Source: Acidithiobacillus sp. (GTDB taxonomy: Bacteria > Pseudomonadota > Gammaproteobacteria > Acidithiobacillales > Acidithiobacillaceae). Taken from it: a stretch of DNA of 52,509 bases. The notes beneath the pieces are model-generated. The model was given only the letters and a program-made list of their open reading frames with translations. It did no database searches and had not been told where the DNA came from. Positions 1 through 52,509 of this stretch are shown here, in pieces. Each line of letters starts with the position of its first letter. Position 1 is the first letter of the stretch. The stretch covers positions 1-52,509 of the forward strand of contig JAPTWR010000143.1 in NCBI GenBank assembly GCA_028065135.1. The letters run 5' to 3'. Both the position numbers and the translations under genes were made by a program.

Positions 1-55
1 TATTTTCTGCCAGCTTGGTTGAGCGCAGAGGTTTATTGTAGAGCGAGCGTTGTGC
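1..55. other. Window edge, no gene seen
   Basis: These bases lie downstream of the acyl carrier protein stop codon. I see no start codon with a ribosome binding site on either strand and no clear terminator hairpin. The rest of the pigment cluster may continue to the left of the window. Confidence 0.4.
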
Positions 56-319
56 TTAGCCGGGTTGATGGTTTTGTACGTAATTACTGAGGTTTCTTAA
101 GCAGCTGAATATCTCTGTTTTATTGGCTCCTTCGCCAGATAGCATCACCCCGTATTTCTTGGTGATTACCATAGACAGCTCCAGGAGGTCGATAGAATCC
201 AAGCCCAATGGGCCGCCATAGAGTGGGGCCTCAGGATCTACCTGCAAGGGGTCCCCTGGCAGGTTCAAGGATTTTATAATTAAACGGCTTAGGTCTGCTT
301 CTTCTGGGGTAAGGGCCAT
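56..319 (-). CDS. Acyl carrier protein of the aryl-polyene cluster
   Basis: An 87-residue acyl carrier protein that would carry the growing aryl-polyene chain as a thioester on a 4'-phosphopantetheine arm in the cytoplasm. The attachment site is the serine of the GLDSIDLLEL motif (Ser42), with the acidic helix that follows as in all ACPs. The ATG at 319 is preceded by a GGAGAC ribosome binding site with a spacing of about 9 bases. It is divergent from the ketosynthase operon starting at 627, and its location beside ketosynthase, chain-length factor, dehydratase and ketoreductase genes says it is pathway-specific and not the housekeeping AcpP. Aryl-polyene loci often carry two ACP genes; only one is in view. 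Identification as an ACP is firm; the substrate is inferred from context. Confidence 0.9.
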   Translation of the reverse strand: MALTPEEADLSRLIIKSLNLPGDPLQVDPEAPLYGGPLGLDSIDLLELSMVITKKYGVMLSGEGANKTEIFSCLRNLSNYVQNHQPG

Positions 320-389
320 TCTTTAATGTCTCCATTTTGACTGTCGTTGTACGTCAGATCCCGCTGGTCTGCCAATAGTGCGCGTAGCT

Positions 390-590
390 TTAATCCGCTC
401 TGCACGCGTTGTCAGGAGTGCACCGTTTTCTCATTCCCGCCGGTGCTCCCTCGTCGAGCGTAGCCTTGGGATTGTACCCCAGAATAAGGTGTCGTCCAGC
501 ATCCTCTGTGGCGGGGTTTGCCAGAGAAGATGGCATCGGGAGGCGTGTGGTCAGCAGGTCCCGGTTGACTTTTAGCCGCTTCACCATCAC
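390..590 (-). pseudogene. Possible remnant of an NAD-dependent epimerase/dehydratase C-terminus
   Basis: The reading frame on this strand encodes a stretch resembling the C-terminal tail of extended short-chain dehydrogenases (sugar epimerase or 3-beta-HSD type): LTTRLP, then after about 16 residues LGYNPKATLDEG, matching the usual pattern LGYxPKxSLEEG. An in-frame TGA lies immediately upstream, and no Rossmann domain, start codon with a ribosome binding site, or substantial continuation is present. I read it as a decayed 3' fragment of a gene that once stood upstream of the ACP gene. The resemblance is from memory of the family, is short, and could be chance. Confidence 0.3.
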
Positions 591-616
591 AATGGCTTTT
601 CAATATCGCATTGATT

Positions 617-622
617 TATAAT
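617..622 (+). promoter_or_regulatory. Candidate -10 box of the ketosynthase operon
   Basis: A perfect TATAAT lies only four bases before the ATG at 627. No good -35 hexamer is found 16-18 bases upstream. If used, transcription would start at about 628-630, leaving no room for a ribosome binding site before either the 627 or the 639 ATG. Confidence 0.35.
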
Positions 623-626
623 ATAT

Positions 627-1820
627 ATGTCCATTCTGATGATTTCTGGCGTGACCGCTACAAGTTGCATTGGCCGTGGTCTGGAGCAGACCTTGGCCGC
701 ATTGCATGGTCGGCGGGGTGGGCTTGCGCCTTGTGTATTCCGCGACGTGGTCGTCGACACTTGGGTCGGTGAAGTGGCTGGCGTGGATGACGAAAAAATG
801 GATGCGGATTTGCACGATTTCAATTGTCGTAACAACCGCTTGGCCCAGCTCGCACTTTCTCAGGATGGTTTTACAGATGCCGTTGAGGTGGCCGTCGGTC
901 GCTGGGGGCGACGACGCGTGGGTGTTTTCCTGGGAACGAGCACTGCCGGTATGTTACGTACCGAGTGGGCGTTTCGACATCGTGACGCAGTGAATGGCCA
1001 GCTACCGGCAGAATTCGTATATGCCGGTACCCATAGTCCTTATTCCCTTACGGAATTTGTCCGGCGTAAGCTTGGTCTTGCAGGGCCTGCTGTGGCTGTC
1101 TCGTCGGCGTGTTCTTCCAGTGCGAAGGTCTTCGCCTCCGCCCAGCGGATGATAGATTGCGGTTTGATTGATGCGGCGGTGGTGGGCGGTGTGGATTCAT
1201 TATGCGCGACGACACTCTATGGTTTTGAGTCTCTGGGTCTTTTGGCCAAAGAGCCTTGTCGACCGTTTAACGGTGATCGTGCGGGCATTTCTATTGGGGA
1301 GGCGGCCGCATATATGCTTGTGGAGAGAGTGACCGGTCCTCAGGATCGCGAAGCCGTCTGGTTGTTGGGTGTCGGCGAGTCAAGCGATGCCTATCATATG
1401 TCCTCACCACATCCGGAGGGTCTGGGCGCGCGCTTGGCCATGGAGCGCGCGCTAGTCTCCGCAGGATTGGGCCCTGAACATATTGATTATATTAATCTGC
1501 ACGGTACTGGCACCGTGGCGAATGATGCGGCAGAGGCAATCGCTATAGCGAATGTCTTCGGTACCGCAACACCTTGCAGCTCGACAAAGGGGGCTACGGG
1601 CCATACATTGGGCGCCGCAGGTGCTTTGGAAGCGGCCATATGCGTATTGTCCATTCAAAACGGCTTTATGCCGTCGGGCCCATATACCGGACCGCGGGAT
1701 CATGCGATGGAAATTAATTATATTTCACAAAATCGGGGAGCTGCGATCTCCACGGTGTTAAGTAATTCATTCGGTTTTGGTGGTAGTAACTGTAGCCTGA
1801 TTTTTGGCCGTCCCATTTAA
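627..1820 (+). CDS. Beta-ketoacyl-ACP synthase (KASII type), aryl-polyene
   Basis: A 397-residue condensing enzyme of the thiolase fold that would extend the aryl-polyene chain with malonyl-ACP, similar in role to ApeO/ApeR of aryl-polyene clusters. The full Cys-His-His triad is visible: Cys162 in SSACSSS, His292 in LHGTGT and His326 in KGATGHT, followed by a glycine-rich C-terminus (FGFGGSN). Length is normal for the family. The start is uncertain: ATG 627 has no ribosome binding site, and a second in-frame ATG lies at 639. The chain-length factor follows after 17 bases. Catalytic competence is read directly from the sequence; the pathway is inferred from the neighbours. Confidence 0.92.
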   Translation: MSILMISGVTATSCIGRGLEQTLAALHGRRGGLAPCVFRDVVVDTWVGEVAGVDDEKMDADLHDFNCRNNRLAQLALSQDGFTDAVEVAVGRWGRRRVGVFLGTSTAGMLRTEWAFRHRDAVNGQLPAEFVYAGTHSPYSLTEFVRRKLGLAGPAVAVSSACSSSAKVFASAQRMIDCGLIDAAVVGGVDSLCATTLYGFESLGLLAKEPCRPFNGDRAGISIGEAAAYMLVERVTGPQDREAVWLLGVGESSDAYHMSSPHPEGLGARLAMERALVSAGLGPEHIDYINLHGTGTVANDAAEAIAIANVFGTATPCSSTKGATGHTLGAAGALEAAICVLSIQNGFMPSGPYTGPRDHAMEINYISQNRGAAISTVLSNSFGFGGSNCSLIFGRPI

Positions 1821-1837
1821 CGAACCGGGGTTTTGCT

Positions 1838-2647
1838 ATGCATCCTGTGTATGTGGAAGGCATTGGTGTGTTGGGGCCGGGCATCCAAAGCTGGCAAGAG
1901 GCCGTATATTTACTGAAGGGTGAAGATACCTATCTGCCCGGAAGGACGATATTGTCGTCGCCGGAATCCTTACCCCCGGCAGAACGACGCCGCGCCAGCA
2001 GAGGGGTCATGGCCGCACTGCAGGTGGGATATGCGGCCTGTGCCATGGCGGGTATCTTGCCTGCGGAGCCTGCATCGGTGTTTGCTTCTTCGGGTGGCGA
2101 TGGAGATATCTGCAACGCCATTTGTTCTGCGATGGCCGCAGGCGACCATCTGATATCGCCCACCCAGTTTCACAATTCCGTGCATAACGCGATTTCTGGT
2201 TACTGGGGCATTGCGACGGGCGCGATGGCGCCATCGTCTGTGGTGAGCGCCTATGATGGGAGTTTTGCGGCTGGCCTGTTAGAAGCCGTGTCGCTGCTGC
2301 TGACGCTCCGTACCCCCGTGTTGCTGGTGGCCAGTGATCAGGACTATCCCTTCCCGCTATACGCCGCTCGCCCGGTACCCGATATTTTTGCGGTTGCGCT
2401 GTTATTGACGGTAACGCCGCAGCCCGGTAACGCGTTGGTGCAGATCCGGATTCCTGGCGATATGCCCTTTGCCGAGCGGCCTGGGCAAGCGATGTCCGAC
2501 GCGCAGCTTGACGATCTCTCCAGAGCCATCCCCGCGGCGCGTTGTCTGCCGCTGCTGCAATCCATCGCAAGGCGCGATAGCGGAAATATCGTATTGGAGT
2601 ATTTACCTTCTCAATATCTGGTGCTTGAAGTGGCGCCGTGTCGATAG
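1838..2647 (+). CDS. Beta-ketoacyl synthase chain-length factor
   Basis: A 269-residue shortened ketosynthase-like protein of the kind annotated as beta-ketoacyl synthase chain-length factor (PF13723) in aryl-polyene clusters, the counterpart of ApeC. It has the family-type start (VYVEGIGVLGPG) and the region equivalent to the nucleophile elbow, but reads SAYDGSFAAG there, with no catalytic cysteine, and lacks the LHGTGT and KGATGH histidine motifs. Known family members pair with the active ketosynthase and set chain length. The dehydratase start overlaps its end by 10 bases, which points to translational coupling. Confidence 0.88.
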   Translation: MHPVYVEGIGVLGPGIQSWQEAVYLLKGEDTYLPGRTILSSPESLPPAERRRASRGVMAALQVGYAACAMAGILPAEPASVFASSGGDGDICNAICSAMAAGDHLISPTQFHNSVHNAISGYWGIATGAMAPSSVVSAYDGSFAAGLLEAVSLLLTLRTPVLLVASDQDYPFPLYAARPVPDIFAVALLLTVTPQPGNALVQIRIPGDMPFAERPGQAMSDAQLDDLSRAIPAARCLPLLQSIARRDSGNIVLEYLPSQYLVLEVAPCR

Positions 2648-3090
2648 GTCGTCAGTGGATCTCTGATCACATTCCGCATAAAGGCAATATGCTCTTGCTG
2701 GATTGCGTAGAGCGCTGGGATGATGAACAGATTCTTTGTGTCGCGAGCAGCCATCGAAGCACAAGCAACCCATTGCGTGCGGGTGGACGGCTGGGTGCGA
2801 TTTGCGGTGTCGAGTATGCGGCACAGGCCATGGCTGTACATGATGCATTGGTACGGACGAAAGAGGGTGGCGAGCCTCAAAGGAGCGGTGCTGGTTACCT
2901 CGCGAGTGTCCGCGAATTATGTATGGAAATAACGCGCCTCGACGACATCGAGGGCGATCTGGCGGTCAGCGCAACAAGGCTCGCGGCCCACAGCAGTTTG
3001 CTTTACAGCTTCGTTATTTCCACTGACCGACGTATGCTTGTTAAAGGTCGAATCATTATTTTCGTGGCGGCTCAACAGGAAGTCCCTTGA
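2638..3090 (+). CDS. 3-hydroxyacyl-ACP dehydratase, ApeP type (hotdog fold)
   Basis: A 150-residue hotdog-fold protein that would dehydrate the 3-hydroxyacyl intermediate to form each polyene double bond. The family signature is visible: IPHKGNMLLLD near residues 11-21 with the catalytic-type histidine, NPLRAGG in the middle, and GVEYAAQAMAVH with the conserved glutamate. The start is GTG at 2638, inside the end of the chain-length factor gene, and the stop overlaps the ketoreductase start. This matches ApeP of aryl-polyene operons and not the longer FabA/FabZ housekeeping forms. Confidence 0.88.
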   Translation: MSIGRQWISDHIPHKGNMLLLDCVERWDDEQILCVASSHRSTSNPLRAGGRLGAICGVEYAAQAMAVHDALVRTKEGGEPQRSGAGYLASVRELCMEITRLDDIEGDLAVSATRLAAHSSLLYSFVISTDRRMLVKGRIIIFVAAQQEVP

Positions 3091-3812
3091 TGTGTAAACG
3101 TGCCTTGGTGACGGGCGGGAGTGGTGGCATTGGTGCCGCTATCTGTCAAAGGCTGGCCGCAGATGGCTTTGACGTCATTATTCACACCCATCGCAACCTG
3201 GTAAAAGCTACCGCGTTGGCGGCGTCCATCAGAGACGCTGGCGGTCGCGCAGCGGTGTCCGCCTTTGATATCACCGACCGCGAGGCGACCACCCAGTCCG
3301 TGCAGGAATTGATTGCGTCGGGGCCGATACAGGTGTTGATCAATAATGCCGGAATCCACGATGATGCGGTGTTTCCAGGACTCAGTCCGCAGCAGTGGCA
3401 GGAGGTCATAGATGTTTCGTTGAACGGCTTTTTCCATGTTACGCAGGCCGTATTGATGCCCATGATCCGCACCCGCTGGGGGCGGATCATCAATATTACC
3501 TCCGTGGCGGCGCTTATGGGGAATCGCGGACAAGTAAATTACGCAGCAGCGAAAGGTGCGTTACATGCGGCGACTAAGTCGCTAGCGTTGGAAGTGGCTA
3601 GTCGGGGTATTACCGTCAACGCCGTCGCGCCCGGCATTATCGCCACGGAAATGAGTGAACGGGCTTTTGATGTCGCGCGTATCACCCAGATGGTACCCAT
3701 GGGACGGGCGGGGCAAGCGGCCGAGGTCGCTGATCTCGTAGCTTTCCTGGCCTCAGAAAAAGCGGCTTATATCAGCGGGCAGATTATATCTATCAATGGT
3801 GCCATGGTATGA
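3090..3812 (+). CDS. 3-oxoacyl-ACP reductase (FabG-like ketoreductase)
   Basis: A short-chain dehydrogenase of 240 residues that would reduce the 3-oxoacyl-ACP product of the ketosynthase with NADPH, the ApeQ role. Visible are the cofactor motif TGGSGGIG, NNAG, a catalytic Ser-Tyr-Lys set (ITSVA, YAAAK) and the C-terminal ISGQ region. I chose ATG 3090 over the TTG one codon earlier because an AGGAAG ribosome binding site sits 7-8 bases before it and it overlaps the preceding TGA by one base. The antiporter start overlaps its stop as ATGA. Function as a ketoreductase is firm; the specific substrate comes from the operon. Confidence 0.92.
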   Translation: MCKRALVTGGSGGIGAAICQRLAADGFDVIIHTHRNLVKATALAASIRDAGGRAAVSAFDITDREATTQSVQELIASGPIQVLINNAGIHDDAVFPGLSPQQWQEVIDVSLNGFFHVTQAVLMPMIRTRWGRIINITSVAALMGNRGQVNYAAAKGALHAATKSLALEVASRGITVNAVAPGIIATEMSERAFDVARITQMVPMGRAGQAAEVADLVAFLASEKAAYISGQIISINGAMV

Positions 3813-5092
3813 ATACGGACTTGGCGACCCAGCAATCCGAACGTCTCGTATTTTTTACCCTGGCACAACTCTGCATTATTATTCTGGCCGCGCGCATCGC
3901 GGGAAGCTTGGCTGCCAGGATAGCCCAGGCCACTGTTGTTGGAGAAATTATCGCAGGCATTCTGTTGGGCCCTTCATTGTTCGGCTGGATAATGCCGGTT
4001 CCTTTTCTTTGGATTTTCCATTCTACTCCGTCAGGGCCGTTAGATGTCCTTTCCCAGTTAGGTCTCATCTTGCTGATGTTTCAGGTCGGCCTGGAATTCG
4101 ACTTTTCGCATCTTAAGAAAAAAGCCAATCGCCGTGTGGTGTTATGGATAGCGATGGCTAGCCTGTTGTTACCATTCGCTACGGGTTTGGGCGTGGGTTT
4201 CATGAGCGCGCCTCTGCTTTCTCCGGAGGCGAACCGCTGGGTTTCGGCGCTCTTTGTGGCTACCGCTTTTTCCATTACAGCTGTTCCTGTCCTCGGCCGC
4301 ATTATGATGGAGCTGGGTATAACGAAATCCCGACTTGGGGTGATCGCCATCAGCGCTGCGGCGATAAATGACGTGGTGGGCTGGTTATTGCTCGCACTGG
4401 TAACGGCCCTGGCGCTTGCGCAATTTCAATTCCCTTTATTTTTGGCCAAGGTGTTTTTCGTTTTTCTTTTTGTCCTGGCATGGTTTTTCTTCGTTCGCCC
4501 ACTCATGAAATGGGCGGTCCGCCACTTTAATGCCGGGCATGAGATATCTGCGACTTTTCTGGGGATTGTTTTGGTGAGCATATTCATCTCGGGTATGATT
4601 ACCTCGGCATTAGGGATATTCACGATATTTGGTGGGTTTGTTATGGGCGTCATATTGTATGACGAAGCTGATTTTGCCAAGCTATGGCAAGCGCGTGTCG
4701 CTCCTTTCGTTTCAGTTTTTTTTCTGCCAATATTTTTTACATATACCGGTTTGCGAACCAATATTGCTGCGCTCGATGGCGTGTGGCCGTGGATTTGGTG
4801 TGGTTTAATATTGATATTGGCGACGATCTCCAAGTTTGCTGGCGTATATGCCGCCGCGCGGATTTCAGGATTAAATCATCATCAGGGGAAAATAATGGGG
4901 GTCATGATGAATACCAGAGCACTCATGGAGCTTGTGGTCATTAATGTGGGTTATGATATGGGGGCTATTTCGGAAAAAACTTTTACCATGCTGGTCATTA
5001 TGGCCATTGTGAGCACCGTCGTCACCACGCCGTTGTTGCGGCGCTGGTTGCCTCATGCGCAAGGGCGACATGGGGAGGTCGTTGCTACTTGA
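3809..5092 (+). CDS. Cation:proton antiporter, CPA2/Kef type
   Basis: A 427-residue inner-membrane protein with about twelve hydrophobic segments, of the monovalent cation:proton antiporter-2 family. Family marks are the early GEIIAGILLGPSLFG segment, the QVGLEFD stretch, the AAINDVVGW motif carrying the Asn-Asp transport pair, and the late NTRALMELV segment. It has no C-terminal RCK/TrkA-N nucleotide-binding domain, so it is not a full KefB/KefC. Its start overlaps the ketoreductase stop (ATGA), so it is translationally coupled to a pigment biosynthesis operon, which is unusual. It might serve ion or pH homeostasis linked to pigment assembly at the membrane; that is inference. Confidence 0.88.
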   Translation: MNTDLATQQSERLVFFTLAQLCIIILAARIAGSLAARIAQATVVGEIIAGILLGPSLFGWIMPVPFLWIFHSTPSGPLDVLSQLGLILLMFQVGLEFDFSHLKKKANRRVVLWIAMASLLLPFATGLGVGFMSAPLLSPEANRWVSALFVATAFSITAVPVLGRIMMELGITKSRLGVIAISAAAINDVVGWLLLALVTALALAQFQFPLFLAKVFFVFLFVLAWFFFVRPLMKWAVRHFNAGHEISATFLGIVLVSIFISGMITSALGIFTIFGGFVMGVILYDEADFAKLWQARVAPFVSVFFLPIFFTYTGLRTNIAALDGVWPWIWCGLILILATISKFAGVYAAARISGLNHHQGKIMGVMMNTRALMELVVINVGYDMGAISEKTFTMLVIMAIVSTVVTTPLLRRWLPHAQGRHGEVVAT

Positions 5093-5121
5093 AAATGCTG
5101 AACAGTGGGGGCATATGACAG

Positions 5122-5886
5122 CTAACGCTGGTGCTGTATCCGGCGCGCCAATAATATCGGCAGACGTATTATAAAGCCGAAAAATAAACGGGTATGCATC
5201 CAGGTCAACAGAATGTTGTCACGCAGGTAATGAAAATGAGAAATCCCGCCGTCGCTGGTCTCAAAATAACGCACGGGTGCCGGTAAATTGATAATACGGA
5301 TTCCCATCCAGGACATTCGTACAGCGGCTTCGGGATCGAAATCGAAACGCCGCATCCAGCGCTGTTTGTGCATGAGGCGCTGCAGGGGGGCCAAGGGATA
5401 AACGCGAAAGCCAAACAGGGAGTCGCCGATACCCCCGCCTAACGTTTCCAGGTTGGCCCACCAGTTAGATATCTTACGACCTTTTACCCGAAGAGCAGGG
5501 GCGCTGGCATCAAAAACCGGTACGCCGAGAATCATGGCGTCAGGGTTGTTGGCAGACGCCTGCATAAATGCGGGGACCTCCCCGGCGGGGTGCTGACCAT
5601 CGGAGTCCATCGTCAATACATGGGTATAGCCCTGTCCCTGGGCTTGCTCCAAGCCATATCGTATAGCTTCTCCTTTGCCACGGTTGTGGGAGAGGATGAG
5701 AATGCGTAATCCACCATCCCGGCGCGCTAATTCCTGGAGGCCTATTGCCGTGCCGTCGGTACTCCCATCGACGATGACCCAGACAGGGTTCCAATGTTGA
5801 CGTGCCGCGACCACTGTTGCATAGACTTTGGGCCCGGGGTTGTAGCTCGGAATAAGCAATAAGTGGGTGCTGGAGGGTTGTTTCAT
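5122..5886 (-). CDS. Glycosyltransferase family 2 (pigment cluster)
   Basis: A 254-residue GT-A fold enzyme transferring a sugar from a nucleotide or lipid-linked donor. Visible are the N-terminal IPSYNPG, the nucleotide-binding VIVDGSTDGT, SHNRGKGEA, and the metal-binding MDSDGQHP. The frame is open another 60 codons upstream, but I chose ATG 5886 because it forms an ATGA overlap with the stop of the acyltransferase gene and begins at the GT2 beta strand. Aryl-polyene clusters commonly carry a GT2 and an acyltransferase, sometimes fused, thought to attach the polyene to a carrier molecule. It ends 29 bases from the convergent antiporter gene. Confidence 0.85.
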   Translation of the reverse strand: MKQPSSTHLLLIPSYNPGPKVYATVVAARQHWNPVWVIVDGSTDGTAIGLQELARRDGGLRILILSHNRGKGEAIRYGLEQAQGQGYTHVLTMDSDGQHPAGEVPAFMQASANNPDAMILGVPVFDASAPALRVKGRKISNWWANLETLGGGIGDSLFGFRVYPLAPLQRLMHKQRWMRRFDFDPEAAVRMSWMGIRIINLPAPVRYFETSDGGISHFHYLRDNILLTWMHTRLFFGFIIRLPILLARRIQHQR

Positions 5887-6671
5887 TCCAATTCGTCTGC
5901 TGCCGCTGACGCGACGTTTGGTGGTAAGGGATTGCCTGTCAGAGCTGAGTGAAAATAGGTTTCCAGTTCCACTATCGTACGGCGTACGTCCGTTGGTGGA
6001 TCGAAGCGGCGACCTATCTCTATACGGTAGTGAATAGGCATGGCCGGCTTGCGAAAGAAGGGCCATCCCTTACCGAGAAAGGGAGAGTCTGCGGTGATTA
6101 ATATGGTCTGGATGGGCACATGCGCCTGCTTGGCAATCAGCGCAATGCTGCCCCGTATGGTTCCGATGGGAAGGGGATGACTTCGCGTGCCTTCCGGGAA
6201 AAGAAGTAAATGACTGCCGCCACGTAGTTCTTCGACGGCAAGGTGAAGCATGTGGCGTAAGGCGTCATTACGAATGTAACAAGCCAGACGCGCACCGGCG
6301 CCAAAAAATGGATTGTCTACCAATTCCGCTTTCATAATGCACGCTAGGCGCGGCATGCGCGAAAGAATCATAATCGCATCAAGCAGTGAGGGATGATTCG
6401 GTGCGATGACCATCGGTAACTCATCGCTGAGTGTATCGAGTGCGCTAATGTCAAAATGGCAAGCACCGAGAGCGGATAATGTCCGCAGATACAGCCTAAA
6501 TCCCATGGAAATAACCCATCTCCCAATTAACTTCCGAAATTTTATCGGAAATATAATATTCATGGGTAGTGCAAAAATAGACCATAAAAGACTAACGCTC
6601 GCCAAGAGCGCGAGGCCTATGTAGAATACCACATATTCTCTGGCGGAGCGTATTTTTTCAAAAAATCTCAT
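5883..6671 (-). CDS. Lysophospholipid acyltransferase family protein (PlsC-like)
   Basis: A 262-residue membrane-associated acyltransferase with the NHPSLLD motif (HX4D catalytic pair) about 90 residues in and the FPEGTRS motif further on, which bind the acyl donor and phosphate acceptor. A hydrophobic N-terminal segment (residues about 12-45) would anchor it in the inner membrane. The start is uncertain: ATG 6671 (MRFFEK) gives a family-like N-terminus, while an upstream ATG at 6725 adds 18 unlike residues; neither has a good ribosome binding site. Coupling to the glycosyltransferase by ATGA suggests the two together anchor the polyene pigment or its glycolipid. Confidence 0.8.
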   Translation of the reverse strand: MRFFEKIRSAREYVVFYIGLALLASVSLLWSIFALPMNIIFPIKFRKLIGRWVISMGFRLYLRTLSALGACHFDISALDTLSDELPMVIAPNHPSLLDAIMILSRMPRLACIMKAELVDNPFFGAGARLACYIRNDALRHMLHLAVEELRGGSHLLLFPEGTRSHPLPIGTIRGSIALIAKQAHVPIQTILITADSPFLGKGWPFFRKPAMPIHYRIEIGRRFDPPTDVRRTIVELETYFHSALTGNPLPPNVASAAADELE

Positions 6672-6848
6672 GGGATGGAGACATCGATCGTGATGGTCTG
6701 GCCTGCAATGGCACATGGCTAGCATGTATCTGCATGAATATCTGACCCTTAGCCGGTATGCACTCCAACATTGACGTCGCCCTAAGCAGAAATAAGGATC
6801 TTAAATAAATTACCAGATTTTCCTAGCTTGTATCACAGGAGGTAAATT

Positions 6849-6992
6849 GTGTCAACAGCTTCGCGCTTGCCGCCGAAGCTGTTAATTTTGGTTCTTGGAA
6901 TGTGCAGCGCGACATTATTTTACGGAGTGTTAGTGTCCATTACTATTATCAGCAACGTATCCGCTGATCCAAATCGAGAGTTGTTGTCATAA
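6849..6992 (+). CDS. Small single-span membrane protein, unknown
   Basis: A 47-codon ORF with a textbook ribosome binding site: AGGAGG at 6837-6842, six bases before a GTG start at 6849. The product begins MSTASRLPPK, continues with about 25 uninterrupted hydrophobic residues (LLILVLG to ITIIS), and ends with a short polar tail NVSADPNRELLS. This is the layout of a single-span membrane protein or an uncleaved signal anchor. It is the only plus-strand gene in the gap between two minus-strand pigment genes. A weak promoter-like TTGACG lies at 6771-6776. I do not recognise the family. Confidence 0.55.
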   Translation: MSTASRLPPKLLILVLGMCSATLFYGVLVSITIISNVSADPNRELLS

Positions 6993-7196
6993 AGTATAAG
7001 GATGTTTTGGCCCTTAATAAGACGCTTCTGTGCGGCGCATATCCCCGCCAAAATAGAACGGAATAAATTGCTTGCCGGTGATGTCACTCGACCGGGCGTC
7101 TGGACACGCAGATCTCCAATTTGGAGAATGGCGTAGCGGGAGCGGGGAGAACGTTTTTAAAGCGCTGGTAGCATGCAATGTAGAGACTGGGAATTT
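6993..7196. other. Intergenic, no gene supported
   Basis: About 200 bases between the small membrane ORF and the 3' end of the chorismatase gene. One plus-strand frame of 64 codons (7072-7266) runs into the chorismatase gene but has no ribosome binding site. No clear terminator is visible. Confidence 0.3.
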
Positions 7197-8243
7197 TTAT
7201 GAATGCACGACTCCGCCTGTGGCCTCGATCTCCACAAGAAGTTCGGATCTGCAGATGTCCGCTTGAATGTATAGCGTTTTCGTCGCCGGTGCGATAAGCC
7301 GATCCAGTTCTGCCTGGATAATGGTTAGGTCCGCTATGTTGCGAAAATAGACGCGATAATTCAGTGTATCTAATGTATGTAAATGATGCCCGGCGACGCG
7401 ATTCGCCTCATCGATAACCGCGGAAATGTTCCGTATGCTTTCCTGGGTTTGTGCGGCGACATCATCGATATGCAAGGTGTCGTGTCCAACAATGCTGGCG
7501 GTTCCGGAAATAAATAAGGCATGTTGCTGATCTAGATTGAGCGATCCGCCGCGCGAGAAGGTGGGGCTGCATGGCCCATATTTTTTGGGATAGCGATAGG
7601 CGCTAATCTGTCGGGGATTTTCCAGAGCTACAGATTTGTCCCGCCCGGCGAGAAAGTGTACGACCAAGTTTGTGGAGGATGTCCCTACGGCACTCGCGGC
7701 GGGAATGCTACTTTCCTCGGAAAGTCGATCGTGGGCAATAAACGAGCCTTGGCGCCCGATATTGAACTGGCGATAGTGTTCCAGGCCGTGCGTGGCACCG
7801 TTGATATCGGGTAAAAAATTCCAGACGCGGAGTAAGTGAATATGGCCGATTTCTTGGAGGAGGTTGAATATTTGCTGATAGGCTTCTTGAGCGCACGACT
7901 GAATGGGCGGGGGATTGATATTTTCGCCATCGTCTATCGGTGTTGTTATAGCCAGGGTAATACTGCCTAAAGTAAGGGTTGCGCTACGCCGATAGCGTAT
8001 ATCCAAATAATGCCCAGGGATTACGGGCTGGGTCGTACTCCATATTTCACAGATATCAGCTCCGTAAATGGTCAGGGGTGTTTTTATAATGCCACTATTC
8101 TGGTCGGTACCGATCCCTGACGTGAGTTGGCTGTTGAACAAAACGATACCGAGAATATTTTTTGTGCGCAGCGCATTCTTGTTTAACGCCGTTGCTGCCG
8201 GAGCGTAGGTAAGCGTAAGCTGCGTGCCCGTGCTTGTTGACAT
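7197..8243 (-). CDS. Chorismatase, FkbO/Hyg5/XanB2 family
   Basis: A 348-residue cytoplasmic enzyme of the family that removes pyruvate from chorismate. XanB2 of Xanthomonas makes 3- and 4-hydroxybenzoate this way, the 3-hydroxybenzoate being the starter of xanthomonadin. Recognisable family blocks are VWNFLPDING, GLEHYRQFNIGR and RYPKKYGP followed by SPTFSRGG. The reading frame is open 43 codons further upstream into the monooxygenase gene, but ATG 8243 has GGAGAT eight bases upstream and clears the preceding stop by 20 bases, so it is the start I trust. Which hydroxybenzoate it makes (type I, II or III) cannot be told by eye. Confidence 0.88.
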   Translation of the reverse strand: MSTSTGTQLTLTYAPAATALNKNALRTKNILGIVLFNSQLTSGIGTDQNSGIIKTPLTIYGADICEIWSTTQPVIPGHYLDIRYRRSATLTLGSITLAITTPIDDGENINPPPIQSCAQEAYQQIFNLLQEIGHIHLLRVWNFLPDINGATHGLEHYRQFNIGRQGSFIAHDRLSEESSIPAASAVGTSSTNLVVHFLAGRDKSVALENPRQISAYRYPKKYGPCSPTFSRGGSLNLDQQHALFISGTASIVGHDTLHIDDVAAQTQESIRNISAVIDEANRVAGHHLHTLDTLNYRVYFRNIADLTIIQAELDRLIAPATKTLYIQADICRSELLVEIEATGGVVHS

Positions 8244-8263
8244 GAACTTATCTCCACGCATGG

Positions 8264-9586
8264 TTAAATCCTGATGTTTTCCTTTCGCTTTTTGTATGCG
8301 GCCCAAGAACGTCCGAGGTGCCGTATCGACATCAGATAATAGACCATCTTGAAGAACCGTAATGAGGTCCAAATCGGTGTTTTATTAAAAATATCTCCTG
8401 CAAGAACGGATAGCACGGCCTCTTTGGTGCGTGCCGGATTGCCCGGATACATGAACATATCGCGCAGGGCGGGCTGTGTAATGCGATAAATGTACCAGGA
8501 GAACACCTTCCCCCCGTGCCGGCTTTTCCGGTCAAAGTGACGCAACGCGGCGGCGGCACGTCGCGGTTGCCGCAGGCAAATATCAATAGTATCGGCACCG
8601 ATAAAAGCGCTTTGCATCGCGAGCATGACGCCCGACGAAAAGACCGGATCGTAAAATGCGAATGCATCCCCTAACATGAGGAAGCTTTCCCCATGGGTTT
8701 GCGCGCAGATATAGGCGTAATTGCCAGTAGCTTCGACATCGGTCACGCGCCGTGCGTCTGCTAATCGCATTGCCAGCTCGGGAGACATGGCGATAGTATC
8801 CGCAAAAAAATCTTCCACGGGTTTCTTTCGCGTTTTTAGATAAGAGGGCCATACCACCGCTCCCACGCTGGTGGTTCCATCGGCTAACGGGATGAACCAG
8901 AACCATCCGTGTTCAAACCAGAATAGCGAAATATGCCCCTCTTCGCTGGCAGGGAGGCGATGTGCCCCACGGAAATGCGCATAAAGGGCGGAACTGTTAT
9001 GTTTCGGGTTATTCCGCTTGATCTTGAAGCATGTCCCGAGAAATGTATCTCTACCGGATGCATCAACCAGGAAGCGTGCTTTCCATGTTTCTGTCGATCC
9101 ATCCTCGCGGAGGGCGTGAACTATGGCACCTTTCTCGTGCGGTAAAAATTCAACCGACCGGGCCCGGCATCCCTCAATCGTCGTCGCGCCTTTTTTGCGC
9201 GCATTGCGAAACAGAATATCATCGAAGTCTGCGCGTCTGACCTGATAGGCCATGGGCATGGACTTGTCCCATGCATCGGCAAATAAGAAGGTTTCTCTTT
9301 TCTTTGCATGGTAGGGCGAGTTGAATTCTGCACCCCACTTTTTCATCCCGATCTGATCTACCTCCTGGGCAACACCCAATTGCTGCAGCAGCGGTAAATT
9401 GGCGGGGAGCAGGGACTCACCTATATGAAATCTTGGATGATGTGCTTTTTCTAGTATGGTGATTCGGTGGCCGCGCTCGGCGAGCAGCGCACCGATCGTC
9501 GAGCCTGCCGGTCCGCCACCTATAACCAGAACGTCGCATTCGTGTGTCGCAGGATCTGCGTTTGATATCTGTTGTTCTCTGGTCAT
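8264..9586 (-). CDS. FAD-dependent halogenase-like monooxygenase
   Basis: A 440-residue flavoprotein of the tryptophan-halogenase/geranylgeranyl-reductase superfamily. The FAD-binding GGGPAG is at residues 23-28, the GDAFAFYDPVFSSG FAD-contact segment lies about two thirds along, and the signature WxWxIP of flavin-dependent halogenases is present as WFWFIP (228-233). A lysine pair in GMKKWGAEF (82-83) sits where these enzymes often carry the conserved region around the active lysine. The ATG at 9586 has GGAGGA upstream. Xanthomonadins are brominated, so halogenation of the aryl head is a reasonable guess; epoxidation or reduction is possible. Confidence 0.82.
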   Translation of the reverse strand: MTREQQISNADPATHECDVLVIGGGPAGSTIGALLAERGHRITILEKAHHPRFHIGESLLPANLPLLQQLGVAQEVDQIGMKKWGAEFNSPYHAKKRETFLFADAWDKSMPMAYQVRRADFDDILFRNARKKGATTIEGCRARSVEFLPHEKGAIVHALREDGSTETWKARFLVDASGRDTFLGTCFKIKRNNPKHNSSALYAHFRGAHRLPASEEGHISLFWFEHGWFWFIPLADGTTSVGAVVWPSYLKTRKKPVEDFFADTIAMSPELAMRLADARRVTDVEATGNYAYICAQTHGESFLMLGDAFAFYDPVFSSGVMLAMQSAFIGADTIDICLRQPRRAAAALRHFDRKSRHGGKVFSWYIYRITQPALRDMFMYPGNPARTKEAVLSVLAGDIFNKTPIWTSLRFFKMVYYLMSIRHLGRSWAAYKKRKENIRI

Positions 9587-9637
9587 CCGTCGTTCCTCCA
9601 GTGGAGCTTTCTATGAAGGCTACACTGACTTAATTAG

Positions 9638-10420
9638 TTAGCTCGGCGCATTGGTCGATGATGTGTGATCACCGCAAGCACCTGTAACGGTGTGCTTGTA
9701 TATTTGTGGAAGTGCTTTGATATCATTGAATATCATGGCTAAAGACACGCTACGTAGTTCTTTATGGCTACACAGCTCTAGTAGTCTGGGCAACACAACC
9801 AGCCCCAGCTTGTTATCATGCAACAATAGTATGTCTCCGGCGGCCAGGTTGCGGCTGAGGCGGCGGAGCACGGTGTCTGGATTTCGAGATGTTGTGTCGT
9901 AACCACGACGAGTCCACGCGACGTGGTGCAGACCGAGGCGCCGTAATACCCCGCCCAAGAATGGACTGCGAAAGCCAAAAGGCGCGCGGAAGAAACGCGG
10001 TGCTGTCCCATGCGTCGCATCTTCGATGGCTTTTTGTGCTTTAACAATGTCGTTCGCTAATGCAGTTGGGCCGCTGAACGCGAAAAGCATGTTGTGGCGA
10101 TAACTGTGATTTTCTACGCTATGGCCACGCCGAAGTATTTCGGCGACTAAATCCGGGTGCGCAGCAACTTTCTCACCGATGCAAAAAAAGGTGGCTTTGG
10201 CGTTATGCAGGTCTAGCTGATCCAGTATTTGAGTGGTTATTTCTTCATGTGGTCCATCGTCGAAGGTGAGGGCAATCTCGCGACGTGCGACAGCGGTTTG
10301 AGGCAGACGGACTAAATTCGGGCTGATCAATTTGCAGCGTGGACAAAGGACGAGCATGGCAAGCACGACCTGGCTGAATATTATACTTGCCAAAATGTAT
10401 AGTGTGATCGTTTCTAGCAT
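9638..10420 (-). CDS. Polysaccharide deacetylase (NodB/CE4 domain)
   Basis: A 260-residue protein with an N-terminal membrane segment (residues about 5-25) and a NodB homology domain. Motif 1 TFDDGPH supplies the catalytic base and a metal-binding aspartate; motif 2 NHSYRH supplies metal-binding histidines; RAPFGFRSP is motif 3 and LLLHDN a late motif. It would remove N-acetyl groups from an envelope glycan at the outer face of the inner membrane. It precedes the monooxygenase gene by 51 bases on the same strand and probably heads the minus-strand pigment transcript. No strong ribosome binding site is seen before ATG 10420. Confidence 0.85.
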   Translation of the reverse strand: MLETITLYILASIIFSQVVLAMLVLCPRCKLISPNLVRLPQTAVARREIALTFDDGPHEEITTQILDQLDLHNAKATFFCIGEKVAAHPDLVAEILRRGHSVENHSYRHNMLFAFSGPTALANDIVKAQKAIEDATHGTAPRFFRAPFGFRSPFLGGVLRRLGLHHVAWTRRGYDTTSRNPDTVLRRLSRNLAAGDILLLHDNKLGLVVLPRLLELCSHKELRSVSLAMIFNDIKALPQIYKHTVTGACGDHTSSTNAPS

Positions 10421-10683
10421 GAGTTGATATATTCTCTTTGTCGACTCTGTGAGTTATTGTAACGACAGATTATCTCTCTTTCAGTAAGGAGTCACTCATT
10501 GCGTCCAGTCGGCACTCAGCGTCGTGTCGCCGCGGCCCCCCATGGTGCCTTGCCGGGGGCGGTACAGTGGTCACCAAAGCGCGGGTATTGTGCCTCATAT
10601 TTTAGATATTGCGGTAATAGCGGTGTACTTTTTTCTGAATGCGCCAAAATGCCTCGTTCTGTGCGCTTTCTATCAGCGGAAAT

Positions 10684-10697
10684 CTTGTTTAAACAAG
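10684..10697. repeat. Perfect 14-base palindrome
   Basis: CTTGTTTAAACAAG reads the same on both strands. It is central in a gap without genes, with the minus-strand pigment operon on one side and sspB on the other. Its symmetry suits a dimeric regulator, but no function is shown. Confidence 0.35.
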
Positions 10698-10772
10698 TGG
10701 ATAAGTTATATTGGACTGAAGTTTGACAGCGGCGTGCACTTGCCTGATCCCACCGTCGGTATCTGAACAATC

Positions 10773-10800
10773 TTGAGAATTCCGAAAAATCGGCTATAAA
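10773..10800 (+). promoter_or_regulatory. Sigma70-type promoter of sspB
   Basis: TTGAGA (10773-10778) and TATAAA (10795-10800) are separated by 16 bases. Transcription would start near 10807, giving a leader of about 95 bases that includes a six-base-pair hairpin (GCAGCG at 10824, CGCTGC at 10838) before the sspB start. Confidence 0.5.
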
Positions 10801-10901
10801 CTGGTTCATGGATGATTTTTAACGCAGCGGCGACAGGCGCTGCCCTTGTGTCTGTTGCCTGCGCGGGTTATATGGCTGGATGCTGATGATGGAGAACAAA
10901 A

Positions 10902-11318
10902 TTGTTACCTGAAAGTGCTAAGTCCTATCTGCTCAATGCCGTCTATCAGTGGTGTGTGGACCAGGGTTATACCCCGTATATCCTGGTGGTTGTGGCTTAT
11001 CCGGGGGTGTCTGTTCCGAGTGGCTACGAAAAGGATGGACGGATGATTCTTGATGTTTCGCCGCGCGCTTGCCACAGTCTCAATATGGCGGATGACTGGA
11101 TTACCTTTAACGCCCGCTTTGGTGGGGTCGCCCGCATGGTAGATGTACCGATGGCGGCTGTGGCGGCGATTTACGCCGCGGAGACACAGGAGGGGATGGG
11201 CTTTGCCGATCCCGAAATTCCAACCACACCGCCGTCGTCCCCAGAGGGCGGCGGTGTGGAGAGCACGGACAAACCCATAGGCAAGTCCGAGCGCCCTTCA
11301 CTGCGGGTGGTGAAATAG
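10902..11318 (+). CDS. sspB: ClpXP protease specificity-enhancing factor SspB
   Basis: A 138-residue adaptor that binds SsrA-tagged stalled translation products and delivers them to ClpXP. The SspB core is clear: LLNAVYQWCVDQG, TPYILVVV, VSPRA, FNARFGG and VPMAAVAAIYA, followed by a flexible Pro/Ser/acid-rich tail that ends in the short basic LRVVK patch, the usual ClpX-docking region. The start is TTG at 10902, with GGAGAA seven bases upstream. The transglycosylase gene overlaps its stop. It is not linked to sspA (39.6 kb here), unlike many proteobacteria. Confidence 0.92.
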   Translation: MLPESAKSYLLNAVYQWCVDQGYTPYILVVVAYPGVSVPSGYEKDGRMILDVSPRACHSLNMADDWITFNARFGGVARMVDVPMAAVAAIYAAETQEGMGFADPEIPTTPPSSPEGGGVESTDKPIGKSERPSLRVVK

Positions 11319-11983
11319 TGAGGCCTGGCCTGCTGCTCGGCACGATGCTGCTCCTTTGTGGAAGCACGGCGGAGGCCAATATTTATGCGTATACCGATAG
11401 CAGTGGGGTAGTGCATTTGACCAATGTGCCTGGCGGGAATGACAGGTACCGGATGGTTATGCGAACGCCGAAAATGGCGGTAGCCATGGCGCGCGCAGAT
11501 TTTAACCAGGTGGCCAGGGCGCATTATCAGGCACTGATTCGGGCGGCGGCTAGCCGTTATGGAGTCAGTCCGGCGCTGGTTAACGCCGTGATTAGCGCCG
11601 AGTCCGGTTATAATGCGGGGGCGGTTTCACCCAAAGGAGCGGTCGGGCTGATGCAACTCATTCCGGCAACGGCGGATCGTTTCGGGGTGGCCAACTCCTT
11701 CAGCCCGGCTGACAACATCAATGGTGGCACGGCGTATCTGGCCCATCTGCTGCGGGTATTTAGTGGTGACCTGAAACTGGCCGTAGCCGCCTACAACGCG
11801 GGATCGAAGGCCGTGATCCAGGCGGGTTATCATATCCCGCCTTTTGCGGAAACCCAGGCATATGTGCCGCGGGTACTCGCTTATTATCGGCAGTACCTGA
11901 ATAGCGGCGGCAAGGCGGGCGGTCTGAATCCGCAAGCGGTGGCGCAAGCCGCCCCGCAGCTTATTCAGGTATCTAATCCGTAG
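11318..11983 (+). CDS. Lytic transglycosylase with DUF4124-like N-terminus
   Basis: A 221-residue exported enzyme that cleaves peptidoglycan glycan strands to 1,6-anhydro products. It begins with a signal peptide (about residues 1-20, ending STAEA), then a short DUF4124-type segment (YAYTDSSGVVHLTN), then an SLT/goose-lysozyme domain: SAESGYN with the catalytic glutamate, SPKGAVGLMQLIP, NINGGTAYL and AAYNAG. The GTG start overlaps the sspB stop. The final 19 bases overlap the convergent fis gene. Family assignment is firm; the particular MltC/Slt role is not known. Confidence 0.88.
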   Translation: MRPGLLLGTMLLLCGSTAEANIYAYTDSSGVVHLTNVPGGNDRYRMVMRTPKMAVAMARADFNQVARAHYQALIRAAASRYGVSPALVNAVISAESGYNAGAVSPKGAVGLMQLIPATADRFGVANSFSPADNINGGTAYLAHLLRVFSGDLKLAVAAYNAGSKAVIQAGYHIPPFAETQAYVPRVLAYYRQYLNSGGKAGGLNPQAVAQAAPQLIQVSNP

Positions 11984-12207
11984 GCTTGTAGTTTTTTACG
12001 CAAGGTGTTGCGATTAATGCCTAACCACTGGGCAGCCGTGCCGCGTTGCCCGCTACAGTGCTGCAGCGTGTTGGCAAGCAGTGCGCGCTCCACTTCGCCT
12101 ATTATCATCGCATGCAAATTACCGGGTACCTCGCCCTGCAAATCCGCCAAATAGCGGTCCATGACTGCGGTCACACAATCGCTCAACGATAGGTTCGTGG
12201 TTTCCAT
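11965..12207 (-). CDS. fis: Fis-family DNA-binding protein
   Basis: An 80-residue nucleoid-associated regulator. The C-terminal helix-turn-helix of Fis/NtrC type is clear (AAQWLGINRNTLRKKLQAYGL), preceded by a dimerisation region. Length is slightly short of the E. coli protein (98). It is the last gene of the aroQ-accB-accC-prmA-zinc-ribbon-fis run, 12 bases after the zinc-ribbon protein gene, and its 3' end overlaps the transglycosylase gene. In many gamma-proteobacteria fis follows dusB; here it follows prmA as in several beta-proteobacteria. Confidence 0.88.
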   Translation of the reverse strand: METTNLSLSDCVTAVMDRYLADLQGEVPGNLHAMIIGEVERALLANTLQHCSGQRGTAAQWLGINRNTLRKKLQAYGLDT

Positions 12208-12219
12208 GGCCAGCCCTGC

Positions 12220-12858
12220 TCAGGGGCGACTGAGGAGCGTGACCTGGTAACCGGCTGCGGTCGTTAATGCGGGGCTGCTGAGTGTAAATGGTACCGCAGT
12301 GCCGGGAACAAACCCGGAGCGGGCATGGAATGCGCCGCTCAGGTATTGAGCGGCGGTAAACTGCAGATGCGCTATCGGTGCACCGTAGACATTGCTGAGG
12401 GTGACTTCGATCACCGGGTAGGCCTGGACTTTGTTGGCCACATTTTCGATGTTGCCGGTGATGCGCGCCAGATGCTTCCCCGCCTGGGTAACCTGACTGT
12501 TTAAAATACGGATCTCTTTGTTAGGACCCGGCCACGGGATGGTGACACCCAATTGTTCGGCGCTACTCAGTAATATGCGGCGCACTGGCGCACTGGTGGC
12601 GGCGTAACTATAACTGCGTGTCCACCAAAGTGCCTGCCCAATCAGGGCGATAATCAGCAGGGTAATGGTCAGGATGAGCAGAAGTTTACCCAGAAAGCGC
12701 CCCAGGCTGCTACCGGAACGCGTATCCTCTGCGGCGATATCAAAATGGAAGATTTGCTGGCAGACGCTGCATTTCGCTTGATAGTGATGCTCGCGCAACG
12801 CGTTGTTATCGGTGGCGAAGGTCGATTCACAGCGGGGGCAGATGATTTCCATGGTCAT
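12220..12858 (-). CDS. Zinc-ribbon and DUF3426 domain membrane protein
   Basis: A 212-residue protein with an N-terminal MJ0042-type zinc ribbon (CPRCES and CSVC pairs), a transmembrane helix at about residues 57-80, and a C-terminal domain of DUF3426 type that would lie in the periplasm. Function is unknown in the family. The gene overlaps the prmA stop by 4 bases and stands in the conserved prmA-DUF3426-fis order. Confidence 0.85.
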   Translation of the reverse strand: MTMEIICPRCESTFATDNNALREHHYQAKCSVCQQIFHFDIAAEDTRSGSSLGRFLGKLLLILTITLLIIALIGQALWWTRSYSYAATSAPVRRILLSSAEQLGVTIPWPGPNKEIRILNSQVTQAGKHLARITGNIENVANKVQAYPVIEVTLSNVYGAPIAHLQFTAAQYLSGAFHARSGFVPGTAVPFTLSSPALTTAAGYQVTLLSRP

Positions 12859-13733
12859 ACTCCGATTTTGCGCTGGCCATAGAGGAGCGACCAGTCTTCT
12901 TCGTGTTGCGGGGCGGCGAGATCGAAATAGGGTCTATAGGCGGCGATGATCTCCGCTTCTTGACGGTGCAGGATGCCGGACAGGGCGATCCAGCCTCCGG
13001 GACGGACCGCGTCAGCCAAGGTGGCGGCGAGGGCCAACAAGGGGGCCGCCAAAATGTTGGCGATCAGAATGTCGGCCATGGGCAGGCTGGCGTTTTCCGG
13101 TAGCGCGAGTTGCAGGCCGGTACTGACACCGTTGCTTTCAGCGTTGGCGGCGGCTACCTGCAGCGCAACGGGGTCCGTATCTACGCCGAAGGCATGGTCG
13201 ACTCCCAGCAGCAGCCCGGCGATGGCCAGGATACCGGAGCCGCAACCGTAATCGATAAGGCTTTCGCCCCCGCGGATGCGCGCGTCCAGGAAACGCAGAC
13301 AGAGCGCCGTGGTGGCGTGGGCGCCGGTGCCAAAGGCCTGGCCGGGATCGAGATGCAGCACGCGAGTGGCGTCGGCAGGCGCCGTATCCCAACTGGGGGC
13401 GATCCAGAGGCGACCGAAGCAGCGTGCCGGGAAAGCAGCCTGCGTCGCCGCCACCCAGTCTTGTTCCTCCAGCGGCGTGAATTGTGCTGCGAATTGCTGC
13501 CAGTCATTGTCTCTGACCAGTCTTTGCAGAATCGCTTCATTATGGTCGTCGGCAGGAAACAATGCCTGGCACTGGCTGTTCTGCCAGATCAGGCCTTCAT
13601 CGAACACGGCTTCACTATCATCGCCCTCAAGAAAGGTGACGGCTTCTGCCCCGGCATCCAGCAATTGCGCCTCGATGGCTGCCGCGGCTGTCGCGGGGAC
13701 ACGCATGTCGAGCTGCCACCAGGCAATCTTCAT
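12855..13733 (-). CDS. prmA: Ribosomal protein L11 methyltransferase
   Basis: A 292-residue SAM-dependent methyltransferase that trimethylates ribosomal protein L11. The N-terminal substrate-recognition domain is followed by the family region [15 protein letters not shown] and the SAM-binding [12 protein letters not shown], then the [10 protein letters not shown] motif that replaces the NPPY-type motif. Length is as expected. Its start overlaps the accC stop by 4 bases, consistent with one transcript. Confidence 0.95.
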
Positions 13734-15076
13734 AGGTCGAGCAAGGCCTCCAGATAGTGGATATGCACCCCGCCTGCGGCGTACTGGGCCTCTTCCAGGA
13801 TACGCCGGTGCAGGGGGATATTGGTCTGGATACCCTCAATGGTGGTCTCGCGCAGGGCGCTGCGCATACGCATATTGGCTTCCTCGCGGTTGCCTCCGAA
13901 CGCGATGATTTTGCCGATCATGGAGTCATAGAAAGGTGGCACGCGATAACCCGCATAAATGTGACTGTCGACCCGGATGCCTGGCCCGCCGGGCGGGTGC
14001 CAGGCGGTAATTTGTCCAGGAGAGGGTACGAAACGCTCCGGGTCTTCGGCATTGATGCGGCATTCGATGGCGTGACCGCTGAGTACAACATCTTCCTGCC
14101 GAATCCCAAGAGGCAGGCCCGCTGCAATGCGGATCTGAGCCTTGATGATGTCGATGCCGGTAATCAGCTCCGTGACCGGGTGCTCGACCTGCACGCGTGT
14201 ATTCATTTCAATGAAGTAGAAGGTCTGGCTGCCCGGATCGTAGAGGAACTCGATCGTGCCGGCGCCCCGATAGCCCATATCCTCGCAGGCTCTGACTACC
14301 GAAGCGCCGATTTCAGCCCGCTGGGCGGCGCTGATGCCAGGAGCGGGGGCTTCTTCGATCACTTTTTGATGGCGGCGCTGCACCGAGCAGTCTCGTTCAC
14401 CCAGATGAACGCAATGGCCATGGGCATCGCAGAGTATCTGAAACTCGATATGGCGCGGCGTCTCCAGGAACTTTTCCATGTACAGGGTGGGGTTGCCGAA
14501 AGCCTTGCCCGCCTCTGCGCGGGTCAGATTGGCGGCGTTGATGAGGTGCGCCTCCGTATGCACTACCCGCATACCGCGCCCACCACCACCACCGGCGGCC
14601 TTGAGAATGACGGGGTAACCGATCTCGCGGGCAATGGTTTTGAGGGTTTCATTGTTGTCGGGCAAAGCTCCGTCGGAGCCCGGCACACAGGGCACTCCGG
14701 CCTTCTTCATGGCCGCTTTGGCGGCAATTTTGTCGCCCATCAGACGGATGGTTTCGGCACGCGGGCCGATAAAGGCGAAGCCACTTTTTTCGATCCGCTC
14801 GGCGAAGTCGGCATTTTCCGAAAGGAAGCCGTAGCCGGGATGAATGGCTTCGGCATCCGTTACCTCGGCGGCCGCAATCACGGCGGGAATATTCAGATAG
14901 CTTTTGTCGCTGGGCGCCGGGCCGATACACACCGACTCGTCGGCGAGTTTGACATGCAGAAGATCGCGATCAGGCTCGGAGTGGACGGCGACGGTGCGGA
15001 TGCCCAGTTCGCGGCAGGCGCGCTGAATACGCAGAGCAATCTCGCCGCGGTTGGCAATGAGGATTTTTTCAAACAT
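13730..15076 (-). CDS. accC: Biotin carboxylase subunit of acetyl-CoA carboxylase
   Basis: A 448-residue ATP-grasp enzyme that carboxylates biotin on AccB with bicarbonate and ATP, the first half-reaction of malonyl-CoA synthesis. Visible are the N-terminal [14 protein letters not shown], the glycine-rich ATP loop GGGGGRGM, and the [16 protein letters not shown] active-site segment. I chose ATG 15076 (family N-terminus) over the longer frame starting at 15133; it overlaps the accB stop by 8 bases. It feeds malonyl units to fatty acids and, in this organism, to the aryl-polyene pathway. Confidence 0.95.
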
Positions 15077-15545
15077 CTCCATTCTCGGGAGCAATGATGA
15101 ACAGGGGTTCACCGTATTCGACGGGTTGGCCATTGCTGGCGAGGACCTTGATTACTTTTCCGGAGATGTCGGCTTCAATTTCGTTGAGCAACTTCATGGC
15201 TTCGATAATGCAGAGGGTCTGGCCCGCCTTGATAATGCTGCCTTCTTCCACAAAGGGCGAGGCTTCGGGGGAGGCGGCGCGGTAAAAGGTGCCAACCATG
15301 GGCGATTTAATCGTGGAGCCTTGAGGTGGCTGCTCAACAGCGGCGAATGTGGTCGCTACCGGTGCAGCGGTGGGCATCGCCGCAGCAACGGCCATTGGCT
15401 GAGTGCAGGTAACGGTCGGTGCCGTATGCGCAGGCGCGACGTGCCGGGTGATTCGGACTTTGTTATCGCCCTCGACCACTTCTATTTCATCAATGGCACT
15501 TTTTTCCAGCAGCTCGGCCAGGCGGCGGATGAATTGGATATCCAT
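15069..15545 (-). CDS. accB: Biotin carboxyl carrier protein of acetyl-CoA carboxylase
   Basis: A 158-residue protein with an N-terminal dimerisation segment ([11 protein letters not shown]), an Ala/Pro/Thr-rich linker (about residues 36-78) and a biotinyl domain with the biotin-accepting lysine in [11 protein letters not shown]. The thumb region expected in AccB ([22 protein letters not shown]) is present. It lies 19 bases downstream of aroQ, the usual aroQ-accB-accC order. Confidence 0.95.
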
Positions 15546-15564
15546 GCTCTTTCCTTGGTATCAG

Positions 15565-16026
15565 TTATGAGTTGTTGCGCTTCAGGCGCCGATGAATGGC
15601 ATCCAGCGCCAGGAAATATCCATCCGCACCGAGTCCCGCGACGACGCCTTGGGCGAGATCGGAGAAATAGGAGTGTTGGCGGAACGGTTCCCGTGCATGG
15701 ATGTTGGACAAATGCACTTCAATAAAGGGAATCTGGACAGCGGCCAGAGCATCGCGCAGGGCGACGCTGGTGTGGGTGAAGGCCGCTGGGTTGATGATGA
15801 TGTATGTAACGCCCTGACGGGCCGCTTCCTGAACGGTATCGATCAGTATGTGTTCGGCGTTGCTCTGCAGGCTGCGCAGTCGCCAGCCCCATCCCTGCGC
15901 GCGCGTCTGCAGCCCGGCCTCGATCTCAGCGAGGGTAGCCCGCCCATAATGGTCGGGCTCACGGCTACCCAGCAGGTTCAGGTTCGGTCCATGCAGTACA
16001 AGGATATGAGGAGATGATCCAGTCAT
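15565..16026 (-). CDS. aroQ: 3-dehydroquinate dehydratase, type II
   Basis: A 153-residue dodecamer-forming enzyme that dehydrates 3-dehydroquinate to 3-dehydroshikimate, the third step to chorismate. Family blocks are [17 protein letters not shown] with the catalytic arginine and tyrosine, [15 protein letters not shown], and [13 protein letters not shown]. Chorismate is the substrate of the chorismatase in the pigment cluster, so this housekeeping gene lies on the path to that pigment. A TATACT lies about 30 bases upstream of the start on this strand but lacks a good -35. Confidence 0.95.
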
Positions 16027-16295
16027 GGCTTCCGCGTAACGCTAAGTATATCCGCAAAGTCTGCCGCAAATGGCCGGATAAATCTAGGTCATTCGTGCCT
16101 GGGGCGGCGACCGGGGGAAATAAATGGGGCCATCGCCCAAGGCGGGGATTTGGCGTAGAATACCGCGGGTGTATGTGAAGCTTCGCGGATTTTGCCGCAA
16201 TGCCTGGGGCGGCGCGCAACTTTCGTCAAATGGGTGGAAAGACTGAGATGTCCAGGCACCCATTATTGAAAACGCCAGAGAGAGGTGTGTTTGTT

Positions 16296-17153
16296 ATGTT
16301 ATACCCTGAGTTGTTCAAATCGCTGGAGGCCGCACGCTGGAACATGGCTACGGATATTCCCTGGGAGCAGTTTGACCGTGGTCTGGTGAGCGATGAGCAA
16401 TTGCGCACGATCAAGATGAACGCGGTCACCGAGTGGTCCGCACTTCCGGCGACGGAGATGTTTCTCCGGGACAACCGGAATGACTCCGATTTCTCGGCTT
16501 TCATGTCCATCTGGTTCTATGAAGAGCAGAAGCATGCCTTGGTGCTTATGGAATATTTGCGCCGCTTCGCGCCGGAGTATCTGCCGACAGAAGAAGAGTT
16601 GCACAACGTGCGTTTTGAATTTGACCCAGCCCCGGCGATGGAGACGCTCATGCTCCATTTTTGTGGCGAAATTCGTCTGACGCATTGGTACAAATGCGCG
16701 GCACAGTGGCATAGCGAACCGGTGATTCGCGCGATTTACGAGGTGCTTTCCAAGGATGAGGCTCGGCACGCAGGTATTTACCTTAAATATATGCGGCGTG
16801 CTATTGATCGTCTTGGGGATACCGCACGCCTGGCCTTTGCCAAGATTGGCGTGCTCATGGCTAACACCAAGACGGCGAAGGCATTGCATCCCACCAATCT
16901 CCATGTCAATAAGGCCATGTACCCCGAAGACAGTGTGCAAAGCCATTTGCCGGACCCGGGCTGGCTGGAGCAATGGCTGGATACCCAGATTCATTTCGAT
17001 GTGATCTGGGAGGGTAAGGTAGTCAATGGCATTTTGCGTAATCTTTCCGCTTTGCTCGAAACGCCCATTCAGAGTGCCAAGGATCTCAGTCGTTACCGCA
17101 AGGCGATGAGCGCTGTCGCCCAGGACTCTTCTGGGCACATGGTGGTGGGCTAA
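16296..17153 (+). CDS. Di-iron ferritin-like protein, acyl-ACP desaturase-like
   Basis: A helical di-iron protein of about 285 residues. Two carboxylate-histidine motifs, EEQKH and DEARH, about 100 residues apart, with further Glu residues (TEWSALPATE, CGEIRLTHWY), match the soluble acyl-ACP desaturase/ferritin-like superfamily. It could insert a double bond into acyl-ACP, but short homologs of unknown function exist. I chose ATG 16296 because the family begins MLYPELFKSLEA and GAGAGG lies about 10 bases upstream; the frame is open back to 16200. It stands alone on the plus strand between aroQ and the end of ftsZ. Confidence 0.72.
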   Translation: MLYPELFKSLEAARWNMATDIPWEQFDRGLVSDEQLRTIKMNAVTEWSALPATEMFLRDNRNDSDFSAFMSIWFYEEQKHALVLMEYLRRFAPEYLPTEEELHNVRFEFDPAPAMETLMLHFCGEIRLTHWYKCAAQWHSEPVIRAIYEVLSKDEARHAGIYLKYMRRAIDRLGDTARLAFAKIGVLMANTKTAKALHPTNLHVNKAMYPEDSVQSHLPDPGWLEQWLDTQIHFDVIWEGKVVNGILRNLSALLETPIQSAKDLSRYRKAMSAVAQDSSGHMVVG

Positions 17154-17358
17154 CCACACTGTAGTGCCTTGGCGACAGGGGCTGTGTTGCCGGATCTATA
17201 GAGAAAAGTGACGGAATATCCGTGGCGGACCCTTACCCTGGATGCCCGATTGCAGTGGGCATTGAGTCCGAAAAGGTGCGCGGTTGCTGGCGGATGCAGA
17301 CGAACTGGTGCGCCCGGCAGCGGCTAGGGGGCCGCGACCGGGCAAAGAACGCTGCCGT

Positions 17359-17390
17359 CCAGGTCAAGCGCCTTTATCGCGCTGACCTGG
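17359..17390. terminator. Hairpin downstream of ftsZ
   Basis: CCAGGTC-A-AGCGC and GCGCT-GACCTGG form a stem of about 12 pairs with one bulge and a seven-base loop, 12 bases beyond the ftsZ stop. It has no run of T on either strand, so it is at best a weak or processed terminator between the convergent desaturase-like gene and the division cluster. Confidence 0.4.
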
Positions 17391-17401
17391 CTTTGTCGGC
17401 C

Positions 17402-18562
17402 TTAGTCCGCCTGGCGGCGTAAAAAGGCGGGGATGTCCAGGTCGGCATAGTTTGGGGTGTTATTGCCGCCGCGCGCGGCGGCTACCGAGGCCGCGGGGTG
17501 TTCAGCCGCCTGACGCATGCCGGTGGGCTTGTCGAGATTGCGCCAGTCTGCGGCAGTGGCCGGGGCCGGACGGGTGCGAATATTTTCGACCGCCAGACGC
17601 ACGGGTTCCCGCTGCAGACCGGTGGCGACCACAGTGACCCGCAGTTCCCCTTCCAGTTCTGGATCGAGCACGGTACCGACCTTGACGTTGGCATCATCAG
17701 CGGCATAGCCACGAATCAGTTCACCGACCTCTTCAAACTCGCCCAGGGTCAGGTCCATGCCAGCGGTGATGTTGACCAGAATGCCGCGGGCGCCGGAGAG
17801 GTTGATGTCATCCAGCAACGGACTGGAAGCAGCGCGGGTGGCTGCGTCCTTGGCGCGGTTTTCGCCGCGACCGCTGGCGGCACCCATCATCGCAAGGCCC
17901 ATGCCGGACATGATGGTGCGGACATCGGCGAAGTCGAGGTTCATCAGACCGGGGCGGGTGACCAACTCGGCGATGCCCTGCACGGCGCCAAGGAGGATGT
18001 TGTCGGCGGCTTGGTAGGCATCCTTGAGGCTGATGTTTTTGCCAAGGACGGACAACAGTTTTTCATTGGGGATGATGACCAGTGAGTCCACATACTGGGA
18101 GAGTTCGTCGATGCCGGAGAGGGCGTGCTGCTGACGTTTCTTGCCCTCAAAGTTGAAGGGTTTGGTGACCACGCCGACGGTAAGGATGCCCATGTCGCGG
18201 GCAATGGCCGCCACCACGGGGGCGGCACCGGTGCCGGTGCCGCCCCCCATGCCGGTGGTGATGAAGACCATGTCGGCCTTCTCCAAAGCTGCGCGGATTT
18301 CGTCACGGCCTTCTTCGGCAGCCTTGCGGCCGACTTCGGGATCCGCGCCGGCGCCGAGGCCGCGGGTGATCTGGGCGCCGAGCTGGATGATATGGTTGGC
18401 GTGGGAATGGCGCAGCGCCTGGGCATCGGTATTGGCAGTGATGAATTCCACGTCTTCCAGACCCGCTATACACATGTTGTTGATGGCATTACCGCCGCCG
18501 CCACCGACGCCGATCACTTTGATGACCGCGCCTTCCTGTTCACATTCATTGAGTTCAAACAT
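17402..18562 (-). CDS. ftsZ: Cell division GTPase FtsZ
   Basis: A 386-residue tubulin homolog that polymerises into the division ring. Visible are the N-terminal GVGGGGGNAINNM, the tubulin signature GGGTGTGAAP, the NLDFADV segment of the T7 loop region, and a variable linker ending in the conserved C-terminal tail DIPAFLRRQAD that binds FtsA and ZipA. AGAGGAAAG precedes ATG 18562. It is the last gene of the dcw cluster; lpxC, which follows ftsZ in E. coli, is elsewhere in this window. Confidence 0.98.
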   Translation of the reverse strand: MFELNECEQEGAVIKVIGVGGGGGNAINNMCIAGLEDVEFITANTDAQALRHSHANHIIQLGAQITRGLGAGADPEVGRKAAEEGRDEIRAALEKADMVFITTGMGGGTGTGAAPVVAAIARDMGILTVGVVTKPFNFEGKKRQQHALSGIDELSQYVDSLVIIPNEKLLSVLGKNISLKDAYQAADNILLGAVQGIAELVTRPGLMNLDFADVRTIMSGMGLAMMGAASGRGENRAKDAATRAASSPLLDDINLSGARGILVNITAGMDLTLGEFEEVGELIRGYAADDANVKVGTVLDPELEGELRVTVVATGLQREPVRLAVENIRTRPAPATAADWRNLDKPTGMRQAAEHPAASVAAARGGNNTPNYADLDIPAFLRRQAD

Positions 18563-18620
18563 GGTCTTTCCTCTTCTTGAAGTCCTGCAAAATGGTGTGC
18601 CTCAGCCCTGCAAGCAGAAA

Positions 18621-19889
18621 TTAGCCAAAGCTCGTCTGTACCCAGGAGCGCATCTTGCGAAAAATGCCGCCGAAGCTGGTATCCATATGATTTTCCCGTG
18701 CCGCAATAGCCGGGTTCTGTAAAGGCTCTGCCTGGCTTACCACTTGATTGTGGAGACCATACATGACCAGGCCCACCCCCGTGGCATGGCCCGGCGTATG
18801 AACGACGGTTTCCATGCCGGGCAAATGCATGGGTTCACCGACGCGCACTGGCAGGTGGAGGATTTCCTCGGCCAGTTCGGCCATACCTTCCAGCTTGCTG
18901 GAACCGCCGGTAATGACCACTCCAGCCGCGACCATATCTTCATAGCCGGTGCGCCGCAGCTCAGCCTGGATCAGCTCAAAGAGTTCCTTGATGCGGGGTT
19001 CGATGATGTCGCCGAGAATGCGTCGGGATATGGTCCGGGGCGGGCGCGTGCCGACGCTGGGGACGGGGATTTCTTCATCTTGCTCGATGAGGTCACCGAG
19101 GGCGCAGCCGTAGAGTTTTTTGATATTTTCCGCGTCGACGGGTGGGGTGCGCAGGCCGAGAGCAATGTCGTTGGTGACCTGATCGCCGGCAATGGGGATG
19201 ACGGCGGTATGGCGAACGGCGCCATCGCGGAAGATGGCGATATCCGTGGTACCACCGCCGATGTCCACTAGGCAGACGCCCAGTTCCTTCTCATCGGCGG
19301 TGAGGACAGCGTCGGCGGAGGCGAGCTGTTCGAGGACCAGATCCTGTACCTGCAAGCCGCAGCGTTCGACGCATTTGGTGATGTTTTGCGCGGCGCTGAC
19401 GGCACCGGTGACGATATGCACCCGGGCCTCCAGGCGCACGCCGGACATGCCGACGGGCTCACGGACGCCTTCCTGGCTGTCAATCATGAATTCCTGGGGC
19501 AGGATATGAATGACGTTCTGATCCTGGGGAATGACGATGGCACGGGCGGCGTCCATGACCCGGCCAACGTCCTCATGGCTGACTTCCTTGTTCTTGATGG
19601 CGACGATGCCGTGGCTGTTGTAGCCGCGGATGTGGCCGCCGGCGATGCCGACCACCGCGCCGTGAATCTGCACACCGGCCATCAGTTCCGCTTCCTGCAC
19701 GGCGCGGGTGATGGCCTGCACGGTGGATTCGATGTCGACGACCACACCCTTTTTGAGGCCGCGGGAGGGATGTTGACCGACGCCGATGATCTCCGCCTCA
19801 CGGCCGCCCCTGGACTGGGCGACGATGCAGGCGACCTTGGAGGTGCCGATGTCCAAACCGACGATGAGTTCAGGATTGCTGCGTTTCAT
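18621..19889 (-). CDS. ftsA: Cell division protein FtsA
   Basis: A 422-residue actin-like ATPase that tethers FtsZ to the membrane. Motifs are VGLDIGTSKV (phosphate 1), the DIGGGTTDIA phosphate 2 loop and VITGGSSKL (adenosine loop), with a C-terminal amphipathic membrane-targeting helix (GIFRKMRSWV). AAGGAG lies upstream of the start. It is separated from ftsZ by 58 bases and from ftsQ by 30. Confidence 0.97.
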   Translation of the reverse strand: MKRSNPELIVGLDIGTSKVACIVAQSRGGREAEIIGVGQHPSRGLKKGVVVDIESTVQAITRAVQEAELMAGVQIHGAVVGIAGGHIRGYNSHGIVAIKNKEVSHEDVGRVMDAARAIVIPQDQNVIHILPQEFMIDSQEGVREPVGMSGVRLEARVHIVTGAVSAAQNITKCVERCGLQVQDLVLEQLASADAVLTADEKELGVCLVDIGGGTTDIAIFRDGAVRHTAVIPIAGDQVTNDIALGLRTPPVDAENIKKLYGCALGDLIEQDEEIPVPSVGTRPPRTISRRILGDIIEPRIKELFELIQAELRRTGYEDMVAAGVVITGGSSKLEGMAELAEEILHLPVRVGEPMHLPGMETVVHTPGHATGVGLVMYGLHNQVVSQAEPLQNPAIAARENHMDTSFGGIFRKMRSWVQTSFG

Positions 19890-19919
19890 TTCATCTTGCT
19901 CCTTCGGATCGGTGATCCG

Positions 19920-20765
19920 TTACTGACTGCTGATGGTGGCCGCCGTGGGCATGGCGACCGCAAAGCCGTTGGTGTAGCGCAAGTCCATGGTGGCCCCTGG
20001 CACGAGGTATTCTTTGACTTGGGGGACAATAGTCACCCACCGTGTTAAAGCGGGAAGGATGTTTTCACTGCCCAGCAGCAGGCGCACCTTATTGCTGAGA
20101 ATGCAACGCCAGCCGCCGCGTTGATCTTCTTGCAAATCCAGCACCTTGACGCCCAGAGGGGTGAGGATCTGATTGAATTTGGCCATCTGTGCAATCAGCC
20201 TGGCGCCGCTATCCGCCGGTCCTTCGAGATTCGCCAGATTATCGGGGACCTGACCGGGAGGAACACTGAACACCTGACCTTGGGCATTCACCATTTGTCC
20301 GGCGCCGCCCAGCCAGCGGGCCACGGGCACTTCGGGTTTGATATCGATCTGCAAGCGATTGGGCCAGACCCTGCGGACTTCGGTATCGGCGACCCAAGGC
20401 AGTGCATCGAGGGCGTTGCGTACCTGCTTCGGGTTTACCCAGAGAAAACCCTGAGCAATGTAAGGTTTGAGGATGGTATTGACCGTGGGCAGCGGAATTC
20501 TCGCGGAGCTGCCGATAATGGTCAGGGTGCTGATGGGCATGAGTTGCGGTTCGCGCGCCCAGTTCCAGCCTATCCAGCCCCCCCAGGCGAGGGCACTGAG
20601 GCTGACGCCGCCGATCAGCATGCGACCGTAAAGTCGCCATGGGATGGGTTGGTGTGCTTTGGGTGGAGCCGCCGCTTCGGCCTTGCGTTTGGGTGGCACC
20701 TTGATAGTGGCGGCAGGCCGTTGCGGGTTCCGCCCATGACGGTAATCGCGCATGACGCTAACCAT
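19920..20765 (-). CDS. ftsQ: Cell division protein FtsQ
   Basis: A 281-residue bitopic divisome protein linking early and late division proteins. It has a basic proline-rich cytoplasmic N-terminus, a transmembrane helix at about residues 48-68, a POTRA domain (starting around PLPTVNTILKPY, with DALPWVADTEVRRVWPNRL typical of FtsQ) and the beta domain. The start at 20765 overlaps the ddl stop; a second ATG four codons on is also possible. Confidence 0.95.
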   Translation of the reverse strand: MVSVMRDYRHGRNPQRPAATIKVPPKRKAEAAAPPKAHQPIPWRLYGRMLIGGVSLSALAWGGWIGWNWAREPQLMPISTLTIIGSSARIPLPTVNTILKPYIAQGFLWVNPKQVRNALDALPWVADTEVRRVWPNRLQIDIKPEVPVARWLGGAGQMVNAQGQVFSVPPGQVPDNLANLEGPADSGARLIAQMAKFNQILTPLGVKVLDLQEDQRGGWRCILSNKVRLLLGSENILPALTRWVTIVPQVKEYLVPGATMDLRYTNGFAVAMPTAATISSQ

Positions 20766-21684
20766 GTTTCACTCTCCTCTGCGCAGTACGCAGTATGGCG
20801 TTACATAATTCCGGGAAATCCATGCCGCTCGCTTGGGCGGCCATGGGAACCAGGCTGTGGCTGGTCATGCCGGGTACACTGTTCACTTCCAGCAGATGGG
20901 CCTGGCCGCCGCTGCTGATCATGAAGTCGACCCGTCCCCAGTCGCGGCCGCCCAGTTCGGCAAAGGCCTTGAGCGCAAGTGTCTGCAACTGCTGATCCAG
21001 TGTGGCGCCGAGGCCGGAGGGCAAGAGGTAGCGGGTATCGTCGGCGAGATACTTGGCGGTGTAGTCGTAGAAGGCGCGGGGTGTTTCGATGACAATGGGC
21101 GGCAGTGCACGGCCGTCGAGGATGCCAACGGTGGCTTCGTGGCCGATGACGGCACCCTCGCAGAGGACTTCGTCTTCCATCGCAAAGGCGCACTGCAAGG
21201 CCGCATCCAGTTCTGCCGGACCCGTAACTTTGCTGACGCCAAGGCTGGAACCGCCGTGGTTCGGCTTGATGTACAGGGGCCAGCCGAAGCGGGCGCCGAG
21301 ATCAGGTGCATTCTCGCCGCGGCGCAGCAGGATGCCGTCGGTCACCGGTAAACCGGCTGCCCGCCAGAGCTGCTTGCAGCGCCATTTATCCATGGCGAGG
21401 GCGGAAGCGAGGACGCCGCTGCCGGTATAGGGCATGTCGAGAGTCTCCAGACAGGCCTGCAACAGGCCGTCTTCGCCTACCGCGCCATGGCAGACGTTGA
21501 AGACGATGTGCGCCTTGCTGTCTGCCACTTGCTGCTGAAGGGCGGCCGGCTGGATGTCAATGCCGACGGCATCCAGGCCCAATCCCCGCAGCGCCTGCAA
21601 TACGGCGCGACCGCTGTCGAGGGAAACTTCGCGCTCGCCGGAGGGACCCCCATAAAGTACGGCTATGCGGAGCAAATCAGACAT
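20758..21684 (-). CDS. ddl: D-alanine--D-alanine ligase
   Basis: A 308-residue ATP-grasp enzyme joining two D-alanines for the peptidoglycan stem peptide. Family motifs are VLYGGPSGEREVSLDSG at the N-terminus, KPNHGGSSLGVSKV, and LLEVNSVPGMTSHSLVP near the C-terminus. I chose ATG 21684 (MSDLLRIAVLYGG), which overlaps the murB stop by 8 bases; the longer frame to 21798 runs back into murB. Confidence 0.97.
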   Translation of the reverse strand: MSDLLRIAVLYGGPSGEREVSLDSGRAVLQALRGLGLDAVGIDIQPAALQQQVADSKAHIVFNVCHGAVGEDGLLQACLETLDMPYTGSGVLASALAMDKWRCKQLWRAAGLPVTDGILLRRGENAPDLGARFGWPLYIKPNHGGSSLGVSKVTGPAELDAALQCAFAMEDEVLCEGAVIGHEATVGILDGRALPPIVIETPRAFYDYTAKYLADDTRYLLPSGLGATLDQQLQTLALKAFAELGGRDWGRVDFMISSGGQAHLLEVNSVPGMTSHSLVPMAAQASGMDFPELCNAILRTAQRRVKHG

Positions 21685-22564
21685 CGGCCACCTCCCCGAT
21701 AACGCGCATCTCCGGCTGGAGTTCGATACCAAAGCGGCTGAGAACCTCTTGTTGCACGTTGGCCACCAGTGCTTCAATCTCCTCGGCGCGGGCAGCACCG
21801 CGGTTGATGATGAAATTGGCGTGCTGGATACTTACTTCGGCATCGCCATAGCGTATGCCCTTGAGTTCCGCCGCTTCAATGAGCCGGGCGGCATGATCGC
21901 CGGGTGGGTTGCGGAAGACGGAACCGCAGCTCGGCCATTCCAGAGGCTGGGTGGCGGCGCGGCGTTCTTGCCAGGTACGCAGGCGCTGCATGACGGTGTC
22001 GCGATCTTCGGGGGTCAGGCGTAATCCTGCAGCGACGAAGCAGGCCGCGCCCTGACCCAGAACTTCCCGGTAACCAATCTGAAACTCGGCGCGAGACAGG
22101 CGTTGCAGTTGGCCATCGGGATGTAATACCTCGACCCATTCCACCAGGCTCCAGGTGTCGCCACCGTGGGCGCCGGCATTCATACTGAGACAGCCGCCCA
22201 GGGTGCCGGGAATGCCGGCCAGAAATTCGGCGCCGGCGAGCCCGGCTTTGGCGGCGAAATGGGCGATCTTCACTGCGCCCGCGCCCGCTCCGGCACGGAC
22301 CAGGCCGGACGCGTCGAGGGTGATTTCATCCAGGGTGTTGGCGAGGCAAATGACGGTGCCGCGCAGGCCGCCATCGCGCACCAGCACGTTGCTGCCCAGC
22401 CCGAGCCAGGTGAGGGGGGCGACGGCGAAACCCTGCAGGAAAGCCTGCAGATCTTCCAGCGTGCCGGGCAGGTAGAAACGATCGGCCGGACCGCCGACCC
22501 GCCAGCTGGTGTGGCGGTGCATGGGTTCTCCCAAGCGTAGACGACCCCCGATGGCGGGCATCAT
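21677..22564 (-). CDS. murB: UDP-N-acetylenolpyruvoylglucosamine reductase
   Basis: A 295-residue FAD enzyme that reduces UDP-GlcNAc-enolpyruvate to UDP-MurNAc. Visible are HTSWRVGGPADRF, the FAD-binding LGLGSNVLVRDGG, IPGTLGGCLSMNAGAHG and CGSVFRNPPGDHAARLIE with the catalytic serine. The start at 22564 makes an ATGA overlap with the murC stop, which is why I prefer it to 22594. It is type I (no extra C-terminal loop loss seen). Confidence 0.96.
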   Translation of the reverse strand: MMPAIGGRLRLGEPMHRHTSWRVGGPADRFYLPGTLEDLQAFLQGFAVAPLTWLGLGSNVLVRDGGLRGTVICLANTLDEITLDASGLVRAGAGAGAVKIAHFAAKAGLAGAEFLAGIPGTLGGCLSMNAGAHGGDTWSLVEWVEVLHPDGQLQRLSRAEFQIGYREVLGQGAACFVAAGLRLTPEDRDTVMQRLRTWQERRAATQPLEWPSCGSVFRNPPGDHAARLIEAAELKGIRYGDAEVSIQHANFIINRGAARAEEIEALVANVQQEVLSRFGIELQPEMRVIGEVADV

Positions 22565-23955
22565 GCGGGATCCTCCGCGAAGACCTGGGACCATTGCGCC
22601 GCCAGACTGGCGATGCTGCCCGCGCCGAGAGTCAGCAGTACGGCCCCGGCGGGGAGTTCGGCGCGGATGTGTCGCGGCGCCGTGAGTAAATCAGGCAGGA
22701 AGCGGACAGACACCCCTTGCGCGGCCATGGCCGTAGCGAGGGCGCGGCTGCTGACGCCGGGTAAGGCCTTTTCGCCAGCACTGTAAATGTCCGTCAGGAT
22801 CACCCGATCCGCCGCCGCCAGGCTGCTGACGAAATCACCGAAGAGCGCTTGCGTGCGGCTGTGGCGATGGGGCTGAAAGGCCACCACCAGCGGTCGCTCC
22901 GGCCATACGGAGCGGGCTGCGGCGATAGTGGCGGCGATTTCCCGGGGGTGATGGCCGTAATCATCCACCACGGTGATTCCGTCGAATGTACCGACCAGCT
23001 CAAAGCGGCGGCCGACCCCACGGAAGTCGGCCAGAGCGTTGGCAATAGTGGATTCCTGTATGCCCACCTTGCTGGCGATGCCGATGGCGGCAAGGGCATT
23101 GAGGACGTTGTGGCGGCCGGGGATGCCCAGTTCTACGTCCAGCCAGTGGACATAGTCGCTGTCCACCCGCCGCCACACGGCGAAGCGACTGCCGATGCCG
23201 TGCACGGCGACATCGCGCGCTTGTAAATCCACATCGTCACCGAAGCCGTAGCGCAGTACGGGGGTGCGCAATTCGGGGATGAGGCCGGCGACCATGGGTT
23301 CATCGGTGCAGAGGACGGCGAGGCCGTAGAAGGGCAGACGCTGGAGAAATTGCAGGAAGGCGCCGCGCAAATTATCGAGGCTGTCGCCGTAGGTTTCCAT
23401 GTGATCGGCGTCGATGTTGGTGACGACGGCCATGACGGGCGAGAGATAGAGGAAGGATGCATCAGATTCGTCCGCTTCCGCCACCAGATATTCGCCACTG
23501 CCGAGGGCGGCATGGGTGCCTGCGCTCTTCAAGCGGCCGCCGATGACGAAGGTGGGGTCCAGTCCGCCAACGCCGAGAATACTGGCCACCAGGCTCGTGG
23601 TGGTGGTCTTGCCGTGGGTGCCGGCGATGGCGATGCCCTGCTTGAAGCGCATCAACTCCGCCAGCATCTCGGCGCGGCGGATGACGGGGATGCGCAGTTC
23701 GCGGGCGGCTTGTACCTCTGGATTGCTTTCGGGAATGGCCGAAGAAATCACGACCACATCCGCGCCGCGCACATTGGCCGCTTCGTGGCCGCTGAAAATC
23801 CGCGCCCCTAAGTCCGTCAGGCGCAGAGTGGAACTGCCGGGATGTAAATCGGAGCCGGAGACGGCATAGCCGAGATTCAACAGCACTTCGGCGATGCCGC
23901 GCATGCCGCTGCCGCCGATGCCGACCATGTGGATTTGGCGGACCCAGTTACGCAT
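22561..23955 (-). CDS. murC: UDP-N-acetylmuramate--L-alanine ligase
   Basis: A 464-residue Mur ligase adding L-alanine to UDP-MurNAc. The NAD-like N-terminal fold (IHMVGIGGSGMRGIAEVL), the ATP loop GTHGKTTTTS, EADESDASF and the DDYGHHPREI segment are all present. The start at 23955 has GGAGG five bases upstream and overlaps the murG stop by 8 bases; the frame is open back to 24024 within murG. Confidence 0.97.
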   Translation of the reverse strand: MRNWVRQIHMVGIGGSGMRGIAEVLLNLGYAVSGSDLHPGSSTLRLTDLGARIFSGHEAANVRGADVVVISSAIPESNPEVQAARELRIPVIRRAEMLAELMRFKQGIAIAGTHGKTTTTSLVASILGVGGLDPTFVIGGRLKSAGTHAALGSGEYLVAEADESDASFLYLSPVMAVVTNIDADHMETYGDSLDNLRGAFLQFLQRLPFYGLAVLCTDEPMVAGLIPELRTPVLRYGFGDDVDLQARDVAVHGIGSRFAVWRRVDSDYVHWLDVELGIPGRHNVLNALAAIGIASKVGIQESTIANALADFRGVGRRFELVGTFDGITVVDDYGHHPREIAATIAAARSVWPERPLVVAFQPHRHSRTQALFGDFVSSLAAADRVILTDIYSAGEKALPGVSSRALATAMAAQGVSVRFLPDLLTAPRHIRAELPAGAVLLTLGAGSIASLAAQWSQVFAEDPA

Positions 23956-25030
23956 TGTTGCCTCCGTCATATTCTCCGCACGCTGTCGCAACGGTGGCGG
24001 CGGCGTCGCCCTTGGCCTGCGCACGCGCGGCTTCTGCCCAGCGCAGGCGGAGTGCGGCGTCGGTCAGCAAGGGGTTCAACACGTCGCGCAATTGTATGGC
24101 GTCCAGTCCCTCCTGACGCAGCATCCTGGCCGCACCGGCCTCCTCCAGAAAACGGGCGTTGGCGGCCTGATGGTCGTCCACCGCGAAGGGAAAGGGGATC
24201 AGGACGGCGCCGAGACCAGCGGCGGCGAGTTCGGCGATGGTGGCGGCGCCGGCGCGGCAGAGGGCGAGGTCGGCCCAACCCAGCGCCGCGGCCATATCCT
24301 CTATAAAGGGTTCTACCCGAGCGTCAAGGCCCGCCTGCGTGTAAGCCGCCTGCGTGCTTTCCACGTGATCCTTACCTGTCTGGTGCCAGATGGCAGGGCG
24401 CTCGGCAGCGGTCATGCCGCTCAACGCGGCGACACTGACTTCGTTGAGCACCTTGGCGCCCTGACTGCCGCCCATGATGAGCAGGTGCGCCGGCCCTTTC
24501 CGGTTGTGGAAGCGTTCCTGCGGTGTCGGCAAGGCGCGAATGGCCGCGCGCACCGGATTCCCCACCCACTCACCGCGGGCCAGACGGGTGCCGGGAAAGC
24601 CGAGAAAAATACGCCTGGCCAGCGGGGCCAGCAAACGATTGCTGAGCCCGGCGATGGCATTTTGTTCATGCAGACAGAGTGGACGTCCCAGAGTCCAGGC
24701 GGCGATGCCGACGGGTGCGGCGACGTAACCCCCCATGCCCAGGACCACATGGCTCCGGGTCCGCCGCAAAATCTGCCGGGCCTGGAGGATGGCCTTGCTC
24801 ACCCGCCAGGGTGCACGCAACCAGCGCCCCATGCCTTTGCCGCGCAGGCCCTGCATGTCCAGGGTATACAGCGGGTAGCCGCGTTCCGGCACCAGGCGTG
24901 CTTCCATCCCGGCAGCCGTTCCCGCAAAAGCGACCTCCACGCCCCGGGCGCGCAGTGCGTCGGCGACCGCCAGGGCCGGGAAGACATGGCCGCCAGTGCC
25001 GCCGGCTGCGATCAGGACGCTGTCAGCCAT
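23948..25030 (-). CDS. murG: UDP-GlcNAc:lipid I N-acetylglucosaminyltransferase
   Basis: A 360-residue GT28 enzyme at the inner face of the membrane that converts lipid I to lipid II. Motifs are AAGGTGGHVFPALA at the N-terminus, MGGYVAAP, HEQNAIAGLSNR, GGSQGAK and the acceptor loop with RAGAATIAEL. ATG 25030 has GGAGGA upstream and overlaps the ftsW stop; the longer frame to 25105 lies in ftsW. Confidence 0.97.
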   Translation of the reverse strand: MADSVLIAAGGTGGHVFPALAVADALRARGVEVAFAGTAAGMEARLVPERGYPLYTLDMQGLRGKGMGRWLRAPWRVSKAILQARQILRRTRSHVVLGMGGYVAAPVGIAAWTLGRPLCLHEQNAIAGLSNRLLAPLARRIFLGFPGTRLARGEWVGNPVRAAIRALPTPQERFHNRKGPAHLLIMGGSQGAKVLNEVSVAALSGMTAAERPAIWHQTGKDHVESTQAAYTQAGLDARVEPFIEDMAAALGWADLALCRAGAATIAELAAAGLGAVLIPFPFAVDDHQAANARFLEEAGAARMLRQEGLDAIQLRDVLNPLLTDAALRLRWAEAARAQAKGDAAATVATACGEYDGGNNA

Positions 25031-26195
25031 TCTGGAGTTCCTCCCGGACGACGACTTTGCTTTTGGGCACAGCCGGATAACGGCGGCTGACGCCGAGGAC
25101 GACACCCAGGGCTGCGCAGAGGAAGACCAGGGCGCTGCCGCCGTAACTGATCAGCGGCAGGGCAAAACCTTTGGTCGGCAGAGCGCCGAGATTCACGCCC
25201 ATGGACATAACCGCCTCGCCCCCAAACCAGGTCAGCGTGCCGTAACAGAAAAGAGCGAAGAAGGCATCACCGGCCGCCGCGGCACGGCGGCCGACGCGGT
25301 AGATACGCCAGCAGGCGATGCCATAGAGCATCGTCAGGGACCACACTCCGATCATGCCGAGCTCTTCGCCGATCACCGCCAGAATGAAGTCGGTATAGGA
25401 CTCGGGCAGGTAGAAATATTTCATTACCCCGTCGCCCAGACCGACTCCGAAGAGGCCGCCACGCCCAAAGGCAATGAGAGATTGCACCAACTGGAATCCG
25501 GCCCCGTAAGGATCTGCCCAGGGGTTTTGGAAGGTCGTGATGCGAGCCAGGCGATAAGGCGCTGATATGGCCAGGATTCCGAGTGCGCTACCCGATACGG
25601 CGCCGGCCAGGATGACGTAACCCAAGGGCAGGCCGCCCAGAAAGAGCATCACTCCGGTGAGGAGCACCACCATCGCGTAAGAGCCGAAATCCGGTTGCAG
25701 GAGCAGGAGCACACCCAGCAGACCGAGCACCACAAAAATCGGCCAGAGCCCCTCTTTGAAACGGCCCAGCAACTCCCCCTTACGTACCACGTAGCGGGCG
25801 AGGAAAAGCAGCAAGGCAAATTTCAGCAACTCGGAAGGTTGCAGGCGGACAATGAGGAAGTTGATCCAGCGATGGGAGCCATTCACCGATACGCCGACAA
25901 ATGGTATGAAAACAATAAGTAGGGCGATGATGGAAAGGCCCATCAGTGGGAAAGTGATGCGCTCCCAGAAATCCAGATCAATGCGGCTGGCGTAATAGAG
26001 TATCGCAGCGGCAAAAATGCCGTAGAGGCCCTGCCGCTCGGCAAAGAAGAAAGGATTGCCGGTCTCGTGCTGGGCGATGGGCGTGCTGGCGGAGTAGACC
26101 ATGATGAAGCCGAAGCCGAGCAAGGTCAGAATGACCCACCAGAGAACATAATCGGCAGGGCCGTCTTCCGCTAACCACCAACTTGGCCTGGTCAT
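25023..26195 (-). CDS. ftsW: Septal peptidoglycan glycosyltransferase FtsW (SEDS)
   Basis: A 390-residue polytopic SEDS protein with about ten membrane segments that polymerises lipid II at the septum with FtsI. Typical segments are GFIMVYSAS, RWINFLIVRLQPSELLK, LLQPDFGSYAMV, the loop GAGFQLVQSLIAFGRGGLFGVGLG and LPLISYGGSALV. The start overlaps the murD stop (ATGA). Confidence 0.97.
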   Translation of the reverse strand: MTRPSWWLAEDGPADYVLWWVILTLLGFGFIMVYSASTPIAQHETGNPFFFAERQGLYGIFAAAILYYASRIDLDFWERITFPLMGLSIIALLIVFIPFVGVSVNGSHRWINFLIVRLQPSELLKFALLLFLARYVVRKGELLGRFKEGLWPIFVVLGLLGVLLLLQPDFGSYAMVVLLTGVMLFLGGLPLGYVILAGAVSGSALGILAISAPYRLARITTFQNPWADPYGAGFQLVQSLIAFGRGGLFGVGLGDGVMKYFYLPESYTDFILAVIGEELGMIGVWSLTMLYGIACWRIYRVGRRAAAAGDAFFALFCYGTLTWFGGEAVMSMGVNLGALPTKGFALPLISYGGSALVFLCAALGVVLGVSRRYPAVPKSKVVVREELQNG

Positions 26196-27538
26196 GCCAC
26201 TCTCCCCGTCACGGTCTGCACGGCTGCGGCAAACTGACGGCCGCGATCCTGATAATCGATGAACATGTCCGTGCTGGCACAGGCAGGTGAGAGCAGTACC
26301 TGGTCGCCACTCCGCGCCATCTCCGCTGCCGCCTGTACCGCCGCTGGCATGCTGTCGGCAGCTTGCACCGGTAACACGTCAGCCAGCAGCGCGGCTATTT
26401 GCGGGCCATCCTTACCAAGGACGACGGCCCCCCGTTGACCGCGACAGGCTTCCCGTAGCGGACTCAGGTCGGCCCCTTTGGCATCGCCGCCCAGGATCAT
26501 CACCAGGGGTCCCGGCAAGCCGGACATGGCTTTGAGGGTGGCGCCCAAATTGGTGCCCTTGGAGTCGTCGTAGTAGTTCACCCCGTTCACCTCAGCAATC
26601 CAGGCGAGGCGGTGGGGCAAACCGGAGAAATTGCGCAAGGCCTGCCGAATGGCGGTAAGTGGGATATCCACGGCGCGCGCGAGCAATGCCGCCGCCAACG
26701 CATTTTCGGTGTTATGCCCACCGCGTAGCAGGAGTTGATCCAAAGCCAGCAACGGACCGTCGGCGCGCAGGCAGAGCTGACCATCGGCGGTATAGGCGTC
26801 GCGATCGCCTGCCCGTCCAAAGAACCGCAGTTGCACCCCTGCCGGAACCTGAGCGGGGAGGGCGGCGGTAAAGGTGTCTTCGGCATTCAGTACCAGGGTA
26901 TTCCCCGCCCCCATCGCCTGGAAAACGCGCGCCTTGGCGGCACCATAGGCCGTATAATCGCCGTGCCAATCCAGATGGTCGGGGCTCAGGTTGAGGATGG
27001 CGGCGGCGCGTGGGCGAAAATGTTGGCAGGCAGCGAGCTGAAAGCTGGACAGTTCCAGGACATAGAGCTCCGGCTCGGGACCCGTTTCCGGCAAAAGGTC
27101 GAGGGCGGGGATGCCGAGGTTGCCACCGACGGCGGCGCGTAGTCCGGCGGCTTGTGCCATCTCGCCAAGCAAAGTGGTGACCGTGCTTTTGCCATTGCTG
27201 CCGGTGATGGCGACGATGGACGTCCGGGCGATACGGCCGAAAAGTTCGATATCGCCGATGATCTCTATGCCCGCTTGTCTGGCGCGGAGCAAGGCGGGCA
27301 ATGTCGGCATCAGTCCTGGGCTGAGCAGAATGATATCCGCACCCAGGAACAGGTCTTCGGGAAGATCGCCAAAATGGAAATCGACGTCTGGGTAACGTTG
27401 CCGCAAATTGGCGGCGTCTTCTAGCCGGCGCGTGTCCGCGACCTGGCAACGGGCGCCCAGGCGCAGGGCGGTGCGCAAGAGGGAATGTCCCGTCTTGCCC
27501 ATGCCGGCGATGTATGCCTTTTTGCCGTTGAGGTCCAT
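26192..27538 (-). CDS. murD: UDP-N-acetylmuramoylalanine--D-glutamate ligase
   Basis: A 448-residue Mur ligase adding D-glutamate. The N-terminal nucleotide fold (YIAGMGKTGHSL), ATP loop GSNGKSTVTT, LSPDHLDWHG and YYDDSKGTNLGAT are all canonical. It starts one base before mraY ends on the same strand and overlaps ftsW by 4 bases. Confidence 0.97.
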   Translation of the reverse strand: MDLNGKKAYIAGMGKTGHSLLRTALRLGARCQVADTRRLEDAANLRQRYPDVDFHFGDLPEDLFLGADIILLSPGLMPTLPALLRARQAGIEIIGDIELFGRIARTSIVAITGSNGKSTVTTLLGEMAQAAGLRAAVGGNLGIPALDLLPETGPEPELYVLELSSFQLAACQHFRPRAAAILNLSPDHLDWHGDYTAYGAAKARVFQAMGAGNTLVLNAEDTFTAALPAQVPAGVQLRFFGRAGDRDAYTADGQLCLRADGPLLALDQLLLRGGHNTENALAAALLARAVDIPLTAIRQALRNFSGLPHRLAWIAEVNGVNYYDDSKGTNLGATLKAMSGLPGPLVMILGGDAKGADLSPLREACRGQRGAVVLGKDGPQIAALLADVLPVQAADSMPAAVQAAAEMARSGDQVLLSPACASTDMFIDYQDRGRQFAAAVQTVTGRVA

Positions 27539-27539
27539 G

Positions 27540-28622
27540 TCAGCGTATCTTCAGGCTGGAAAGACCGACGAGGACCAGAATCACGGTGATGATCCAGAAG
27601 CGGACCGCCACCCGGGGTTCGGGCCAGCCTTTTTTCTCAAAATGATGGTGCAGGGGCGCCATGCGGAAGACCCGTTTGCCGGTGAGCCGGAAAGAGGCCA
27701 CCTGGATGATGACGGATAAGGTTTCTACCACAAAAACGCCGCCCATAATGACCAGCACGAGTTCCTGACGGGCGATGATGGCGACGATGGCCAGCGCCGC
27801 GCCCAGCGCCAGGGCGCCGGTATCGCCCATGAAAACCTCGGCCGGATACGTGTTAAACCAGAGAAAACCGAGTCCCGCGCCCACCAGTGCCCCGCAGAAA
27901 ATCAGCATTTGTCCAGAGCCCGGCACCCAGGGCACATCCAGGTAGTGGGCGAAGACCGCGTTGCCGGATACGTAAGCGAATATTCCTAAAGCCGCTGCGA
28001 CCATGACTGTCGGTACAATGGCCAAGCCATCCAGTCCGTCGGTCAGGTTGACGGCATTGGAGGTGCCGACAATCACGAAATAACTGAACAGGATGAAGCC
28101 GATGCCCAGCGGGATCAGTACATGTGGTACAAAAGGCAGGATCAGGCTGGTCTCTATCGGCTTGTTGGCCAGGGCGTAGAGCATACTCGCCGCGGCGAAG
28201 GCCACCAGCGACTGTAAACCATATTTGGCCCGCGCCGAGAGTCCTTTGCTGTTTTTGCGCCGCAGCTTGCGCCGGTCGTCGCTGAAGCCGATGGCGCCAA
28301 AGGCCAGGGTAGTGAGCACCGCCACCCAGACCAGCGGATTACGCAAATCCGACCAGAGCAGCGTCGTCAGGACGACTATCAGCAGGATCAGGGCGCCGCC
28401 CATGGTGGGTGTACCCTGTTTGCTCAGGTGGGTTTCGGGGCCGTCATTGCGGACCATCTGACCGATTTTGTACCGACGCAGGCGGGCGATAAAGAAGGGG
28501 CCGATGAACAACGAGAGGAGCAATGCGGTAAGGACGGCCAATACGCCGCGCAGGGTCAGATAGTGAAATACGTAAAAGCCGTGATAAAGGTTGCCGAGTT
28601 CCATAAAGAGGGCGTAGAGCAT
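27540..28622 (-). CDS. mraY: Phospho-MurNAc-pentapeptide translocase
   Basis: A 360-residue integral membrane enzyme with about ten helices that moves phospho-MurNAc-pentapeptide to undecaprenyl phosphate, making lipid I. Diagnostic are [11 protein letters not shown], the [16 protein letters not shown] segment with the paired aspartates, [23 protein letters not shown] and the [13 protein letters not shown] histidine motif. The start overlaps the murF stop (TGATG). Confidence 0.98.
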
Positions 28623-29974
28623 CAGGCGTCCCCCCCGGTTAGTGCCTGTACGACGCGTTCCATGTGGGCGGCGCGGGAGCCTTTGATCAGTACCACGGTG
28701 TCTCCGTCCAGGCGACTTTGCAGGGCAGTTAGTAAAGGGGGCAATTCGGAGAAGGCTTCGGCGTCGACGCCGAAGGCATCGGCTGCTTCTGCTGCCAGCG
28801 GGCCGAGTGTGTAAAGGCGCTCAATACCGAGTTGCCGCGCCAGTGTCCCCGCCTGCCGATGGTAAAGTGCGGCTTCGGGACCGAGTTCACCCATGTCACC
28901 CAGGACGAGAATGCATTGGCCGCCCTGCGTGGCGAGCACGCGCAGGGCGGCCTCCAGAGAAGCCGGATTGGCGTTGTAAGTGTCGTCGAGAAGCCGACTG
29001 CCATGAGGGCCGGAGCGCCACTGTAAACGCCCAGGGATGGTCTTCAGTCCGGCCACCGCCCGTTGAATCTGCGGAATGGGAATATCGAGCGCCAGCGCCG
29101 CGGTCGTGGCCGCCAGGACATTGCGGCCATTGTGTTGACCGGGCAAGGGAATCTCCAGAGTGAATTGCCCTTGCGGAGCGCGCACCTCCAGATATCCGCC
29201 ACCCTGTTCGTGGGCGTGCCAGTGTCCGCGTACCCGCGTCGGGCGATGCTCCAAGCTGAAGCGCCAGACCTCGCCCGGCGCCCGTTCCGCCCAGAAATCC
29301 GCGAAAGGATCATCGCCATTGAGGATCGTGATACCGCGATTGTCTAGACCGGAGAGAATTTCGCCTTTGGCTGCGGCAATGGCGGTAACGCTGCCGAGAC
29401 CCTCCAGATGCGCGGGGGCGGCATTGTTGATCAGGGCCAGAGTGGGCCGCGCCAGCCCGCTGAGGAGGGTGAGTTCGCCGGGGTGATTCATGCCCATTTC
29501 CAGCACCGCGTAACGATGCTCCGGACCGAGTCTGGCGAGCGTCAGAGGCACGCCGACGTGATTATTCTGATTGCCGAGTGTGGCAAGCACCGGGCCGGAC
29601 TCGTTAAGAATGGCGGTGAGTACCTCTTTGACCGTCGTTTTGCCGCAGGAACCGGTCACCGCCAGCAGCGGCAGGCTGAACCGCCGCCGCCATTGGGCGG
29701 CCAATGTCTGCAACGCTATCAGAGTATCCCCCACCAAGACGCCGGGTGCGGTGGCAGGGGTGCCGGTCAGCACGGCCCCGGCGCCCTGAGCAAGAGCATC
29801 AGGCACGAAGTCCTCGCCATTGAAGCGGTCGCCGCGCAATGCGACAAAAAGTTGTCCCGTCATCGGCTGGCGGCTGTCCGTGGCGATGCCCTGAATTTCT
29901 TTGCGGCCAGCGCTGCCGGGCAACAGCTTACCCCCGGTTATTCCAGCGATTTCTTTCAGTGAATAGCGGATCAT
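28622..29974 (-). CDS. murF: UDP-MurNAc-tripeptide--D-Ala-D-Ala ligase
   Basis: A 450-residue Mur ligase adding D-Ala-D-Ala to complete the pentapeptide. Visible are [14 protein letters not shown], the ATP loop [27 protein letters not shown] and [10 protein letters not shown]. Its start overlaps the murE stop by 4 bases. Length is normal. Confidence 0.97.
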
Positions 29975-31419
29975 GCGCTGAGCACCTCCGCGGCAATACT
30001 GCGATCCTGAAAGGGTAAACGCTGCCCCAGTATCTCCTGGATGCGTTCGTGTCCCTTACCGGCGATGAGCACCCAATCCCCGGCCTGCGATGCAATGATG
30101 GCGGCCCGGATGGCCGCCGCGCGGTCATGGATCACGGTAGCCTGACCGGGCCGTTCCATACCGTCCAGGATGTCGTTGACGATAGCCTCGGGTGCTTCGC
30201 TGCGCGGGTTATCGTCGGTGAGAATGACGTGGTCGGCAAGGCGTTCGGCCACCCGCCCCATTTCCGGTCGTTTGCCATGATCCCGATCACCACCACAGCC
30301 AAAGACCACGGTCACGGCACCTTTGGCGACTTCGCGCAGGTCGGTCAGCACCCGCTGCAGCGCGTCGGGGGTGTGGGCATAGTCGATCATCACCTGTGCC
30401 TTGCCGGGGACCGGAGCCAAGCGCTGATATCGACCTTCCGGCAAATCGAGTCCGGCGATGGCGGCGTCACTGACCGGCCAGCCCATACCCTCAGCAGTGG
30501 CCAGCGCAGCCAGCAGATTCTGAATATTGCTGTTGCCGATGAGGGGGCTGCGCAGGCGCCGCGGGCCGCTAGGGGTATGCAGGTCGAGCAGGGTACCGCT
30601 GGCTCCGGGATGCCACTCGACAGCCTGGTAGTCGCCGCTTTTTACCCCGAAGCGCAGTTGCCGGACTTCCGGCAACACCGCGGCAGCGATCTGCCCAGCA
30701 AATGTGTCGTCGCTGTTTACTACGGCCAATTGGAGGTCTGGCGTCTGGAAGAGACGGGCTTTGGTCGCGCCGTAGTGCGCCATGTCCCCATGAAAATCAA
30801 GATGGTCCCGACTGAGATTGGTAAATACGGCAACGGAAAAGGGTACTGCCGCAACCCGTTCCAGCGCGAGCGCATGGGAGGAGACTTCCATGGCGATGAC
30901 CTTGGCGCCCTGATCGCGCAGTGTCGCCAGGGTCTGCCACAAAGGGACCGGGTCCGGTGTGGTATTGACTTGGGAGATAAGCGCGTCCACGCGGCCGTAG
31001 CCAAGGGTGCCGATGATCATAGCGGGCTGCGGCGCGAGTTCGGCGATGAGGCGGGTGACGCTGCTCTTGCCGTTGGTGCCGGTAACACCAATGATGACAG
31101 GCGCCTGACCCGTGTCCCAGCGATGCCAGCGGCGCAATGCCCTACCGAGCAAAGCCCGCGCCTGCGGACTTTGCCAGACGGGGTGACCCTGTTCGGTGTA
31201 AGTGCTCTCTTCACCGCCTTCCAACAGCGCTGCGCTTGCACCTGCCGCCCAAGCCTGTTGCAAAAATTGCCGACCGTCACCATGGCTGGTGTTCAATCCG
31301 ACGTAGAGCATGCCCGGTCGCAGGCGGCGGGTATCGGTTTCAATGCCCTGCAGGGCAATTCCCGCCAAGGCAGTAGGCGTGGCGGGCAACAGGCTGGCGA
31401 GTGTCTCAGTGTGCGGCAT
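29971..31419 (-). CDS. murE: UDP-MurNAc-L-Ala-D-Glu--2,6-diaminopimelate ligase
   Basis: A 482-residue Mur ligase. The ATP loop GTNGKSSVTR, FTNLSRDHLDFHG and DYAHTPDAL are present, and the DNPR motif (TDDNPRSE) shows meso-diaminopimelate as the third residue and not lysine, as expected for a Gram-negative wall. I chose ATG 31419 (MPHTETLASLLP), which overlaps the ftsI stop by 14 bases; the frame is open to 31503 inside ftsI. Confidence 0.95.
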   Translation of the reverse strand: MPHTETLASLLPATPTALAGIALQGIETDTRRLRPGMLYVGLNTSHGDGRQFLQQAWAAGASAALLEGGEESTYTEQGHPVWQSPQARALLGRALRRWHRWDTGQAPVIIGVTGTNGKSSVTRLIAELAPQPAMIIGTLGYGRVDALISQVNTTPDPVPLWQTLATLRDQGAKVIAMEVSSHALALERVAAVPFSVAVFTNLSRDHLDFHGDMAHYGATKARLFQTPDLQLAVVNSDDTFAGQIAAAVLPEVRQLRFGVKSGDYQAVEWHPGASGTLLDLHTPSGPRRLRSPLIGNSNIQNLLAALATAEGMGWPVSDAAIAGLDLPEGRYQRLAPVPGKAQVMIDYAHTPDALQRVLTDLREVAKGAVTVVFGCGGDRDHGKRPEMGRVAERLADHVILTDDNPRSEAPEAIVNDILDGMERPGQATVIHDRAAAIRAAIIASQAGDWVLIAGKGHERIQEILGQRLPFQDRSIAAEVLSA

Positions 31420-33190
31420 CGCCAGCCCCCTCGGCCCAACGCCGCTCCTGGTCCGCGCTCCTGGGTTTCCCTGCCGCGGCATTCCAGGCGCTGGCGCTGA
31501 CATCGGGTTGTACGCCCATTTGATGCAGGGCAGCGCTCATGGTCACCCGAAATACCGGGGCGGCGACTACCCCGCCATAACGCCAGCCCTGAGTTGGTCC
31601 ACGCACCACTACGGCCATGACGAATCGCGGATTGTTAGCGGGCGCGAAGCCGACAAAGGTGGTATTCACTTGATGCTTATGAAAGCCGCCCTTACCATTA
31701 GCCATGATGGACGTGCCGGTTTTCCCGGCTACCGAATAGCCGGGAATCGCGGCAAGGAAACCGGTGCCGCCCCGACTGGTCACCCCGGCGAGCCAGTCGC
31801 GCAGTCGCGCCGCAGTGGCGGCCGGTATGACCTGCTGACTGTGCAGGGGGGTGTTGCTGGTGCTGCGCAGTAAGGTGGGTTGGACATAGACCCCGTTATT
31901 GGCGATGGCGCCGTAAGCCGCCGCCAGTTGCAAAGGGGTGACGGAGAGACCATAACCGTAAGCCATGGCGGCACGCCGCGCCACATCCCAACCTTGCCAT
32001 GCGGGGACCGCACCGCCCGTTTCCCCCGGCAGTCCTAAGCCGCTTACCTGCCCAAAACCGACATTGCGCAGCATCTGGTAGAGATCGGCAGGCGGTGTCC
32101 GCAGGGAAATTTTCGCCGCGCCAATGTTGCTGGAATACTTGAGCACCTGAGCGAGGTCGAGGGTGCCGTGACGAACATCGTCCTGAATGCAGTAATGGGC
32201 CACCCGAAAGCAGTTGGTGTTCACATCAAACGTGGAATTGGGCTGAATGCTGCCGTCATCCAATGCGGCAGCGATGGTAAAAGGTTTCACCACCGAGCCT
32301 GGCTCGAAAGTATCGGCGACGGCGCGATTGTTGTAGAGGTCTGGCTGGTAATCGGCGCGATCATTGGGGTTAAAAGAGGGATAGCTGACCATGGCGAGAA
32401 TTTCGCCGGTATGCACATTCATCAGCACCGCTGCTCCGGAGCGCGCCTGAAAACGCTGTACGGCGGAGGCGAGAGCGGTGTACGCCACATACTGGATATT
32501 GCGGTCGATGCTGAGTGTGAGTGCCTGGCCGGGCAGGGCTGGTTTGGTTGTGCCCAGGATGGCGAGCGGATGTCCCAGATTGTCGCGCAGCCCGGTTTCC
32601 TGTCCTGCCTTCCCCTGTAGCCACTGGTTATAGGCCAGCTCCAACCCTTCAATGCCGCGTTCGTCCACGTTGGTGAAACCGAGCAATGGCGCGGCGATGC
32701 TGCCGGACGGATAGTAACGCCTATTTTCATTGAGGCTGTATAAACCGGGTACATGCAGGGCGAGAATAGCAGCGGCACGTTCCGGAGCAATCTGGCGGGC
32801 AAGGAAGGTGAATCGGCTGCCGCCGCTATGGATCCGTGTGGCAAGGGCGGTTGTGCTGATTCCTAAGGCGGCGGCAATTTGTGGCCAATGTGCTTGCTGC
32901 GGGTTGAACAACCGGGGGTCTACCCAGAGGGTTTGCACCGGGACGGACAGAGCTAACGCTTTACCGGAACGATCGAGAATGGGGCCGCGCTGCGCCGGCA
33001 AGGCGAAATGTCGCAGATACCGCAGTGCGCCCTGGTTGCGTAGAAAGTGACCGCGCTCCACCTGCGCGCGCCAGGCTTGTGCCATGATCGCCGCCAAACC
33101 CAGCGCAACCACCATCCATACGGCGGTCGCCCGCCACGCGGGAAGCGTAACGGGTTGCGGCGAGTGGAGGGGGGCGCCGGGATAGGTCAT
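31406..33190 (-). CDS. ftsI: Septal peptidoglycan transpeptidase FtsI (PBP3)
   Basis: A 594-residue class B penicillin-binding protein with one N-terminal membrane anchor (about residues 20-40). The catalytic motifs are in order: SxxK as SVVK in FEPGSVVKPFT, SxN as SSN in KYSSNIGAAK, and KTG as GKTGTS. The pedestal region RGPILDRSGKALA is typical. It overlaps ftsL by 4 bases (ATGA). Confidence 0.97.
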   Translation of the reverse strand: MTYPGAPLHSPQPVTLPAWRATAVWMVVALGLAAIMAQAWRAQVERGHFLRNQGALRYLRHFALPAQRGPILDRSGKALALSVPVQTLWVDPRLFNPQQAHWPQIAAALGISTTALATRIHSGGSRFTFLARQIAPERAAAILALHVPGLYSLNENRRYYPSGSIAAPLLGFTNVDERGIEGLELAYNQWLQGKAGQETGLRDNLGHPLAILGTTKPALPGQALTLSIDRNIQYVAYTALASAVQRFQARSGAAVLMNVHTGEILAMVSYPSFNPNDRADYQPDLYNNRAVADTFEPGSVVKPFTIAAALDDGSIQPNSTFDVNTNCFRVAHYCIQDDVRHGTLDLAQVLKYSSNIGAAKISLRTPPADLYQMLRNVGFGQVSGLGLPGETGGAVPAWQGWDVARRAAMAYGYGLSVTPLQLAAAYGAIANNGVYVQPTLLRSTSNTPLHSQQVIPAATAARLRDWLAGVTSRGGTGFLAAIPGYSVAGKTGTSIMANGKGGFHKHQVNTTFVGFAPANNPRFVMAVVVRGPTQGWRYGGVVAAPVFRVTMSAALHQMGVQPDVSASAWNAAAGKPRSADQERRWAEGAGDAAH

Positions 33191-33459
33191 GGTGCTTTGA
33201 CCATGACAATCTGATCGTTTTTGGGGGCGGCAAGCCCGAGTTTTTGGTGTGCAATATCGCCCACGCGGGCATTGGAAGCGAGTGTGGCCTGCTCCAATTG
33301 GAGCTGGCCCCAGCGGTTGTCCAGGGCGAAATGTTTGGCCTGGGCTTCCTGCAAGGCGATGAACTGGCTACGGGTATTCTCTCTTGCCGCGACGATTCCG
33401 AATAGCGTGGCGGTAATCAGCAGGGCGAAAATAATGGTGCTACGCCGCATGTCGTGCAC
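33187..33459 (-). CDS. ftsL: Cell division protein FtsL
   Basis: A 90-residue bitopic protein: a short N-terminus, one membrane helix (about residues 8-24) and a periplasmic coiled coil rich in Gln, Glu and Leu that pairs with FtsB. Sequence conservation in FtsL is low; the call rests on size, layout, the LQLEQATLASNARVGDIAH stretch and position between rsmH and ftsI. Its start lies 20 bases inside the rsmH end. Confidence 0.9.
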   Translation of the reverse strand: MHDMRRSTIIFALLITATLFGIVAARENTRSQFIALQEAQAKHFALDNRWGQLQLEQATLASNARVGDIAHQKLGLAAPKNDQIVMVKAP

Positions 33460-34405
33460 TCCTTTCGGCAGCCCGCAGCACGGCCGAGCGGGAACGGGGG
33501 TTGTCGTAAGTTTCCCGGGCGCTGGCCCGCAGCGCCTTACCGACAGGATGCCACGGCAGAGGCGGGAGCTCGCTGGCCCGCAGGGGTATGTCAGCGCTGA
33601 TACGATAACCGTCAGCGCGGAAAAAACGTTTTACCAACCGATCTTCCAGAGAGTGAAAGCTGATGACCGCCAGCCGGCCGCCCACGCGCAATGCATTCAT
33701 GGCCTGGGGGAGAAAGGCTTCCAGTTCTTCCAGTTCGCGGTTGATGAAAATGCGGATGCCCTGAAAACTGCGGGTGGCCGCATGCTGTCCGATTTCGTGA
33801 CGGGGCAGTAGCTCAGCGATCAGATCCGCCAGTTGCAAGGTTCTGGTGATCGGAGTTTGTTCCCGGACACGCAGGATGGCGCGGGCGATAGGGCGGGCAA
33901 AACGTTCCTCGCCGTATTCGCGCAATACCCGCGTTATTTCTGCTTGGGGTGCGATGGCCAGCCACTCTGCGGCGCTCATGCCTGCCCCGGGGTCCATGCG
34001 CATGTCGAGAGGGCCGTCGCGCAGGAAGCTGAAGCCGCGGTCTGCCTCATCCAGTTGTGGGGAGGAGACGCCGAGGTCGGCGAGAATGGCGTCCACACTC
34101 CCCCACCCCAGCGTAGTGAGTATCCCGGCCAATTGGCTGAAGCGTGCCTGACGGATATATACCCGGGAGTCCTGCGCGAAACGGGCGCGCAATGTGGCAA
34201 TGGCGGTCGGGTCGCGGTCGAGGATGAGCAGGGTGTCCGCCGCTCCGAGCTCGGCCAGCAAGGCCGCACTGTGGCCGCCGCGCCCACCGGTCGCGTCGAC
34301 GCAGCGCACCGGCGCACCGGTATGGAGTGCCGGACGCAGGACAGCGATGGTTTCTGCCAGAAGAACTGCAACGTGTGCTGTGCTTGGTTCATTTTCACCT
34401 CTCAC
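33440..34405 (-). CDS. rsmH: 16S rRNA (cytosine-1402-N4)-methyltransferase
   Basis: A 321-residue SAM-dependent methyltransferase (formerly MraW) acting on the 30S decoding site. Motifs are HVAVLLAETI, VDATGGRGGHSAALL, LDRDPTA, ADLGVSSPQLD and FHSLEDRLVKRFF. The start is GTG at 34405, forming GTGA with the mraZ stop; no better in-frame ATG lies upstream of the conserved N-terminus. Confidence 0.96.
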   Translation of the reverse strand: MRGENEPSTAHVAVLLAETIAVLRPALHTGAPVRCVDATGGRGGHSAALLAELGAADTLLILDRDPTAIATLRARFAQDSRVYIRQARFSQLAGILTTLGWGSVDAILADLGVSSPQLDEADRGFSFLRDGPLDMRMDPGAGMSAAEWLAIAPQAEITRVLREYGEERFARPIARAILRVREQTPITRTLQLADLIAELLPRHEIGQHAATRSFQGIRIFINRELEELEAFLPQAMNALRVGGRLAVISFHSLEDRLVKRFFRADGYRISADIPLRASELPPLPWHPVGKALRASARETYDNPRSRSAVLRAAERSARHAA

Positions 34406-34857
34406 AGGACCAGATCACCCAAGCCGGCGAAACTATCGGCGTTGGCCAGCCAGTTTTCCTGGCAGATGTCCCAACGGGCGGCATCCCAGATTTCAAATTT
34501 GTCGATCTGACCCACCAGTACCAATTCCTTGTCCAGCTCGGCGAATTTGCGCAGGTTGGGAGAAAGGAGGACGCGGCCTTGGGCATCCAGGCGGAGCTCT
34601 TCAGACTGCCCCACAAAAAGACGTTGAAACTGACGGGCTGCGGTATTGTTGCTGGGGAGTTCGGCGATGCGGCGTTCGACCTTTTCCCAGGTGGGCAGGG
34701 GGTAGGCGACCAGGCAGCGTTCTCCTTCCCGGCTCTGGGCATCAATGGTAATGATTAATTGCCCGTCGCAGTGGGCGCTCAACCAGTCGCGGAAACGCGC
34801 GGGGACGTTCATGCGTCCCTTGCTGTCCAGACTGTGTCGATGCGTTCCCCTAAACAT
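34402..34857 (-). CDS. mraZ: Transcriptional regulator MraZ
   Basis: A 151-residue AbrB-like DNA-binding protein that forms rings and represses its own operon, the dcw cluster. The duplicated motif with DxxxR is visible twice: SLDSKGRMNVPARFR near the start and LDAQGRVLLSPNLR in the second half. I chose ATG 34857 (MFRGTHRHS), the family N-terminus, with GGAGGA upstream; the frame is open to 34941, upstream of the likely transcription start. Its probable operator lies directly upstream. Confidence 0.95.
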   Translation of the reverse strand: MFRGTHRHSLDSKGRMNVPARFRDWLSAHCDGQLIITIDAQSREGERCLVAYPLPTWEKVERRIAELPSNNTAARQFQRLFVGQSEELRLDAQGRVLLSPNLRKFAELDKELVLVGQIDKFEIWDAARWDICQENWLANADSFAGLGDLVL

Positions 34858-34870
34858 GTCTGCACTCTCC

Positions 34871-34905
34871 TCCAAAAACTTCCACTTTGCCCCACTTTGC
34901 CCCAC
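34871..34905 (-). promoter_or_regulatory. MraZ operator: phased TGGG boxes
   Basis: On the minus strand TGGGGCAAAG occurs twice in tandem, followed by TGGAAGTTTT and TGGAGGAGAG, giving four TGG(G) boxes at exact ten-base intervals (starting at 34904, 34894, 34884 and 34874). In E. coli and Mycoplasma MraZ binds direct repeats of TGGGN separated by five bases, so this array fits an autoregulatory site. It covers the predicted transcription start and the last box merges with the ribosome binding site. Confidence 0.8.
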
Positions 34906-34912
34906 ATTTCGA

Positions 34913-34941
34913 AGATTAGAGGGAAGGGTGTCTGCTGTCAA
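34913..34941 (-). promoter_or_regulatory. Sigma70-type promoter of the dcw cluster
   Basis: On the minus strand TTGACA (34941-34936) and TAATCT (34918-34913) are separated by exactly 17 bases. Transcription would begin near 34906, immediately before the MraZ boxes, so MraZ bound there would block initiation or escape. Confidence 0.75.
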
Positions 34942-35170
34942 GGAGAAAAAACGAATAATTACGGCATGTTAGAGGGTGTTTATAAAGAGTAAACAAACTA
35001 CTTGAAAGGGTTCCTGCAATCATCGGATTACATGATGCAAAATGCACTTGATAATGCTCTTTCTTCAGCCGTGGAATACAGAGGTAGGGCGCGTCTTGTT
35101 TTTCTAGGAGCTTGATTTTATATGCGTGCTGTTGATATTGCCGGGACAAACGAGTGCTGGTGGTAAAATT
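34942..35170. other. Intergenic between the dcw promoter and rnpB, no gene seen
   Basis: AT-richer than the genes on both sides. A minus-strand frame (34916-35281) is open across it but runs back into the RNase P RNA gene, so it is not a protein gene. No intrinsic terminator with a T run is apparent after rnpB. Confidence 0.4.
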
Positions 35171-35511
35171 GGAGTGGGCCGATAAGCCGGGTTCTGTCGT
35201 GGACGACCATTCCTCTAGGCCTGCACTTACGCACAGGCTCCAGCAACCTACCCGCGTGCACCGCGGGCCACGGTATCGCACGCCTATTTGGTCTTGCTCC
35301 AGGCGGGGTTTTCCCTGCCATTTCCGTTACCGGAAATGCGGTGCGCTCTTACCGCACCTTTTCACCCTTACCGGCGCTTACGCGCTTGGCGGTATATTTT
35401 CTGTGGCACTTTCCGTAGGCTCACGCCCCCCGGCCGTTAACCGGCGCCTTGCCCTATGGAGCCCGGACTTTCCTCCCCGGATTGCTCCGCGGCGGTCGCC
35501 TGGCCCACTCC
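35171..35511 (-). ncRNA. rnpB: RNase P RNA, bacterial type A
   Basis: The catalytic RNA that matures tRNA 5' ends. On the minus strand the 5' GGAGTGGGCC pairs perfectly with the 3' GGCCCACTCC as helix P1, framing about 341 nucleotides. Universal blocks are present: GAGGAAAGTCCGGGCTCC (35475-35458, P4 side), GTGCCACAGAAAATATACCG in the core (about 35410-35390), GCGTAAGCGCCGG, and ACAGAACCCGGCTTATC near the 3' end (35197 on). The ends could shift by a few bases. Confidence 0.96.
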
Positions 35512-35518
35512 GTCGCGA

Positions 35519-35547
35519 AGCATACGCGTTTTGTGGCCCGCTGTCAG
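35519..35547 (-). promoter_or_regulatory. Promoter of rnpB
   Basis: CTGACA (35547-35542) and TATGCT (35524-35519) are 17 bases apart on the minus strand. The predicted start, seven bases beyond the -10 box, falls at about 35512, which matches the 5' end of helix P1 of the RNase P RNA. Confidence 0.75.
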
Positions 35548-35656
35548 AAGAAAAACGCAGAGCCGGACTTCGCGCACTATACTGTGATGCGTCTTCACGT
35601 TGCATCAGAATCCTGTCGCGGCCCGCTGCGGTGACTATGAAGGGGAGTGAAATGCC

Positions 35657-35923
35657 ATGATCAATGACGGTTTTCTCGATGAGGCGCGGGAAGTACCTTC
35701 GGTTACACCGATGGAGCGAGTGGTGGCCTGGTTTGTTTTCCGGAGTCGTGAGGATGCCCGACAGCATTTAGAGCATGTGTATCTGGCAGCGGGGCAGGGC
35801 TTGGTGGGTGGTTGTGGCCGCGATAGCGTCGCTCCGTACTGGTGGGTAGGGGTCCAGGTACAAGATATCAGTCAGTGGGGAAACGTGACGGCAGTGAATA
35901 AACGCGGTCGTCTCGGAGACTGA
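35657..35923 (+). CDS. Small hypothetical protein
   Basis: An 88-residue ORF starting at ATG 35657, with GGGGAG about ten bases upstream. The product looks protein-like (MERVVAWFVFRSREDARQHLEHVYLAAGQGLVGG, acidic N-terminus, a PYWWVGVQV segment) and soluble, with no motif I recognise. Its last 56 bases overlap the convergent cca gene end. It stands alone between rnpB (divergent) and cca. A chance frame cannot be excluded, but composition and ribosome binding site favour a real gene. Confidence 0.5.
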   Translation: MINDGFLDEAREVPSVTPMERVVAWFVFRSREDARQHLEHVYLAAGQGLVGGCGRDSVAPYWWVGVQVQDISQWGNVTAVNKRGRLGD

Positions 35924-37238
35924 GTTCGGACAAGCGCCGGTGCAGCGCCACCGTCAGAGATTCGCGGTCGTGGTAACCACCGCTCACCTGTAGTTCGTGG
36001 GCAAGGGCCAGCGCTTTGCCCAGTTGCGGCCCGGGGGTGAATCCCTGGGCCATCAGGTCAGACCCATTTAGTAGCGGGTCCGGGAGACCACTCCAAAGAT
36101 TCATCTCTTGCCAAATCTTGCGGGTGGCGTCTATGGCCGGGGGATACTCTGTGCCTGCGCCACGCGCATCCGCCAGGGCGACATCCAGCAGTAGGGGGCG
36201 GTCAGGGACCTGTAGGGCAAGACGGGCATAGGCGGCGCGCCCTGCATCATCGCGGTGCAGGGCATAGGGCGCGGCATGCCAGCGCAGGATTGGCAGCACC
36301 TGGTGGCTGAGATGCTTGCCGGGAAAATAGTAGCTTAGGAAAGTCTCGGCGGCGACACGTGCCTGTTCATGTCCGCAAGCGCGCCAGCAACCTTGAGGAT
36401 CGCGCCGGGTGGTGCTGGCCTTGCCGAGGTCGTGCAGCAAGGCGCCCAACATGAGGATGATGTCGCGCTTTTTGTCGCCGCAGCGCAGTTGGCCAGCAGC
36501 GGCAAGCACCCGCCCGGTGTGTATCCAGGCATCACCTTCCGGGTGGGCATCGGGGCGCTGGGGTACAGCTTGCAGGGCACGGAGTTCGGGAAATCGGGTA
36601 ATGGCGCCGGTCAGGACGAGACTATCCCAGGCCCGGACCAGATACTGGCCGCGCAGGAGCAGTGCCTCCCATTCTTTGCGTATGCGTTCTTGGGGGATTT
36701 CTTGCAAGCGAGGCGCCAATTGGCGGCAGAGTGTGGCGCTCCGGGCTTCAATAGAAAAACCCAATTGGCCTGCCAACCGGGCCGCGCGGAAAACGCGCAA
36801 AGGGTCTTCCCCAAAAGTGTCGGTCGCCACTACGCGGAGCCGCCGGGCATGAATGTCCGCTACTCCCCCAACATGGTCCAGGAGGCGCTGAGCCTGCCAG
36901 TCCCAGGCCAGGGCGTTGACCGAAAAATCCCGCCGCTGGGCGGCGATGGCCCAGGGCAGGTGCGGGTTGATCTGCCCGCCCCGTGCTTGTGGCAGGGAAA
37001 TCTCTGCGCCGGTCACCACCCAGACTGCACAGCGACCACCTACCCGATGGGCGCCGAAAGGCTCCAGACATTCGGCCAAACGGGCCTCTCCCAATCCGTG
37101 TATTTCCAGATCCCAATCGTGGGCGACCACACCGAGCAGGGCATCCCGCGGTGTACCTCCCACCACCAGGACGCGCGCTCCTGCCCGCTGCAATGCCGTT
37201 AGAATGGGAGTCAGCGCAGCGGGCGGCGTAAGCAGCAT
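35868..37238 (-). CDS. cca: CCA tRNA nucleotidyltransferase with HD domain
   Basis: A 456-residue class II nucleotidyltransferase that adds or repairs the CCA end of tRNAs. The head domain shows VVGGTPRDALLG and the metal-binding DWD in HDWDLEIHG, then RRDFSVNALAWD and the EDPLRVFRAARLAGQLGF neck segment; an HD phosphohydrolase-like part follows (LLHDLGKAST). A poly(A) polymerase role is possible but the DWDLEIHG and overall length fit CCA-adding enzymes. It follows the acyl-CoA ligase by 6 bases; its 3' end overlaps the small ORF. Confidence 0.88.
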   Translation of the reverse strand: MLLTPPAALTPILTALQRAGARVLVVGGTPRDALLGVVAHDWDLEIHGLGEARLAECLEPFGAHRVGGRCAVWVVTGAEISLPQARGGQINPHLPWAIAAQRRDFSVNALAWDWQAQRLLDHVGGVADIHARRLRVVATDTFGEDPLRVFRAARLAGQLGFSIEARSATLCRQLAPRLQEIPQERIRKEWEALLLRGQYLVRAWDSLVLTGAITRFPELRALQAVPQRPDAHPEGDAWIHTGRVLAAAGQLRCGDKKRDIILMLGALLHDLGKASTTRRDPQGCWRACGHEQARVAAETFLSYYFPGKHLSHQVLPILRWHAAPYALHRDDAGRAAYARLALQVPDRPLLLDVALADARGAGTEYPPAIDATRKIWQEMNLWSGLPDPLLNGSDLMAQGFTPGPQLGKALALAHELQVSGGYHDRESLTVALHRRLSELSLRDDRVYSLPSRFPTD

Positions 37239-37244
37239 GGGAGA

Positions 37245-38978
37245 TCAGCCCTTGCCATTGCCCATTTGCGCCAGCAGTTCGGCGTAGTGTTCGGCGACGA
37301 CGCGCCGTTTCACCTTTAGGGTGGGGGTTAGTTCGCCGTTGGCTTCGCTCAGTGCCTCTGACAGCAAGGCGAAACGCCGTACCTGTTCGTGGGAGGGCAG
37401 ATCGGCGAGCGCTGTCGCGATGGCCGCATGGATGGCCTTGCGGGTTGCGGCTTCGTCCGCGTGGGCGCCGACGCGTTCTTTGAGGAGTTCCCGATTGGGA
37501 AAGATGAGGGCCACGAGATAGGGCATGCGATCGCCGAAGACGACGGCTTGGTCGATCAGCGCTTGCGCCATCAGCCGCATCTCAATTTTCTGCGGCGGGA
37601 TGTTTTCGCCGGCGGAATTCACGATCAGGTCTTTCTTGCGGTCGCTGATATGCAGATAACCGTCCGGGTCCAGGCTGCCCACGTCGCCGGTGTGCAACCA
37701 GCCGTCCACCAGGGCCTCGCGCGTGGCGCTCTCATTGTTCCAGTAGCCCTGCATGATGGACGGGCCGCGTACCAGAATTTCGCCATCAGCAGCTATGCGT
37801 CCTTCCAGATTGGGCAGAAACTGTCCCACGGTTCCCGGACGAATGGCCTCCAAAGGATTGGCGGCGATTACCGGGCTTGCTTCGGTCATGCCGTAGCCCT
37901 CAATAACAGGTAGCCCCAACTCAATAAAAAACCGGGCAATTTCAGCATCCAGCGGGGCGCCTCCGGAGACGAAGAAACGCAAGCGTCCACCCAGTTTCTT
38001 GCGGAGATTGCGGATCAGCAGGCGGCGGGTAAGAGAACGTTGCCAGCGTGCCGCCGGACGTCCCTGCGGATCAAGCCCCGCCCCCCGGCGCAGAAAACGG
38101 CCGAGCAGACCCGGTCGATCTTCAATGTTCCGTCGCACCCGGCTATAGAGCAGTTGAAAGACCCGCGGCACGGCGACCACGATGTCCGGATGCGCGGTTT
38201 CCATGTCGCGGAGTACCGTGTCCGGGCGTTCCGCGTAGGCGACTTCCAGCCCCAGCAGATAGGCGCCGAAATGCCCCGTGCCCCGTTCGAAAATGTGGGA
38301 GAGGGGCAGAATGGAGAGCAGGCGTTGTCCGGCATGTAATGGCACCAACGGTACGAACCCTTCGATATTGCTCAGGATGTTGCCGTGACTGAGCATGACC
38401 CCCTTGGGCCAACCCGTTGTCCCGGAGGTGTAGACGATGGTGGCCGTTTGTTGACGTTGCAGCGCCGTGAGACGTTCTTCCAATTCAACATCGCGCAAGG
38501 AGGCGTCCTCCCCTTTCAGCGCTCCCCAGTGCCCCAGGCCGACCTCTTGCGCAGCGTTTGCATCGCGCAGCAGGATACGGTCGCTGGGTACCCCCCAGCT
38601 TTGTATGTGCCGCCACTCACGGGCACTTTCCAGCAGTATCAGTCCGGCGCCGCTATCGCCCAGCACATAATGAATCTCGCGCGGGCTGAACGTCGGATAG
38701 AGAGGAACGGTAATGGCGCCAATGCTGAGGATGGCGAAATCCATGATCGCCCAGTCCAGAGAGTTGGGGGCCATCAGAACCACTCGTTCCCCGCTGCGTA
38801 CCCCTAGGCGCAGGAGTCCGCGGGCCCGTAAGCGGACGCGCTCGGCAAAGACCGCCGCCGTTACCGGCTGAAAAACATCTCCTTGCCGTTGCAAGGCAAT
38901 GACGCCACCCGGGTCGCGCTTGCAGCGTGCAAAGAGTCCTTCCGGCAGACTTTGGAGGCGGGCAAGTTCCACACCCAT
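37245..38978 (-). CDS. Long-chain acyl-CoA/acyl-acid synthetase (AMP-forming)
   Basis: A 577-residue adenylate-forming enzyme activating a fatty or other carboxylic acid with ATP and CoA. The P-loop YTSGTTGWPKGVMLSHG, the VIEGYGMTEASPV motif, and the DGWLHTGDVGSLDPDGYLHISDRKKDLI segment are intact; the C-terminal lysine region carries GELTPTLKVKRR. It resembles the FadD15-type group. It lies between sspA and cca, all close-packed on one strand. The aryl-polyene pathway needs an aryl-acid-activating ligase, but this one is far from the cluster and looks like a general fatty-acid ligase. Confidence 0.9.
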   Translation of the reverse strand: MGVELARLQSLPEGLFARCKRDPGGVIALQRQGDVFQPVTAAVFAERVRLRARGLLRLGVRSGERVVLMAPNSLDWAIMDFAILSIGAITVPLYPTFSPREIHYVLGDSGAGLILLESAREWRHIQSWGVPSDRILLRDANAAQEVGLGHWGALKGEDASLRDVELEERLTALQRQQTATIVYTSGTTGWPKGVMLSHGNILSNIEGFVPLVPLHAGQRLLSILPLSHIFERGTGHFGAYLLGLEVAYAERPDTVLRDMETAHPDIVVAVPRVFQLLYSRVRRNIEDRPGLLGRFLRRGAGLDPQGRPAARWQRSLTRRLLIRNLRKKLGGRLRFFVSGGAPLDAEIARFFIELGLPVIEGYGMTEASPVIAANPLEAIRPGTVGQFLPNLEGRIAADGEILVRGPSIMQGYWNNESATREALVDGWLHTGDVGSLDPDGYLHISDRKKDLIVNSAGENIPPQKIEMRLMAQALIDQAVVFGDRMPYLVALIFPNRELLKERVGAHADEAATRKAIHAAIATALADLPSHEQVRRFALLSEALSEANGELTPTLKVKRRVVAEHYAELLAQMGNGKG

Positions 38979-38979
38979 G

Positions 38980-39600
38980 TCAGCGCATGGCCTTCTCGGC
39001 AGGGGTCAGGCAGCGTTTGAAGCTCTCCAGATTGAAGACGCGATCCATGTATCCTTGCGTTGCGCGGGCTGCCGCAGGTAGGCTGATTTCCAGAACCGGG
39101 AGGCGCCACAGCAGTGGGGCGATGGCGCAGTCGAGCACCGAAAGTTCATCGCCGAAGAGGTAACGCTGCTGGCTGAAGATGCTACTTAGTCCGGCAAGGG
39201 TGCTGCGGATCTGCTCTTTAGCCGTTTTGACCTGCTCGGCACTGTAGCCCGGCTGAAAGAGTGGAGCGAACCAGTCGCGGTCGAAACGCAAGAGACCCAG
39301 GCGCACCTTGGCGCGGGAGATGGGGTCCACAGGAATCAACGGAGGGTGCGGAAAGCGCTCATCCAGATATTCCATGATGAGGACAGATTCGTGGATGGCC
39401 AAGTCACGATCCACCAGGGTGGGCACCTGATTGTAGGGATTGAGTTCCGCGAGATCTTCTGGCTTGTTGGCGAGATCGACGTCGATGGTTTGGTACTCCA
39501 TGGCTTTTTCCTCCAGAACGAAGCGGACGCGGTGTGCAAAAACACAATCGTTGCCGGAGTAAAGGGTCATCAGAGTTTTTTTGCTGCTGGGGGTCGCCAT
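38980..39600 (-). CDS. sspA: Stringent starvation protein A
   Basis: A 206-residue GST-fold protein that binds RNA polymerase and alters promoter use under starvation or acid stress. The thioredoxin-like N-domain (LYSGNDCVFAHRVRFVLEEK), NPYNQVPTLVDRDLAIHES and the surface PHP loop (RFPHPPLIP), which is the SspA hallmark needed for its role, are present. It lacks the usual catalytic GST residues. It heads the run sspA-acyl-CoA ligase-cca. Acid tolerance is one known SspA role in E. coli, of interest in an acidophile. Confidence 0.92.
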   Translation of the reverse strand: MATPSSKKTLMTLYSGNDCVFAHRVRFVLEEKAMEYQTIDVDLANKPEDLAELNPYNQVPTLVDRDLAIHESVLIMEYLDERFPHPPLIPVDPISRAKVRLGLLRFDRDWFAPLFQPGYSAEQVKTAKEQIRSTLAGLSSIFSQQRYLFGDELSVLDCAIAPLLWRLPVLEISLPAAARATQGYMDRVFNLESFKRCLTPAEKAMR

Positions 39601-39671
39601 GATTATAGATCCTTGTATTGGAGAAGCGCGTTTCGGTGCGACCGCGGTGGTGCGGTCACCAGATGCCTTGG

Positions 39672-39677
39672 ATTATA
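39672..39677 (-). promoter_or_regulatory. Candidate -10 box of sspA
   Basis: A perfect TATAAT on the minus strand about 70 bases before the sspA ATG. I see no matching -35 hexamer 16-18 bases upstream, so this is tentative. Confidence 0.35.
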
Positions 39678-39779
39678 CATAACTGGGTACGCCTTGGGGT
39701 GATGCGCCGTGCTCGCTCGCTAAAAAAGTCGGTCAGCGTATATTTAATGCGATGTCACTGGCCCTGACCGCTTGGTTAG

Positions 39780-39808
39780 TTGTATGGAGACAACAAAAGT
39801 TGTAAAGT
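39780..39808 (+). promoter_or_regulatory. Candidate promoter of lpxC
   Basis: TTGTAT (39780-39785) and TAAAGT (39803-39808) are 17 bases apart, about 60 bases upstream of the lpxC start. The spacer contains the inverted repeat ACAAC-AAAA-GTTGT (39790-39803), which may be a regulator site. Confidence 0.4.
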
Positions 39809-39866
39809 GGGTCACACGGTATTTAGCGGGAGGGCGATCCCTAAGATCGCGGAAGGGAATAAAATT

Positions 39867-40781
39867 ATGATCCGTCAGCGTACGCTCAAAAATATGATCT
39901 GGGGTACCGGTATCGGCTTGCACAGTGGCAAGAAGGTCTATATCGGCCTGCGCCCAGCGCCGATAAACACCGGAATCGTCTTCCACCGCAGTGATATCGA
40001 TGGTGGCGCCTGGATTAAGGCGGACCCTCTGCATGTGGTGGATACCCGACTGTCTACCAATATCGGCGATGGCCAGATACGGGTTGGTACTATTGAGCAC
40101 CTGATGTCGGCCCTGGCGGGTCTGGGTATTGATAATGCCTATGTAGATCTCGACGGACCGGAAGTGCCGATTATGGATGGCAGTGCCGCACCCTTTGTAT
40201 TCCTCATTCAGTGCGCTGGAATCGAAGAGCAAAACTCACCAAAGCGTTTTATCCGCATCACCAAGCCTCTCAAGGCAGAAGACGGTGATCGATGGGTGCA
40301 ACTGGAGCCCTTTGAAGGTTTTAAGGTGAGTTTTACCATCGATTTCGACCATCCTGTGATGAAAAATGGTGGTCAGGAAGTGACGGTGGATTTCGCGCGG
40401 ACCTCGTATCTCAAAGAAGTGGCGCGGGCACGCACCTTCGGCTTTATGCGTGAAGTCGAGACCTTGCGGAGCATGGGGCTCGCCTTGGGTGGCAATCTCG
40501 ATAACGCTATTGTGGTCGATGATTACCGTGTACTCAATGAAGAAGGTCTGCGGTACACCAACGAGTTCGTGCGCCACAAGGTACTTGACTCCATTGGTGA
40601 TCTCTATCTGCTTGGCCACCCGTTAGTAGGCCATTTTTCTGGTCACAAGGCGGGGCACGCCCTCAATAACAATTTGTTGCGGGCGTTGCTTGTCCGTCAG
40701 GATGCCTGGGAGTTTGTGGATTATTCCGAGAGGCGCGCGCCATTTTCCTTCGCTGACGCGCTGACGACAGCCTCCGCCTGA
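39867..40781 (+). CDS. lpxC: UDP-3-O-acyl-N-acetylglucosamine deacetylase
   Basis: A 304-residue zinc enzyme for the committed step of lipid A synthesis. Visible are [10 protein letters not shown], the zinc-binding [18 protein letters not shown] with its histidine, the [11 protein letters not shown] loop, [18 protein letters not shown] with the second histidine and aspartate, and [15 protein letters not shown] chose ATG 39867 (MIRQRTLKN), with GAAGGGA upstream; an earlier ATG at 39780 adds unlike sequence. Its 3' end overlaps the convergent dciA gene by 61 bases. Confidence 0.96.
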
Positions 40782-41233
40782 AGGTTGTCCAGGGTGGCCG
40801 CCAGGCGCTTAAGCGCGACGGCTATGGCTTGTGGCAGACGATCGGCTTCTGCCCGCAGCGCTTCGGCCGCCCCTGCTGAAATATAAGGCGCTTTCGGGAT
40901 TTTGGCGGGTTGCGGCAGCCGGTATGACCAAGGCCGCACCGAGGCGGTGATTTGCCGCGCCGGAGTTTTCGGGAAGCGATTATTCCATTGTTTCAGTATG
41001 TTTTTTTCATTTCTTCGTAGCCATGAAATCCATACCGGGCTCTGACAGAGTACACTCAACACCCCCCCAGACCAATCAACCAGCCAGGTATGGTCCTGCG
41101 CCTCCAGTGCGAGTAACGCGTTCCAGTCAATTTGACGCTCACGCAGCAGCGCTCCGCGACGGCAGATTTCGCCGATCGGCCCGGAAGGGTTTTGCGTCAT
41201 GGGGCGCCAGATGCGTCGTCGTTTATCATCCAT
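40721..41233 (-). CDS. DciA-like (DUF721) helicase-loader protein
   Basis: A 170-residue protein of the DUF721/DciA family, the ancestral DnaB helicase operator in bacteria without DnaC. The N-terminal SWxxDLVG-like segment is replaced by [12 protein letters not shown], and the central [29 protein letters not shown] stretch carries the family hallmark of a short KH-like domain. Position between lpxC and secA on the opposite strand is the conserved gene order in beta/gamma-proteobacteria. Homology is inferred from weak similarity and context. It overlaps the lpxC end by 61 bases. Confidence 0.72.
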
Positions 41234-41283
41234 AGGCTTTCATGCTACCCTGCTCGATATTTTTTACCTAGGCTTGCGTGCTC

Positions 41284-44031
<2,748 letters not shown>

Positions 44032-44040
44032 GGAAAGCGT

Positions 44041-45267
44041 ATGGCCGTTGGTCTCCACCCTCCCCGGAATATCCTGCCCATTGCGGGGGTTCGCCTTGGC
44101 GTGGCAGCGGCAGGCATTCGTTATGCGAATCGTACCGACCTGACCTTGATCCATTTGGCGGAAGGATCTCAGGTGGCGGGTGTTTTTACCCGTAATCGTT
44201 TCTGCGCGGCGCCAGTGTTGGTGGCACAGCGTCACCTGGCGGACGGCTCCGGCGTGCGGGCGCTGGTGATTAATACGGGCAATGCCAATGCGGGTACGGG
44301 CGCCGCTGGGCTGCAGGCAGCAGAGGCTAGTTGTCAGGTGGTGGCCGGGCAGTTGGGTTGCGCGCAGGAGGCCGTCTTGCCGTTTTCTACGGGCGTCATT
44401 GGCGAACCGGTAGCGCTTGCGGAGAAAATTGCCGGGGTGCTGCCAAGCTGTATCGAGACGCTCGCCGAGGATCACTGGGAGGTGGCCGCAGCGGCCATTA
44501 TGACCACGGATACCATTGCCAAGGCCTGCTCCCGGCAGTTGGAAATGGATGGCGTGACCGTCACGGTGACGGGTATGGCCAAGGGCTCAGGGATGATTCG
44601 TCCGGATATGGCCACGATGCTGGCCTATATCGCCACCGATGCCCCGTTGCACGGAGCAGCCTTGCAACAATGCCTGCAAGAAGCCATGGAGCGATCCTTC
44701 AACCGCATTACAGTGGATGGCGATACCTCCACCAACGATGCCTGCATCCTGATGGCAACCGGGCAGGCGGCGCTGCCGCCCATCTCTTTAGCAACGGATC
44801 CCCGCTACGGCAGACTGAGAGACGCCATCACGGCGGTGGCGCAGTGGCTGGCGCAGGCTGTTGTGCGCGACGGCGAGGGGGCGACCAAATTTATTCCGAT
44901 CCATGTCCTGGGTGGGCGCGATGCAGCCGAGTGTCTGCAGGTGGCTTACCGGATGGCTCATAGTCCGTTGATCAAGACGGCTTTCTTTGCTTCCGACCCG
45001 AATTGGGGGCGCCTGCTGGCGGCCATCGGTTCCGCCGGCGTGGACGACCTGGAAGTGGATGGGGTGCAGGTCTGGCTGGGCGATACGCGCATCGTCCGCG
45101 ACGGTGCCCGCGACCGTGATTATGATGAGGCGGCCGGACAGGCCGTGATGGCCCAGGAGGAAATCCCGGTGCGGGTTGATCTGGGCAGAGGTGCCGCCGA
45201 GGCGCAAATCTGGACTTGTGACTTGTCCTATGACTATGTGCGTATTAACGCCGATTACCGTAGCTGA
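44041..45267 (+). CDS. argJ: Bifunctional ornithine acetyltransferase/N-acetylglutamate synthase
   Basis: A 408-residue protein that autocleaves into two chains and recycles the acetyl group in arginine synthesis. Visible are the N-terminal IAGVRLGVAAAGIRY, NTGNANAGTG, the autocleavage threonine in MIRPDMATMLAYIATDA and the DGEGATKF segment in the second chain. The Nudix gene overlaps its stop by 1 base. Both reactions (cyclic pathway) are expected; substrate range cannot be told by eye. Confidence 0.96.
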   Translation: MAVGLHPPRNILPIAGVRLGVAAAGIRYANRTDLTLIHLAEGSQVAGVFTRNRFCAAPVLVAQRHLADGSGVRALVINTGNANAGTGAAGLQAAEASCQVVAGQLGCAQEAVLPFSTGVIGEPVALAEKIAGVLPSCIETLAEDHWEVAAAAIMTTDTIAKACSRQLEMDGVTVTVTGMAKGSGMIRPDMATMLAYIATDAPLHGAALQQCLQEAMERSFNRITVDGDTSTNDACILMATGQAALPPISLATDPRYGRLRDAITAVAQWLAQAVVRDGEGATKFIPIHVLGGRDAAECLQVAYRMAHSPLIKTAFFASDPNWGRLLAAIGSAGVDDLEVDGVQVWLGDTRIVRDGARDRDYDEAAGQAVMAQEEIPVRVDLGRGAAEAQIWTCDLSYDYVRINADYRS

Positions 45268-46256
45268 TGCTCACCGTTCCTGTCGCCACTGGAATTATTG
45301 AAGATGCCTCGGGGCGCCTGCTGATTTCGCTGCGCCCCGAGGGTAAGCCCTGGCCGGGCTTCTGGGAGTTTCCCGGCGGCAAGGTGGATCCCGGCGAAAC
45401 GCCGGAACAGGCTCTGGTCCGGGAGCTTTGGGAAGAGTTGGGGATCACCGTTACGGCACCAGAGCCGTTCCGGGTGCTTGATTATACCTATCCGGAGCGT
45501 ACGGTGCGCCTGCATTTTTACCGGGTGCGGCACTGGACGGGCACTGCCCATGGACGGGAAGGGCAGGAAGTACGTTGGCTCTATCCCTGGGAAATCCCGG
45601 CGCTGGAATGTCTCCCTGCGAATTTGCGTATAACGGCGGAGGCGTTAGCGGAGGCTTTGCCCCAGCCGCCCCTCTGTCTGATTGCCGATCCCGACAGATT
45701 GCCGCTACTTGATTTCCGAAAGTCTCTGGAAGCCGCGCTTGGCGCTGGATTGCGCTGGTTAGTGCTGCGCTGCAAAACGGTGCCGGATGCCCCAACCGCC
45801 GCCGTACTGTCGGCACTGTGCGCCGAGGCGCTGGCGCAGGGCGCGCAGGTCTACCTCAACCATTCCGATCCCTTGCCCGACTGGCCGCGGAGCGGACGTC
45901 ATCTGACGCAAATTCAGCTCGATGCAGGCGTACGGCCTGATGCGGCTTTCGGGGTATCTTGTCATGATGCCGTGGGTTTGCAGCGGGCGGCGCGTCTCGG
46001 GGCGCGCTACGCCTTTCTCTCGCCGATTTTCGTCACCCCGAGTCATCCGGGTGCGGCGGCGCTGGAACCTCAGGCCTTTGCGGCGATGGCCGCTGAATCG
46101 TCTCTGCCCCTCATTGCGCTCGGTGGAGTGACGGCAGCACGGGTGCCGGTGGCGCTGGCCGCCGGCGCGCGCGGCGTGGCGGTGCTCTCCGGCATTCTCG
46201 AAGCGCCGGATCCTGCTGTTGCTACCCGCGCTTATCTCCAGCACTGGAATGGGTGA
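45267..46256 (+). CDS. Nudix hydrolase / thiamine-phosphate-synthase-like fusion
   Basis: A 329-residue two-domain protein. Residues about 1-130 are a MutT-type Nudix domain with the full box GKVDPGETPEQALVRELWEELGI, for hydrolysing 8-oxo-dGTP or similar nucleotides. Residues about 135-325 resemble a ThiE/TenI barrel (SCHDAVGLQRAARLGARYAFLSPIF, IALGGV). Such fusions are found in many gamma-proteobacteria and their second domain is usually of unproven activity. It is immediately followed by the glycosyltransferase gene. Confidence 0.88.
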   Translation: MLTVPVATGIIEDASGRLLISLRPEGKPWPGFWEFPGGKVDPGETPEQALVRELWEELGITVTAPEPFRVLDYTYPERTVRLHFYRVRHWTGTAHGREGQEVRWLYPWEIPALECLPANLRITAEALAEALPQPPLCLIADPDRLPLLDFRKSLEAALGAGLRWLVLRCKTVPDAPTAAVLSALCAEALAQGAQVYLNHSDPLPDWPRSGRHLTQIQLDAGVRPDAAFGVSCHDAVGLQRAARLGARYAFLSPIFVTPSHPGAAALEPQAFAAMAAESSLPLIALGGVTAARVPVALAAGARGVAVLSGILEAPDPAVATRAYLQHWNG

Positions 46257-47219
46257 ATGGCCTTTATTTCTGTCGTTATTCCGCTTTACGACGAGATCGA
46301 CAATATCTTGCCGCTTTGTACGGCCCTGAGCCATGCCCTGGGGGACGCCGATGCCGAGGTGATCATTGTCGACGATGGTAGCCGGGACGGGAGTGCCGCC
46401 GCCCTGGACCGCGAAGCGGAGGCGCGGGGCGCGCGATTCAAGGTCATCCACCTGCAGCGCAATTTCGGCCAGACAGCGGCCATGCAGGCGGGGATTGATG
46501 CCGCTCGGGGCGAAGTGATTGTGACCCTGGATGCGGATCTGCAGAATGATCCCGAAGACATTCTGCCTTTGGTCCGGCACCTGCTGGAGAAAAACCTGGA
46601 TGTGGTGGCGGGTTGGCGGAAGGACCGCCAGGATGACTTGCTCTTGCGTAGGATCCCGTCGCGTTTGGCCAATCGTTTGATCTGCCACCTCACCGGTATT
46701 TATCTGCACGATTACGGGTGCACCCTGAAGGCCTATCGGGCTTCCGTGATCAAAGGGGTGCGTCTCTATGGCGAGATGCATCGTTTTGTCCCGGCCTGGC
46801 TTTCTACGTTGACCTACACGGATCGCATTGTCGAAGTGCCGGTGCGCCACCACCCGCGCCGGGCCGGACAGAGCAAGTACGGCATCACTCGTACCCTCCG
46901 GGTGCTGGTTGACCTGCTTTTTGTGAAGTTTTTTCTTGGTTACAGTCAGCGGCCCATGCATTTTTTCGGGGTAATCGGGCTGGCGTTATCAAGCATCGGT
47001 TCGATCATGCTGCTGTATCTTTTGGTGGATAAATTTGGCTATGGCGCGGCGATTTCCGGACGCCCCATGCTGATTGCCGGTGTACTGTTTTTCCTCGCTG
47101 GACTGCAATTTCTCAATACCGGCATTGTTGGGGAGATGTTATCGCGCATTTATCATGAGTCTCAGGATAAAAAGACTTATGTGGTGCGCTACACGATACA
47201 TCTTGATCCACCCGCGTGA
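46257..47219 (+). CDS. Polyprenyl-phosphate glycosyltransferase (GT2, ArnC/DPM1-like)
   Basis: A 320-residue GT2 enzyme with two C-terminal membrane helices (about residues 225-250 and 265-290) that would load a sugar onto undecaprenyl phosphate. Visible are the start SVVIPLYDEIDNI, the VDDGSRDGS nucleotide site, the metal site LDADLQNDPEDI and the Q/RxxRW-like SKYGITRTLR segment. It starts directly after the Nudix stop and is coupled to the deacetylase. Which sugar is used cannot be read from the sequence. Confidence 0.88.
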   Translation: MAFISVVIPLYDEIDNILPLCTALSHALGDADAEVIIVDDGSRDGSAAALDREAEARGARFKVIHLQRNFGQTAAMQAGIDAARGEVIVTLDADLQNDPEDILPLVRHLLEKNLDVVAGWRKDRQDDLLLRRIPSRLANRLICHLTGIYLHDYGCTLKAYRASVIKGVRLYGEMHRFVPAWLSTLTYTDRIVEVPVRHHPRRAGQSKYGITRTLRVLVDLLFVKFFLGYSQRPMHFFGVIGLALSSIGSIMLLYLLVDKFGYGAAISGRPMLIAGVLFFLAGLQFLNTGIVGEMLSRIYHESQDKKTYVVRYTIHLDPPA

Positions 47220-47932
47220 AACCTGTCCCCATTCTGATGTATCACAATATTGCGGTGGCACCGCAAGGCGTGAAGTTGCGCGGCCTTTATATCTCGCCCC
47301 GGCGTTTTGCGCGGCAGATGGCGCTGCTGCACTGGTTGGGTTATCAGGGACTGTCCATGTCTGCAGCCATGCCTTATCTGCGCGGAGAGCGGGAAGGCAA
47401 AGTGGTGGTGATTACTCTGGATGACGGCTATCGGGATAACCTCGAACACGCCTTGCCGGTGTTGCAGCGCCATGGTTTTACGGCAACCTGCTATGTGGTG
47501 AGTGCCGCCATCGGTACCGCCAATCACTGGGATGCGCAGCAGTTAGGTACACATAAGCCACTGATGAACGTGCATGAGCTACATCGCTGGCGGGAGGCTG
47601 GAATGGAGATCGGGGCGCACAGCCGTCATCATCCCCGTTTGCCGGAGCTGAGTGAGTCCGAGTTGGACGACGAGGTGTCAGGATCCAAGCGCGAGTTGGA
47701 AGGGCTTTTGGCGGTGCCGGTGACTCAGTTCTGTTATCCCTATGGTGCGGCGGGGCTGCGCGAACGGGCGGCGGCCCGACGCGCCGGCTTTGTTGCCGCG
47801 GTGACGGTGCGGCGGGGCCGTGTCTTGCCGGGTGCCGACCTTATGGATTTACCGCGGGTGATGGTCGGCGGGCATCATGCGCCCCATGTTTTCCCCCTGC
47901 AACTGCTGACCAGGCATGAGGAGCGCCATTGA
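47216..47932 (+). CDS. Polysaccharide deacetylase (NodB/CE4)
   Basis: A 238-residue enzyme with a NodB domain: PILMYHNIAV, motif 1 ITLDDGYRDN, and the metal-binding GAHSRHHPRL; FCYPYG is a late motif. It has no clear signal peptide and would act on a cytoplasmic or membrane-linked sugar, as ArnD and WbmS-type enzymes do. The GTG start overlaps the preceding stop (GTGA). Together with the GT2 gene upstream it suggests deacetylation of a lipid-linked sugar. Confidence 0.85.
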   Translation: MKPVPILMYHNIAVAPQGVKLRGLYISPRRFARQMALLHWLGYQGLSMSAAMPYLRGEREGKVVVITLDDGYRDNLEHALPVLQRHGFTATCYVVSAAIGTANHWDAQQLGTHKPLMNVHELHRWREAGMEIGAHSRHHPRLPELSESELDDEVSGSKRELEGLLAVPVTQFCYPYGAAGLRERAAARRAGFVAAVTVRRGRVLPGADLMDLPRVMVGGHHAPHVFPLQLLTRHEERH

Positions 47933-49005
47933 TCGCCACTCCGCGTCTGCTCTGGGTGGGCACCAACCCCGGCGGTGGCGGTACGGAGACGCACATGATC
48001 ACCCTGAGTCGCGCCTTGGCCGAGCAGGGGGCGGAGGTGCATTGTCTGGTGCATCCGCAAGGACGGATCGCGCAGGTGCTGGAGACTGCGCCGGTGACCC
48101 GGCATTTCGGGGTCTTCCGCAACAGCGCCGATCCCGGTGGCATCCGTGCCTTGCACCGGGCTATCCGGATAGTGCAGCCGGACTGGGTTATCGGCAGCTT
48201 CAGCAAGGAATACTGGCCACTGGCCCTGGTCAGCCGCAGTGCGGGACGGCCGCTGGCTTTGTTCCGGCACATGGATTTGCAATTGCGGCCCAGCACCCGC
48301 TGGTTGCTGTCGCGCTGGCCCCTGCGTCTGTTCGCTATCTCCAATTACCTGCGGGATCGTCTGATTCTGCAGGGGCTGTCTGCAAAGCGGGTGGAAGTGT
48401 TGGCGAATCCATTACATCTGAACGATTTTCAGCGCGATCTTGAGGCACGGCGGGAAGAGCGCCGAACCTTGGGTCTGGCAGAGAACGATTTTGTTGTTGG
48501 TTTTGTCGGCGCCTGGCACCGCGGTAAAGGGGTGTTTATGCTCGCCGACGCCATCGACGCTGCACAGGCGGTGGACCCTCGGGTGCATGGCCTGTGGCTG
48601 GGCGGCGGTGCCCATGAGGCGGATCTGCGCGCGCGCCTGCGCGATAAGCCCTGGCACCACCTACTGGGTTGGCAGGACCCGGTGACCCCCTGGTACAGCG
48701 TCATGGATACCCTTGCCTTGCCTTCCATCGAGCCGGATACCTTTGGCCGTGTCTGTCTGGAGGCGCAGGCCTGCGCGACACCGGTGCTGGGTGCGGCCAT
48801 GGGGGGTATTCCCGAGAGCTTTGTGCCGGATCGGAGTGGTCTGCTATTGATGGCCGGGGCCGCAGTGGAGTGGCGGGACGCTATTCTGCGGCTGGTGGCG
48901 GATGTCCCCTTGCGTGCGCGTTTGGCGGCGGCAGGCCCGGATTACGCTCGGTGCTTTGATGCGGACGTCATCGCCCGCGATTTTCTGGCCACCCTGGCGC
49001 GATGA
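47929..49005 (+). CDS. Glycosyltransferase family 4
   Basis: A 358-residue GT-B enzyme. Visible are TNPGGGGTETHMI at the N-terminus, the family-4 donor site pattern PSIEPDTFGRVCLEAQACATPVLGA, with the EX7E pair, and GVWHRGKG-type segment GAWHRGKGVFML. The TTG start overlaps the previous stop and has GAGGAG five to six bases upstream. It would add a sugar to the LPS core or O-antigen. Confidence 0.88.
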   Translation: MIATPRLLWVGTNPGGGGTETHMITLSRALAEQGAEVHCLVHPQGRIAQVLETAPVTRHFGVFRNSADPGGIRALHRAIRIVQPDWVIGSFSKEYWPLALVSRSAGRPLALFRHMDLQLRPSTRWLLSRWPLRLFAISNYLRDRLILQGLSAKRVEVLANPLHLNDFQRDLEARREERRTLGLAENDFVVGFVGAWHRGKGVFMLADAIDAAQAVDPRVHGLWLGGGAHEADLRARLRDKPWHHLLGWQDPVTPWYSVMDTLALPSIEPDTFGRVCLEAQACATPVLGAAMGGIPESFVPDRSGLLLMAGAAVEWRDAILRLVADVPLRARLAAAGPDYARCFDADVIARDFLATLAR

Positions 49006-49247
49006 CACGGAATGCTTCCACGTCTTATGATAGAGGCCGTTTATTCGCTGAGGCAGGGGGAAAGGTCATGCAGGTAGCCATGTTACGGCCCTTGTCTGTC
49101 AAAGAGTATCTGGATAGCGAAAAAGCCGTCGTCGAGGCATTCCATCGACATCCTGGAGGCTGGTGGTACGAGTTGCTGAATGACCCTGAAAGCGACTGTT
49201 TGCGCTTCCGATGTGTCGATCTGCCTTCGGCCCTTCAGACCGATTGA
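49002..49247 (+). CDS. Small hypothetical protein in the LPS operon
   Basis: An 81-residue ORF whose ATG overlaps the GT4 stop as ATGA, as most genes in this operon do. A second start at ATG 49068 (MQVAMLRPL) is possible. The product reads as a plausible soluble protein (LSVKEYLDSEKAVVEAFHRHPGGWWYELL) with no motif I recognise. Its end overlaps the region upstream of the GT9 start. It is either a real small accessory gene or a frame that happens to stay open. Confidence 0.5.
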   Translation: MTRNASTSYDRGRLFAEAGGKVMQVAMLRPLSVKEYLDSEKAVVEAFHRHPGGWWYELLNDPESDCLRFRCVDLPSALQTD

Positions 49248-49258
49248 ACGCAGCCCTG

Positions 49259-50365
49259 ATGCCACGTCCTTTACCCGTAGAACCCCACCGCATACTTCTG
49301 ATCAAGTCGCACAGTGCAGGTATCGGCGACATCCTGCGTAGCTCGGCGGCCTGGGCGGTGCTCAAAAAGCGCTGGCCGGATGCGGAGCTGCATCTGGTGT
49401 TTCTGACCCGCTGGCCGGGTTATCCGAGCGAGGCGCTGATTCGGGACCATCATCTGCTGGCCAGCGCCCATTTTTTGCCCATGCAAGAGGGGCGCTTTGC
49501 CGGTATGCGGGGCGTTGGTCCGCGTATATGGCGACGTTTGTTACCCGAGTTGCGGCGTATCGCGCAGGAGGTACAACCGGACCTGATCATTGATCACGAG
49601 CCCTTTGGTGTCGAAACCAGTATCGCCGCCCGCTGGGTGCGGCGTTTCTGCGCGGCGCCCACAGTCGGGGTGAATCAGGTGCTGGGGCGGGGGTGGCTTT
49701 ATGATTATGCGGGGCCGGGTTTACAGGAGTACGCCCGGCGGCATGAATTGCCCTGGCCCATGGACTATACGGAGCGGGACTTCGCGGCGTTAGCGGCTTT
49801 GGGGCTGGAGCGGGATGGCCAGCGGATCGTGTTGCAGGAGACGGAGGCGGGGCGTGCGTTCCGTGAGGCGTTGCCGGCACGGTTGCCTGTGGGCAGGCCG
49901 GTTATCGGTCTGAATATCGGTTGTGGTACGCGGGATGCGGAACGAAAACGTCCTGCCATCGGGTTTCTAGTGGAAGCGATGGGGCAGGTCGCGGCCGCTT
50001 CTCCCCATACCCTCCTACTGACCGGCGCTCCCAACGAGCGCAGCGTCAATCAGAGCTATTTAGGGCAATATGCCGCGCGCTGGGGTGATGTCGGGCATAT
50101 CCTGGATATTGCTGGCCAGACCACACCCAGCGGCCTGACGGGAGCGCTTGCGATTTGTGATATCTTCGTGTCCAGTGACTCCGGGCCGTACCACATGGCC
50201 GTCGCCATGGGTCTACCCACGCTGGCGCTGTTTAATTTTCCAAGTCCGGAACATTACCATCGTGAAGCATCCGTCGTCGTGACCGGGAATGGTAGCGGCG
50301 ATAGTGATGCGATGGTGTCCAGCATTTTACGATTGCTTGATAAAAATAAGGTTTTTATGTCATGA
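49259..50365 (+). CDS. Glycosyltransferase family 9 (heptosyltransferase-like)
   Basis: A 368-residue GT-B enzyme of the ADP-heptose transferase family. Visible are IGDILRSSAAWAVLKKRWPDAELH at the N-terminus and the C-terminal donor site SSDSGPYHMAVAMGLPTLALF. I chose ATG 49259 (MPRPLPVEPHRILLIKS) by family start, although no ribosome binding site is evident; TTG 49244 is an alternative that overlaps the preceding stop. The ATG of the ligase gene overlaps its stop. Confidence 0.85.
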   Translation: MPRPLPVEPHRILLIKSHSAGIGDILRSSAAWAVLKKRWPDAELHLVFLTRWPGYPSEALIRDHHLLASAHFLPMQEGRFAGMRGVGPRIWRRLLPELRRIAQEVQPDLIIDHEPFGVETSIAARWVRRFCAAPTVGVNQVLGRGWLYDYAGPGLQEYARRHELPWPMDYTERDFAALAALGLERDGQRIVLQETEAGRAFREALPARLPVGRPVIGLNIGCGTRDAERKRPAIGFLVEAMGQVAAASPHTLLLTGAPNERSVNQSYLGQYAARWGDVGHILDIAGQTTPSGLTGALAICDIFVSSDSGPYHMAVAMGLPTLALFNFPSPEHYHREASVVVTGNGSGDSDAMVSSILRLLDKNKVFMS

Positions 50366-51573
50366 AGTGGCGAGTCCCGGATGGACTAATGTTTACAGCG
50401 TATGCCTTGCCATTATTCAGCTTCCCGCTGAGTACGGCAGGTGCTGGTGTCTCAGTAGGGCTTTTGCTGGTGCTTTATGCCGTAAGCGGCCATTGGCGGG
50501 AATGGCGTCAGATCTTCGCGCGGCCCTGGGCGATACCGCTTGCGCTGCTCATCGGTTGGACGCTCCTCGGTCTGCTATGGACCACAGATATGTTCTTCGG
50601 ACTGAAGGTCGCGGAAGCCACCAGTTACGGTATTTTGGCATTTATAGGCGCCACATTGCCCTGGAAGACGCGTTGGATAAAATTATTGATCAGGCTATTC
50701 CTTTCGGGTTTGTTGATCAACGAATTTCTGGCAGTCATGATGACCTGGGGAGTTTTTCCATGGAAGAATACCAGCGGTATAAACTATACGGGTTTTTGTG
50801 GCCATATTTTCCTTTCTTTGGCAATCGCCCACGCGCTTCTGTGGCTGACTTGGGACTTCAGGCAGCAATGGAACCTTCCCCGTTGGGCTAATTTGTTTGC
50901 CGGTTTACTACTGTTTGCACAACTGCTTGTTATCCATGGGCGTTCTGGACAATTACTACTGGTGATGTTGCTTCCTATAGCGATTTTCATGCTCTATCCC
51001 GGGCGCTGGCGTTACTGGATAACTATGGTGTTTGCCTTGGCTGTATTTGGCTTGTTTACAATGCCGACAATTCGTTCCTATTTTATGCGTGGATTTCATG
51101 AATTGTTGATTTTTAATTTGAATCAGGCAGCTATTTATTCAAGTTGGGGTATTCGTCTCCTGGCAATGATCGGCGGTGTGATGATGTTCCTTGCCCATCC
51201 ATTTTTTGGGGTTGGGACAGGTGATTTTTATCCCGTCATACTGAAAATGCAGGCGGCGCACCAGATTCCTGCGACTCCCGGCTTTATCATGAATACTGCG
51301 GCTAACAGCTATATCAGTGAAGCGGCATCTTTGGGGATTGTCGGTCTTGGGCTTTTCCTCTGGTTTCTCTGGTCCCTGGGGCGTGAAATGTGGAGGTCGC
51401 GAGATCTTCCGCAGAACTGGTTCGCGCTTACTTACTTCTCCATTTATCTTATTGGTGGGCTTTTCGATGGTTTGAGTTGGGGATACGCTGATGCCATTAC
51501 TATCGCTCTGATGGCTGGCTTACCCTTACACCAAAGGTCTGTGATTGAGCCTGCAGAGCTGAGCGCCCCATAA
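50362..51573 (+). CDS. O-antigen ligase family membrane protein
   Basis: A 403-residue polytopic protein with about ten to twelve hydrophobic helices. The periplasmic loop before the last helices contains the family-like GVGTGDF and ANSYISEAASLGIVGLGLFLWF segments, as in the Wzy_C/WaaL group. It would join O-antigen (or another lipid-linked glycan) to the lipid A core at the outer face of the inner membrane. It overlaps its neighbours by 4 bases and 1 base. Confidence 0.82.
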   Translation: MKWRVPDGLMFTAYALPLFSFPLSTAGAGVSVGLLLVLYAVSGHWREWRQIFARPWAIPLALLIGWTLLGLLWTTDMFFGLKVAEATSYGILAFIGATLPWKTRWIKLLIRLFLSGLLINEFLAVMMTWGVFPWKNTSGINYTGFCGHIFLSLAIAHALLWLTWDFRQQWNLPRWANLFAGLLLFAQLLVIHGRSGQLLLVMLLPIAIFMLYPGRWRYWITMVFALAVFGLFTMPTIRSYFMRGFHELLIFNLNQAAIYSSWGIRLLAMIGGVMMFLAHPFFGVGTGDFYPVILKMQAAHQIPATPGFIMNTAANSYISEAASLGIVGLGLFLWFLWSLGREMWRSRDLPQNWFALTYFSIYLIGGLFDGLSWGYADAITIALMAGLPLHQRSVIEPAELSAP

Positions 51574-52343
51574 TGGGTGCCTGTCTGTCGGTGGTTTATA
51601 TTACCAAAAATGCCGGGCAGCACTTCGGTCGGTCACTAGCAAGCGTGGCCCATATCGCCGATGAGTTGCTGGTGGTAGATAGCGGTTCTCAGGATAATAC
51701 GTTAATGGTAGCGCGAAGCGCGGGTGCTCGTATCATCGAACGCTCCTGGCCCGGCTTTGCTGCGCAGCGACAGTTTGCCGTGGCGGCGGCGGAAAATCCG
51801 TGGGTTCTCATGATGGATGCCGACGAAATACTAACCGAGACGGCAGCGAAAACTATCCGAAATACTTTCTTGATCGGGGAACCTGCGGGTGTGGCTGGTT
51901 ATCTTCTTGAGCGCAGAAGCTTTTTCCACGGTAAAGAAATTTGTTATGGCGATTGGTCGCATGACCGAGTATTGCGTTTGTTTGACCGCCGATGTGGTGC
52001 TTATGGGGAGAATCTGGTGCATGAGGCGTGGGAGACTCATGGAACTGTCAAGCCAATTCCAGGTTGTGCATTGCACCATTACTCCTACGCTAATTATGGC
52101 GAGTTACTTAATAAAATGCGCCTTTACGCCACCCTCAACGCGCAGCAGGTCCACCAGCGCGGCAAAGTACTGCGCGGTTACATGCCCATGACCCACGCAC
52201 TGGCGGCTTTCTGGCGCGGCTATTTCTGGCGCTTGGGATTTTTGGATGGTGTGGAGGGTGCTGCCATCGCCTGGACCACGGCGCTGGGAGCGTTCATGAA
52301 ATACGCCATTGCGCTGGAACTCAGAGACTGCGACCGGCAATGA
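51573..52343 (+). CDS. Glycosyltransferase family 2, WaaE/LgtF-like
   Basis: A 256-residue GT2 enzyme adding a sugar, often glucose, to the inner-core heptose. The start LSVVYITKNAG, nucleotide site VVDSGSQDNT, metal site MDADEIL and later RLFDRRCG and VHEAWE segments match the WaaE/KdtX-type family. The heptosyltransferase gene start overlaps its stop by 4 bases. Confidence 0.85.
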   Translation: MGACLSVVYITKNAGQHFGRSLASVAHIADELLVVDSGSQDNTLMVARSAGARIIERSWPGFAAQRQFAVAAAENPWVLMMDADEILTETAAKTIRNTFLIGEPAGVAGYLLERRSFFHGKEICYGDWSHDRVLRLFDRRCGAYGENLVHEAWETHGTVKPIPGCALHHYSYANYGELLNKMRLYATLNAQQVHQRGKVLRGYMPMTHALAAFWRGYFWRLGFLDGVEGAAIAWTTALGAFMKYAIALELRDCDRQ

Positions 52344-52509
52344 AAATTTTGCTTGTGCGTCTGAGTTCCATGGGCGATGTGCTGCATACCCTGCCGGCGC
52401 TGACGGATTTGCAGCGGGCCCGGCCGGATCTGCGCTTGCATTGGTTGATTGAACCTGCATTCGCGCCCATCGTACTGCTGCATTCCGGGGTCGCGCGGGT
52501 GATTCCCTT
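52340..52509 (+). CDS. waaC: Lipopolysaccharide heptosyltransferase I, partial
   Basis: The first 56 codons of a gene cut by the window end. The product begins MKILLVRLSSMGDVLHTLPAL, the hallmark of ADP-heptose:LPS heptosyltransferase I, followed by HWLIEPAFAPI typical of WaaC. Translation is coupled to the WaaE-like gene by an ATGA overlap. Confidence 0.82.
   Translation, partial: MKILLVRLSSMGDVLHTLPALTDLQRARPDLRLHWLIEPAFAPIVLLHSGVARVIP

Follow-up and report, generated by a model that had tools for sequence, protein, structure and literature searches.

The arc genes of Azoarcus sp. BH72 lie in two loci (PMC3949708), one with ketosynthase (KS), chain-length factor (CLF), dehydratase (DH), ketoreductase (KR) and antiporter in that order, then glycosyltransferase, acyltransferase, chorismatase and halogenase, and the other with deacetylase, exporter, LolA, acyltransferase, DH, AMP-ligase and one acyl carrier protein (ACP); arcV is the one ACP in the table of both loci. 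In this arcuflavin system, ArcB made 3-hydroxybenzoate (3-HBA) and ArcT activated it. The pigment genes of Lysobacter enzymogenes OH11 (PMC3691225) similarly comprise a KS/ORF16 pair, a KR, two DHs, an ACP, an outer-membrane lipoprotein carrier, exporters and the chorismatase homologue ORF5. For the xanthomonadin genes of Xanthomonas (pig/xan), a XanB2-family chorismatase, a halogenase, an AMP-ligase and an ORF16/17-like pair are described, and XanB2 of X. campestris supplies 4-HBA for ubiquinone.

Here we place alongside these systems a locus from Acidithiobacillus. The window, that is, the whole stretch of 52,509 nucleotides that we analysed, shares about 90–94% DNA identity (pieces of at least 3 kb) with Acidithiobacillus ferrivorans DSM 22755 (L003), which puts the host near A. 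ferrivorans, a species called an acidophile in the title of a cited reference and hence in line with the acidophilic producer originally predicted. Positions 56–10420 hold type II aryl-polyene (APE) genes for an ACP, a KS, a truncated CLF, an ApeP-like DH, a KR, a CPA2 antiporter, a family 2 glycosyltransferase (GT2), a PlsC-type acyltransferase, a chorismatase, a halogenase-like flavoprotein and a deacetylase, which is most of the gene set, the left portion lying outside the window. In content and order they match the arcuflavin and xanthomonadin clusters, and on this ground we very probably deal with a cluster whose predicted product is a yellow aryl-polyene lipid of that type, anchored in the membrane. 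The type of system is already known; what is new is the host, a mining bacterium of the genus Acidithiobacillus, and a pattern of presence and absence among its relatives.

Gene content and order

We read gene content, order, family membership, key residues and co-occurrence directly from the genomes, and every gene named in the original prediction was recovered at its coordinates. The ACP (56..319, minus strand; ArcV counterpart) matches PF00550 and NF006617 (83.3 bits, cut-off 70) and carries its attachment Ser in LDSIDL. The ArcK/ORF17-type KS (627..1820, plus strand; NF006618, 528.8 bits, cut-off 407) has the full triad ascribed to it, with Cys162 in ACSSS, His292 in LHGTGT and His326 in GHTLGAAG, and its nearest solved relative among PDB sequences is 6QSP chain A (E = 5.9e-77). 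It is followed by an ArcJ/ORF16-type CLF of 269 aa (1838..2647, plus strand; PF13723, E = 2.9e-26) that is truncated to the N-terminal half and whose PDB matches are 7f28_A (E = 1.4e-9) and then 6qsp_B (E = 1.8e-6). This CLF had been called cysteine-less, which holds for the active site, where SAYDGS stands at the position that we read as the KS Cys motif, but not for the protein, which has five cysteines. Gln166 of Lysobacter ORF16 is essential (PMC3691225), and we considered Gln168 of the window CLF as its equivalent; we dropped this assignment because several relatives have Ser, Thr or Met there.

The DH (2638..3090, plus strand; ArcI counterpart), a hot-dog protein of a type that we take to be ApeP, has no Pfam or NCBIfam match at 1e-3 and as a single sequence matches 6QSR chain B no better than E = 0.48, but a profile of 12 orthologues finds 6QSR chain B at E = 7.6e-9, as its sole PDB match at E ≤ 0.01. 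Thus, the KS, the CLF (in second place after 7f28_A) and the DH profile all lead to 6QSP (KS:CLF) and 6QSR (DH), which are presumably gammaproteobacterial APE proteins. The FabG-like KR (3087..3812, plus strand; ArcH counterpart) exceeds the cut-off of NF004200 (357.5 bits against 273) and stays below that of the FlxB model (273.5 against 340); its likely start is the ATG at 3090, overlapping the DH stop. The ApeP-like DH, KR and ACP expected of a xanthomonadin/arcuflavin-type APE cluster are thus all present.

KS, CLF, DH, KR and CPA2 run head to tail with overlaps at CLF/DH, DH/KR and KR/CPA2, the start of the monovalent cation:proton antiporter (3809..5092, plus strand; ArcG counterpart; PF00999, E = 8.9e-57; TIGR00932 under cut-off) overlapping the KR stop. 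We rejected the antiporter as a diagnostic or essential member, since it has no match in the compared stretches of genomes G016, G017, G025 and G027. On the minus strand follow the GT2 (5122..5886; ArcE counterpart; PF00535), whose ATG overlaps the stop of the PlsC-type gene, the PlsC-type acyltransferase itself (5883..6725; ArcD counterpart; PF01553), and, beyond the chorismatase and flavoprotein, a polysaccharide deacetylase-like protein (9638..10420; ArcN counterpart; PF01522, E = 2.5e-30) that belongs to the cluster. The antiporter, GT2 and PlsC-type acyltransferase had received no emphasis in the original prediction.

For the part beyond the left edge we used G001, the nearest genome examined (99.2% identity over a 5.6-kb overlap), where an AMP-ligase, a second DH, an LpxL-like acyltransferase, LolA and an MMPL exporter are encoded; ligase, DH, acyltransferase, LolA and exporter likewise lie on the left in relatives. 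The aryl-acid ligase and exporter expected there are thus in place in G001, unlike the expected second ACP: a motif scan of ORFs of 50–180 aa in positions 1–16000 of the window and 1–13400 of L008 found one ACP only. E. coli-type APE clusters have two ACPs, a feature from which the present cluster departs, and the APE type of 6QSP and 6QSR, likewise with two ACPs, is not known to need a chorismatase or halogenase. The Acidithiobacillus genes form one locus where Azoarcus has two, and within it we recognised no counterpart of arcF, arcC (MipA) or arcM (methyltransferase), nor any O-methyltransferase.

Starter supply, flavoprotein and proposed pathway

The chorismatase of the FkbO/Hyg5/XanB2 family (7197..8261, minus strand; ArcB counterpart) scores above the cut-off of PF21168 (107.4 bits), bearing out the predicted family, and below that of TIGR04444 (205.3 bits, cut-off 325); a plausible start is the ATG at 8261, the mechanical ORF call being a TTG at 8372. 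Its G253, C337 and E344 align with G240, C327 and E334 of Hyg5, and it keeps Gly and Cys at two sites that are Ala in FkbO. Of the Hyg5-type signature (Gly, Gly, Cys; Hyg5 positions 173, 240 and 327, which are Nat-hyg5 164, 231 and 318 shifted by an offset of 9), two of three residues are present, as Ala191 replaces Gly173; the pattern of Ala191, Gly253 and Cys337 is kept in all 12 aligned chorismatases. The full CH-II/Hyg5 signature is therefore absent and the CH-III/XanB2 type would fit. Alignment alone is insufficient to predict the chorismatase reaction accurately (PMC3949708). Whereas XanB2 in Xanthomonas provides for ubiquinone, a separate UbiC-family lyase is matched in 28 of the 29 genomes of the Acidithiobacillus family (in G001 as two partial pieces on two contigs), so that the chorismatase is probably dedicated to the pigment and probably not needed as a ubiquinone supplier.

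The flavoprotein (8264..9586, minus strand; ArcA counterpart) is a homologue of flavin-dependent halogenases (PF04820, over cut-off), which are also its nearest solved relatives (8zop, 3e1t, 5buk, 7fco and 5dbj). It has the predicted halogenase-like features: K83, which aligns with Lys76 of 3e1t and which we take to be the active-site Lys, and the motifs WFWFIP and FYDPVFSSG, which we presume to be those named WxWxIP and F..P..S.G. K83 occurs in 120 of 121 proteins, and W228/W230/I232/P233 and F311/P314/S317/G319 in all 121. Such near-invariance and the PDB matches argue for a halogenase, which may act on the carrier-bound aryl head and possibly brominate it as in xanthomonadin. It is nonetheless possible, if somewhat less so than an even chance, that the protein here hydroxylates that head or tailors it by some other oxidation. 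The flavoprotein stays below the cut-off of every NCBIfam halogenase model (CmlS, 192.9 bits, cut-off 900) and of the QhpG monooxygenase model (168.9 bits, cut-off 240); arcuflavin was described as an aryl-heptaene lacking bromine, even though its cluster includes a gene for ArcA, a homologue of halogenases (PMC3949708); and for the pigment of Lysobacter, whose cluster differs from that of Acidithiobacillus in having no halogenase, ring 4-hydroxylation was proposed (PMC3691225). The acidophile set of ArcA-type 'halogenases' provides material for testing whether such proteins halogenate.

All of the chemistry that follows is inferred from these genes, as are the end group and the role of the product. 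The chorismatase would convert chorismate into 3-HBA, which the AMP-ligase encoded immediately beyond the left edge of the window would load onto the single ACP. KS and truncated CLF would elongate this starter by malonyl units, each of which KR and the two DHs would convert to a conjugated double bond, and the flavoprotein may halogenate the aryl head while it is carrier-bound. Acyltransferases and GT2 would attach the polyene to an anchor, either a lipid or a sugar. Transport to the outer membrane would fall to LolA and the MMPL exporter, and there the product could quench oxidants and light. The Lysobacter pigment protects against H2O2 and light (PMC3691225), and the predicted product may bring a comparable benefit in acid, metal-rich settings. 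Acidithiobacillus has to cope with iron, oxidants and low pH.

Integrity of the cluster and alternative products

A 142-aa lipoprotein-like cluster gene, full-length in some relatives, is fragmented in the window, G001 and G014. In the window, it survives as a broken remnant (6923..7155, minus strand; three tblastn pieces at 6923–7212), the last piece running into the end of the chorismatase (52%). Together with the absence of the cluster from 15 of the 29 family genomes, this might suggest a cluster decaying in the source strain, with no pigment made. We find that improbable: none of the biosynthetic ORFs in the window is interrupted, those that are whole in G001 are 99–100% identical to it (GT2 is interrupted by contig ends there), and G003, G004, G007, G008, G021, G025 and G027 have no lipoprotein match in the compared stretches and yet keep KS, CLF, KR, flavoprotein and chorismatase.

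Azoarcus arc, the described cluster that comes nearest in gene order, operates together with a dar cluster (PMC3949708), which raises the question of an arcuflavin- or flexirubin-like product in which the aryl-polyene acid is esterified to a dialkylresorcinol. Such an ester is very unlikely here because, in a further difference from Azoarcus, we found no second KASIII gene of the DarB type: the KASIII C-terminal domain PF08541 has exactly one match in 27 of the 29 genomes, G001 included, the exceptions being G014 (two matches, 5% contamination) and G028 (none, 69% complete). That single protein, whose gene in G001 shares a contig with a KS that has 40% identity to that of the window, is most plausibly FabH, leaving no gene for DarB.

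KRs, acyltransferases and MMPL proteins are also part of other lipid pathways, but that the genes serve one of these is scarcely credible given the specific combination of aryl-acid supply, truncated CLF and ApeP-like DH, a KS whose best PDB match is 6QSP and a gene list like that of Azoarcus arc. The xanthomonadin-like APE pathway first proposed for this acidophile is thus upheld as a reading of the genes.

Distribution among relatives

Chorismatase, CLF and flavoprotein occur together in the same 14 of the 29 family genomes, and for that reason the cluster is not a chance assembly. A search of plasmids with the chorismatase returned 12 records, each below 60% identity, and the one region opened, from a Caballeronia plasmid, held no pigment cluster.

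Simple vertical descent is contradicted by pair comparison and trees, and in four of the 14 carriers the cluster lies at other sites than the one described below, with signs of transfer between genera. The flavoproteins of G025 and G027 (56% and 51% identity to the window) are further from it than betaproteobacterial ones (64–69%), so that we do not conclude ancestral presence in the whole family. Tentatively, and with odds that we would put short of even, extremely acidophilic iron and sulfur oxidisers may produce an outer-membrane lipid built on a halogenated aryl polyene and served by a dedicated chorismatase, encoded by an on/off pigment island at the fbp–slt junction that was repeatedly lost or regained, with a second version moving between genera.

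That site is the fbp/slt–prmA–accCB junction, where the cluster lies, on at least one of its sides, in nine of the 14 carriers; in each of the 15 genomes that lack the cluster, the junction is short. One site thus occurs filled and empty among close relatives, which offers a natural experiment on the value of the predicted pigment in an acid habitat.

Gene content of the aryl-polyene cluster

The left end of the window carries an aryl-polyene cluster of the xanthomonadin/arcuflavin kind, conserved and apparently complete, here in an acidophile. It begins with an acyl carrier protein (ACP) gene (56–319, minus strand), followed by genes for a ketosynthase (KS), chain-length factor (CLF), dehydratase, ketoreductase (KR) and CPA2 cation:proton antiporter (627–5092, plus strand) and for a family 2 glycosyltransferase, PlsC, chorismatase, halogenase-like flavoprotein and deacetylase (5122–10420, minus strand). 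GC content is 52.4% over window 1–10500 and 60.1% over the remainder.

The original prediction of a xanthomonadin-like pathway looked left of the window for an aryl-acid ligase, an exporter and a second ACP. Of the 31-letter words sampled from the window, 88% also occur in its nearest genome, G001, whose contig C202 (L008) overlaps window 1–5588 at 99.2% and extends 12.7 kb leftward. This flank encodes an AMP-ligase (L008 7135–8496), a FabA-like dehydratase (8462–8797), an LpxL-like acyltransferase (8782–9759), a LolA-like protein (9756–10436) and an MMPL exporter (10433–12784). Ligase and exporter were therefore located, and the second ACP was not: a carrier-protein serine motif scan of ORFs of 50–180 amino acids in window 1–16000 and L008 1–13400 returned one ACP only. 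Before the AMP-ligase lies a small membrane protein without Pfam match (L008 6323–7093), presumably COG4648, with matches in 13 of the 14 cluster genomes. Beyond G001, A. ferrivorans DSM 22755 (L003) aligns to the window DNA at about 90–94% in pieces of at least 3 kb (88% in one 69-base piece), and two Acidithiobacillus metagenome-assembled genomes (L004 and L006) at about 77–92%.

The first arcuflavin locus of Azoarcus sp. BH72, listed in Table 1 of PMC3949708 as arcK, J, I, H, G (antiporter), F, E, D, C, B (chorismatase) and A (halogenase), has the gene order of the window cluster once F and C are removed. The second locus (arcN, P, Q, R, S, T and V) has as counterparts here the deacetylase, exporter, LolA, acyltransferase, dehydratase, AMP-ligase and ACP, respectively, and insertions in arcK and in arcT gave colourless mutants (PMC3949708). 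In Lysobacter, the CLF is essential for a pigment that protects against UV, visible light and H2O2 (PMC3691225). The cluster kind is already known, and the Acidithiobacillus cluster is a further member of it; our title and abstract search, with subscription papers outside its scope, found no treatment of an Acidithiobacillus aryl-polyene, xanthomonadin or polyene cluster, and the main text of an acidophile gene-cluster paper (PMC9734747) contains no word starting with ‘aryl’.

Probable starter supply and the halogenase-like flavoprotein

Alignment with Hyg5 (5ag3) and FkbO (4bps) places the catalytic glutamate of the window chorismatase at E344. At the type-II signature positions (PMC7170507, given there in Nat-hyg5 numbering and converted to Hyg5 numbers by an offset of 9), it has Gly253 and Cys337, both Ala in FkbO, and at the third position Ala191 instead of Gly. 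All four residues are identical in 12 of 12 aligned chorismatases, namely the window protein, which also represents G001, and 11 of the 15 family matches (G008, G014 and a second G013 copy were left aside). Judged from these residues, the enzyme fits a 3-hydroxybenzoate-forming type rather than the FkbO type; 3-hydroxybenzoate is the product of ArcB, and ArcT is active with it (PMC3949708). Whereas XanB2 supplies the 4-hydroxybenzoate for ubiquinone in X. campestris (PMC5069965), a UbiC-family match above cut-off occurs in 28 of the 29 family genomes (in G001 as two partial pieces on two contigs; the single miss is a genome 69% complete), so the chorismatase is probably free for pigment synthesis.

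The incomplete bin G013 has two chorismatases. G016 (contig C110) and G017 (contig C1) carry a distant one, 38–39% identical to that of the window and adjoining the exporter instead of the flavoprotein, and show no CPA2 match in the stretches compared. In these two genomes the gene for starter supply was apparently swapped for another.

The flavoprotein was aligned with 120 homologues listed of at least 8,000 matches. Among these 121 sequences, the WxWxIP and F..P..S.G motifs are kept in all and Lys83 in 120; counted by hand on the alignment, Lys83 stands opposite Lys76 of 3e1t, a position we take to be the catalytic lysine. No NCBIfam halogenase model reached its cut-off with the window protein, which counts against a halogenase reading of these signatures. 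The family is widespread, as Thiobacillus, Polaromonas, Rhodoferax and Burkholderiaceae relatives among the matches listed have flavoproteins 64–69% identical. The original prediction matched this protein to a brominated aryl head, but bromination cannot be deduced from gene content, since the arcuflavin pigment is proposed to be a non-brominated aryl-heptaene despite the halogenase annotation of ArcA (PMC3949708). The Acidithiobacillus cluster poses a halogenation question: its product may or may not carry a halogen.

Distribution, site and history

The presence and absence of the cluster across 29 family genomes, 6 of which fall short of at least 90% completeness with at most 5% contamination, is informative. 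The searches matched the chorismatase in 14 genomes, the CLF in 14 and the flavoprotein in 18. Of the flavoprotein matches, 14 are strong (E below 1e-130) and the other 4 weak (E 8.7e-6 to 8.7e-4); the same 14 genomes (G001, G003, G004, G005, G007, G008, G013, G014, G015, G016, G017, G021, G025 and G027) hold the chorismatase, the CLF and the strong flavoprotein match.

In nine of these (G001, G003, G005, G013–G017 and G027) the cluster sits at the fbp/slt–prmA junction. Five (G005, G015, G016, G017 and G027) have it on one contig, with an fbp–prmA interval of 18–20 kb. The cluster is split over two contigs in G001, where the window spans the break, in G014 (fbp and ligase on one, the remainder and slt–prmA on the other) and in G003 (two long contigs, one half adjoining fbp and the other slt–prmA); G013 shows it at the slt side only. 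In the cluster-free genomes the interval is 2.1–7.5 kb (above 5 kb in G009, G023, G026 and G028), and all 15 have the lytic transglycosylase gene slt within it. The cluster lies elsewhere in G004, G007, G008 and G021, whose junction is short (2.2–2.3 kb); neither fbp nor prmA was found in G025, which is 61% complete. The version at fbp–slt may be ancestral with later losses or may have been gained repeatedly at one site.

Cluster and housekeeping genes disagree. G021 and G007, from different genera, are 90% identical in KS, 93% in KR, 93% in CPA2 and 88% in the flavoprotein, against 89% in FBP and 65% in PrmA, whereas G007 and G001, from one genus, are 71% identical in KS and 72% in the flavoprotein, against 96% in FBP and 84% in PrmA. 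The cluster tree (13 cluster genomes, excluding G013) groups G021 with G004, G007 and G008 (support 0.78) and joins that group to G016 and G017 (0.90). The five-protein housekeeping tree (27 genomes, excluding G013 and G025) places G004, G007 and G008 beside the G001 group (1.00) and G021 with G020 (1.00); both come from FastTree and were re-rooted, so that support values close to the root may be displaced. This discord of identities and trees points to transfer of a second cluster version between genera.

Some relatives have a 142-residue lipoprotein-like ORF without Pfam match between PlsC and the chorismatase (L003 10438–10866). It matches at full length in G005, G013, G015, G016 and G017, survives only as fragments in the window (about 6923–7155) and G001, and is broken in G014 too; the other seven cluster genomes gave no match in the stretches compared.

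Elsewhere in the window, a bacterial class A RNase P RNA (35167–35511, minus strand, 340 bits) adjoins a division and cell-wall run with ftsZ- and mur-like ORFs (about 17–34 kb), and 46257–52343 holds a run of glycosyltransferase-like ORFs together with a membrane protein resembling O-antigen ligase and the window's second polysaccharide deacetylase-like protein, the ORFs of both runs being read by eye.
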